From Gemmatimonadota bacterium (GTDB lineage Bacteria; Gemmatimonadota; Gemmatimonadetes; Gemmatimonadales; Gemmatimonadaceae): DNA of 38,683 bases. The notes under the pieces were generated by a model that was given only the letters and a program-made list of their open reading frames with translations, searched no databases and had not been told where the DNA came from. Of this stretch, positions 1-38,683 are shown piece after piece. How positions within the stretch are numbered: the first letter of the stretch is position 1; each line of letters begins with the position of its first letter. The translations under genes and the position numbers were made by a program. The DNA is taken from contig CANHJV010000014.1 of the NCBI GenBank assembly GCA_947461225.1, forward strand, positions 1 through 38,683, in the 5' to 3' direction.

Positions 1-333
1 CGGTTGATCGGACAGGCGCGCGCGACCGACATCATTCTGACCGGTCGCGATGTGCGCGCCGACGAAGCGGAACGCATCGGACTCGCGACGTCGGTGCTGG
101 CGGACGAGGCGTTTACCGATGGCGTGCAGCGCTACGCCGCACAGCTGGCGGCCGGACCGCCGCTGGCGCTGGCACTCTCGAAGCGGTTACTGCTGGCGAG
201 TGCCGATGCCACGCTCGACGCGCAACTGCGTGAGGAGTTCACGCACATCAAGAGCTGCTTCGCGAGTGCTGACGTGCGCGAAGCGATGGCGGCGTTCAAG
301 GACAAGCGGGTCCCGACTTTCGACGGGCGCTGA
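1..333 (+). CDS. Enoyl-CoA hydratase/isomerase family protein, C-terminal part
   Basis: The gene enters from the left edge, so only about the last 110 residues are present. The frame is open from base 1 and stops at 331-333. The visible part has the crotonase-family C-terminal pattern: a stretch like ATDIILTGRDVRADEAERIG (family consensus A.E..LTG..i.A.eA...GLv), followed by the helical region with PPLALALSKRLL and a terminal segment with SADVREAMAAFKDKRVPTF (family: S.D..EG..AF.eKR.P.F). Enzymes of this family hydrate or isomerise acyl-CoA thioesters in the cytoplasm; the substrate cannot be told from this fragment. The catalytic glutamates would lie outside the window. The next gene converges on it, with only 19 bases between the stops. 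Confidence 0.9.
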   Translation, partial: RLIGQARATDIILTGRDVRADEAERIGLATSVLADEAFTDGVQRYAAQLAAGPPLALALSKRLLLASADATLDAQLREEFTHIKSCFASADVREAMAAFKDKRVPTFDGR

Positions 334-352
334 CGCGAAACGCGACCACGCG

Positions 353-1543
353 TCAGCTGGTGGGGGGGCGCCCAGGGTTGTAGCGCAGGCTTCCCGGCAG
401 CGAGTTGAGCAGTGGCCCGAGTTCGGAGGCGCGCTCGAGGGTGGTGACGAACGTGAGTCCGTCGAGCGAGACGACGAGCATGCCGGAAATCCCGTAGGCG
501 ACCACATAGCAGCCGTCGGCGTGAATCACGTTGCCGGAAGCGTCCACGCAGTGCACGTGCCCCATCACGCCGTTCCCGGTGTCGTCGAGCTCCCGCACGC
601 GTCGCAACGAGGCCCAGGTGCCGACGTCGTCCCACGCACAGGCGGTGGGGAGGACGACCACGTTGCGGCTGCGCTCGAGCAACCCGCGGTCGATCGACAC
701 CGACGTGACCAGCTCCGCGAACGCGCCCAGGTCGCCGGCGGCCAGTTTGGGGAGGCCATGCTGCAGCTCACCCGTGTTCGCGTCGAGCTCGTCGAGCACG
801 ACGCGGGCGCGCCACACGAAGATGCCCGTGTTCCAGAGGGCGCCCTTGTCGATGAGGGTGTCGGCGAGCGCCGCAGTGGGCTTCTCCACGAAGTGCTCTA
901 CCCGACAGGCGCCCCCCTCGGCCCGCGATACGAACGGATCGAAGGGCGCCCCGGGCTGCAGATAGCCGAAGCCGGTTTCGCAGCGCGTTGGAGTGGCACC
1001 GAGGGCCACCAGCACGGGTTCCGACGACGCGATCGCGGCGGCCTGCCGGAGCGCCTCACGAAACACGTCGGGAAATCCGACGGCGAGATCGGCGTGCAGC
1101 GCGCAGAAGACGGTGTCGGGACCGGCGCGCCTGGCCACTTCCTGCGCGCCCCACGCTAGCGCGGCCGCCGTCCCGAGCGGACGCGGCTCAATGAGCATGT
1201 TGGCGCGCGGCACTTCGGGAATCGCTTCGTGGAGCGCATCGGCGATGTCGGCGCTGGTGACCACCAGCACGCGTTCGGCCGTCACGAGCGGCGCCAGTCG
1301 TGCGATGGTGTCGGCGATGAGTGGGCGCTCGTTCACGAGGGCGAGCAGTTGCTTGGGGCGCTTGGGTGTACTGAGCGGCCAGAAGCGCGTGCCGATGCCG
1401 CCGGCAAAAACGACGGCCCAGAGGGCCGTGCTCGTCTCGAGCAGGGGCTCGAGTTCGAAGTCCTCCATCGTGTCGGCAATCGCCGAGGGCTCGACGAGCA
1501 CGGGGGGCGCGACATGAGGAGCGACAGCGCGGGGCTCTGGCAT
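353..1543 (-). CDS. Mannose-1-phosphate guanylyltransferase (GDP-mannose pyrophosphorylase)
   Basis: Predicted to make GDP-mannose from mannose 1-phosphate and GTP in the cytoplasm, feeding surface polysaccharide or glycolipid synthesis. The nucleotidyltransferase signature FAGGIGTRFWPLSTPKRPKQ lies near residues 46-65. Later come FVEKP (sugar-phosphate loop), the WNTGIFVW segment and CAWDDVGTWASL, all typical of ManC/RfbM proteins. The protein is about 396 residues and lacks the C-terminal isomerase domain of the bifunctional form. The start is uncertain. An ATG at 1543 is used here; a TTG at 1588 and an ATG at 1468 are also in frame, none has a convincing ribosome site, and about 40 N-terminal residues have no counterpart in the usual family start. 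It stands alone, divergent from the DUF1835 gene. Confidence 0.87.
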   Translation of the reverse strand: MPEPRAVAPHVAPPVLVEPSAIADTMEDFELEPLLETSTALWAVVFAGGIGTRFWPLSTPKRPKQLLALVNERPLIADTIARLAPLVTAERVLVVTSADIADALHEAIPEVPRANMLIEPRPLGTAAALAWGAQEVARRAGPDTVFCALHADLAVGFPDVFREALRQAAAIASSEPVLVALGATPTRCETGFGYLQPGAPFDPFVSRAEGGACRVEHFVEKPTAALADTLIDKGALWNTGIFVWRARVVLDELDANTGELQHGLPKLAAGDLGAFAELVTSVSIDRGLLERSRNVVVLPTACAWDDVGTWASLRRVRELDDTGNGVMGHVHCVDASGNVIHADGCYVVAYGISGMLVVSLDGLTFVTTLERASELGPLLNSLPGSLRYNPGRPPTS

Positions 1544-1640
1544 CGTGGCAGCGGAGTGGAGAACACGAAGGTCTGGCCGCGAATGCAAACGCCCGTGAGA
1601 ACTGGCGCATATGCTCGGCTATGGACAACATACCTACCCC

Positions 1641-2672
1641 ATGCTCACCCTGCACCTTACCAACGGCGACTCGGCCGCCAGCGCGCTCGCGCGATCCGGC
1701 CTTCCCGGGGACATCGTCTCCTGGCGCGACGTGCTGCACGATGGTCCCGTGCCGGCCGATCACGATCTCGGGGCCTTCCACCGCGTCCGCGCCGAATTCC
1801 TGGCTAGTCGCGGGTGGTCGAGTCTGACGGCGGCGGTCACCGACTTCGAGCAACGGGACGCGCGACTGGACGATGTCGCGGCCGGCGATGAAGTGGTGCT
1901 GTGGTTCGAGCCCGATCTGTATGACCAGCTGCAATTGATCCAGATTCTGGCACGATTCGAACGGCGGGCCGCGAGCGACCGCCCACGTCTTACGATCGTG
2001 CCGGCCGACTGTTATCTCGGACCGATGCGGCCGGAGAAGTTTGCGCCGTTGTATGCGGCGCGTCGTGAGATCACGCCGACGGATCTCGTACACGGCCGGG
2101 TGACGTGGCACGCGTTTACGTCGAGCACGCCGGACGATTTGCTGGAGGTGACCAATCAGCTCGATCGCGAGGTCACCGCGCGCACGTACACCGCCGATGA
2201 CTTCGTGCGGTTGCCGCATCTGGTGGCCGCGTTGCGTCGACAGCTCGAGGAGTATCCGGATGTCGACGCCGGATTATCGCGCAGCGAACGGCAGCTGTGT
2301 GAAGCGCTTTCACCAGGCGCCATCCCGCTGGGCAAATTGTTCGCGGCGTATCAGGGCACGGAGTCGTGGGTGTGGCTCGGTGATTTGAGCTTCGCCTGGT
2401 ATGCCGAGCGACTCAGCGATTGTGCCCATCCTATCGTCGTGCATACCAACGGCTCGCGCGTGATCGCCCCGCTGCGGGACAGCGATGGGCGGGTGTTCTG
2501 GGAACGTACGGTGCACCTCACGCCCTTCGGACAGGATGTGGTGCGGGCCCGCGCCGACGCGCTTCTGGCCAACGGGATCGATCGCTGGATCGGCGGCACG
2601 CATTGCACCAAAACGCAATACTGGCGTTGGGACGCGCGCACGCAGCGCACCGAACTCCTTCCCCGCACCTGA
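1641..2672 (+). CDS. DUF1835 domain-containing protein
   Basis: A protein of about 343 residues. It begins MLTLHLTNGDSAA and continues with DIVSWRDVLHDGPVP, the hallmark of the DUF1835 N-terminal domain; the rest fits the helical C-terminal region usually found with it, including an FEPDLYDQLQLIQIL stretch. The biochemical role of the family is unknown to me. An in-frame ATG at 1611 would add ten residues, but homologues normally begin right at the MLTLHLTNGD motif, so 1641 is preferred. The stop codon overlaps the start of the downstream decarboxylase by one base (TGATG), which suggests translational coupling and a shared transcript. No signal peptide or membrane segment is visible. Confidence 0.8.
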   Translation: MLTLHLTNGDSAASALARSGLPGDIVSWRDVLHDGPVPADHDLGAFHRVRAEFLASRGWSSLTAAVTDFEQRDARLDDVAAGDEVVLWFEPDLYDQLQLIQILARFERRAASDRPRLTIVPADCYLGPMRPEKFAPLYAARREITPTDLVHGRVTWHAFTSSTPDDLLEVTNQLDREVTARTYTADDFVRLPHLVAALRRQLEEYPDVDAGLSRSERQLCEALSPGAIPLGKLFAAYQGTESWVWLGDLSFAWYAERLSDCAHPIVVHTNGSRVIAPLRDSDGRVFWERTVHLTPFGQDVVRARADALLANGIDRWIGGTHCTKTQYWRWDARTQRTELLPRT

Positions 2673-4153
2673 TGGATACGCGTCCGGACAACGACGCCGA
2701 GTTGCTGGCGATGCTCGAAGCGGACACCACGCTCGACGCCGCACGGCCGATCCTGGAACTGGCGGCGGCGTACTTCGCCGATACGCGTCGGGGAGAGGGG
2801 CCGGTGTCCACGTGGCACAGTGCGCAGGTCATTGCCGATCGGCTCGCTGGTCCGATGCCGCGCGGCGCGCGGGCGCTGCCGGATGTGGCGCGTCGTCTGT
2901 CGACGTTGTTACTGGAGGACGTGAACCGCTTGGCGCATCCGATGTATATCGGGCATCAGGTGTCGGCCCCGCTGCCGGCGGCGGTGTGGACCGAGGCGTT
3001 GATCAGTGCGCTCAATCAGTCGCAGGCCGTGCGTGAGATGTCACCGTCATTCACGCCACTGGAGCATCAGGTGATCGCGTGGATGACCGATCTGGTCGGG
3101 TGGGATGACCAGGCCGGGGGCACGATGACGTCGGGTGGCACTGAAGCGACATTCGCGGCGCTGTTGGCGGCGCGCAGTCGCGCGGTGCCCGATGTGTGGA
3201 CGAACGGCGTCGGGGCCAACGCGCCGGTGGTGATCTGCGGCGAGCATGCGCACTACGCCGTCGCGCGCGCCGCCGGCGAAATGGGCCTCGGCTTGTCACG
3301 CGTGATCATGATTCCGTCGCGCGCGTGGCGCATGGATACCGAGGCGCTGCGCGAGCGGCTCACGGCCTTGCGGGCCACCGGCACGCGCGTGATGGCCGTG
3401 GTGGCGACCGCCGGGTGTACGGCCACCGGCAGCTTCGATGACTTGGAGGCCGTGGCCGATCTCTGCGAGGCGTTCGCGGACGATCACGGACCGTTGTGGC
3501 TGCATGTCGATGCGGCGCACGGTGGTGCGGCGATGTTGTCGCCGACGCATCGGCATCGCGTGAAGGGGCTGGAACGCGCGCGGTCGCTGGCCTGGGACCC
3601 GCACAAGACGCTGCTGCTGCCGCTCTCGGCGGGAATGGTGCTGGTGCGCGATCAGGACGATCTCACGCGTGCGTTCACGCAGGAGGCGCCGTATCTGTTC
3701 GGGTCCAGCACGGCCGCGCAGATCTGGGATATGGGTCCGCGCTCGTTTCAGTGTTCCCGCCGGGCCGATGTGCTGAAGCTCTGGGTGGCGATCGAACGCT
3801 ATGGCTCCGACAATCTGGCGCGATTGTACGATCGGCTGTGTCGGATGGCGCAGACGCTGCACGGTCTGCTGAGTGCCCGCAGCGACTTTATGCCGCTCCA
3901 CGAGCCGATGTCGAACATCCTGTGTTTCGCGTGGACGCCGGCGGGGGTTGCGGACGCCGATCTCGATACGCTCACCAATGCGCTCCGCGAGCGGTACAAC
4001 CGCTCGGGGCGAGGCTGGATCACGGCGACCACACTGGATGGTCGTCGGGTGTTGCGCATTACGGTGATGAACGCACGCACCGATGAGACGCACCTCGCCA
4101 AGCTGGTGGACGGACTCGTGGCCGAAGCCGCGCTGATCTTGCACGCGCACTGA
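2672..4153 (+). CDS. PLP-dependent decarboxylase (group II, GAD/DDC-like)
   Basis: A fold-type I pyridoxal-phosphate enzyme of 493 residues, expected to decarboxylate an amino acid in the cytoplasm. The visible sites are TSGGTEA near 153-159 (phosphate binding), an EHAHYAV histidine near 194 that stacks on PLP in this family, HVDAAHGG near 278-285 (aspartate to the pyridine nitrogen) and DPHK with the Schiff-base lysine near 312. The start is the ATG that overlaps the previous stop; the frame stays open upstream but lies over the DUF1835 gene. The substrate (glutamate, diaminobutyrate, aspartate or an aromatic amino acid) cannot be decided. A second, diverged decarboxylase lies at 6110-7540 on the other side of the malic enzyme. 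Confidence 0.88.
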   Translation: MDTRPDNDAELLAMLEADTTLDAARPILELAAAYFADTRRGEGPVSTWHSAQVIADRLAGPMPRGARALPDVARRLSTLLLEDVNRLAHPMYIGHQVSAPLPAAVWTEALISALNQSQAVREMSPSFTPLEHQVIAWMTDLVGWDDQAGGTMTSGGTEATFAALLAARSRAVPDVWTNGVGANAPVVICGEHAHYAVARAAGEMGLGLSRVIMIPSRAWRMDTEALRERLTALRATGTRVMAVVATAGCTATGSFDDLEAVADLCEAFADDHGPLWLHVDAAHGGAAMLSPTHRHRVKGLERARSLAWDPHKTLLLPLSAGMVLVRDQDDLTRAFTQEAPYLFGSSTAAQIWDMGPRSFQCSRRADVLKLWVAIERYGSDNLARLYDRLCRMAQTLHGLLSARSDFMPLHEPMSNILCFAWTPAGVADADLDTLTNALRERYNRSGRGWITATTLDGRRVLRITVMNARTDETHLAKLVDGLVAEAALILHAH

Positions 4154-4333
4154 TGCTATCTTCGCTTCATGAGACGGGCGACATGCGCGCCGCCGCCGTG
4201 ACACCTGGTGTATATACCGAGTACTTTCGCGTCGCCCCCCGGCGTGCGCGACGTTCGCCGTGACCTCCCTCCCGCGTCCTGCCGTACGCGGGGAAACCCA
4301 ACGCTGTAGCCAGATCCGCTCTCCGGAGAAGCC

Positions 4334-5971
4334 GTGACGACCCCGCACCAACCCAAACGTGGTTCCGACCTGCTGCATGATCCCGTTCTCAACAAGGGGA
4401 CCGCGTTCACTGATGCCGAGCGTGACGCGTTCGGACTGCGCGGGCTGCTGCCGCCGCGCGTGATGTCGCAGGACGAGCAGCTTTCGCGCATCCTGCCGGG
4501 TGTGCGTTCCAAGCCATCGCCGCTGGAGCAGTACGCCTATCTCGTTGCACTGCACGATCGGAACGTCACGCTGTTCTATCGTCTGGTGATGGATCACCTG
4601 GAAGAGCTGATGCCGGTGCTGTACACGCCCACGGTTGGACAGGCGTGCGAGGAGTTCGGTCGTATCTTCCGTCGCAGTCGCGGCATGTACATCACGGCCG
4701 CCGACAAGGGGCACGTGGCGGAGGTCCTGGCCAACTGGCCGCAGGACGACGTCCGCATGATCGTCGTGACCGATGGTGAGCGCATTCTCGGTCTGGGCGA
4801 CCTCGGGGCCAACGGCATGGGTATCCCGATCGGGAAGCTCACCCTGTATACAGCGTGCGCCGGCGTGTCGCCCAATGAGTGCTTGCCGATCACGATCGAC
4901 GTAGGCACGAACAACACGGCGCTGCGCGAGAGTCATTCGTACGTGGGGCTGCGCCAGCCGCGGTTGCGCGGCGCCGAGTACGACGAGTTGCTGGATGAAT
5001 TCGTCGAGGCGGTGCAGGCGCGCTTCCCGATGGCGTGTCTGCAGTTCGAGGACTTCGGCAATCACAACGCGTTCTCGCTGCTCGAGCGGTGGCGCGATCG
5101 GATCTGCACGTTCAACGACGACATTCAAGGCACGGCATCCGTGGCGCTCGCCGGCCTGTTCTCGGCGGCACGCATCAGCGGCACGCCGCTGCGCGACATG
5201 CGCCTGCTGTTTCTCGGTGCGGGCGAGGCCGGTATCGGCATCGGTGACTTGGTGGTCGAGGCGCTCTGCTCGGAAGGGATGTCACTGGACGAGGCCCGCC
5301 GGCACTGCTGGTTCGTGGATTCGAAGGGATTGGTGGAGCACTCGCGCACCGACTTGGCGGAGCACAAGAAGCCGTATGCGCACGAACACGCGCCGGTGAG
5401 CACGCTGCTGGAGGCGGTGGAGTCGCTCAAGCCGCACGCGATCATTGGCGTGTCGGGCACGCCCAACACGTTCACGAAGGACGTCCTCGAGGCGATGGCG
5501 CGGGAGCATGCGCGACCGATCGTGCTCGCGCTGTCCAATCCCACCTCGAAGGCCGAATGCACGGCACTGCAAGCCTACTCGGCCACCGGCGGACGCGCGA
5601 TCTTCGCCAGCGGCAGTCCGTTCGCCCCGGTGACGTACAAGGGCAAAACCCACGTGCCGGGACAGGGCAATAACGCCTACATCTTCCCGGGCGTCGGACT
5701 CGGCGTCATCGTGAGCGGGTCGTCACGCGTGACGGAAGCGATGTTCGCCACCGCCGCGCGTACACTGGCCTCGCTGGTGACCGAGGATGATCTGGCGATG
5801 GGACGGATTTATCCCAGCCTGTCGCGCATTCGTGAAGTGTCCCGTGCCATCGCGATCGAAGTGGCGACCTTGGCCTTTGACAGCGGGTTGGCACGCGTTG
5901 AGCGACCAGCCGACATCGCGGCCGCCGTGACGGACGCGATGTTCCAGCCGCACTACGTGTCGCTGATCTAA
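4334..5971 (+). CDS. NAD-dependent malic enzyme
   Basis: Oxidatively decarboxylates malate to pyruvate with reduction of NAD(P), in the cytoplasm. The length of 545 residues matches the large MaeA/SfcA type. Visible sites are the fumarate/malate loop YTPTVGQACEEFG (catalytic Tyr near 98), TDGERILGLGDLGANGMG near 146-163, the IGKL lysine near 168, QFEDFGNHNAF with metal-binding Glu/Asp near 239-240, NDDIQGTA near 261-268, the dinucleotide loop GAGEAGIGIG near 295-304 and SNPTSKAEC. The start is a GTG with a GGAGAA site a few bases upstream. The 180-base upstream gap has no gene and includes an AT-rich TATATA near 4211. I infer NAD preference from the overall type, not from a decisive residue. 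Confidence 0.95.
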   Translation: MTTPHQPKRGSDLLHDPVLNKGTAFTDAERDAFGLRGLLPPRVMSQDEQLSRILPGVRSKPSPLEQYAYLVALHDRNVTLFYRLVMDHLEELMPVLYTPTVGQACEEFGRIFRRSRGMYITAADKGHVAEVLANWPQDDVRMIVVTDGERILGLGDLGANGMGIPIGKLTLYTACAGVSPNECLPITIDVGTNNTALRESHSYVGLRQPRLRGAEYDELLDEFVEAVQARFPMACLQFEDFGNHNAFSLLERWRDRICTFNDDIQGTASVALAGLFSAARISGTPLRDMRLLFLGAGEAGIGIGDLVVEALCSEGMSLDEARRHCWFVDSKGLVEHSRTDLAEHKKPYAHEHAPVSTLLEAVESLKPHAIIGVSGTPNTFTKDVLEAMAREHARPIVLALSNPTSKAECTALQAYSATGGRAIFASGSPFAPVTYKGKTHVPGQGNNAYIFPGVGLGVIVSGSSRVTEAMFATAARTLASLVTEDDLAMGRIYPSLSRIREVSRAIAIEVATLAFDSGLARVERPADIAAAVTDAMFQPHYVSLI

Positions 5972-6109
5972 GTCAACCGTGTACCCGGCCGTACGCCGCA
6001 TGGCGTGCGTGCCGGGACTCGTGATCGCCGGCCGTTCGGGAGAGTACCCGAAGAGCGCCTCTCGGATGACGTGTACTGCGTCAGCTCTCGTGGTGGAATA
6101 CTTTTCGGC

Positions 6110-7540
6110 GTGGACATCATCGATCTCGAATTCAGTGCGCACGCGATGCGCGATATGGCCGACCAGGTGGTCGCACGCTGCGTCGAGCACATCACCACGC
6201 TGCCGAACCAGTCGTTGTATGGCGTACACGACGCGGAGGCGCTGTGCGCGCGCATGCGCGAGTCGTCGCCGGCCGCCGGCACGCCGCTGCCGGCGCTGCT
6301 GGACGATCTGTTCAGCACGTACATCCCGCAGTCGTTCAACACGCCGGCACCGGGCTATCTCGCGTATATCCCGGGCGGCGGTCTGTTTCCGGCGGCGCTG
6401 GCCGATTTCATCGCCGATACGACGAACCGGTATACGGGCATCTGGCAGGCGGCACCGGCGCTGGTGCAACTGGAAGCGAACGCGCTGGACTGGCTGCGTG
6501 AGTGGATGGGATTTCCGGTCGGCACGCGGGGCGTGTTTACCACCGGCGGTTCGATGGCCACGTTCAATGCCGTGCTGTGCGCGCGTGAGCAGTATCTGGG
6601 CGTCGACATCCGGCGTGGTGTGCTGTACACGTCGGACCAGGTGCACCACTGCGTGAACAAGTCGGCCAAGCTGGCCGGCATCATGCCCGATCGCGTGCGC
6701 TCCATTCCCACGGATTCCCGGTTCCATCTGCGGGTCGAGGCACTGCGCGAGGCAATTGCGCAGGATCGTCGCGACGGGTTACTGCCGTTCATGGTGGTCT
6801 CGAACGCGGGCACCACGAACACGGGCGCCGTCGATCCGCTCGACGCCATCGCCGACGTGTGCGCTGAGGAACAGCTGTGGCATCACGTGGACGGGGCCTA
6901 CGGCGCCTTCTTCCAGCTGTGCGCGGATACTCGCGACGTGCTGCGGGGCATCGAGCGCGCGGACTCGCTCACGCTCGATCCGCACAAGGGGATGTTCATG
7001 CCCTACGGCACCGGTGCACTGCTGGTGCGCGATGGTGCCGCGCTACGAGCGGCGCACGGGGCCACGGCCGACTATCTGCCGGATATGCCGAGTGCCTCGG
7101 AGTTTTATGATCCGAGTCAGCATGGCCCCGATTTGTCGCGCGGCTTTCCGGGGCTGCGCATGTGGCTCACGATCAAGCTGTACGGCGCCGATGCGTTCCG
7201 GGCGGCGATCAACGAGAAGCGCGCGCTGGCGCTCGACGCGGCGGCGCGGGTCGCGCAGTTGCCGTATGTCGTGATGGACGCGCCGCCGGAGCTGTCGCTG
7301 TTCCCCTTTCACCTGACCTGGCCCGGTGCCACGTTGGCGCAGGAAGACGCGGCCACCCGCGCGTTGATGGCGGCCACCTCACAGCGCGGACGCGTGATGG
7401 TCAGCGGTGCGGTGGCCGGCGGTCGCTATGTGGGCCGGGTGTGCGTGTTGAGCTTCCGCACGCATGCGGCGCAGATCGACCACCTCGTCGAGGATATGGC
7501 GTCGGCGATTGACGAGGTGGTGGCGGCGCACCGGGTGTAG
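6110..7540 (+). CDS. PLP-dependent decarboxylase (aromatic-L-amino-acid/tyrosine decarboxylase-like)
   Basis: A second group II decarboxylase, about 476 residues. Motifs are TTGGSMA near 144-150, a QVHH pair near 179-180 (the ring-stacking histidine), HVDGAYG near 259-265 and DPHKGMF with the PLP lysine near 293. The N-terminal segment NTPAPGYLAYIPGGGLFP resembles the aromatic-amino-acid decarboxylase substrate region. The frame is open back to 6005, but the translated extension looks non-coding. A GTG at 6110 just before DIIDLEFSAHAMRDM is the best start, although its ribosome site is weak (GGTGG, 13 bases away). It shares motifs but little else with the decarboxylase at 2672. Substrate unknown. 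Confidence 0.86.
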   Translation: MDIIDLEFSAHAMRDMADQVVARCVEHITTLPNQSLYGVHDAEALCARMRESSPAAGTPLPALLDDLFSTYIPQSFNTPAPGYLAYIPGGGLFPAALADFIADTTNRYTGIWQAAPALVQLEANALDWLREWMGFPVGTRGVFTTGGSMATFNAVLCAREQYLGVDIRRGVLYTSDQVHHCVNKSAKLAGIMPDRVRSIPTDSRFHLRVEALREAIAQDRRDGLLPFMVVSNAGTTNTGAVDPLDAIADVCAEEQLWHHVDGAYGAFFQLCADTRDVLRGIERADSLTLDPHKGMFMPYGTGALLVRDGAALRAAHGATADYLPDMPSASEFYDPSQHGPDLSRGFPGLRMWLTIKLYGADAFRAAINEKRALALDAAARVAQLPYVVMDAPPELSLFPFHLTWPGATLAQEDAATRALMAATSQRGRVMVSGAVAGGRYVGRVCVLSFRTHAAQIDHLVEDMASAIDEVVAAHRV

Positions 7541-7563
7541 CGTCGCGCGGTTGGTACGAGAAC

Positions 7564-7578
7564 CCCCGGCGGCCGGGG
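7564..7578. terminator. Stem-loop between convergent genes
   Basis: CCCCGG / CCGGGG arms with a CGG loop lie in the 39-base gap between the convergent second decarboxylase and the CDGSH-fusion gene. The stem is strong and bidirectional, but neither strand has a clear T-run, so the terminator role is inferred. Confidence 0.35.
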
Positions 7579-7579
7579 C

Positions 7580-9376
7580 CTACGCGGTCGGCACCGGGGG
7601 GAGGAGGCCACGCGCGGCGAGATCCACTTCATCGCGGAACTTCAGCGCGGTGTGGGTGCCGTCGCAAAAGGGCTTGGTTTTTGAGCCACCGCAGCGACAG
7701 AGCGTCACGCGGTTGCGGGTTTCGAACGGCTGGCCATCGGCGCGATGCACGGGGATCCCACCGGTTACCCAGAGCGGACCGGCAGAGAGTCCTGAGGCCG
7801 CGGTGACGGCGATGGCGACCGGCAGATCGGGCTCGATATCCGGGCCACCGGCTTCCGCGGCGTAGGTGTACGCGCCCGACGGGCACCGGTCGATCATGCC
7901 GATGATGCGCGAGCGCATGTCGCTATCGGTGGCGTCGGCCATGAGGTCGGGGATTTTTTGCATGCGGGCCGCGCAGAATCCGGAGCCCATGCAGAGCGCA
8001 CTGTCCTTCTTGACCACGAGCCCGGAGCCGGCGGCCGCGGGCACCGAGTCGGACGCGGCCGACCCCGGCACCACCTTGGCGCGATCGGCGTTGAGGCCGG
8101 TGTCCGCGCCTTCGCGGCCGTCAAAGCGAATAATCGCGTGCGTACCGTCGCAGAACGGCTTGGCTTTGGAGTGGCCGCAGCGGCAGAGCGCGTACGTCTC
8201 TTCGGCGGCAAGCGTTTCGGTTTTCCGCCACGTCAACGAGACACCGGCTTCCGTGACCACTTTCTGTTTCCGCACGAGCGGCACATCGCCGTACACCAGA
8301 TACGGGCCGTTGGGGACGACGGTGATTTTTTTGGACGAGGCCCCGGCGAGATGGCGCAGCGCGGGCGCGATGTACTCGAAGCTGGGGCCGACGGTGGTAT
8401 CGCCGTCACCCGTGGGGAGCTGCATCAGGCCGATGGCCAGCTCCCGCAGTCCATACATGGCGCCGGTGGCGACGCGAAGCAGATTCGGGCTGCCGTTGAA
8501 GGTTTCTTCGAGGAGGTGGAGCGCGCCGCAGTATGCGTGATTGAATTCGTCGAGCTGCACGCGGATGGCGCTGCCTTCGGGATAGTCGGCGCTGCGCGGG
8601 TTGGGCTTCATGTTGTAGACGGCGTCCCAGTCTACCACCACCGCTTCGCCCGTCGGTCCTGACTGCGCGGTGTCCCCTGCCTGATAGCGACGGCCTTGCG
8701 CCAGCTGGTTGTAGCGGAAGTAGTGCCCAACCTCATTGCGCTCCGGGTGGAACATGTCGGTGTCGCCGTCCCAGATACTCTCGTGGGCCAGTCCTTCGCC
8801 TTGGTCGATGATCTCCTGCATCGCGGCTAACGCCGATGCCAGATCGTACACCTCGATAATGCGTCCGCTGCCCCCGTAGTACAGGGCGTCGGTGATTTGC
8901 CGCGACCGATCACCGCAAAACACGGTGGCCTCACCCAACTCCTCGCACAGCCGAATGAGCCCCGCTTCGAGTTCGGCGTAGAACTCGCCCAGGGTGTTGT
9001 ACACGTCGTCCTGCCCGGTGCCGCTGGACTCGGCGGGTCGCTCGATCTGGAGAAATACGTCGAGCGCCTCGGGCGAGAACTTCAGCAGCGGTACTTGAAA
9101 CGCCTTGCCGCTGTGCGGGAAATACGCCGGGTACGTGGGCATGATCGCCGGCGTGTCGATCTTCGGCTCACCGCCGATGGCGTTGAGGAGATTGGCGGCA
9201 AGCGTAAGATGCAGCATCTCCTCCATGAAGACGCTGAGGATGACGTGGCTCGCTTCGGTGTTCGTCCCGGCCTTGATGGAATACAGGGCGCACAGGTACG
9301 GCGGCAACGTGAAATGCTCTAAGTCGATCGCCCACTGTACGTGCTGGCGAAGGTCCTGCAGGGTCTTGAGGGCCAT
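7580..9376 (-). CDS. VioB-type ferritin-like protein fused to CDGSH / 4Fe-4S / CDGSH domains
   Basis: A multidomain protein of 598 residues. The N-terminal part is the ferritin-like domain found in the iminophenyl-pyruvate dimer synthase VioB. It carries E20-H21 in DLEHFTLPPYL, E52/E53 and H56 in MEEMLHL, then NAIGGEPKIDTP, YPAYFP and KFSPEALDVFLQIERPA. The C-terminal part has two CDGSH iron-sulfur motifs, CRCG..KPFCDGTH near 398-413 and 560-575, each with the expected three Cys and one His for a 2Fe-2S cluster. Between them is a segment with C462, C468 and C498 (CMGSGFC and DRCPSGA) resembling the divergent 4Fe-4S domain Fer4_19. No signal peptide. A redox role is likely but no reaction can be assigned. 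The violacein genes themselves are absent. A paralogous ferritin-like protein lies at 14296-15354. Confidence 0.85.
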   Translation of the reverse strand: MALKTLQDLRQHVQWAIDLEHFTLPPYLCALYSIKAGTNTEASHVILSVFMEEMLHLTLAANLLNAIGGEPKIDTPAIMPTYPAYFPHSGKAFQVPLLKFSPEALDVFLQIERPAESSGTGQDDVYNTLGEFYAELEAGLIRLCEELGEATVFCGDRSRQITDALYYGGSGRIIEVYDLASALAAMQEIIDQGEGLAHESIWDGDTDMFHPERNEVGHYFRYNQLAQGRRYQAGDTAQSGPTGEAVVVDWDAVYNMKPNPRSADYPEGSAIRVQLDEFNHAYCGALHLLEETFNGSPNLLRVATGAMYGLRELAIGLMQLPTGDGDTTVGPSFEYIAPALRHLAGASSKKITVVPNGPYLVYGDVPLVRKQKVVTEAGVSLTWRKTETLAAEETYALCRCGHSKAKPFCDGTHAIIRFDGREGADTGLNADRAKVVPGSAASDSVPAAAGSGLVVKKDSALCMGSGFCAARMQKIPDLMADATDSDMRSRIIGMIDRCPSGAYTYAAEAGGPDIEPDLPVAIAVTAASGLSAGPLWVTGGIPVHRADGQPFETRNRVTLCRCGGSKTKPFCDGTHTALKFRDEVDLAARGLLPPVPTA

Positions 9377-9633
9377 GAGGCGGGCGCGGGATAGGAATTT
9401 CAGTCGGGCAGGTTGACGATCCGTCGAGAATACGGAACGATCACCGACCTCGCCAGCGTGACAGAACGACCGTGGGAATTTTGTCCTCGGCTCGTCGTCG
9501 CCTCGAAGTTATCACGTTGGCGGCGACGTTCTCCCGACGGCAGCGAAACGAACCGAGAACAGTTTGCGTTCCTTACCAGACGATGCGATTTTTCGCACGT
9601 GGAGGGCTGCTCATACCTTGCATTTAGGGCACG
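9377..9633. other. Gene-free divergent spacer
   Basis: The 257 bases separate the divergent CDGSH-fusion and TMEM175-like genes, so promoters for both should lie here. I see no clear -35/-10 pair. A short open frame (9413-9682) has a composition and translation that do not look like protein and overlaps the membrane-protein start. The stretch is less GC-rich than its surroundings and may mark a junction between the backbone and the accessory block. Confidence 0.4.
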
Positions 9634-10272
9634 ATGGAAAAGATCTCAAAAGAACGACTTGGCGCGCTTTCGGATGGGGTGATTGCCATTGCCGCAACCT
9701 TGCTGGTCTTGGGCCTTTCCGTGCCGGACGGGGACCCGCTGTCGTCGGATGTGCTGTTCCATTGGCTGCGGATTTTTGCAGGATGGGCGATCAGCTTTAC
9801 GGTCATCGCGATCGTGTGGTTTGATAACCATTTCCTGCTCGCCCAGACGACCCATTTGAACCTGAGGCTGGCGCGTTACGCGTTGTTGCAATTGGCGATG
9901 GTGTCGCTGATTCCGTTCGCGGCCGATCTGGTAACGGAGTATCCGAAAAATATCAGCGCGTCACTCGCCTTCAATGGAATCATGCTGGCGAACGGTCTGT
10001 CTTCGGCCTTGATCTCACTGCATGTCGCCCGTGCGCCGGAACTGCATATCGGCGCCCATGTCGCGGCCGTGATGGAGAACCGTGCGCGATACAAGGCGGC
10101 GCTTTATATCATGATCGCGGTCATTGCCGCGCTTGGCGCGTGGACACAGCATCTGTTCATCGGTGTCGCGCTGTGGGTGCTGAGCCCGTTGGTATCGGAG
10201 CATATGCTGCATCGCTGGATCGACCGATTCGGATCGAAGACCAGTCACCACGCGGCTCCACCGGCCGCTTGA
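9634..10272 (+). CDS. TMEM175-like (DUF1211) integral membrane protein
   Basis: A 212-residue protein with several hydrophobic segments. The start region, KERLGALSDGVIAIAATLLVL, is the first helix of bacterial TMEM175 potassium-channel relatives, whose signature is R...FSDGvfaIa.T; here the Phe is a Leu (LSDG at 12-15). Further predicted helices follow near 43-62, 75-100, 110-128 and 150-185. If it acts like its relatives it conducts K+ across the inner membrane, which is family knowledge only. The start ATG has only a weak AGGG upstream. The gene ends inside a strong stem-loop and converges on the long minus-strand cluster. Confidence 0.75.
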   Translation: MEKISKERLGALSDGVIAIAATLLVLGLSVPDGDPLSSDVLFHWLRIFAGWAISFTVIAIVWFDNHFLLAQTTHLNLRLARYALLQLAMVSLIPFAADLVTEYPKNISASLAFNGIMLANGLSSALISLHVARAPELHIGAHVAAVMENRARYKAALYIMIAVIAALGAWTQHLFIGVALWVLSPLVSEHMLHRWIDRFGSKTSHHAAPPAA

Positions 10273-10288
10273 TGCGGCCGGTGGAGCC
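10254..10288. terminator. Perfect 15-bp stem-loop ending two convergent genes
   Basis: Arms at 10254-10268 (GGCTCCACCGGCCGC) and 10274-10288 are exact reverse complements around a TTGAT loop. The left arm lies in the last codons of the TMEM175-like gene, and the stem is followed on the + strand by GTTTG. The position, between the stops of convergent genes, fits a bidirectional terminator, although the T-run is short. Confidence 0.6.
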
Positions 10289-10300
10289 GTTTGACGGTCA

Positions 10301-11092
10301 TCAGGCCGGAACGGATTCGTCCAGCATCGCGACATAGGCGTCATTATCGGGCAGTTCGATGGCGGGCATGTCTGCGATACGCTTGATCATGTCGCACATC
10401 TTGTCCACGTTCTTGCGTTCGACCGGCCCGTGGCCGCTGACCAGCATCTTGGCACCGAGTTTCTTGATCTTCTCGGCACCCTCGGCCAAGGCTTCGGCTT
10501 TGACATGCTCGAACCAGATATGATTGGCGCGGTTCATGAAAAAGAATCCGTCCTCGAAGTCGGACGCCGACATTTCGTCGGTGTACTCCGGAATTTGGGC
10601 TCCGACCACGCCGAAGCAATCGGCGCCGTAATAGATCTCGGATTTCGGATCCCAGATCCCGGTCGTGGCTGACGAGTCGAACAGCGGAGGACGGATTGCC
10701 GCCACGGTACGGTCGCCGATGTCGAGCCGTCCGCCGTCATTCAGGATATGGATGCGGCGCGGATCGAAATCGAATTCTTCGTGCAGTTTTCCCAAGCCGA
10801 GGAAGTTGGTCACGAGTTTCGCGTTCGGGCAACGCTCCATGATCTGGACGATGGAACCGGAATGGTCGCGGTCTTCATGGCTCAGGAACAGCCAGCGCAC
10901 GTCTTTCGGTTCGACGATCGCGAACACTTCTTCCAGGAAGTAATCGCGATGCACGATCGCCAAGGTGTCCAGGATCATCGGTTCCTTGCCCATGAGGACC
11001 ATCGCGTTCACAGGCAACTTGCCGACGCCCGGAACCGGAAGGTCCGCGGGAATGACGTGAGCTTCGTGGGAAATCTTGTATGAGCGGGCCAT
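10301..11092 (-). CDS. ODP-type metallo-beta-lactamase-fold diiron protein (no flavodoxin domain)
   Basis: A 263-residue protein with the oxygen-binding diiron domain fold of flavodiiron proteins. The iron-site motif SHEDRDHSGS lies at 71-80. The flavodiiron consensus is HxExDHSGS, so D74 replaces the usual glutamate while H72, D76 and H77 remain. A later GADCFG aspartate and a VSGHGP histidine complete the set of ligands. The flavodoxin half of true flavodiiron reductases is missing, so an O2/NO-sensing or other hydrolytic or redox role is possible. The start ATG has an excellent GAAGGAGAGG site, and the frame open upstream to 11314 overlaps the neighbour and is rejected. It is the last gene of the minus-strand cluster but sits behind an intrinsic terminator. 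Confidence 0.82.
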   Translation of the reverse strand: MARSYKISHEAHVIPADLPVPGVGKLPVNAMVLMGKEPMILDTLAIVHRDYFLEEVFAIVEPKDVRWLFLSHEDRDHSGSIVQIMERCPNAKLVTNFLGLGKLHEEFDFDPRRIHILNDGGRLDIGDRTVAAIRPPLFDSSATTGIWDPKSEIYYGADCFGVVGAQIPEYTDEMSASDFEDGFFFMNRANHIWFEHVKAEALAEGAEKIKKLGAKMLVSGHGPVERKNVDKMCDMIKRIADMPAIELPDNDAYVAMLDESVPA

Positions 11093-11117
11093 CGCCTCTC
11101 CTTCAGCGTGGTTCAGT

Positions 11118-11150
11118 AAAAAACATCGGCTGGACAATGTGCCCAGCCGA
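11118..11150 (-). terminator. Intrinsic terminator within the cluster
   Basis: On the minus strand an 8-bp stem (TCGGCTGG / CCAGCCGA, 11126-11133 with 11143-11150) is followed at once by a run of six T (11123-11118). It lies 11 bases after the stop of the small barrel gene and about 26 bases before the ODP start codon, leaving no room for a separate promoter. It should therefore limit, not abolish, expression of the ODP gene. Confidence 0.7.
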
Positions 11151-11160
11151 CGGGAGCCAT

Positions 11161-11466
11161 TTATTCGTAGTGGTCCTTCAGCTCGTAACGGGTCATCCGG
11201 AAGGACGACATGTCGATCAGCGCCGTGAAGGCTTTGGTGCCTTCGTTGCCGACGAACTTGTCCATGGATGCCTGTGCATCTTCCATCGCGGCCCAATGCA
11301 GCACGACGACCCAATCGCCATCGGCCGATTTGCCGGTGTCGCGGTCAAGGAAGCCATGCAGCTTGCCAAGGAATTCGCGTTCCATCTTCATCGTTTCGGC
11401 GATGAACGCTTCGTCGGTGACGCCGGGCTGAAGCCGGATGTTCACGATCTCGATCGTTTTTGCCAT
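11161..11466 (-). CDS. Small dimeric alpha/beta-barrel protein (ABM-like)
   Basis: A 101-residue protein. The pattern of an opening strand IEIVNIRLQPGVT, helix DEAFIAETMKMEREFLGKL, strand GDWVVVLHWAAMEDAQASM and the closing helix fits the ferredoxin-like dimeric alpha/beta barrel used by antibiotic-biosynthesis monooxygenases, stress barrels and related proteins. No catalytic residue can be named, so function is open. The start ATG has a strong AAAGGAGAG site. It follows the epimerase by 27 bases in the same operon, and an intrinsic terminator stands just after it. Confidence 0.65.
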   Translation of the reverse strand: MAKTIEIVNIRLQPGVTDEAFIAETMKMEREFLGKLHGFLDRDTGKSADGDWVVVLHWAAMEDAQASMDKFVGNEGTKAFTALIDMSSFRMTRYELKDHYE

Positions 11467-11493
11467 GGTCCTCTCTCCTTTGTGAGTGGTCGA

Positions 11494-12399
11494 TTAACAG
11501 GTGCCTGCCGCGTGGACAGCGCCGCAGGAGTCGCATGTGCTCGTCTCGCCGAAATAGATTTCGGCATGTTTGGCGCGAAGAAACTTGAGTGACTCGCGCG
11601 CCAAGGCTTCGGGGCTTTCGGCATAGTCGCGCCAGATGCAAACCAGACCCGCGAGCCGTTCAATGCCCGGATTGAAGCTTTCGACGCCGATGGCGTAGTC
11701 GTAGCCGATGTCTTTCAAGGCCTGAAAGGTCGCATCCCATGGCACCATGTCACGCCCGGCAACGCCGCGCTGGCTGCCGCAGGCGTGGAAATAGCCCAGC
11801 CGCGAGCCGGTCATGCGGATCGCTTCGGCCATGTCGTCTTCTTCGCGGATCATGTGGAACGTGTCGAGATGGACTTTGCAATTCGGCAGCCCGACCTCGT
11901 CGATGAAGCGGCAGGCATCGGCTGCCGTGTTCAGGTAATGGCTTTCGAACCGGTTGAGCGTTTCGACGGCAATGGTCAGGCCGGTTCCGGCGGCGTATTC
12001 GCCGATTTCACGGTACGCCTCGACGCCCCAGTCCCATTCGTCCTGCGACCGGCGGCGACCCGTGAGGTAGCCCCACGCGCAGTAATTGGCTCCGCAATAG
12101 ACCTCGACTCCGGCTTCAACGCACAGGTCTACGACCCGCTTCGACAGGTCGATACCGCGACGGCGCACGCTGGCATCGGGGCTGATCGTATTCGCATCCT
12201 TGGGGAGTGCGAAATTGGCGTTCAACGACAAGCCCAGATCGCGGGCACGCTGACCGAGCATCTTGGCGGGAAAGGTTTCAGGATTGACCGGCGTGACTTC
12301 GAACACCGAAAAGCCCATCGCCTTCACGCTGTCGCACAGCGCCACGTCGCGTTCTTCGAAGCTGCCGGAAAAGAGCAGCGAGTTGACGGCAAACCGCAT
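11494..12399 (-). CDS. Sugar epimerase of the D-tagatose/D-psicose 3-epimerase type (TIM barrel)
   Basis: A 301-residue TIM barrel. The four metal and catalytic residues of ketose 3-epimerases are present: E146 (AVETLNRFE), D179 (VHLDTFHM), H205 (YFHACGSQRG) and E240 (GVESFNP). Their spacing (33, 26 and 35) equals that of E152/D185/H211/E246 in the Pseudomonas cichorii tagatose epimerase, and an Arg just after the His is also kept. It probably interconverts C3 epimers of a ketose or keto-cyclitol with a divalent metal. The C-terminus carries an extra Cys-rich tail (CDSCGAVHAAGTC) that is not part of the fold and may bind metal. The start has a good AAAGGGGA site; it lies 3 bases after the DUF296 gene. 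Confidence 0.85.
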   Translation of the reverse strand: MRFAVNSLLFSGSFEERDVALCDSVKAMGFSVFEVTPVNPETFPAKMLGQRARDLGLSLNANFALPKDANTISPDASVRRRGIDLSKRVVDLCVEAGVEVYCGANYCAWGYLTGRRRSQDEWDWGVEAYREIGEYAAGTGLTIAVETLNRFESHYLNTAADACRFIDEVGLPNCKVHLDTFHMIREEDDMAEAIRMTGSRLGYFHACGSQRGVAGRDMVPWDATFQALKDIGYDYAIGVESFNPGIERLAGLVCIWRDYAESPEALARESLKFLRAKHAEIYFGETSTCDSCGAVHAAGTC

Positions 12400-12402
12400 G
12401 GA

Positions 12403-12897
12403 TCAATCCCCTTTCTGGTTGGGCTGCAATAGAACCAGACCCGATGACAGGTCCAGCCCACGCTGCAAATGCACCGGGCTTTCTTCGATCACCAATTCCA
12501 TCGTCGGTCGCACGAAGCCGGCAATGAGATGCCCGCCGCGCGTCGTCGCGTCGCTCAGGCCGACGACGCAATGCACATGCAGATGCGGACCTGGCTTTGC
12601 GGCATCGCCGTCGCCGTCATCATCGTCGGAGTCATCGTCGCCGTCGCCCGCGATGTTGCCGAGCATCGACAACACCTCGGACTGGACCTCGACTTCGTTG
12701 CGGTGGAAATCCTTGGTCACGGGATCGAAATGACCAAGACAGCACCTGGAAAATGCCCCGAGGCCCGAGATCGTCGATCCCGACAGCTGTTGCGCGACCG
12801 CGAAGGCGGTGATCGCGGTCAGCGCCTCTTCGCCGGCATCGAGGACCAGGACGAATTTGCGCTGGCCGTTGTTGGTTTCGAGCAAGGTGTGACGCAC
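12403..12897 (-). CDS. DUF296/PPC-domain protein with an acidic insertion
   Basis: A 164-residue protein related to the PPC (plants and prokaryotes conserved)/DUF296 family. These form trimers and carry a metal-binding His set; here HLHVHC at 105-110 and GGH at 121-123 supply it. An unusual run of Asp and Gly (residues 84-98, bases 12604-12648), made of GAT/GAC/GGC codons, is inserted just before the His motif. The start is a GTG at 12897 without a convincing ribosome site, 2 bases after the IolE stop, so coupling to IolE translation is likely. Function is unknown, though the bacterial PPC fold need not imply DNA binding. Confidence 0.75.
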   Translation of the reverse strand: MRHTLLETNNGQRKFVLVLDAGEEALTAITAFAVAQQLSGSTISGLGAFSRCCLGHFDPVTKDFHRNEVEVQSEVLSMLGNIAGDGDDDSDDDDGDGDAAKPGPHLHVHCVVGLSDATTRGGHLIAGFVRPTMELVIEESPVHLQRGLDLSSGLVLLQPNQKGD

Positions 12898-12899
12898 GG

Positions 12900-13796
12900 T
12901 CAGATGCCTGCCGTCTTGCGGATGTATTCACGGGCCATGCGCGCGTATTCCAGCGGATTGGCCTTCAGTGCGTCCTGTTCTGCCTCGACCATCAGCCAGC
13001 CGGCGAAATCATTGTCGGCGAGCACCTTGAAGATCGGTGCAAAGTCGATCGCGCCGTCGCCTGGCACGGTGAAGACGCCTTCCATGACGCTTTCGATGAA
13101 CGTGCGGTTGGTCGCGTTGCAGCGCACCATCACGTCGTGACGGATGTCCTTGAGGTGGACGTGCTTGATGCGTGTGGCATAGGCGCGGGCGAGTTCGAGC
13201 GGATCGTCGCCCGCCCAGTACAGATGCCCGGTGTCCAACAGCAGGTGCACCACCTCGGCATCGGTTTCGGCCATCAGCCGGTCAACCTCGGGCCGGAACA
13301 TGACACCGGTGCCCATGTGGTGGTGGTAACACAGCTGCATGTCGTTGTCGGCGGCGATGCGGCCAAGTTCGTTCAGCCCTTCGGTCATCGCCTTCCATTG
13401 GTCGGCGTTGAAGTAGGGCTTGTTGGCGATGGTGGGCACGGGCTGCTGGTGCACGGCATGGCCCAGTTCCGCGACCACGACCGACTTGCCGCCCATCCGC
13501 TTGATGAACGCCATCGACTCGCGGAAGCTTTCCAGCGTCCGCTCGCGCATGTTGTTGACGGTGAAATAGGTGCTCGACCACGGTTCGGAAACCCGCAGGC
13601 CGCGCTGCGACAACTCGCGTTCGAGCACGTCGGGGTCGCGGGGGAATTTGTGGCCGACCGAGCACCCTTCATATCCGGCGAGCGCCATTTCCGAGACGCA
13701 TTGCCCGAACGAGATGTGATCACCCAGCGCGGGGTAATCGTCGTTGGTCCATCCGGTCGGCGTGATGCCGACGAACACCTTGCTGCGATCGAACAT
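12900..13796 (-). CDS. iolE: Myo-inosose-2 dehydratase (IolE)
   Basis: Dehydrates scyllo-inosose (2-keto-myo-inositol) to a trihydroxycyclohexanedione in inositol catabolism. The 298 residues match the family length. Signatures shared with Bacillus IolE are GITPTGWTNDDYP near the start, YHHHMGTG, VHLLLDTGHLYWAGDDP, IKHVHLKDIRHDVM, FTVPGDGAIDF, MVEAEQDALKANPLEYA. The metal-binding Glu/Asp/His/Glu set of this TIM barrel is intact. An ATG at 13802 overlaps the previous stop (ATGA) but its GGAG lies only 2 bases away, whereas the ATG at 13796 has GGAG 8 bases upstream and is chosen. None of the usual partners (iolB, iolC, iolD, iolG) is in the window, which leaves the source of its keto substrate to the GMC dehydrogenase next to it. 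Confidence 0.92.
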   Translation of the reverse strand: MFDRSKVFVGITPTGWTNDDYPALGDHISFGQCVSEMALAGYEGCSVGHKFPRDPDVLERELSQRGLRVSEPWSSTYFTVNNMRERTLESFRESMAFIKRMGGKSVVVAELGHAVHQQPVPTIANKPYFNADQWKAMTEGLNELGRIAADNDMQLCYHHHMGTGVMFRPEVDRLMAETDAEVVHLLLDTGHLYWAGDDPLELARAYATRIKHVHLKDIRHDVMVRCNATNRTFIESVMEGVFTVPGDGAIDFAPIFKVLADNDFAGWLMVEAEQDALKANPLEYARMAREYIRKTAGI

Positions 13797-13798
13797 GG

Positions 13799-14284
13799 TC
13801 ATAGCTCCTGACGCGGATCGGGGATACGGGGGGCGTGGGCCCACATGGCGTAGCCATGCGGCTTGACCCCGGCAGGGTTGGCACCGATCGACGGCCAAAG
13901 CAGTCCTTCGGTATAGGCGGCGGGGGTGGGCACGCAGTCGACATCGTCGATCGCGCCGCCATGGGCCGAATGCCAGTCGGTGGTCATCGCGTGCCAGACG
14001 CCGACGAACCAGAGTTTCAGCAGGCTGCGGGCCGCAGGCCCGAGCCGTGCGTCCGACAGGATGTGGTGGCGCAACTGCCGTGGCACGTCCGCGGCGTTTT
14101 CGGCTGCGGCCGAGCGGGCCGCCGCATGGGCGGCGAGCAGGGCGGCAAAGGCCGTCGTGCCCAGCCGTTCGGTTAACAGCGCGACATAGGTGTCGGTCAA
14201 CCCCGTGGACTGCAACCGGAACACGGAAGCTCCGGTCAGGTCCGACGAAAGATCGAGGAACGCGTCATGTTGCGTGCGGGTCAT
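13799..14284 (-). CDS. Sugar/polyol dehydrogenase small subunit (FAD-SLDH-like)
   Basis: A 161-residue protein resembling the small subunit of membrane-bound FAD sorbitol/fructose dehydrogenases. It opens FLDLSSDLTGASVFRLQSTG (family: LS..LTG...LD), has a helical middle and ends with AAYTEGLLWPS...KPHGYAMWAHAP (family: Y..ALMW.P.....P.G...WA..P). In that family the small subunit stabilises and helps export the GMC catalytic subunit. Here no Tat or Sec signal is visible. The ATG at 14284 has AAGGAG that overlaps the stop of the ferritin-like gene; a GTG at 14299 is rejected. The assignment is by overall pattern, so moderate. Confidence 0.6.
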   Translation of the reverse strand: MTRTQHDAFLDLSSDLTGASVFRLQSTGLTDTYVALLTERLGTTAFAALLAAHAAARSAAAENAADVPRQLRHHILSDARLGPAARSLLKLWFVGVWHAMTTDWHSAHGGAIDDVDCVPTPAAYTEGLLWPSIGANPAGVKPHGYAMWAHAPRIPDPRQEL

Positions 14285-14295
14285 GGCTCGCTCCT

Positions 14296-15354
14296 TCACG
14301 CCGGGGTGATTTCAAAGGTCGGTGCCGCGTTCAGTCCCGATCCGTCATCGAGCGGATGGCGCATGAGCTGCAGCATCGATTCCTTCAGGCGGAACATCTC
14401 GCCCACCGCCTGCATGAACAGGTCGGGGGCGCCGTCGAAGGCGCGGGTGAGCAGGCCGAGATAGGCCAGATAGTCGGCGTTGAACCGTTCGGAGGCCGCA
14501 CGCAGGGCGGTGCCCGGTGCCAGGTCGGCAACGCGCGCATCGGTCTTGATGGGGTGGACGGCCGACCAGTCTACCGGAACCTCGCCGCCTGTCGGATGGT
14601 CGGGCTTGTCGCCCGCGACGTAATACCGACCGAGCACCAATTGCTGGAACCGGTAGTAATGCGCGATTTCGCCGTCTTCGTCGAAGATATGGCCGGTCAC
14701 GCCCTCGCCCTGTTCTGCGATCAGGTCGAGCGCGGCCTTGGCGGACGCCAGATCGGTGACCTTCACGATGGCGCCGCCGCCGGAGTAATACTGTTCGGGC
14801 CCGATCTGCCGGGCCGGATCGCCACTGAACAGGGCGGCGCCCATTTCCGCGTGCAGATGGTCCAGGCCCGCTTCGATGGCCTTGTAGAACTCTCCGATGG
14901 AGAAGAAGTGTTCTTCGTCGTCACGGCCCGGGTGGCCTGCCGACAACAGATGCGGCTTGCGGCTGCGGCGGTTCAGGTTTCCGTGCACGGTGCCAAGCGA
15001 CGCCGGGCGTTCGATCTTGAGGAAAGATTCAATCGCTTCGGGCGAGAACTTTTGCAGGCTGACCGCAAAATCCTCTTCGCCATCAGGCAGATAGGCGGGA
15101 TAGCGCGGAACGAAGCCCGGCGTGGTGAGGTCGGGCTTGCCGCCGATGGCGTTGATCAGGTTGCCGACCAGTGTCAGGTGCAGCATCTCTTCCACCGCGA
15201 CGGCACGAAGGATGTGGAACCCTTCGCTGTTGGTGCCCGGCTTGATGGAGTACAGCGCGGTGAGATACAGCGGAATGGTCGCATGTTCGAGTTGCAGCGC
15301 CGCGTAGAGGTGGCGGTGCAGGCTGTCCATGTCGGTGATGCGAAAGAGGCTCAT
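14296..15354 (-). CDS. VioB-type ferritin-like protein
   Basis: A 352-residue protein with the same ferritin-like domain as the N-terminus of the protein at 7580-9376. The diiron-type ligands are E23-H24 (LEHATIPLYL), E55/E56 and H59 (VEEMLHLTL), followed by NAIGGKPDLTTP, YPAYLPDG, KFSPEAIESFLKIERPA and an IAHYYRFQQLVLGRYY stretch. No iron-sulfur tail is present. In violacein-type pathways VioB forms an imine dimer, but those partners are missing; next to a GMC dehydrogenase it more likely acts as an electron-transfer or peroxide-handling partner (inference). The start ATG overlaps the GMC stop (ATGA), so the two are translationally coupled. Confidence 0.85.
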   Translation of the reverse strand: MSLFRITDMDSLHRHLYAALQLEHATIPLYLTALYSIKPGTNSEGFHILRAVAVEEMLHLTLVGNLINAIGGKPDLTTPGFVPRYPAYLPDGEEDFAVSLQKFSPEAIESFLKIERPASLGTVHGNLNRRSRKPHLLSAGHPGRDDEEHFFSIGEFYKAIEAGLDHLHAEMGAALFSGDPARQIGPEQYYSGGGAIVKVTDLASAKAALDLIAEQGEGVTGHIFDEDGEIAHYYRFQQLVLGRYYVAGDKPDHPTGGEVPVDWSAVHPIKTDARVADLAPGTALRAASERFNADYLAYLGLLTRAFDGAPDLFMQAVGEMFRLKESMLQLMRHPLDDGSGLNAAPTFEITPA

Positions 15355-17237
15355 GCGAGAGCTCCCGTGGTCGTGGTGGCGGCGGGAGCGGCAAGACGCC
15401 CGGCGATATGTTCGGCGGTACGCAGGCACAAGGCGGCCAGCGTGAGGGTGGTGTTGGCCGTACCGATGGTCGGCATCGACCCCGCACCGGCAAGGTAGAG
15501 GTTCGGGTGGTCCCACGATTGCTGCGTGTCGGTCACCACCGAGTTGCGCGCCGTGGTGCCCATCATGTGCGTGCCGGCCCAGTGATTGCCGCCGCGCATC
15601 ACGTAGCCCTCGCCGTTGTGGGTCACCCAGCCCGGCGCGTTGGGGTCGTAGCTGGTGTGGTCATGCGCCCCGAGGCGCTGGTAGATGCGCTTGGTCAGAC
15701 CGCGCGAGAAGGCCGCGGTCTCGAGCGTATACTGCGGCAGGTCGAACGAGATCACGGGCCGCAGGTTGCCCATCTGGTCGGTGTAGCGCGGATCAACCGT
15801 GATGCGGTTTGACGGATCGGCCGGCACCTCGATCATGCAGTCGATCAGGATCTGACGGGCGACGGTGTCGATCAGCCCTTGCCGGAGCTCAGCGCCGATC
15901 AGGTTCTTGTTGTCGACCAGATCGTACAGGTCGCTGTAGGGGCCGCCCGTGGCCCAGCCCCAGCCGTCGTTGTGTACGGAAAAGCGCACGGCGGCGTGCT
16001 GGCTGCGGTACTGGCCGGTGCGGATGTCTTCGATCCCCGAGGTGCAGATCGGACCACGCATCACGCCAATGGGTTCGGGCATGAGGGCCCATGTCAGCAG
16101 ATAGGCATGGTCCATCAGGTTGCGCCCGACGAGACCGCTGCTGCCCTGCAACCCGGACGCCAGCATGAGCCGCGCATTTTCGACCGCGTTGGCCGCCAGC
16201 ACGAAGGTCTTGGCCTTGAACGTACGAGTGACGTGGCCCGGACGATCGGGGTGGTCGTAGGTCTTGGCCTCGATCGCGGTGACCGCGCCAGTGGCTGAGT
16301 CGATCACCACCTTTGAGGCAACGGTTTGCGCCAGCAGATGCACGTTCCCGGTCGCCATGGCCTGCATCAAGGTGCGGCGGGCATCGTATTTCGCCTGCAC
16401 CGGACAGATCGGCACACAGTTCGTGTTGCCCTGACAGCGGCCGCCCATTTCGGCCTGATCGGTGCTGACCGCACCGTTGGGGCGGAAGCCCTTTCCGCCG
16501 TCATAGGCCGCATTCGGCACGCCGTTGCGTGCCTGCGGCGTGGTGCGGATCTTGAGCGCGAAGCTTTCGCCGGCAAGTTCGACCGGCATCCCGTCGATGT
16601 CGCGTGCCAGCACCTGATCGAGATAGCTCGCCGGCATCTTGTGCATCGGCAAGACGTAATCGTCACCGAAATCCAGCCCGCCATAGCCCTGATCGGCCAC
16701 GTCCCCCGACACGCCCAGTTCGGCTTCCGCGGCGCGGTAATACGGGTCGAGCGCCTGATACGACATCGGCCAATCGGCGCCCACGCCGAAGAGGCTGTGC
16801 ATCTGGAAATCGTCGGGCAGCATACGCAGCGCCTTGCCCTCCCAGTGGCGGGTGGTGCCGCCCAGCACGCGGGAATACGTGCTGTCGATCTCGAGCGGGC
16901 CCTTCTGCACCAGATAGCCGCTGGCATTGATTTGGCCGTCATGCAGTTTGACCGCGTCAAAGTCCCGCGGCATCGGCGCGTTCAACGCGTTGTGGTAGGC
17001 CGCGTTGTTGTCCTTGCTGACCGCGCCATAGAACCGCTGCACGTTTTCTTCGTAGTCGCCGACGGTTACGTCATTGCCCGATCCGGCCTCGATCACCAGC
17101 ACGCGGCGGCCTTGTTGGCCAAGGCGTTTGGCGATCAGCGCACCGCTGACGCCCGAACCGATGACCACCGCATCGTAGTGGGTCTTGGCAGCGACATCCG
17201 GCTCGATGGTGAACCGTTTGATTCCATGGGTCGTCAT
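15351..17237 (-). CDS. GMC-family FAD-dependent sugar/polyol dehydrogenase, large subunit
   Basis: Oxidises a sugar or polyol hydroxyl using FAD. The 628 residues contain the FAD loop VIGSGVSG (GxGxxG at 27-32), GGTTRHWEGKALRM near 127-141 and the C-terminal GTHMMGTTARNSVV with probable catalytic His near 557 and Asn near 595. C268, C274 and C278 in GRCQGNTNCVPICPVQAKY match the region that carries a 3Fe-4S cluster in FAD glucose dehydrogenases, so this may be an electron-donating dehydrogenase and not an oxidase. There is no signal peptide. The ATG at 17237 has GGAG 8 bases upstream. It is coupled to the ferritin-like gene and accompanied by a small subunit gene. Substrate not determined. 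Confidence 0.9.
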   Translation of the reverse strand: MTTHGIKRFTIEPDVAAKTHYDAVVIGSGVSGALIAKRLGQQGRRVLVIEAGSGNDVTVGDYEENVQRFYGAVSKDNNAAYHNALNAPMPRDFDAVKLHDGQINASGYLVQKGPLEIDSTYSRVLGGTTRHWEGKALRMLPDDFQMHSLFGVGADWPMSYQALDPYYRAAEAELGVSGDVADQGYGGLDFGDDYVLPMHKMPASYLDQVLARDIDGMPVELAGESFALKIRTTPQARNGVPNAAYDGGKGFRPNGAVSTDQAEMGGRCQGNTNCVPICPVQAKYDARRTLMQAMATGNVHLLAQTVASKVVIDSATGAVTAIEAKTYDHPDRPGHVTRTFKAKTFVLAANAVENARLMLASGLQGSSGLVGRNLMDHAYLLTWALMPEPIGVMRGPICTSGIEDIRTGQYRSQHAAVRFSVHNDGWGWATGGPYSDLYDLVDNKNLIGAELRQGLIDTVARQILIDCMIEVPADPSNRITVDPRYTDQMGNLRPVISFDLPQYTLETAAFSRGLTKRIYQRLGAHDHTSYDPNAPGWVTHNGEGYVMRGGNHWAGTHMMGTTARNSVVTDTQQSWDHPNLYLAGAGSMPTIGTANTTLTLAALCLRTAEHIAGRLAAPAATTTTGALA

Positions 17238-17295
17238 GTGCACGTCTCCAGATCACGGCAAGAATTTTGGGGCACGGGAACGCGGGGCTGGCGCA

Positions 17296-19995
17296 TCAGG
17301 AGACACCCCCCGCTTTTTTCTTGGCTTTGGGTTTTGCGACCGGTTCCGCAACGTCGTTGCGGGCCAGTTCCTCGATCAGCACGGCGACCAGGCCTGTCCA
17401 TCCGGTCTGGTGCGATGCGCCGATGCCGGCGCCGATGTCGCCATGGAAGTACTCGTAGAACAGGATGTTGTCCTTCCACGCCGCGTCGTCCTGCATCTTT
17501 GTCGTGCCGCCGAATACCGGACGGCGGCCATCGGCGCCGCGTTCGAACAGCGCGACCAGACGGCGGGACAATTCGTCGGCCACGGCGTCGAGTGTCATCA
17601 TCTGGCCCGAACCGGTCGGGCATTCGACCGTGAGCGTGTTGCCGTAATGCGCGTGGTAACGGCGCAGCGAGTCGATCAGCAGATAGTTGATCGGCATCCA
17701 GACCGGACCGCGCCAGTTGGAGTTGCCGCCGAACATGCCGGAATGGGATTCGGCCGGCTGGTATCCGGCTTCGAATCCCTGTCCCTCGACCTCGATGCGG
17801 AAGGGTTCGTCGAGATGTCGCTTGGACAGGGACCGGATGCCGTAATCCGACAGCATTTCGGCCGGGTCCAGCATGGGCTTGAGCAAGCGCACCAGCTGGT
17901 CTTTGGACATGAAGGACAGCAAGAGCGCATGGGCTTCATGTCCGTCGGTATCCGCGATGCGACCGAAGAGGTCAGACTGACGCTCGCGGAACCAGTCGAT
18001 CCGGCTGGCGAAGGCAGGCGTGTCGGCCTGCTTGAGGGCTGCAAGGTCGAGGTCGGCCACGGCGATCAACGGGATGAGGCTGACCAGCGACCGCGCTTTG
18101 AGCGGGTGGAACTGGTCCCCGATCCGCAACACGTCGTAGTACAGGCCGTCCTCTTCGTTCCACAACGCGGCGCTGCCCTCGGACTCGCGTCCCAGATGGT
18201 CGAGGGCATCCGCGATCAGCGCGAAATGCTGGAAGAACTTGCCGGCCAGCTCGTGATGTTCCGGTTCTTCATCGGCCAACAGCTTGGCCGCCTGCATCAT
18301 CTGCAAGGCGAAAAACGCGACCCATGTCGTGCCGTCCGACTGGTACAGCCGTCCGCCGCCGGGCAGGTAGCCAGACGAGCGGTCGAATACGGAAATGTTG
18401 TCCAGTCCGAGGAACCCGCCCTGATAGAGGTTGTTGCCCTCGGCATCTTTGCGGTTGACCCACCACGTGAAATACAACAACCCGTGGTCCAGCAGGCTGC
18501 GCAGGAACGAGCGGTCGAGCGTGCCGGTGGTGCGCAATTCATAGTTGGCGATCTGCAAACCGGCCCAGACCTGCACGGGCGGGTTCACATCGCCAAAGGC
18601 CCATTCATAGGCGGGCACCTGGCCGTCCGGCCGCATGTACCATTCCCGCGTCAGCAGCAGGACCTGCTGCTTGGCAAAGGCAAGGTCGGTGCGGGCAAGC
18701 ACGACGGTGTGGAAGCACAGGTCCCAGCTGGCGAACCACGGATATTCCCATGTGTCGGGCATCGAAATGATGTCCTCGGCATAGAAGTGACGCCATTCCT
18801 TGTTGCGCCCGTGGTGGCGATCCGACGGTGGCGGCACGTCGTCGCCGTCAAGCCAGTCGCTGACGATGTAATGGAAGAACTGCTTGGACCAATGCATGCC
18901 GGCGTGGGCCTGACGCGCGATGCGGCGGCGGTCCGGGCTGATCGTGGCGGGGATACGGTCGGCGTAGAACGCATCGGCTTCTTCGATGCGCGTGGCAAAG
19001 ACCGCCTGTGCGTCTGCGCCGACGCCCACGCCCGCCGCGGTGGTGGACAGGCGCAGGGTGATCGTCACCTCTTCGCCCGCGGGCACGTCGCGGCGGTAGA
19101 TCGCGCTTGCCTTGGTGCCGGTGGCCGCCGGATTGACCGTGGCCGCGCCCGACACGACGTGATCGTTGATCCCGTCCTTGGGGAAGGCCGCCCCGTCGCG
19201 CCCGTAGAGGCGGCGGTTGTTCGTCTCGTTGTCGCAGAACACGAGGGAATCCGCGCCGGGGCAGGCAAGCTGCATCGCATCCATCTCGGGATGCGCGATG
19301 GTCACGCGGTCGCCGTCGCGGCCAAGCTGCGGACGGGCCGCGCCTTGCTCCCAGCTCCATGTGTTGCGGAACCAGACCGTCGGCAACAGCCAGATCGGAT
19401 GCGACTCGGGTCCGTGGTTGCGAGCGGTGATCCGGATCAGGATGTCGTCGACCGACTGCTTGGCGTATTCGATGCTGACATCGAAATAGCGGTCCTCGTC
19501 AAACACGCCGGTATCCATCAATTCGTATTCGAGCGCCGCGGAATCCGTGGCCTTACGATGGGCGTTTTCCTGCAACAGGTCGGCATACGGAAAGGCCGCG
19601 TGCGGATACTTGTAGAGCATCCGCATGTAGCTGTGGGTCGGCGTCGAGTCCTGATAGAAGTAGTATTCCTTGACGTCCTCGCCGTGATTGCCCTGATCAT
19701 TGGTCAAACCGAACAGGCGCTCTTTCAGGATCGGATCCTTGCCGTTCCACAGGCCCAACGAAAAGCACAGGCGCTGCTTCACATCGCTAATGCCGCCGAT
19801 CCCGTCCTCGCCCCAGCGGTAGGCGCGCGAGCGCGCGTGGTCATGGGGAAGATGGTCCCACGCGGTGCCGCCCTCGCTGTAATCTTCGCGCACGGTGCCC
19901 CACTGGCGTTCGCTCAGATAGGGGCCGAAAAAACGCCAGTCGGCTTGGCCTGCATCGGCCTGATTCAGTCGAAGATCTTCTGCGGTGTTGGTCAT
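17296..19995 (-). CDS. GH63-family (MGH1-like) glucosidase
   Basis: An 899-residue intracellular glycoside hydrolase of the (alpha/alpha)6 type, similar in layout to yeast YMR196W and to bacterial GH63 enzymes. It opens with [20 protein letters not shown] and [13 protein letters not shown], the characteristic N-terminal block. The central [17 protein letters not shown] carries the probable acid Asp; [18 protein letters not shown] and [12 protein letters not shown] near the C-terminus carry the probable base region. No signal peptide. Characterised relatives cleave alpha-glucosidic bonds, for example in glucosylglycerate or mannosylglycerate; the substrate here is unknown. Pairing with the debranching enzyme upstream suggests alpha-glucan or glucoside breakdown. 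The ribosome site is weak and the spacing to the upstream gene is 25 bases. Confidence 0.85.
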
Positions 19996-20020
19996 GACGC
20001 GCCGTGCAAGAATTTGATGA

Positions 20021-22048
20021 TTAGAGGGCCGGACGGGCGATCAGCGCCCACGCCCGCAGGAGTTCAGCCACGCTCCACGCTTGCGCGATGCAGCCGCGCG
20101 GGGCATGAGGCGCGTCACCTTCGAAGATTTCGCTGACGGTTCCCAGCCCCTCGATCCGCAGCTGGTCGGCCAGCGGCCGCAACAGATCGAATGCCCGCGC
20201 CGGATCGGCGTAGGTGTCGAGATGGGCTTCGATGAACGGACCGATCAGCCAGGTCCACACGGTACCCATGTGATAGGCCGCGTCGCGCGCCGTCTGGTCA
20301 CCGCCGTAGCGACCCACATAGCCCGGCTCACTCATGCCCAGCGACCGCAGGCCACAGGCGGTCCACAGTTCGGCCTCGCAGACGGCGACCACCTTGGCCG
20401 CCTGCTCGGCGCTCAGCGCTCCGGTGGCTGCGCGGGCGGCGAGGATCTGGTTGGGACGCAGCAGGCTTTCATGCCCGTTCGGACCGTCAAGCACGTCGAA
20501 ACAAAAGCCGCGCTCGGGGTTCCAGAACCGCTGGAAGCCCTGAACCGCGGCGTCGAGCAGGGCGCGGTAGGGCGCGGGGTCATGGCCAAGCTGCGCCGCC
20601 GCGCGGAGCATGAAGCGCAGGTTGCTGATCCACAGCGCGTTGACCTCGACGGGCTTCCCGATGCGTGGCGTCACCACCCAGTCACCGACCCGCGCATCCA
20701 TCCATGTCAACTGCACACCCGGCTCTCCGGCCCGGATTAGCCCATCGGAGGGATCGAGGCCGATACCGTAGCGGGTGCCGCTCCGCAGATGCGCCATGAT
20801 CTGCTCGAGCGCCGGAAACATCTCGGCCAGAAATTCTGGATCAGGGGAGGCTGCATCGACCGCCGCGATGGCCTCGACAAACCAGAAGGTCGCATCGACC
20901 GTGTTGAATTCGGGTGCGCTGCCGGCATCGGGAAAGCGGTTCGGGATCATGCCCTGATCCATCACATCGGCAAAGGCACGCAGGATCGACCGGGCGATCT
21001 CGGGCCGCCCGGTGACCAGAGCCAGCCCCGGAAGACTGATCATGGTGTCGCGGCCCCAATCGGCAAACCAGTGGTAGCCCGCGATCACGGTATGGGCGGG
21101 CGTTCCGTCACGCAGGGTGCGGCGAACGACGAACTGGTCCGCGGCAAGCACCAGACGGCGCACCCACTCGGGCGCGTCCTGTACCTGGGCGCGATCGAGC
21201 AGGGCCGTTTGTCGTGCACGTTCCGCCGCCTGCGCGGTCGGGTCAGGACGAGCGGCAGTCTCGCCGGTCGAGAGCACCAGTTGCACGGGCAGGCCGACGG
21301 GCAAGGGCGCCGTCAGACTACCCGAATGGATGTGGTCTTCATGGTCGGTGAGGCCACGCTGCCGCTCGGAGACCAGTCCGACATCGCGCCACCAGGCGCC
21401 GTCTGCCGTGGCATAGCCGTTTTCCAGCACCGCATGAACCGACACCGGCCCGAACTGCGTCGTCAGGCGGCCGGCCTGCGCCTCGATGTCGGGACGCCAG
21501 TCCGAAGCGAACGTGCGCGAATGGTAATCGCGGCAATCGGTCAGCACCTCGACCGACAACGTCACATCGGCGGGGGCGCGCAAGACGGTGTAGGACAACC
21601 GCGTGACGTTGGCACCGTGATCCATCCACAGCCGCCGTTCGAGCGAGACCCCGCGACATTCGTAGCGCCATACCGGCGAGGTGCCATCCAGCGTAACGGA
21701 GACGAGCGCCTCGGAGGCCTCCGGCGAGACGGTGCCGTCGGCCCAGTGCATTGCTGTCAGGGCAATCCGGCGATCCCCGACCACAACCGTCTCGACCAAG
21801 GCTGGCACCAGCACGCGCCGGTCAACCGGAGGGGCGAGCGCAGCCACGAGAAGCCCGTGATAGGCACGCTGAGGCGCGCCGGACAGGCTGCTGGAGGCGT
21901 ATCCGCCCATCCCGTTCGCCACCAGCCATTCCGGGCCAACGTCGGCGGCAGGGTTCAGCGCGTCACGGCCGAACACGGAAATCGGAAGGGCATCCATCAA
22001 CAACGCTCGAGCTTCGGCATGCAGTCTTGATGGAGTCTCGCGAACCAT
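20021..22048 (-). CDS. Amylo-alpha-1,6-glucosidase / glycogen debranching enzyme (GH133)
   Basis: Removes alpha-1,6-linked glucose or oligosaccharide branches from glycogen-like glucans. The 675 residues show the bacterial debranching layout: an N-terminal beta domain with EWLVANGMGGYASSSLSG and RAYHGLLVAAL, then the (alpha/alpha)6 domain with AGYHWFADWGRDTMISLPGL (catalytic acid region), FNTVDATFWFVEAI, QLTWMDARVGDWVVTPR, GKPVEVNALWISNLRFML and FIEAHL. No signal peptide is visible. The start ATG at 22048 is uncertain; a second ATG at 21997 precedes the first conserved block and neither has a good ribosome site. It is the first gene of the minus-strand cluster and its upstream region holds the putative promoter and operator. 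Confidence 0.9.
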   Translation of the reverse strand: MVRETPSRLHAEARALLMDALPISVFGRDALNPAADVGPEWLVANGMGGYASSSLSGAPQRAYHGLLVAALAPPVDRRVLVPALVETVVVGDRRIALTAMHWADGTVSPEASEALVSVTLDGTSPVWRYECRGVSLERRLWMDHGANVTRLSYTVLRAPADVTLSVEVLTDCRDYHSRTFASDWRPDIEAQAGRLTTQFGPVSVHAVLENGYATADGAWWRDVGLVSERQRGLTDHEDHIHSGSLTAPLPVGLPVQLVLSTGETAARPDPTAQAAERARQTALLDRAQVQDAPEWVRRLVLAADQFVVRRTLRDGTPAHTVIAGYHWFADWGRDTMISLPGLALVTGRPEIARSILRAFADVMDQGMIPNRFPDAGSAPEFNTVDATFWFVEAIAAVDAASPDPEFLAEMFPALEQIMAHLRSGTRYGIGLDPSDGLIRAGEPGVQLTWMDARVGDWVVTPRIGKPVEVNALWISNLRFMLRAAAQLGHDPAPYRALLDAAVQGFQRFWNPERGFCFDVLDGPNGHESLLRPNQILAARAATGALSAEQAAKVVAVCEAELWTACGLRSLGMSEPGYVGRYGGDQTARDAAYHMGTVWTWLIGPFIEAHLDTYADPARAFDLLRPLADQLRIEGLGTVSEIFEGDAPHAPRGCIAQAWSVAELLRAWALIARPAL

Positions 22049-22117
22049 GAAACCGACGAGTCTTGGCCCTAGGCTCCTGACTGTTTCAGCAACTGGAAAC
22101 GCCGCCTAGCCGCTGCC

Positions 22118-22146
22118 AATGTATGCAAGGTCGGTGGCGGACTCAA
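22118..22146 (-). promoter_or_regulatory. Candidate sigma-70-like promoter of the catabolic cluster
   Basis: Reading the minus strand, TTGAGT (22146-22141) is followed by exactly 17 bases and TACATT (22123-22118). Each box matches 4 of 6 consensus positions, and the pair lies 70 bases before the debranching-enzyme start. The -35 overlaps the right arm of a perfect palindrome, as expected for a repressible promoter. This is a visual match, not tested. Confidence 0.4.
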
Positions 22147-22168
22147 CTGTTTGGTGAAACAGTTGAGT
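22141..22168. promoter_or_regulatory. Perfect 12-bp palindrome, putative operator
   Basis: ACTCAACTGTTT (22141-22152) and AAACAGTTGAGT (22157-22168) are exact reverse complements with a GGTG spacer. No T-run follows on either side, so an operator is more likely than a terminator. The ACTGTTT core reappears as ACTGTTTCA at 22080-22088, and its reverse complement TGAAACAGT is at 22155-22163, so a dimeric regulator could bind at both places around the start of transcription. No regulator gene is adjacent. Confidence 0.55.
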
Positions 22169-22267
22169 CACGCCCTCATTCGCGTCTACCCCTCCCCCGA
22201 GGAGGCGCATCCGTATGGTTCGGCGTTTACGCCGCCAGCACCGCGGCGCGTCGGCGGGAGGCCGTCT

Positions 22268-22768
22268 TCAGAGGGCCTTCTTGATGGCCGCGTCGAGGTT
22301 CTGCGTGCCGCCGACGCCGGTGTACACGATCTTGCCCGACTTGTTGACGACCACGACGTAGCTGGTGGCGGGCACATCGTAGGCGCCGCTGACGGTGCCC
22401 TTCTTGTCGTACAGGAGTTCGCCGCCGAGCTGGTTGGCTTTCTGCCAGCCCTTCACGCGTTCGATGGACTGGTTCACCGACACGGCGACGGTCACGAACT
22501 TCACCTGCGCCCCGTGCTTGGTCATGGCGGCGCGCATGGCGGGCTCGAGCTGTTTGCAGTTGCCGCACCAGGTGGCCCAGAACTCGAGCACGACGGGCGT
22601 CTTGCCGAGGTAGGCGGAGAGGTCGACGGTCTTGCCGTCGAGGGTCTCGAGGGGGCCGCTGGGGGCGGTTTCGCCGACGGCGATGCCGAGGTCCTGGGCG
22701 AGCGCGGGGGTGGAGACGGCCAGGGTGGCGGCGGCGAGGACGGTGAAGAGGGGGCGGAAGGCTCGCAT
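22268..22768 (-). CDS. TlpA/ResA-type thioredoxin-like protein, exported
   Basis: A 166-residue periplasmic thiol-disulfide protein. Residues 1-24 form a Sec signal peptide (MRAFRPLFTVLAAATLAVST, then PALA). The thioredoxin active site is WCGNC at 67-71, with the alkyl-hydroperoxide/TlpA-like FWATWCGNCKQLEP context and a cis-proline VPATSYVVVV further on. Such proteins keep cysteines reduced during cytochrome c maturation or reduce periplasmic thiols. The CcdA/DsbD-type gene lies directly upstream on the same strand with 94 bases between, and would supply the electrons. Confidence 0.87.
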   Translation of the reverse strand: MRAFRPLFTVLAAATLAVSTPALAQDLGIAVGETAPSGPLETLDGKTVDLSAYLGKTPVVLEFWATWCGNCKQLEPAMRAAMTKHGAQVKFVTVAVSVNQSIERVKGWQKANQLGGELLYDKKGTVSGAYDVPATSYVVVVNKSGKIVYTGVGGTQNLDAAIKKAL

Positions 22769-22775
22769 GACTGCT

Positions 22776-22850
22776 GAGTAGGGAGTATGGGGTATGGGGT
22801 AAGGTGTAGGGGGACGGCGAGGGATACTCCCTACCCCGTACTCCCCACTC
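22776..22850. repeat. Imperfect inverted repeat of ACTCCCTACCCC-type units
   Basis: Between ccdA-like and thioredoxin genes, G-rich units (GAGTAGGGAGTATGGGGTA, 22776-22794 onward) are matched by C-rich units (ACTCCCTACCCCGTACTCCC, 22826-22845), forming a long imperfect hairpin with about 20 bases in the loop. The units are themselves short degenerate direct repeats. Such sequences are non-coding; whether this acts as a terminator or is a spreading repeat cannot be told from one copy. Confidence 0.55.
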
Positions 22851-22862
22851 CTTACTTCGCCG

Positions 22863-23603
22863 TTAGAAATAGACTTGGCCCATCTTCACCAAGTAGTACT
22901 CCGCCATGCCGAGCATGACGAAGGCGAAGACCTTTTTTACCGTCAGCATCCACGCACCAGCGCGCGGCAATCGCGACAGTGAGCCCGCGGAGAGGCCGAC
23001 GACGACCAACAGCGTGCACATGCCGAGCGAGAAGGTGAAGAGGTAGAGAAAGCCGAGCAGGGCGGAGCCGGTGGTGGAGACCCAGGTGAGGACGGCGGCC
23101 ATGACCGGGGCGGAGCAGGGGGCGGCCACGAGGCCCGAGGCGGCGCCCATGATGAACGCACCGGCCACGCGTCCGCCGGTACCGGCGTTGGCGGCGCGCT
23201 GCATGATGGCGGCGGGGACGCGGACGGGGATGACGTCGAACATGGACAGGGCGGCCAGCATGAGCAGGTTCGCCATGGCGAAGTAGGCCCAGGGGTTGGC
23301 CGAGACCGTGCCGAACATGGTGCCGGTGAGGCCGGCGAGGAGGCCGAGCCCGGCGTAGACGGTGGCCAGTCCGAACACGTAGGTGAGCGAAAGGCCGAGT
23401 GGGCGCCACTTTGACGCTATGATGGCGCCGGACTGTTCCGATGATGACTGTCCGCCCACGATCGCGGCGGTGATCGGGATCATCGGATACACGCAGGGGG
23501 TCAGCGACGTCAGGACGCCCGCGCCGAAGAGCAGGGGGAGCGCGGCGGCGGGGTTTGACGACAGCTGCGCGGTGACGTCGGCGATCTGCGTGAGAGCAAT
23601 CAT
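22863..23603 (-). CDS. CcdA/DsbD-type transmembrane thiol-disulfide transporter
   Basis: A 246-residue inner-membrane protein with about six hydrophobic segments. The two functional cysteines are C37 in LTPCVYPMIPIT and C163 in AAPCSAPVMAA, both in the proline-flanked settings of the DsbD beta/CcdA domain. It moves reducing equivalents from cytoplasmic thioredoxin to the periplasm, where the neighbouring TlpA-like protein would receive them. The soluble alpha and gamma domains of full DsbD are missing. The gene starts with ATG at 23603, divergent from the M28 peptidase with a 220-base spacer that holds no other gene. Confidence 0.88.
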   Translation of the reverse strand: MIALTQIADVTAQLSSNPAAALPLLFGAGVLTSLTPCVYPMIPITAAIVGGQSSSEQSGAIIASKWRPLGLSLTYVFGLATVYAGLGLLAGLTGTMFGTVSANPWAYFAMANLLMLAALSMFDVIPVRVPAAIMQRAANAGTGGRVAGAFIMGAASGLVAAPCSAPVMAAVLTWVSTTGSALLGFLYLFTFSLGMCTLLVVVGLSAGSLSRLPRAGAWMLTVKKVFAFVMLGMAEYYLVKMGQVYF

Positions 23604-23823
23604 GTGGGGAAGATACGGCCGAATGGACGGGTGTGTTCCCTCCCTCGCGACGGCGAGAGCGCTTCGTCATCGGCCGTGCGCCATCAGCGGCTGCGGCGCG
23701 AGATGGGGAGCGCGCTGGTGGCGGAGACGTGCCTGAACGGCGTGCGGACAGCATACTGTACTGGTCCTGCGTTGTCGACACACATCCCCCCGTTCCTCGT
23801 CCCCTCCCGTCGCTCCGGATCCC

Positions 23824-25224
23824 ATGCGCCTGACCCGCCGGCTTGTCCTGCCCGTTCTGCTGTCCGTCGCCACCACGGCGACGCTCCCGTTCCCGACTGC
23901 ACTGGGGGCGCAGGGCACGATTCGCCCCGATGCCGACCCGCGCATCGAAAAACTGGTGGCGTCGGTGTCGCAGTCGCGGCTACAGGCCACCGCGACGAAG
24001 CTGGCCGGCTTCGGCACGCGACAGACGCTCTCCGACACCGTGTCGACCACGCGCGGCATCGGCGCCGCGCGGCGCTGGATCTACGACGAGTTCAAGCGCA
24101 TGAGTCCCAAGCTGCAGGTGTCGTACGACCGGCACATGCTGGCGCAGCAGGGGCGCATCACGCGCGAGGTGGAGTTGGTGAACGTGGTCGCGGTCCTGCC
24201 GGGTAAGAGCGCGCGCCGGGTGTACATCACGGGTCACTACGACACGGTGAACTCGCGTCGTCCGGCGGGAGCCGATGCCACCGCCACCGCCGCTGGTGCC
24301 GCGCCGAGTGCGCCGTTGGTGCGTCCCACGATCGACAACGACGCGGACGCGCCGGGGGCGAACGACGACGGCAGTGGCACGTCGCTCACGATGGAGCTGG
24401 CGCGGGTGTTCGCCGAGAGTGGCATCGAGTTCGATGCGACGCTGGTGTTCGTGACGTGGGCGGGTGAAGAGCAGGGGTTGATCGGCTCGATGGCGCATGC
24501 CACGGCGCTGCGCAACGCGAAGGGCGTGGTGGAAGCGAACTTCAACAACGACATCGTGGGCAGCAGCCTCGGTGGCAACGGCATCGTGGACGGCGAGAGC
24601 GTGAAGATCTACTCGCTGGGCCCCGAGGACTCGCCCAATCGCTCGCTGGCGCGCTACGTCCAGCGCGTGGCGGGTACGTACGTGCCGTCGCACACGATCC
24701 GCCTGATGGCGCGCGAAGACCGCTTCGGTCGCGGTAGCGATCACTCCTCGTTCACCGCGAACGACTTTCCGTCGATCGTGTTTCGTGAAGCGAACGAGAA
24801 CTACGAGCGGCAGCACTCGCCCGACGACAAGCTCGAAGGCATGGACTTCCGCTATCTCGCGCAGAACGCCCGGGTGAATGCGGCCTCGGCGGCCTCGGTG
24901 GCGCTGGCGCCGCCGGCTCCGCGCGTGACGACGAATGGCGGATCGGCCACGATCGGCCGCGGCACGTCGGGCTACGACGCCAGCCTGCAGTGGCAGCCGT
25001 CGCCGGGCGCGGTGGCGTATCGCGTGTACTGGCGCGACGCCTGGACCAACGACTGGCAGAAGTCGCAGGTGGTGGGCAACGTCACCAAGATGCTGATGCC
25101 GAACGTGTCGATCGACGACTACGTGTTCGGCGTGGCGGCGATCGGCGCCGATGGCAACGAGAGCGTGGTCAGCGCGTACGTGAGCCCAGTGCGCAAGATG
25201 ACCGACGTGTTGCTCAAGAAGTGA
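23824..25224 (+). CDS. M28-family zinc aminopeptidase, exported
   Basis: A 466-residue secreted peptidase with a Sec signal peptide (about residues 1-29, ending TALGAQ). The two-zinc site of M28 is complete: H138 in ITGHYD, D181 in GANDDGSG, catalytic E215 with E216 in WAGEEQG, D243 in NFNNDIVG and H331 in YERQHSPDD. The C-terminal 110 residues (from about 360) have the strand pattern of a fibronectin type III-like domain (YDASLQWQPSPGAVAYRVYW). It should cleave N-terminal residues from peptides in the periplasm or outside. Only 38 bases separate it from the Tat-exported S51 peptidase, so both may serve peptide use. Confidence 0.92.
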   Translation: MRLTRRLVLPVLLSVATTATLPFPTALGAQGTIRPDADPRIEKLVASVSQSRLQATATKLAGFGTRQTLSDTVSTTRGIGAARRWIYDEFKRMSPKLQVSYDRHMLAQQGRITREVELVNVVAVLPGKSARRVYITGHYDTVNSRRPAGADATATAAGAAPSAPLVRPTIDNDADAPGANDDGSGTSLTMELARVFAESGIEFDATLVFVTWAGEEQGLIGSMAHATALRNAKGVVEANFNNDIVGSSLGGNGIVDGESVKIYSLGPEDSPNRSLARYVQRVAGTYVPSHTIRLMAREDRFGRGSDHSSFTANDFPSIVFREANENYERQHSPDDKLEGMDFRYLAQNARVNAASAASVALAPPAPRVTTNGGSATIGRGTSGYDASLQWQPSPGAVAYRVYWRDAWTNDWQKSQVVGNVTKMLMPNVSIDDYVFGVAAIGADGNESVVSAYVSPVRKMTDVLLKK

Positions 25225-25262
25225 CGGGCGGACAGTGACTCACTACTACGGCGGAGCGGGAC

Positions 25263-26099
25263 ATGATTCGACGGGAGTTTCTTGTGACCTCAGCGTTGGG
25301 CACAGCGGGTGCGATCGCCAATTCGATGGGCACCACGGAGCGACTCGTGCATGACGCGACCGGCGTGACTGGGTCCGAGCGCGAGCCGGTGGCGCCCGTG
25401 CGCACGGAGCGCGCGACGCGCAAGATTCTGATCGCGGGCGGCGGATTCCGCACGGGTTTCATCAAATACATGGCGGAGCTCACCGGCAAAGCGCGGCCGC
25501 GTATCTGCTACCTGCCGTCGGCGTCGGCCGACAGTCCGGAATCGGCGCTCAGCTTCTATGCCTCGTGCGCGCCGCTGAACGTCGAGCCGCATGTGCAGAA
25601 CGTGTTCATCGAGAGCCTGTCGCAGAAGCAGGGATGGGATGAAGTGCTGTTGTCGATGGACGCGATCGTGGCGTCGGGCGGCAACACGCTCAATCAGCAA
25701 GCGATCTGGAAGGCGCAGGGCATCGACCAGGTGCTACGCACGGCGTGGGATCGCGGCATCGTGCTGGGCGGGGCGAGCGCGGGGTCGCTGTGCTGGTTTG
25801 AGGAAGGCACCACCGACTCGCGCCCCAAGGCGCTGTCGATCGTGAAGTGCCTCGGCTTCCTGCCGGGCAGCCATTCGCCGCACTACGACGCGGAAGCGGG
25901 GCGTCGTCCGCTCTATCAGAAGCTGATCGGGTCGGGGGAGATGAAGCCCGGCTACGCCTGCGACAACGATGCCGGCATCTACTTCGAGGAAACGGCCCTG
26001 AAGCGGGTGGTGTCCACGCGGAAGGAGGCCAAGTGCTATTTCGTGAGCGTGGTGAACGGGAAGGTGGTGGAACGCACTCTGGAACCCGACGCGATCTAG
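25263..26099 (+). CDS. Peptidase S51 family (dipeptidase E/cyanophycinase-like), Tat-exported
   Basis: A 278-residue serine peptidase. The N-terminus, MIRREFLVTSALGTAGAIA, is a twin-arginine signal. The core has KILIAGGGFRTGF, YLPSASADS, VASGGNTLNQ, the nucleophile elbow GGASAGS with Ser172, and GSHSPHYDAE with the probable catalytic His. Intracellular PepE cleaves Asp-X dipeptides and secreted cyanophycinases cleave Arg-Asp polymers; the substrate here is not evident. It follows the M28 peptidase in the same direction, suggesting a peptide-scavenging pair. Confidence 0.86.
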   Translation: MIRREFLVTSALGTAGAIANSMGTTERLVHDATGVTGSEREPVAPVRTERATRKILIAGGGFRTGFIKYMAELTGKARPRICYLPSASADSPESALSFYASCAPLNVEPHVQNVFIESLSQKQGWDEVLLSMDAIVASGGNTLNQQAIWKAQGIDQVLRTAWDRGIVLGGASAGSLCWFEEGTTDSRPKALSIVKCLGFLPGSHSPHYDAEAGRRPLYQKLIGSGEMKPGYACDNDAGIYFEETALKRVVSTRKEAKCYFVSVVNGKVVERTLEPDAI

Positions 26100-26168
26100 C
26101 TAGTTTTCAAGGTTCGCTCTTTTCGATCCCCGCTCTTCGACTTCCGCTTTTCGGATTCGGCCCAACAT

Positions 26169-27839
26169 ATGGCTCCGCAGTTTATTTACGTCATGAAGGC
26201 GCTGCGCAAGGTGGTTCCGCCTTCGCGCATCATCCTCGATGACATTTGGTTGTCGTTCTATCCTGGCGCGAAGATCGGTGTGCTCGGTCCGAACGGCGCC
26301 GGTAAGTCGTCGCTGCTGCGCATCATGGCGGGTGTCGATACCGAGTTTCAGGGTGAGGCGTGGGCTCACAAGGGCACGCGCATCGGCTATCTGGCGCAGG
26401 AGCCCGAGCTCGATCCCACGCTCGACGTGCGTGGCAACGTGGAACTCGCGCTCAAGGCGCAGCGCGATGCGTTGAACGAGTTCAACGCGATCTCGCTCAA
26501 GTTCGCCGAGCCCGATGCGGATTTCGATGCGTTGATCGACCGTCAGGGGAAGCTGCAGGAGTACATCGACCAGCACGATCTGTGGAACCTCGACAACAAG
26601 ATTGAAGTGGCCATGGACGCGCTGCGCTTGCCGCCGGGCGACGCCGACGTCACCAAGCTGTCGGGTGGTGAAAAGCGTCGCGTGGCGCTGTGCAAGATCC
26701 TGCTGGAAGAGCCGGACATGCTGTTGCTCGACGAACCCACCAACCACCTCGACGCCGAAAGCGTGGCGTGGCTGGAGCATCATCTCGAGCGCTACACGGG
26801 TACGGTGGTCGCCATCACCCACGATCGATACTTCCTCGACAACGTGGCGAAGTGGATCCTCGAGCTCGATCGCGGCAAAGGCGTGCCGTACGAGGGCAAC
26901 TACTCCGGCTGGCTGGAGCAGAAGCAGGCCCGCATGGCGCTCGAAGAGAAGCAGGCGAGCACGCGTCAGAAAACCCTGCAGCGCGAGCTCGAGTGGGTGC
27001 GCATGTCGCCGCGCGCGCGTCAGGCCAAGAACAAGGCCCGTTTGACCGCGTATGAGGACTTGGCCAGCGAAGCGCAGCAGGACCGCGCGATGCAGAACGA
27101 AATCGTGATTCCGCCGGCGCCTCGCCTCGGTAACGACGTCGTGATCGCCAAGGGGCTCAAGAAGTCGTACGGCGACAAGCTGTTGTTCGACAATCTGTCG
27201 TTCGATCTGCCGCGTGCCGGCATCGTGGGTATCATCGGCCCCAACGGCGCCGGTAAGACCACGCTGTTCCGCATGATCAACGGGCTCGAAACGCCCGATG
27301 GTGGCGCGCTCAAGATCGGCGAGACGGTCGAAATCTCGTATCAGGATCAGTCGCGTACGCTCGAAGGGAAGCGCACGCTCTGGGAAGAAATTTCCGGTGG
27401 TCGCGAAACGCTGCCGGTTGGCAAGCGTGAGCTGAATTCACGCGCCTACGCGGCCAGCTTCAACTTCAAGGGCGCCGATCAGCAGAAGCTGGTGGCGAAC
27501 CTGTCGGGTGGTGAGCGCAACCGCCTGCATCTTGCCAAGACCGTTATGCAGGGCGGCAACTTGTTGCTGCTCGACGAACCGACGAACGATCTCGACGTCG
27601 ATACGCTGCGCGCGCTCGAAGATGCGGTGCTGGATTTCTCCGGCTGCGCGGTGATCATCTCCCACGATCGCTGGTTCCTGGATCGTGTGGCGACGCACAT
27701 TCTGGCGTTCGAAGGCGATTCGGAGACGGTGTGGTTCGAGGGGAACTACGGCGCGTACATCGAGGACTTGAAGCGTCGCAAGGGCCCGGATGCGGACATG
27801 CCGACGCGGATCAAGTACAAGAAGTTGGTGCGCTCGTAG
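26169..27839 (+). CDS. ettA: Energy-dependent translational throttle protein EttA (ABC-F)
   Basis: An ABC-F ATPase that binds the ribosomal E site and gates translation elongation by ADP/ATP ratio. The 556 residues match EttA, with MAPQFIYVMKALRKVVPP at the start (typical opening YVM..L.K..PP.+.IL.DI.LSF.PGAKIGVLG). Two ATPase domains are intact: Walker A GPNGAGKSS (40-48) and GPNGAGKTT, signatures LSGGEKRRVAL and LSGGERNRLHL, and Walker B LLLDEPTNHLD and LLLDEPTNDLD. The ribosome-interaction arm linker (QKTLQRELEWVRMSPRARQ) lies between. The start ATG has no strong ribosome site, but it matches the family start. Confidence 0.97.
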   Translation: MAPQFIYVMKALRKVVPPSRIILDDIWLSFYPGAKIGVLGPNGAGKSSLLRIMAGVDTEFQGEAWAHKGTRIGYLAQEPELDPTLDVRGNVELALKAQRDALNEFNAISLKFAEPDADFDALIDRQGKLQEYIDQHDLWNLDNKIEVAMDALRLPPGDADVTKLSGGEKRRVALCKILLEEPDMLLLDEPTNHLDAESVAWLEHHLERYTGTVVAITHDRYFLDNVAKWILELDRGKGVPYEGNYSGWLEQKQARMALEEKQASTRQKTLQRELEWVRMSPRARQAKNKARLTAYEDLASEAQQDRAMQNEIVIPPAPRLGNDVVIAKGLKKSYGDKLLFDNLSFDLPRAGIVGIIGPNGAGKTTLFRMINGLETPDGGALKIGETVEISYQDQSRTLEGKRTLWEEISGGRETLPVGKRELNSRAYAASFNFKGADQQKLVANLSGGERNRLHLAKTVMQGGNLLLLDEPTNDLDVDTLRALEDAVLDFSGCAVIISHDRWFLDRVATHILAFEGDSETVWFEGNYGAYIEDLKRRKGPDADMPTRIKYKKLVRS

Positions 27840-27880
27840 GCGGCGTGCTGGCGGATGGATCCTGGTCCGCGATGGCTGGG

Positions 27881-27970
27881 GCACGTTTCAAGGGGTCTTT
27901 CAAGGGGTCTTTCAAGGGGTCAGAGTCGTTGAACGCGTGCGTTCAACGACTCTGACCCCTTGAAACGTGC
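27881..27970. repeat. REP-like palindrome with a triplicated left arm
   Basis: Arms at 27910-27936 and 27939-27965 are 27-bp exact reverse complements (core AGAGTCGTTGAACGC) separated by two bases. The left end unit TTTCAAGGGGTC is present three times in tandem (27886-27897, 27898-27909, 27910-27921). The outermost GCACGTTTCAAGGGGTC (27881-27897) is itself the reverse complement of 27954-27970, so the extra copies look like an expansion of an originally symmetric element. Related elements lie at 29757-29826 and 30795-30928. Confidence 0.9.
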
Positions 27971-28038
27971 GGATCGCCGTCAGCGTACAGTTCCTTCAAC
28001 GATCACGATTGCCGATCACGCCCAGCGCGCCCACTCGC

Positions 28039-28515
28039 ATGATGAAACGAGAGACACCACAGGAGATGGACACGCACAGCGACCTTGCGCTTCCGTCGCT
28101 TGGCCGCACGCTCACCCTGTTTGGGCGTGCATTCACGCTGCGGTGCCCGAACTGTGGGAAGGGGCCGGTGCTGCAGCATCCGCTCAAGCTGCGGGTCAAG
28201 TGCGGCACTTGCGCCATGCGCATGCAACGCGGCGAGCACGACTCGTTTCTCGGCGCGATTTTCATCCTCTTCACGATGGTCGGCCTCGCGAACTATGCGC
28301 TGCTCCTGCTGACCGCTGCGGTGACGGACGAGACGCCTTGGGACGTGCTCGAGTGGAGCATGCCGCTGGTCACGCTGCTGCTCCTCTTTCTGTTGTACCC
28401 GTTCGCGAAGCTCGGCTGGCTGGCATTCGACCTGATGCTTCGGCCTATGACGCCCGCCGAACTTGAATGGCATCGCGAGTCGGATATTGAGTTTGAGGTG
28501 GACCTCGACGCGTAG
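28039..28515 (+). CDS. DUF983 family zinc-ribbon membrane protein
   Basis: About 158 residues. A cytoplasmic zinc-ribbon-like pair, CPNC and CGTC (near 36-39 and 55-58), is followed by two hydrophobic helices (near 73-95 and 108-130), the second rich in Leu, as in DUF983 proteins. Function is not known to me; the family is often linked to cytochrome oxidase or membrane biogenesis genes elsewhere, but not here. The start is uncertain: ATGs at 28039, 28042 and 28066 are in frame and none has a well-placed ribosome site. The frame is open to 27967, inside the palindromic repeat region, and that extension is rejected. Confidence 0.75.
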   Translation: MMKRETPQEMDTHSDLALPSLGRTLTLFGRAFTLRCPNCGKGPVLQHPLKLRVKCGTCAMRMQRGEHDSFLGAIFILFTMVGLANYALLLLTAAVTDETPWDVLEWSMPLVTLLLLFLLYPFAKLGWLAFDLMLRPMTPAELEWHRESDIEFEVDLDA

Positions 28516-28638
28516 TGCGGCGGCGCGGCGCCTGGCCTCCATGCGTCGACTTGCCGAAAGGCGTCGCGTCTGTACCGGATGGGCAGGGCATCCCGAGGTG
28601 TCGCCTGTTGCTGCCAAAGCGGTCTGATACATTCCTTT

Positions 28639-29739
28639 ATGGACTTGCCCGACACCTCCTCGCGACGCGATCTCTACAGCCTCACGCGCGCTGAGCTCCA
28701 GCAGCAGCTGGTGCACTGGGGCCTCAAGCCCGTGCATGCCAATCGGCTGTGGAGGTATTTGTACATCGACCTCGCGTCGTCGTTTGACGAGATGCCCGAG
28801 CTGCTGCCCGCGTTGGCGGCGCGTCTGCGAGCGGAAACGACACTGGGCGTCCTGCCCACGACGCTCGAGACGGCGTCGAGCGATGGATATACGCGAAAGT
28901 ATCTGCTGTCGCTCCCGGATGCCGCCACCATCGAGACCGTGCTCATGCGCTTCACGGGGCGCGTCACCGCTTGTGTGAGTTCACAGGTTGGCTGCGCCAT
29001 GGGGTGCGTCTTTTGTGCGACGGGACAGATGGGGTACACGCGTCATCTCACACCGGGGGAGATCGTGGCGCAGGCCGTGCATGTGGCGCGCGTGCTGCGG
29101 CGCGAGGCGCCCGCCGGCAAGATGATGCGCCAGACGCGTCACGGGCTCGGCACGCGCTTGCGGAACCTGGTGCTGATGGGGATGGGCGAGCCGTTGCACA
29201 ACTACGACGCGGTCATGCAGGCGATCGACATTCTCCTCGATCCGCATGGTCCGGCACTCGCCGCCGACCGTATCACGCTGAGCACCGTGGGTGTCGTGCC
29301 GGGCATTCTTCGCATGGCCGCGGAACAGCGTCCGGTGCATCTGGCGGTCTCGCTTCACGCGGCCACGCAGGCCGAGCGGGCGGCGCTGGTGCCCTCCGCG
29401 CGCAAGTGGCCGCTCGACGAACTGATGGCCGCGTGCCGTACGTACAGTGCGACGACCGGCCGTCGCATCTTCTACGAGTGGACCTTGATCGAGGGGCGGA
29501 ACGACGGCGTGGACCAGGCGCGCGCCGTGGGTGTGCTGCTGCGCGGAGTGCCGGCGCACGTGAACCTCATTCCGCTCAATCCGACCACGGGCTACGACGG
29601 TGCGCCCACGCGTAACGAGGCGGCGATCCGCTTTCAGCAGGTGCTGGCGGAGGAGTTCGCGCTGCCGAGTACGGTGCGCCAGCGGCGCGGGATCGACATT
29701 GCGGCCGGGTGCGGGCAGCTGGCGGTGACGGCGCGCTGA
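28639..29739 (+). CDS. rlmN: Dual-specificity 23S rRNA/tRNA adenine-C2 methyltransferase RlmN
   Basis: A radical-SAM enzyme that methylates A2503 of 23S rRNA and A37 of some tRNAs. The 366 residues have the CxxxCxxC 4Fe-4S motif at C119/C123/C126 in GCAMGCVFCATGQMG. The methyl-carrying cysteine pair corresponds to C112 (ACVSSQVGC) and C358 (IAAGCGQLA), matching E. coli C118 and C355. LVLMGMGEPLHNYD, RITLSTVGVVPGI and LAVSLHAAT complete the family pattern, and NLIPLNPTTGYDG lies near the end. The ATG at 28639 is the start; the longer frame from 28579 is out of line with the family. A REP-like palindrome follows 17 bases downstream. Confidence 0.96.
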   Translation: MDLPDTSSRRDLYSLTRAELQQQLVHWGLKPVHANRLWRYLYIDLASSFDEMPELLPALAARLRAETTLGVLPTTLETASSDGYTRKYLLSLPDAATIETVLMRFTGRVTACVSSQVGCAMGCVFCATGQMGYTRHLTPGEIVAQAVHVARVLRREAPAGKMMRQTRHGLGTRLRNLVLMGMGEPLHNYDAVMQAIDILLDPHGPALAADRITLSTVGVVPGILRMAAEQRPVHLAVSLHAATQAERAALVPSARKWPLDELMAACRTYSATTGRRIFYEWTLIEGRNDGVDQARAVGVLLRGVPAHVNLIPLNPTTGYDGAPTRNEAAIRFQQVLAEEFALPSTVRQRRGIDIAAGCGQLAVTAR

Positions 29740-29756
29740 GTGGCAGGGGTCCGTTC

Positions 29757-29826
29757 GTTCAAGGGGTCCGTTCAAGGGGTCAGAGTCGTTGAACACTCGC
29801 GTTCAACGACTCTGACCCCTTGAACG
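29757..29826. repeat. REP-like palindrome
   Basis: Arms at 29769-29794 and 29801-29826 are 26-bp exact reverse complements around ACTCGC. A truncated extra unit GTTCAAGGGGTCC (29757-29769) precedes the left arm. Same family as 27881-27970. It lies in the gap between rlmN and the convergent methyltransferase-like gene and could end both transcripts. Confidence 0.88.
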
Positions 29827-29851
29827 CCCTGCGCGCCCCGCCGGCGGTCTA

Positions 29852-30604
29852 CTACGGCCGGCAGTTGGCGGCGGCGACTCGCGCGCGGACATCGGCGGCA
29901 TCGCGCGGGCGGGTGCCGGCATCGGGGGCGCGGAAGGTGATCACGTAGGCGCCATCGGGCATGTCATCGCGGCGCACACGGCTGTAGCCCACAGCGCCGA
30001 GTTCGCAGATGAGCAGCCGCGGCGGGGTGCCATGCCGGTCGGTCGGGGCATCCTGATCGAGAATCGCCAACCGCCCTCCGGCGCGGAACGCCGGTGTGAG
30101 CCGATACAGCAGGGCGTACGGGTCGCTGATCTCGTGGTACATGTGAATCATCAGCGCTACGTCGATGCTGGCCGCGGGCAACGCCGGATCACCGGGGGTG
30201 CCCGCGATCACCTCCACGTTGCTCCACTTGGCTTCGGCGACGCGCTCGCGAAGCATCGCGAGGTAGCGCGGCTCGATATCCTGGCCGTACACCAGGCCGC
30301 GCGCACCCACGCGCTCACTGAGGTGCCGCACGTAATAGCCGTCACCGGCGCCGATGTCGGCCACGCGTTGTCCGGCGCGGATGCTCAGGATGTTCATCAC
30401 CTTCTCCGCCTCGCCGAAGGCGTCGCGGTCGTCCTCGTCGATCCACCGCGGGGCCACGATGCGCGAAATGGGCCGGTTGGGCGCCGGAAACTCGCGGGCC
30501 GTCGCTTGTGCGGTGCCCGACTGCGCGGCGGCCGATGGCGCGGCGGCCGAGGCGGCTAGGGTGAGGCACGCGGCCAGTCCGGTTGCCGCGGTCACGCGCG
30601 CCAT
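29852..30604 (-). CDS. Class I methyltransferase-fold protein with signal peptide
   Basis: About 250 residues. The first 29 residues (MARVTAATGLAACLTLAASA, then AAPSAAAQS) look like a Sec signal peptide, which is odd for an enzyme that would need cytoplasmic S-adenosylmethionine. The Rossmann methyltransferase motifs are present: VADIGAGDGYYVRHL (motif I), VYGQDIEPRYLAML, VALMIHMYHEISDP and a post-motif RAGGRLAILDQD. Target not known. An in-frame start at 30739 would extend it with a basic, low-quality stretch, so the ATG at 30604 is preferred. It is flanked on both sides by REP-like palindromes. Confidence 0.7.
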   Translation of the reverse strand: MARVTAATGLAACLTLAASAAAPSAAAQSGTAQATAREFPAPNRPISRIVAPRWIDEDDRDAFGEAEKVMNILSIRAGQRVADIGAGDGYYVRHLSERVGARGLVYGQDIEPRYLAMLRERVAEAKWSNVEVIAGTPGDPALPAASIDVALMIHMYHEISDPYALLYRLTPAFRAGGRLAILDQDAPTDRHGTPPRLLICELGAVGYSRVRRDDMPDGAYVITFRAPDAGTRPRDAADVRARVAAANCRP

Positions 30605-30794
30605 GAGGCGGCGGGAGCCTGCGATGGATTGGGCCAGCAGACGAATGTGTGCGCGACGGGACGACGAGCGGCCACAGGGGAACACGGGAAGCACGGGCAT
30701 GGATGGGGTGGCCAGGGAAAGACAACGGAGCTTCACCAACAGAAGCCGCGAGCCGGACGCGGGGTTCCGCGTCGCCGCCGTCCGCGCGTGCCTT

Positions 30795-30928
30795 CAAGGC
30801 GTTCAAGGGGTCAGAGTCGTTGAACGCGTGCGTTCTGAAGGTCCGTTCAAGGGGGCAGAGTCGTTGAACCATTAGAACGCGTGCGTTCAACGACTCTGAC
30901 CCCTTGAACGGACCCCTTGAACGCCTTG
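30795..30928. repeat. Composite nested REP-like palindromes
   Basis: An outer pair, 30795-30812 and 30911-30928, is an exact 18-bp inverted repeat (CAAGGCGTTCAAGGGGTC). Inside it lie a half element (GTTCAAGGGGTCAGAGTCG, from 30801) and an inner pair, 30841-30869 with 30885-30913, which is a 29-bp inverted repeat with one mismatch. This is the third local copy of the element and looks like one inserted into, or recombined with, another. It fills much of the 325-base gap between the methyltransferase-like gene and the amidase; I see nothing else there. Confidence 0.88.
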
Positions 30929-30929
30929 A

Positions 30930-32453
30930 TCACAACACTGGCCGCCGCTTGCCGTGTCCCGTCGCCTGTTCGAACGCATGTGCCAGCTGCAGCAGCCCCC
31001 AGTCGCCGCGCGGCTTGCCGACGACCTGCGCGCCCACGGGCAGGCCGCTGGCGCTGAAGCCGGCGGGCACGCTGATCGCCGGGCACTGCATGAAGGTCAC
31101 GTACCACGCGCTGCGCATCCAGTCGATGTAGGTCGGCATCGCCACACCGGCCACGGTGGTGGGATACTCGGTGGTGATGTCGAACGGCTCCACCTGCGTG
31201 ACGGGACACACGTAGGCATCGTACTTCGCGAAGAACTGCGACACATGCCGGTACATCTGCGCCTGCCGCGCGTTGGCTCTGGCCACATCGACCGCGCCCT
31301 GTCGCTCCGCTTCGGCGATCTCCCACTTCACGGTGTCCTTGAACAGCGTGGGGTTGTCGCGCGAGAGCTTAGCGTAGCTGGTGTGATACGTGAGATGCCG
31401 CAGCGCCGGGAATGCCTCGTCGACGCCGCTGAAATCGGGCTCGGCGTCTTCCACGATGCAGCCCATATCGATGAATGCCTGTCGGTTGGCGTTGAGTACG
31501 CGCGTGATCTCCGGCTCGAAGGGCAACCCGCCCATGGTCGTGAACCACGCAATGCGCTTGCCCTTCATGCTGGCCGCGAGCGGACGGCGGAAGCTGGCCG
31601 GATCATCGGTAAGCGACGTGGGATCGGGCGCGTAGACACCGGCGATCGCCGACAGAAAGAGCGCCACGTCTTCCACCGAGCGCGCCATGGGGCCATTGGT
31701 GGAGAGCGGCGACCAGGAGCCATCGTCGTCGGGCACGCGTCCGGGAGACGGTCGGAAGCCCACGACGTTGTTCCACGCGCCCGGATTGCGCAGCGAGCCG
31801 CCAGTGTCACTGCCATCGGCGATCGGCAGCAGGTTGCAGTTGAGGGCGCAGGCCGCGCCGCCGCTGGAGCCGCCCACGGTTTTCTGGAGGTTGAACCCGT
31901 TGCGCGTGGCGCCGAATACCGCGTTGAAGGTGTTCGAGCCGGCACCGAACTCCGGCGTGTTGGTCTTACCGATCGTGATCGCACCGGCGGCGCGAATGCG
32001 TTGGACGATCAGGGCATCGGTGGTCGGCACGTTGTCCTTATAAAACAGCGAGCCCTTGGTGGTGCGGATGCCCGCCGTATCGACGAGATCTTTGTGCGCG
32101 ATCGGCAATCCGTGCAGCGGTCCAAGCGGTTCTCCGCGCGCCTGACGTTCATCGGCGGCCTTGGCCCACGCGCGCGCCTGCTCCGGTACCAGCGTGACGA
32201 TGGCATTCACGGTCGGGTTCACACGGTCGATGCGCGCAAGATGCGCGTCGAGCACTTCGCGGGCCGATACGCTCTTGCGGCGGATGCGCGCAGCGAGCTC
32301 GGTGGCGGAGAGCGACGTGAGTTCGTCGGCGGGGGTGCTATAGGGTACGGCCATAGCGGGGGTGTTCGCAGAGAGCGCGTGAGGGAGTGCGCCGCCGACA
32401 GCGGCGGCACCGACCAGTTGCGTGAAGGCGCGGCGGGAGAGCGAATCGGTCAT
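30930..32453 (-). CDS. Amidase-signature family hydrolase, Tat-exported
   Basis: Hydrolyses an amide bond; the substrate is unknown. The 507 residues start with SRRAFTQLVGAAAVGGALP, a twin-arginine signal. The Ser-cisSer-Lys triad is K121 (PIAHKDLVD), S196 (VGGSSGGAAC) and S220 (DGSDTGGSLRNP). The spacing (75 and 24) is that of FAAH and GatA-type enzymes. PGRVP and the C-terminal PVGAQVVGKPRGDW also fit. Exported amidases usually act on peptides or xenobiotics, not Gln-tRNA. It begins 142 bases from divergent trmL. Confidence 0.92.
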   Translation of the reverse strand: MTDSLSRRAFTQLVGAAAVGGALPHALSANTPAMAVPYSTPADELTSLSATELAARIRRKSVSAREVLDAHLARIDRVNPTVNAIVTLVPEQARAWAKAADERQARGEPLGPLHGLPIAHKDLVDTAGIRTTKGSLFYKDNVPTTDALIVQRIRAAGAITIGKTNTPEFGAGSNTFNAVFGATRNGFNLQKTVGGSSGGAACALNCNLLPIADGSDTGGSLRNPGAWNNVVGFRPSPGRVPDDDGSWSPLSTNGPMARSVEDVALFLSAIAGVYAPDPTSLTDDPASFRRPLAASMKGKRIAWFTTMGGLPFEPEITRVLNANRQAFIDMGCIVEDAEPDFSGVDEAFPALRHLTYHTSYAKLSRDNPTLFKDTVKWEIAEAERQGAVDVARANARQAQMYRHVSQFFAKYDAYVCPVTQVEPFDITTEYPTTVAGVAMPTYIDWMRSAWYVTFMQCPAISVPAGFSASGLPVGAQVVGKPRGDWGLLQLAHAFEQATGHGKRRPVL

Positions 32454-32595
32454 CGCGTGAATATGCGATGCGCGCGGCCGTCCGCGAGAGGCGGACCGGG
32501 CAGCGCGCGTGAACTAGCCAGAACGCGCACCAGTAGGGACATTGCCCTCAGGGGAACAACGAGCGCATCGGCAACCATCAGGCGGAAGGCAATCG

Positions 32596-33057
32596 GTGAG
32601 TATTCACGTCGTGTTGGTGCATCCCGAGATTCACTGGAATACCGGTAATGCCGGACGCACCTGCCTCGCCACCGGGGCCACGCTGCACCTCATCGAGCCG
32701 CTGGGGTTCTCGCTCGACGAGGCGCAGGTGAAGCGCGCCGGCCTCGACTACTGGGAGCACGTGGATGTGCGCGTGTGGCCCAGCTGGGAGGCGTTCGAGG
32801 TCGAACTGCCGCGCCTTGGCCAGCCGTATTTCTTCTCGACGAAGGCGACGCAGCTGTTCTGGGATGCGCCGTTGGCACCAGTCGAGGGCACGGTGCTCGT
32901 ATTCGGCCGCGAAACCGGTGGATTGCCGGCTGAGCTGCATGAGCGCTACGCCGACCGGTTCGTGAGTCTGCCGATCATGTCGGAGCGCGTGCGGTCGCTG
33001 AACCTGTCGACGACGGTCGCCATCGCCGTGTACGAGGTGCTGCGACAGCAGCGGTAG
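32596..33057 (+). CDS. trmL: tRNA (cytidine(34)-2'-O)-methyltransferase TrmL
   Basis: A small SPOUT methyltransferase of 153 residues that 2'-O-methylates the wobble base of tRNA-Leu. Family marks are VLVHPEIHWNTGNAGRTCLA at the N-terminus, HLIEPLGFSLD, the C-terminal knot residues VFGRETGGLPAEL and LPIMSERVRSLNLSTTVAIA. The start is a GTG at 32596 with GGAAGG six bases upstream; the open frame further upstream does not align with the family. Confidence 0.95.
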   Translation: MSIHVVLVHPEIHWNTGNAGRTCLATGATLHLIEPLGFSLDEAQVKRAGLDYWEHVDVRVWPSWEAFEVELPRLGQPYFFSTKATQLFWDAPLAPVEGTVLVFGRETGGLPAELHERYADRFVSLPIMSERVRSLNLSTTVAIAVYEVLRQQR

Positions 33058-33247
33058 ACGCCGTGCCGGAAAACTCCGGCCGCGTGATTTCGCTCAAGTA
33101 TCGGTCGGACAGGTACGATACCTCTTGTGTGGATCTGCATCACGGCAGGACGTCGCGCGAGCGGCGGTGTGCCGTGTCGCGTTGCGAGCCTCTCGATGTG
33201 GTGGGGTTGCAACTGCCAGATGCCTGGTGACTTGTCTTGGACGTCGA

Positions 33248-34069
33248 ATGCACCTCAACACGCACGCTGCGCCAAGTATCGCGCACCCCGCTGAGCGCCC
33301 CGCGGGCGGATCGTTCACCATCGCCGTTCTCGGCGTAACACTTCTGGCCGCGCTCGCGGCCCCCAACACGTCAATCGCCCAGAGTCCGGTCGGATTCCGG
33401 AGCGGGTTTACCGAGGGCAACGGCATCCCGCCGCGTGGTCGCGTGGATGTCGATTATGGCAGCTCGGTAAGCGCGGCCGGAGCCGCGCGGAGCGTCACCG
33501 CGGGCGAAGTCGTGGCCCACGTCCCGCTGTCCCGACGGCTCGGGCTTCGCCTGCACTTCAACTCCTATGCGTGGGTCCGAACGCCGCAGGCACAGGTCGC
33601 AGGACGTGAGGACATGGGTATCGGTACCGCGCTCAACGTCCGCCCGAATGTCGGCTGGCGTCCGGCCACGGCGCTGCTGACTCGCATGGACGTGCGGAGT
33701 GGCAGCCTGCCGGGAGAGGCGAGTGCGTGGCGGCCCACGGTGAAGGTGGCGCTCGGGTGGCGTCTCCCAACGGGCGTCACGCTGACGTCGAACATCGGTC
33801 TCGCCGCGCTCAACACGCGTGGCGAGCGCTCTACGCAGCACTTCGGCAGTCTGTGGCTTGGTCGGACGATCACGGGGCGAGTCGGATCGTTCGCCGAAGC
33901 GTTCGCCTTCAGTCGCGAGGCGCGGTCCGGTCCGTCCACCCGCTACGTGCGAGGTGGCGTCACCGTGTTGGTCACGAACCGCATGCATCTCGATGTCAAT
34001 GCCAGTACGCAGCTCGGCAGCGCAGGGGAGCGCCGGACGTTGGGGATCGGCATGAAGCACCGCATGTGA
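33248..34069 (+). CDS. Putative exported outer-membrane-like protein
   Basis: About 273 residues; not recognised as a named family. An N-terminal hydrophobic stretch ending [10 protein letters not shown] suggests Sec export after a longer-than-usual leader. The rest alternates short strands with many aromatic and basic residues ([37 protein letters not shown]) and ends with [12 protein letters not shown], a pattern common to small outer-membrane beta-barrels. The ATG at 33248 is chosen because the longer frame from 33125 adds a Cys/Arg-rich stretch that looks non-coding. It precedes the chemotaxis receptor by 67 bases. Confidence 0.6.
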
Positions 34070-34136
34070 TCGGTACCCGAAGCACACCGTCGGCCCACCA
34101 ACCGTCCGCGACTCACACCCTCCTCGAACGACTCTC

Positions 34137-36152
34137 ATGCAACGCATAAAGAATTGGAAACTCCGCACCAAGCTGCTCACGGCCTTCGGCGTGGTGCTCT
34201 CGCTCGTCGCCGTGCAGTCCGTGATCTCCTTCCGCTCCACCGTCGCGAGCAGGGACGCGGTGAAGTGGACCGATCACACCCATCAGGTCATCGCCGTGGC
34301 CAGCGATGCGCTGGCCGCGTTGGTGAACATGGAAACCGGCTACCGTGGCTTTCTCGTTACGGGGCGCGACGTGTTTCTCGAACCGTATACGATGGGCCAG
34401 GAGCATGCACCGGCCGCGCTGGCGCAACTCATGAAGCTGACCGCTGACAATCCGGCGCAGGTCGCGCGTTGGACCGACCTCACGGCGCGCGCGAAGGCGT
34501 GGCAGGCGGAGATCACCACGCCGGGCATCGCGCTGCGTCGTCGCGTGGCCACCGGTGCCGCGACCCAGCAGGATATCGTGGCGTTCGAGACCAGTGGCAA
34601 GGGGAAGCAGCACTTCGACGGCATGCGCCGTGTGTTCGCCGAGGCGATCGGTGCGGAGCGTACGCTGATGACATCGCGAAACGCCGAAAGCGAGCGCGCC
34701 GCCCGTCAGCTGCTGGTGGTGATCGTTGGCGGCACGCTGGCCCTGGTCGTGCTCGGTCTGATCATTGCGCAGGTGATTGCCGCCGTGATCGGCCGTCCCG
34801 TCAACACGCTGGCGGTGGCTGCCAAAGCGCTCGCCCGTGGTGAGCTCGACGTCACGCTTCCCACCGAATCGGGTGACGAGGTTGGTGATCTCTCGCGTTC
34901 GTTCCGAGAGATGGTGACGGCACAGCAGGGCATCACGAAGAGTGCCGCCGCCATCGCAGCGGGCGATGTGTCGGTGGCCATTCAGCCACGCAGTGACAAG
35001 GACGTGCTGGGTCATGCGTTTGTGGCCCTGCGCTCGACGCTGGATGGCCTGGTGCAGGAAACCTCGGGATTGGTCGCCGCCGCCAAAGCCGGCGATCTCT
35101 CCACCCGCGGGAACGCTGCGGCATTTTCGGGCGCGTATCATGATCTCGTGTTGGGCATCAATGAAACGCTCGATGCCGTGGTCGATCCGATCAACGAGGC
35201 ACTGACGGTGCTGGAGCATGCGGCGGCGCGTGACCTCTCCAAGCGCGTGCGCAGCACGTTCTCGGGCGATCACGCGCGCCTCGCCGACGCGGCCAATCTT
35301 GCCCTCGGCAACCTCGCCACGGCGCTCCACGAGGTCGAGGTGGCCACCGAGCAGATTGCCCACGCCTCGGCACAGGTGGCGGCCGGCAGTCAGGCACTGG
35401 CCGACGTGGCCTCGGCACAAGCCGCGTCGATGGAGGAGATTTCCGCTGCTGTTCAAGAGCAGTCCACGGTCACCACGCGGACGGCCGGTCTCGCCAAGGA
35501 AGCCAGTGAGCTTACGGGCCACGTGCGCGATCGTGTCCGCTCCGGGGCGGAGTCGATGCACGAGCTGGACGGTGCGATGACGCGGATGACGGATTCCGCG
35601 AAGAAGACCGCGCAGATCGTGAAGCGCATCGACGAGATCGCCTTCCAGACCAACTTGCTGGCGCTCAACGCGGCGGTCGAGGCCGCGCGTGCCGGCGATG
35701 CGGGTCGAGGCTTTGCGGTGGTTGCCGACGAAGTACGGCAGCTCGCCATCCGCGCGGCGGAGGCGGCCAAGGAGACGTCGAGTCTGATCGAGCAGACCGT
35801 GGTGTCCACGAGCGAGAGCACCGTCATCAGTCGACGGGTCGGTGATCACCTCGGCAGCGTTCAGACTGAAATCAACCGCGTCGCGACCGTGGTAGCGGAA
35901 ATCGCGTCTGACTGCGTGATGCAGCGCGACCAAACGGGCGACATTCGCCATACGTTGGAGTTAGTCGGTCAGCACACCCAGGAATCGGCCGCCAACGCAG
36001 AAGAGAGCGCCAGCGCGTCGGAGGAGCTCAGCGCGCAGGCCGCGATGATGAAGGAGCTGGTGCAGGCCTTCGTGGTGCATGACGACCGCAGACGGGCGCC
36101 TTCGCCGGCGCGAGCGCCCCGACTCTCGGTGATGGCCGCCAGCGGCTTCTGA
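34137..36152 (+). CDS. Methyl-accepting chemotaxis protein with CHASE3-like sensor
   Basis: A 671-residue inner-membrane receptor. TM1 lies near 12-32, an extracellular helical region with [20 protein letters not shown] (CHASE3 mark) spans about 35-180, TM2 is near 186-206, a HAMP domain follows ([19 protein letters not shown]), then a further coiled region and the cytoplasmic signalling domain from about 400. The signalling hairpin reads [20 protein letters not shown], then [19 protein letters not shown], which is the part bound by CheA and CheW. The ligand cannot be told. No che genes lie in the window. Confidence 0.93.
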
Positions 36153-36153
36153 T

Positions 36154-36172
36154 GTCGTCGACGTTCGACGAC
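36154..36172. terminator. Stem-loop between convergent genes
   Basis: GTCGTCGA / TCGACGAC arms with a CGT loop lie in the 31-base gap between the chemotaxis receptor and mqnD. No T-run is present, so the terminator role is inferred from position. Confidence 0.35.
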
Positions 36173-36183
36173 GATGTCATGCG

Positions 36184-36972
36184 CTAGGGTTCGCAGCTGC
36201 CGGTAAGCCGCGCAATCGCCCGCATGCCGTCGTCGCCGATGTCGAGACTGTGTTCGTTCACATACAGCGCGATATGCTGCGCGCACACGTCGTCGGACAT
36301 CTCCTGCGCGTTGGCGCGCACGTACTCGCGGCTCGCGTCGGGATGATCGAAGGCATACTGCACTGACGCGCGAATGGCGCGTTCCACTTCGGCGGCGACG
36401 TCAGCGCTGAGGTCGGCGCGCGCACAAATGCCGGCGAGTGGCACCGGCAGATTGGTGTCGCGCTCCCACCAGTCGCCCAGATCGATCGCCTTGTGCAAGC
36501 CGTGGTCGGTGTACGTGAACCGGCTCTCGTGAATGATGAGCCCCGCCTGCACGTCACCGCTGCTGACGGCCTGCAGAATGCGATCGTAGCGCATCTCGAC
36601 GACATCCTCGAGCTCGGGCGCGGCGAGACGCAGCAGGCGATATGCCGTAGTGTCCCGACCGGGGATCGCCACGCGGCCGCTCACCGCCTGAGCCAGTGAC
36701 ATCGGCATACGCGTGACGACGAGCGGTCCGACGCCGTGTCCAAGCGCCGCACCGCTGCGCAGCAGGCGATAGCCACTGCCGACGGCCGCGAAGGCGCCGA
36801 CGCTGAGTTTGGTGAGATCGAACGCGCCGTGATGCGCGCGCCGGTTGAGCTCCTCGATATCGAGCAGCACCGGCGCAATGCGAATGGGCGTGTCGATCAG
36901 TCCGAACGTGAGCGCATGAAAGGCGAACGTATCGTTGGGACAGGGCGAATAGCCGAACGTCAGTTCACGCAT
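36184..36972 (-). CDS. mqnD: 1,4-dihydroxy-6-naphthoate synthase MqnD (futalosine pathway)
   Basis: Converts cyclic dehypoxanthinylfutalosine to 1,4-dihydroxy-6-naphthoate in menaquinone synthesis. The 262 residues open with LTFGYSPCPNDTFAFHAL, the family hallmark, followed by DIEELNRRAHHGAFDLTKLS, PGRDTTAYRLLRL, GLIIHESRFTYTDHGLHKAID and LPVPLAG. The ATG at 36972 lies inside the end of mqnB (8-base overlap), so the two are co-translated. It shows that this organism makes menaquinone by the futalosine route. Confidence 0.95.
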   Translation of the reverse strand: MRELTFGYSPCPNDTFAFHALTFGLIDTPIRIAPVLLDIEELNRRAHHGAFDLTKLSVGAFAAVGSGYRLLRSGAALGHGVGPLVVTRMPMSLAQAVSGRVAIPGRDTTAYRLLRLAAPELEDVVEMRYDRILQAVSSGDVQAGLIIHESRFTYTDHGLHKAIDLGDWWERDTNLPVPLAGICARADLSADVAAEVERAIRASVQYAFDHPDASREYVRANAQEMSDDVCAQHIALYVNEHSLDIGDDGMRAIARLTGSCEP

Positions 36973-37543
36973 CGGTGAAACTCTCGCGCAACGCACGCAC
37001 CAGCGGTGGTGTAACGGCGGTGATGGCAGCGAAGGCCGCGTCGAAATGCCAGCGTGCGCGATCCTGTTCTTCGATCTCATTCGAGATCGCACGCACTTCG
37101 ATGGCCGGTACACCAGCGAGTTGGGCGGCGCGGAGCACGCCGAATCCTTCCATCGCTTCCACGTCGCAGTGCACGGTGCCGCCCACGCGGGCACTGGTGC
37201 CGATGGACAGCGTGACCGCGTCGGGGAGTGCGTGCTGCACCGCACGCAACAGCACCGGTGATGCGCTCACCGTACTCGGCGCCCACTCGGCCGGCACGTT
37301 CGAGTCGCAGTAGCGCGCGTCGGCGCCGATCACGAGCGTGGCCGGTGCGAGCGCCCGCGCCCGACGGGCGCCGGCGATGCCGACGTGCAGAATGGCGGCG
37401 GGATGCCATGCAGCGATCGCGGCTGCGGTGCGCGCGGCCGCCTCGACGGGGCCGACACCGCACTGCAGCGTGTGCCATCCATCGGGCGAGGCGAGTTCGC
37501 GCGCGGTGGCCGCGACGACCAGAATTCGTGCGCGATCGTTCAT
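36965..37543 (-). CDS. mqnB: Futalosine hydrolase MqnB
   Basis: Hydrolyses futalosine to dehypoxanthine futalosine, one step in the futalosine menaquinone pathway. The 192 residues have the nucleoside phosphorylase/nucleosidase fold: ILVVAATARELASP at the start, CGVGPVEAAARTA, LHVGIAGARRAR, DVEAMEGFGVLRAAQ (the nucleosidase glutamate) and VRAISNEIEEQDR near the end. The start ATG has GAGG at a good distance. It overlaps mqnD and follows an SRPBCC-VOC gene by 47 bases. Confidence 0.93.
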   Translation of the reverse strand: MNDRARILVVAATARELASPDGWHTLQCGVGPVEAAARTAAAIAAWHPAAILHVGIAGARRARALAPATLVIGADARYCDSNVPAEWAPSTVSASPVLLRAVQHALPDAVTLSIGTSARVGGTVHCDVEAMEGFGVLRAAQLAGVPAIEVRAISNEIEEQDRARWHFDAAFAAITAVTPPLVRALRESFTDA

Positions 37544-37590
37544 GACGTCCTCATGACAGCCTCATCCCGCGAAGTCTACGCGATGACACG

Positions 37591-38493
37591 TCACTCCACG
37601 AGTTCGCCGCCCCAGCTGGCCGGGTCGACGTCGGCGATCGTTTGCGTGAGTGTCCAGGCGTGTCCGGCCGGGTCGCGCACGGAGGCCTGTCGTTCGCCGT
37701 CGGCGTGATCGGCGGGCGGGGTGAGGCCGGTGGCGCCGAGCGCGAGGGCTCGGGCGTAGGCGGCGTGCACATCGGGCACACGCACCATGAGCACGGCGGG
37801 CGGACGTCCACCGGTGGCGGGCACGGCGGCCGCGTCCCACGCGGCCACCACCATGGCGCCCGTGCCGATGGTGAGCTGCACGCGCTGTTGCGGGACGCGC
37901 AGATGCTCGCGGGCGCCGAGCACGTCGCGCAGCCATGTCACGGCGGCATCGATGTCGGGGTAGCTGCGCATCGGGATGAACGTCGCGTCGGGGATGGAGC
38001 GATTGCGGAGCGGCGTCGGCGCATTCGCGATCGCGGGATCCGCGAGGCCGGTAGCCGCGAGGCCGCCATCGGCGAGCGCCGCGTCCTGATGCGCGAGAAT
38101 CATCGGCCACGCGGCTTCGTGGGCATCGCGCGCCTCTGCCGTTGCGAACCCCTCGTGGATGAGGGTGACCTGCGTGAAGTCGCCGGCGATCGCGTCGAGG
38201 TGCACGGTGAGCGTGGTCTCGGCGCCGCCAGTACCACCCGTGCCGGTGACCCAGGTGAGCGACACCAGCGCGTTGGGTACGAGCCGCAGAAAGCGACCAT
38301 AGTGCGGATGCCGCACGGTCGGTCGCCCGTCGGTGAACCGCTGCGCGACGTCGAAGAAGAACGGCTCACCGACGTCGGCCCGCACGCGCGCGGTGTCGGA
38401 CTCGGCGAACCACGAGCCCCAACCGGTGGTCCACGCGCGGTAGAGCGTGGCGGTGGATCGCGGTGAGGTGCGGGTGATGGTCAGGGCGTGCAT
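37591..38493 (-). CDS. SRPBCC (AHSA1-like) and VOC (glyoxalase-like) fusion protein
   Basis: A 300-residue two-domain protein. The first 150 residues look like an AHSA1/SRPBCC domain: LYRAWTTGWGSWFAES, FTDGRPTVRHPHYGRF, LVSLTWVTGT and VTLIHEGFATAEARDAHEAAW. Residues from about 165 follow a VOC/glyoxalase-like pattern: FIPMRSYPDIDAAVTWLRDVLG, a middle strand block and ASVRDPAGHAWTLTQ. Such PhnB-type proteins often lack catalytic activity and bind small hydrophobic ligands. The ATG at 38493 is used because the open frame further upstream covers the neighbouring gene. Function not assigned. Confidence 0.8.
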   Translation of the reverse strand: MHALTITRTSPRSTATLYRAWTTGWGSWFAESDTARVRADVGEPFFFDVAQRFTDGRPTVRHPHYGRFLRLVPNALVSLTWVTGTGGTGGAETTLTVHLDAIAGDFTQVTLIHEGFATAEARDAHEAAWPMILAHQDAALADGGLAATGLADPAIANAPTPLRNRSIPDATFIPMRSYPDIDAAVTWLRDVLGAREHLRVPQQRVQLTIGTGAMVVAAWDAAAVPATGGRPPAVLMVRVPDVHAAYARALALGATGLTPPADHADGERQASVRDPAGHAWTLTQTIADVDPASWGGELVE

Positions 38494-38497
38494 GGCG

Positions 38498-38683
38498 TTA
38501 CGCGAAGCCGGGCGGATTCTCTCCCGCCACGTTGAAGTGCCGTTCCAGTGCGACGCCCACTTGTCCCACCAGTCCGTCGTCGAACAACCGCCCCAGCAAC
38601 GTGATGCCATGCGGTACGCGGCGCGGTGTGGTGAAGTGCGGCAGCGGACGCTCGGGGTTGGGCGCCCAGTCGCTGCGGGCGTC
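38498..38683 (-). CDS. Amidase family protein, C-terminal fragment
   Basis: Only the last 61 residues lie in the window; the frame runs off the right edge and stops at 38498-38500. The translation has PHFTTPRRVPHGITLLGRLF, then DDGLVGQVGVALERHFNVAG, which matches the C-terminal pattern of amidase-signature proteins (P.GitflGR.ydE..l..vg.ayE). The catalytic region would be outside the window. The stop is 4 bases before the start of the SRPBCC-VOC gene, so the two may be co-transcribed. A second amidase (30930-32453) is not a close copy. Confidence 0.6.
   Translation of the reverse strand, partial: DARSDWAPNPERPLPHFTTPRRVPHGITLLGRLFDDGLVGQVGVALERHFNVAGENPPGFA

Follow-up and report, generated by a model that had tools for sequence, protein, structure and literature searches.

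A ten-gene cluster of a Gemmatimonadota bacterium belongs to a gene set of at least seven phyla and may encode a route through a 2-keto sugar

Which reactions does a compact cluster catalyse that joins glucan hydrolases, a flavin dehydrogenase, a ferritin-like protein and an enzyme named after inositol catabolism? Such a cluster lies in a contig of a Gemmatimonadota bacterium (CANHJV010000014.1, assembly GCA_947461225.1), of which we analysed a stretch of 38,683 nucleotides, here called the window. The original prediction knew of no described pathway for the set and proposed a route that frees a glucoside or cyclitol, oxidises it to a ketone and then dehydrates or epimerises it. Titles and abstract beginnings in the open-licence PubMed Central literature likewise yielded no description of the set. 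Versions of the gene set occur in at least seven named bacterial phyla, and the window cluster is one of them. We give an even chance to the reading that it represents a horizontally gained form of a widespread bacterial route, leading from alpha-glucan via glucose to glucosone and on to dehydration and isomerisation.

The ten genes and the inserted unit

As predicted, ten open reading frames occupy positions 10301-22048, all on the minus strand; neighbours overlap slightly or are separated by no more than 68 bases. Reading frame and conservation favoured other starts for five genes: 17237 for GMC, 15354 for the ferritin-like protein, 14284 for the small subunit, 13796 for IolE and 11092 for ODP. 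The cluster begins with a GH133-type amylo-alpha-1,6-glucosidase (20021..22048; GDE_N and GDE_C, PF12439 and PF06202, 186.3 and 378.6 bits), which partially matches PDB debranching enzymes (E 1e-17). It is followed by a GH63/MGH1-like alpha-glucosidase (17296..19995; PF22422 and PF03200, 59.9 and 38.6 bits) with one weak PDB match, a mannosyl-oligosaccharide glucosidase (E 2.6e-5). Next are the large subunit of a GMC flavodehydrogenase (15351..17237; GMC_N/C, PF00732 and PF05199, 52.3 and 50.3 bits), a ferritin-like protein (14296..15354; PF12902, 227.3 bits), a probable GMC small subunit assigned from its predicted fold (13799..14284) and an IolE-type dehydratase (12900..13796; AP_endonuc_2, TIGR04379). 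The remaining genes encode a PCC/DUF296 domain protein (12403..12897; PF03479, 76.7 bits), a TIM barrel resembling D-tagatose/psicose 3-epimerases (11494..12399; AP_endonuc_2, PF01261), a small protein (11161..11466) and an ODP-type protein of the metallo-beta-lactamase fold (10301..11092; PF19583, 55.5 bits). Most of the families originally named were recovered with Pfam and NCBIfam; 13799-14284 and 11161-11466 gave no match in these profile searches. The latter has no family match even at E values up to 1, and its label "small barrel" is that of the original prediction.

The inserted unit covers approximately 7552-22228 and is thus longer than the ten-gene span. It also contains a second ferritin-like protein on the minus strand (7580..9376), in which PF12902 (208.1 bits) is fused to two CDGSH domains (PF09360, two stretches, 131.0 bits) and a divergent 4Fe-4S domain (PF06902, 31.2 bits), and a TMEM175-like channel gene on the plus strand (9634..10272; PF06736). 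Five of seven sister stretches have both flanks without the segment. A GMC tree built from 59 dereplicated rows, of which one is unlabelled, nests the window inside the alphaproteobacteria, in a clade with loci L053, L054 and L055 (support 100/99), and four alphaproteobacteria share all ten genes in the same order. Since the GMC gene is nested in this way and sister loci lack the cluster, it was gained recently by horizontal transfer from Alphaproteobacteria. An origin from this group had been proposed from the style of the genes; it is upheld by both the tree and the empty site. The GC content of the cluster is indeed lower than that of the flanks (0.636 versus 0.668 and 0.664), but composition by itself is weak evidence of transfer, and the cluster is poorly separated from its flanks. 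A mis-binned contig was ruled out: the flanks match genomes of the same genus in the same order with 82-95% DNA identity, and flank proteins reach identities of 97-98%.

Distribution of the gene set

Related loci were compared in the best 80 of 174 by GMC similarity, a sample in which rhizobia and Streptomyces are over-represented; all counts out of 80 refer to it. The neighbourhood is conserved in other genomes: GMC, ferritin-like protein, GMC small subunit, IolE and alpha-glucosidase occur together in 72 of these best 80 loci. Four of the 80 repeat the ten-gene order of the window, which makes the grouping more than chance. IolE is present in 77/80 loci and the position of the TIM barrel, filled either by this protein or by a propeller, is occupied in 78/80. 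The accessory genes are more variable: an ODP protein or its rhizobial counterpart is found in 49/80 loci and a counterpart of the small protein in six, and the PCC/DUF296 gene is confined to the four loci of the ten-gene form (4/80) and the same-genus locus L037. The second ferritin-like protein has its best match in none of the best 80 loci (0/80).

Several further genes accompany the set. The TMEM175-like gene is a recurrent neighbour, occurring in the fetched stretch of eight of the best 80 loci as well as in L037 and the window. Homologues of the NCBIfam heme_bind_FMP protein were found in 11/80 loci. A DyP-type peroxidase and a DJ-1/PfpI protein adjoin the cyanobacterial copy, and luxI/luxR-type genes adjoin rhizobial copies.

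The hydrolases come from families that act on alpha-glucans and are exchanged between loci. The GH133-type gene has the same place in L053, L055, L056 and L058, and in many other loci GH63/GH133 is replaced by GH15, with at least five switches on the GMC tree. The two types are not exclusive, as both occur in L064 and L081. Alpha-glucosidase genes were counted in 75 of the best 80 loci, and a reference search left five (5/80) without one. In four of these five, L066, L068, L074 and L076, a relative of a trehalase-like GH15, a family scanned in L073, is encoded no more than about 8 kb from the GMC gene. This relative may be a flank gene; the count was therefore kept at 75/80. A route through 1,5-anhydrofructose was considered but not adopted, GH31 glucan lyases being outside the search.

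The dehydrogenase and the two proteins sharing one position

The GMC large subunit resembles the FAD/3Fe-4S sugar dehydrogenases, its nearest PDB entries being glucose dehydrogenase 6a2u (E 2e-65) and fructose dehydrogenase 7w2j (E 4e-63). The cysteines of its C-x5-C-x3-C motif (C268, C274, C278) align with those of 6a2u and 7w2j, are invariant in 8/8 sequences and are positions that we take to bind 3Fe-4S. Homology over the full length together with this motif places the protein among the FAD/3Fe-4S sugar dehydrogenases. For the small subunit, a sequence profile found nothing in the PDB (best E 0.59). Its AF2 model (pLDDT 88.7) has fructose dehydrogenase chains 9jqa_B and 8jej_B as the top two of 350,542 PDB chains, with probabilities of 0.95/0.98 but an E value of 0.07. 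According to the model, 13799-14284 is thus a probable GMC small subunit that leans to the fold of the fructose dehydrogenase small subunit. Wherever a GMC2-type gene is present (11/11 loci), two small-subunit-type proteins accompany it; in four Flammeovirga loci a single small protein goes with two GMCs.

Unlike the glucose and fructose dehydrogenases, the segment has no CxxCH heme motif in any ORF of at least 60 amino acids overlapping 7500-22300, and carries a ferritin-like protein in the operon instead. An ORF with three CxxCH motifs, as expected for a multi-heme cytochrome c, was found in 0/80 of the best 80 loci. The ferritin-like protein (AF2 model pLDDT 87.8; match to 3hl1, E 3e-11) has the diiron-type residues E23, E56, H59, E229 and H232. 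E56, H59 and H232 are conserved in 35/35 proteins, E23 in 34/35 (one gap) and E229 in 34/35 (one Asp), while E155, which should also be a diiron ligand, is conserved in just 26/35. The iron-sulfur fusion of the second ferritin-like protein would be in keeping with electron transfer as a function of this family.

The TIM barrel matches tagatose 3-epimerases of the PDB (E 3e-43), and D-psicose 3-epimerase (NF051856) is its nearest family with 174.6 bits, below the cut-off of 300. Window-type and rhizobial-type barrels are just 17% identical. Within the fetched stretches of the best 80 of 174 loci, the position is held by a TIM barrel in 64 and by a propeller in 14, by both in none and by neither in two (L054 and L093), where the contig ends. 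HMMs upheld the exclusion on all 90 loci, although the absence of the barrel carries little weight at L065, L084 and L095, since these propeller contigs are short or end early. A propeller is also present in L048, and the propeller label changes at least seven times on the GMC tree. The one member tested, from L096 (421 aa), matches PF22301 (146.6 bits) and aldos-2-ulose dehydratase 4a7k (E 1.2e-59). The match to this fungal enzyme, which has 900 residues, covers only its residues 79-432. A presumably catalytic His, which by our count corresponds to chain position 155 of 4a7k, is invariant in 15/15 propellers. PF22301 is rare in the phylum of the window (13/298 genomes), was found in 0/14 control genomes and is missing from 25 of the 26 TIM-barrel-type genomes searched; an AUDH-family dehydratase was not found in the window or its genome.

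The TIM barrel therefore fills the position that an aldos-2-ulose dehydratase propeller holds elsewhere. Aldos-2-ulose dehydratase acts on C2-keto sugars at C3/C4, and ketose 3-epimerases act at C3 beside a C2 ketone. One position filled by either protein points to a 2-keto hexose, glucosone, as the intermediate.

A candidate route and its rivals

In the route that we favour, exo- and debranching alpha-glucosidases, taken to be cytosolic, would free glucose from an alpha-glucan such as glycogen, with GH133 and GH63 acting in the window and GH15 in most other copies. A three-part complex of the GMC flavoprotein with its probable 3Fe-4S cluster, the small subunit and the diiron-type ferritin-like protein would then form glucosone (D-arabino-hexos-2-ulose) by oxidation of glucose at C2. 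Where related enzymes usually employ cytochrome c, the ferritin-like site may hand the electrons on to O2. By removal of a proton beside the ketone, IolE and the epimerase-like TIM barrel could convert glucosone to a deoxy-dicarbonyl or enolone sugar, the barrel doing the job of the aldos-2-ulose dehydratase-family propeller in other copies. The DUF296, small and ODP proteins might rearrange or finish the product. The predicted sequence of hydrolysis, ketone formation and dehydration or epimerisation fits in outline. Of the two substrates originally proposed, a cyclitol is unlikely; the substrate is likely glucose from alpha-glucan and the ketone likely at C2.

The case for a cyclitol rests on IolE. 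The window protein scores 368.5 bits with TIGR04379 (cut-off 290) and matches IolE with E 2.5e-72, the cut-off is passed in 40/40 genomes, and IolE carries the annotation myo-inosose-2 dehydratase. In a comparison of 85 IolE rows from the cluster with 9 from iol operons, which excluded three actinobacterial iol rows, the two kinds have 14 near-invariant charged positions in common. The set also resembles the IolG-IolE-IolD-IolB pathway in coupling a ketone-forming oxidation to a subsequent dehydration. Inositol or cyclitol catabolism with GMC in place of IolG was the first idea suggested by the name IolE, and was dropped on the IolB and IolD counts and the IolE tree. The genome of the window (88.7% complete) has no IolB match and a best IolD match of 20.5 bits against a cut-off of 715. 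IolB above cut-off is absent from 24/40 genomes with the set; in six of the 16 genomes that have it, it lies no more than about 1 kb from a second IolE above cut-off. In the tree, 40 cluster IolE rows stand apart from 12 iol-operon rows (support 94/91). Because IolE forms a separate clade and 24/40 genomes lack IolB above cut-off, the set would hardly serve inositol catabolism. Oxidation in the set would moreover use flavin and not NAD, and the alpha-glucosidases would have no role, so that we consider this explanation very improbable. Just two positions separate the two kinds of IolE, too few to read a substrate from sequence.

Oxidation at C3 is a stronger competitor, if still an unlikely one. 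FeS-type GMC enzymes include glucoside 3-dehydrogenases, and a GMC product of this kind, a 3-keto-glucoside, could be cleaved, hydrated or epimerised by IolE and the TIM barrel. IolE weakly matches 8ro4, a 2-hydroxy-3-keto-glucal hydratase (E 3e-8), and the barrel 6wn6, a 3-keto-D-glucoside 4-epimerase (E 1e-14); neither comes near the matches to IolE and the ketose 3-epimerases in strength. Known 3-keto-glycoside pathways with TIM-barrel eliminases and hydratases (PMC10628242) share keto-sugar chemistry and barrels like sugar isomerases, but their sequence links to the IolE and barrel of the set are weak, and the terms IolE, inosose and GMC do not occur in the main text of that article. The position common to barrel and propeller fits a C2 ketone, and with alpha-glucosidase genes in 75 of the best 80 loci the glycosidic bond need not be cleaved by elimination. 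Less probable again, and distinctly so, is a system in which oxidation itself is the purpose, generating peroxide or reactive dicarbonyls for competition or redox balance. The diiron-type ferritin-like partner would fit it, as would the DyP-type peroxidase and DJ-1/PfpI protein, the heme_bind_FMP homologues in 11 of the best 80 loci and the luxI/luxR-type genes. Against it, the GMC protein resembles an FeS dehydrogenase more than an oxidase, and the retention of IolE and of the barrel or propeller implies a specific downstream product.

The glucosone route has difficulties of its own. The known sites of solved GMC relatives are C1 of glucose or C5 of fructose, not C2. IolE is also present in 12/14 propeller loci, which would place two dehydratase-like enzymes in one route. 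A TPP enzyme occurs in 43 of the best 80 loci, resembles 2-oxoacid decarboxylases in the one member scanned and would be unexplained by a cortalcerone-type end product.

The nearest known parallel is the fungal pyranose 2-oxidase/aldos-2-ulose dehydratase route to cortalcerone and microthecin. Both would start from glucose and oxidise a pyranose with a GMC-superfamily enzyme, and a homologue of the dehydratase propeller occurs in 14 of the best 80 bacterial loci. The bacterial set differs in having an FeS-type GMC with a small subunit and not a pyranose oxidase, in its IolE, and in a propeller without the further domains of its fungal counterpart or, as in the window, in a TIM barrel that replaces it. 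A passage of PMC11650716 gives pyranose oxidases as usable for making cortalcerone intermediates, and its reference list includes Koths 1992 for a two-enzyme synthesis. In its fullest form our proposal is a new inter-phylum pathway, in which the diiron ferritin-like protein would be third subunit and electron sink of an FeS-flavin sugar dehydrogenase, a repurposed IolE and the TIM-barrel "epimerase" would jointly replace aldos-2-ulose dehydratase, and storage glucan would be turned into a defensive or signalling sugar like cortalcerone or microthecin. This extended version is speculative, and we think it doubtful.

The mutual exclusion of two unrelated proteins provides a sharp and cheap functional test for both. 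If the proposal is true, genes of these loci would be wrongly annotated as "myo-inosose-2 dehydratase" and "sugar phosphate isomerase/epimerase", and a ferritin-like protein would accept electrons from a flavin sugar dehydrogenase, an unusual partner for such enzymes. A sugar-antibiotic route of the fungal type would then be widespread in rhizobia, Streptomyces, marine Bacteroidota, Pseudoalteromonas and cyanobacteria.

Gene content and origin of the cluster

The window comprises bases 1 to 38683 of contig C14, and the genome to which it belongs (3.7 Mb in 264 contigs) is 88.7% complete. Between positions 10301 and 22048 ten open reading frames are encoded on the minus strand, with small overlaps or gaps of at most 68 bases. 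The family names given to these genes in the original prediction were largely matched by Pfam and NCBIfam for eight of the ten; neither database returned a family for the 161-residue protein (13799-14284) or the 101-residue protein (11161-11466).

The DNA flanking the cluster on both sides is 82-95% identical to genomes of the same genus. Seven sister stretches were fetched, five of which have both flanks without the segment at approximately 7552-22228, with 0 to 4.7 kb of other DNA in its place; the remaining two stop short of the insertion site. At the empty site of one stretch, L159, the decarboxylase gene is also absent. Two further genes are located within the inserted segment, one coding for a second protein of the ferritin-like family PF12902, to which two CDGSH domains and a divergent 4Fe-4S domain are fused (7580-9376), the other for a TMEM175-like potassium channel (9634-10272). 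Thus, the gained DNA comprises the ten genes together with these two, and was acquired in one or more steps. In the GMC tree, the window is placed inside a supported alphaproteobacterial clade (100/99). The GMC of the same-genus genome G079 (locus L037; 64% identity) groups with a planctomycete GMC, apart from the window.

Conservation of the gene set and its neighbours

Plasmid relatives of the GMC were identified by tblastn in Rhizobium, Pararhizobium, Pseudoalteromonas and Persicobacter (54-57% identity). All five plasmid loci that were opened (L033, L034, L035, L036, L048) contain a ferritin-like protein, the small protein and IolE near the GMC, and four of them an epimerase-type TIM barrel. 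When GTDB contigs were scanned once with a profile built on eight GMCs, 174 relatives came up, and the 80 best of them were compared; this sample was chosen by matches to one gene and is rich in rhizobia and Streptomyces. Among these best 80 of 174 loci, the GMC is present in 80, the ferritin-like protein and the small subunit in 79 each, IolE in 77, an alpha-glucosidase (GH15, GH63 or GH133) in 75, and all five core functions jointly in 72; the ODP type was found in 49 and a TPP enzyme in 43. In the three loci where IolE was not seen, the sequence runs out before its position, because the contig itself finishes (L093) or because the fetched stretch does (L085, L091). Since L064 and L081 each carry GH15 as well as GH63/GH133, the two glucosidase types do not strictly exclude one another. 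The phyla with the set include Pseudomonadota, Actinomycetota, Bacteroidota, Planctomycetota, Cyanobacteriota, Myxococcota and Nitrospirota.

Four of the 80 loci have all ten genes in precisely the order seen in the window: Pararhizobium antarcticum (L053; GMC 79% and IolE 90% identical to the window), Rhizobium sp. FKL33 (L055), Salipiger aestuarii (L056) and Puniceibacterium antarcticum (L058). A 5.1 kb contig of a Sphingomonadaceae MAG (L054) carries GH63 through IolE. The four loci with the ten-gene order also share a 765-residue protein with an Erv1/Alr match and weak EF-hand matches (L058, 12172-14466), which was not found in the window.

Other neighbours recur as well. A TMEM175-like gene lies near the set in eight of the 80 loci (L061, L062, L063, L064, L068, L072, L084, L103), in L037 (8165-8827) and in the window. 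A LuxR-type regulator and an acyl-homoserine-lactone synthase are encoded near the set in L034 (6141-7666) and L033 (3557-5053), and relatives of these occur in 12 loci, ten of the 80 plus L033 and L034. In cyanobacterial copies (L047, 2873-8084; L078; L120) a galactose-oxidase-like protein, a DyP peroxidase and a DUF4440 protein adjoin the set. The TPP enzyme of the rhizobial reference L034 (16638-18293) is nearest to indolepyruvate decarboxylase (260.8 bits, cut-off 946); 38 of the 43 loci with relatives of it also have GH15, and this enzyme is outside what the proposed pathway explains.

The oxidase module

Along its whole chain the window GMC aligns with the FAD glucose dehydrogenase and fructose dehydrogenase large subunits, and three of its cysteines coincide with theirs; these presumably bind a 3Fe-4S cluster. 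The small protein model, built from 46 sequences, has a pLDDT of 88.7, and its two best PDB matches are fructose dehydrogenase chain B (probability 0.95 and 0.98, with an E-value of only 0.07). In the ferritin-like protein, E23, E56-x2-H59 and E229-x2-H232 are kept in at least 34 of 35 sequences and E155 in 26 of 35. No CxxCH motif is present in any ORF overlapping the inserted segment, and no ORF with three CxxCH motifs was found across the 80 loci. GMC, small subunit and ferritin-like protein might form a complex of three parts, the last of them taking the place that cytochrome c would otherwise have. Wherever a second GMC gene, of the GMC2 type, is present (11 loci), two small proteins are encoded; four Flammeovirga loci (L085, L086, L091, L096) have two main-type GMCs, yet in each a single small protein and a single ferritin-like protein were found.

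In four other genomes of the phylum (L038-L041) small subunit, GMC and ferritin-like protein are adjacent to one another, and no IolE is encoded within the fetched stretch. Here and in L046, a Cupriavidus plasmid, relatives of the ferritin part of the second ferritin-like protein adjoin small subunit and GMC; the window copy (7580-9376) has no adjoining GMC. The GMC reading frame is split into two parts in L046 (12542-14363) and in L050, a Sinorhizobium plasmid (8921-10791).

Steps after oxidation and the proposed pathway

Inositol catabolism was set aside on IolB counts, separate IolE genes and the IolE tree. In 40 genomes (those of the window and G079 and 38 of the 80, for which completeness is unstated, making single absences weak) IolE is over the family cut-off in all 40 and IolB in 16, with any IolB match in 20. 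In six IolB genomes the IolB-adjacent IolE is a gene other than the cluster IolE. The IolE tree (97 sequences dereplicated to 52 rows, 40 from clusters and 12 from inositol loci) separates both groups with 94/91, slightly below the threshold of 95 that the tool sets, and in 92% of bootstrap trees; one inositol row, L143, is from a locus with iolG genes and no iolD in the stretch.

Clustering of neighbours of the known genes revealed a propeller protein of approximately 421 residues in 15 loci (14 of the 80 plus L048; the contigs of L065, L084 and L095 are short or end early). One propeller was scanned and matched aldos-2-ulose dehydratase 4a7k (E 1.2e-59) and Pfam AUDH_beta_propeller; the His aligned with 4a7k chain position 155 is invariant in 15 of 15. 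BLAST and HMM searches found the epimerase-type TIM barrel (11494-12399 in the window) in none of the fetched stretches of the 15 propeller loci and the propeller in none of the 75 other loci examined. Among the 80 loci, 66 are without propeller; 64 of these have the TIM barrel, and in the other two the contig breaks off. A whole-genome search for PF22301 showed that it is missing from 25 of 26 TIM-barrel-type genomes, the sole exception (L102) having a weak copy elsewhere in the genome. The 59-row GMC tree requires at least seven changes of the propeller label, which differs between sister rows, e.g., L065/L068 and L061/L037. This mutual replacement suggests that propeller and TIM barrel share one substrate. 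Solved relatives of the TIM barrel are ketose 3-epimerases, and the fungal aldos-2-ulose dehydratase acts on 2-keto pyranoses. Among the references of PMC11650716 is the title of Koths 1992, on the two-enzyme synthesis of cortalcerone.

We infer at which carbon the sugar is oxidised, in which order IolE and the TIM barrel act, what accepts the electrons and what is finally made. Oxidation of glucose at C2, yielding glucosone, has in our estimate about an even chance of being correct; a route via 3-keto-glucosides, with oxidation at C3, is about half as probable and is kept as a rival. With oxidation at C2, the pathway would start with the release of glucose from alpha-glucan, the glucose would be oxidised at C2, and the product would then be dehydrated and isomerised, the last steps being variable.
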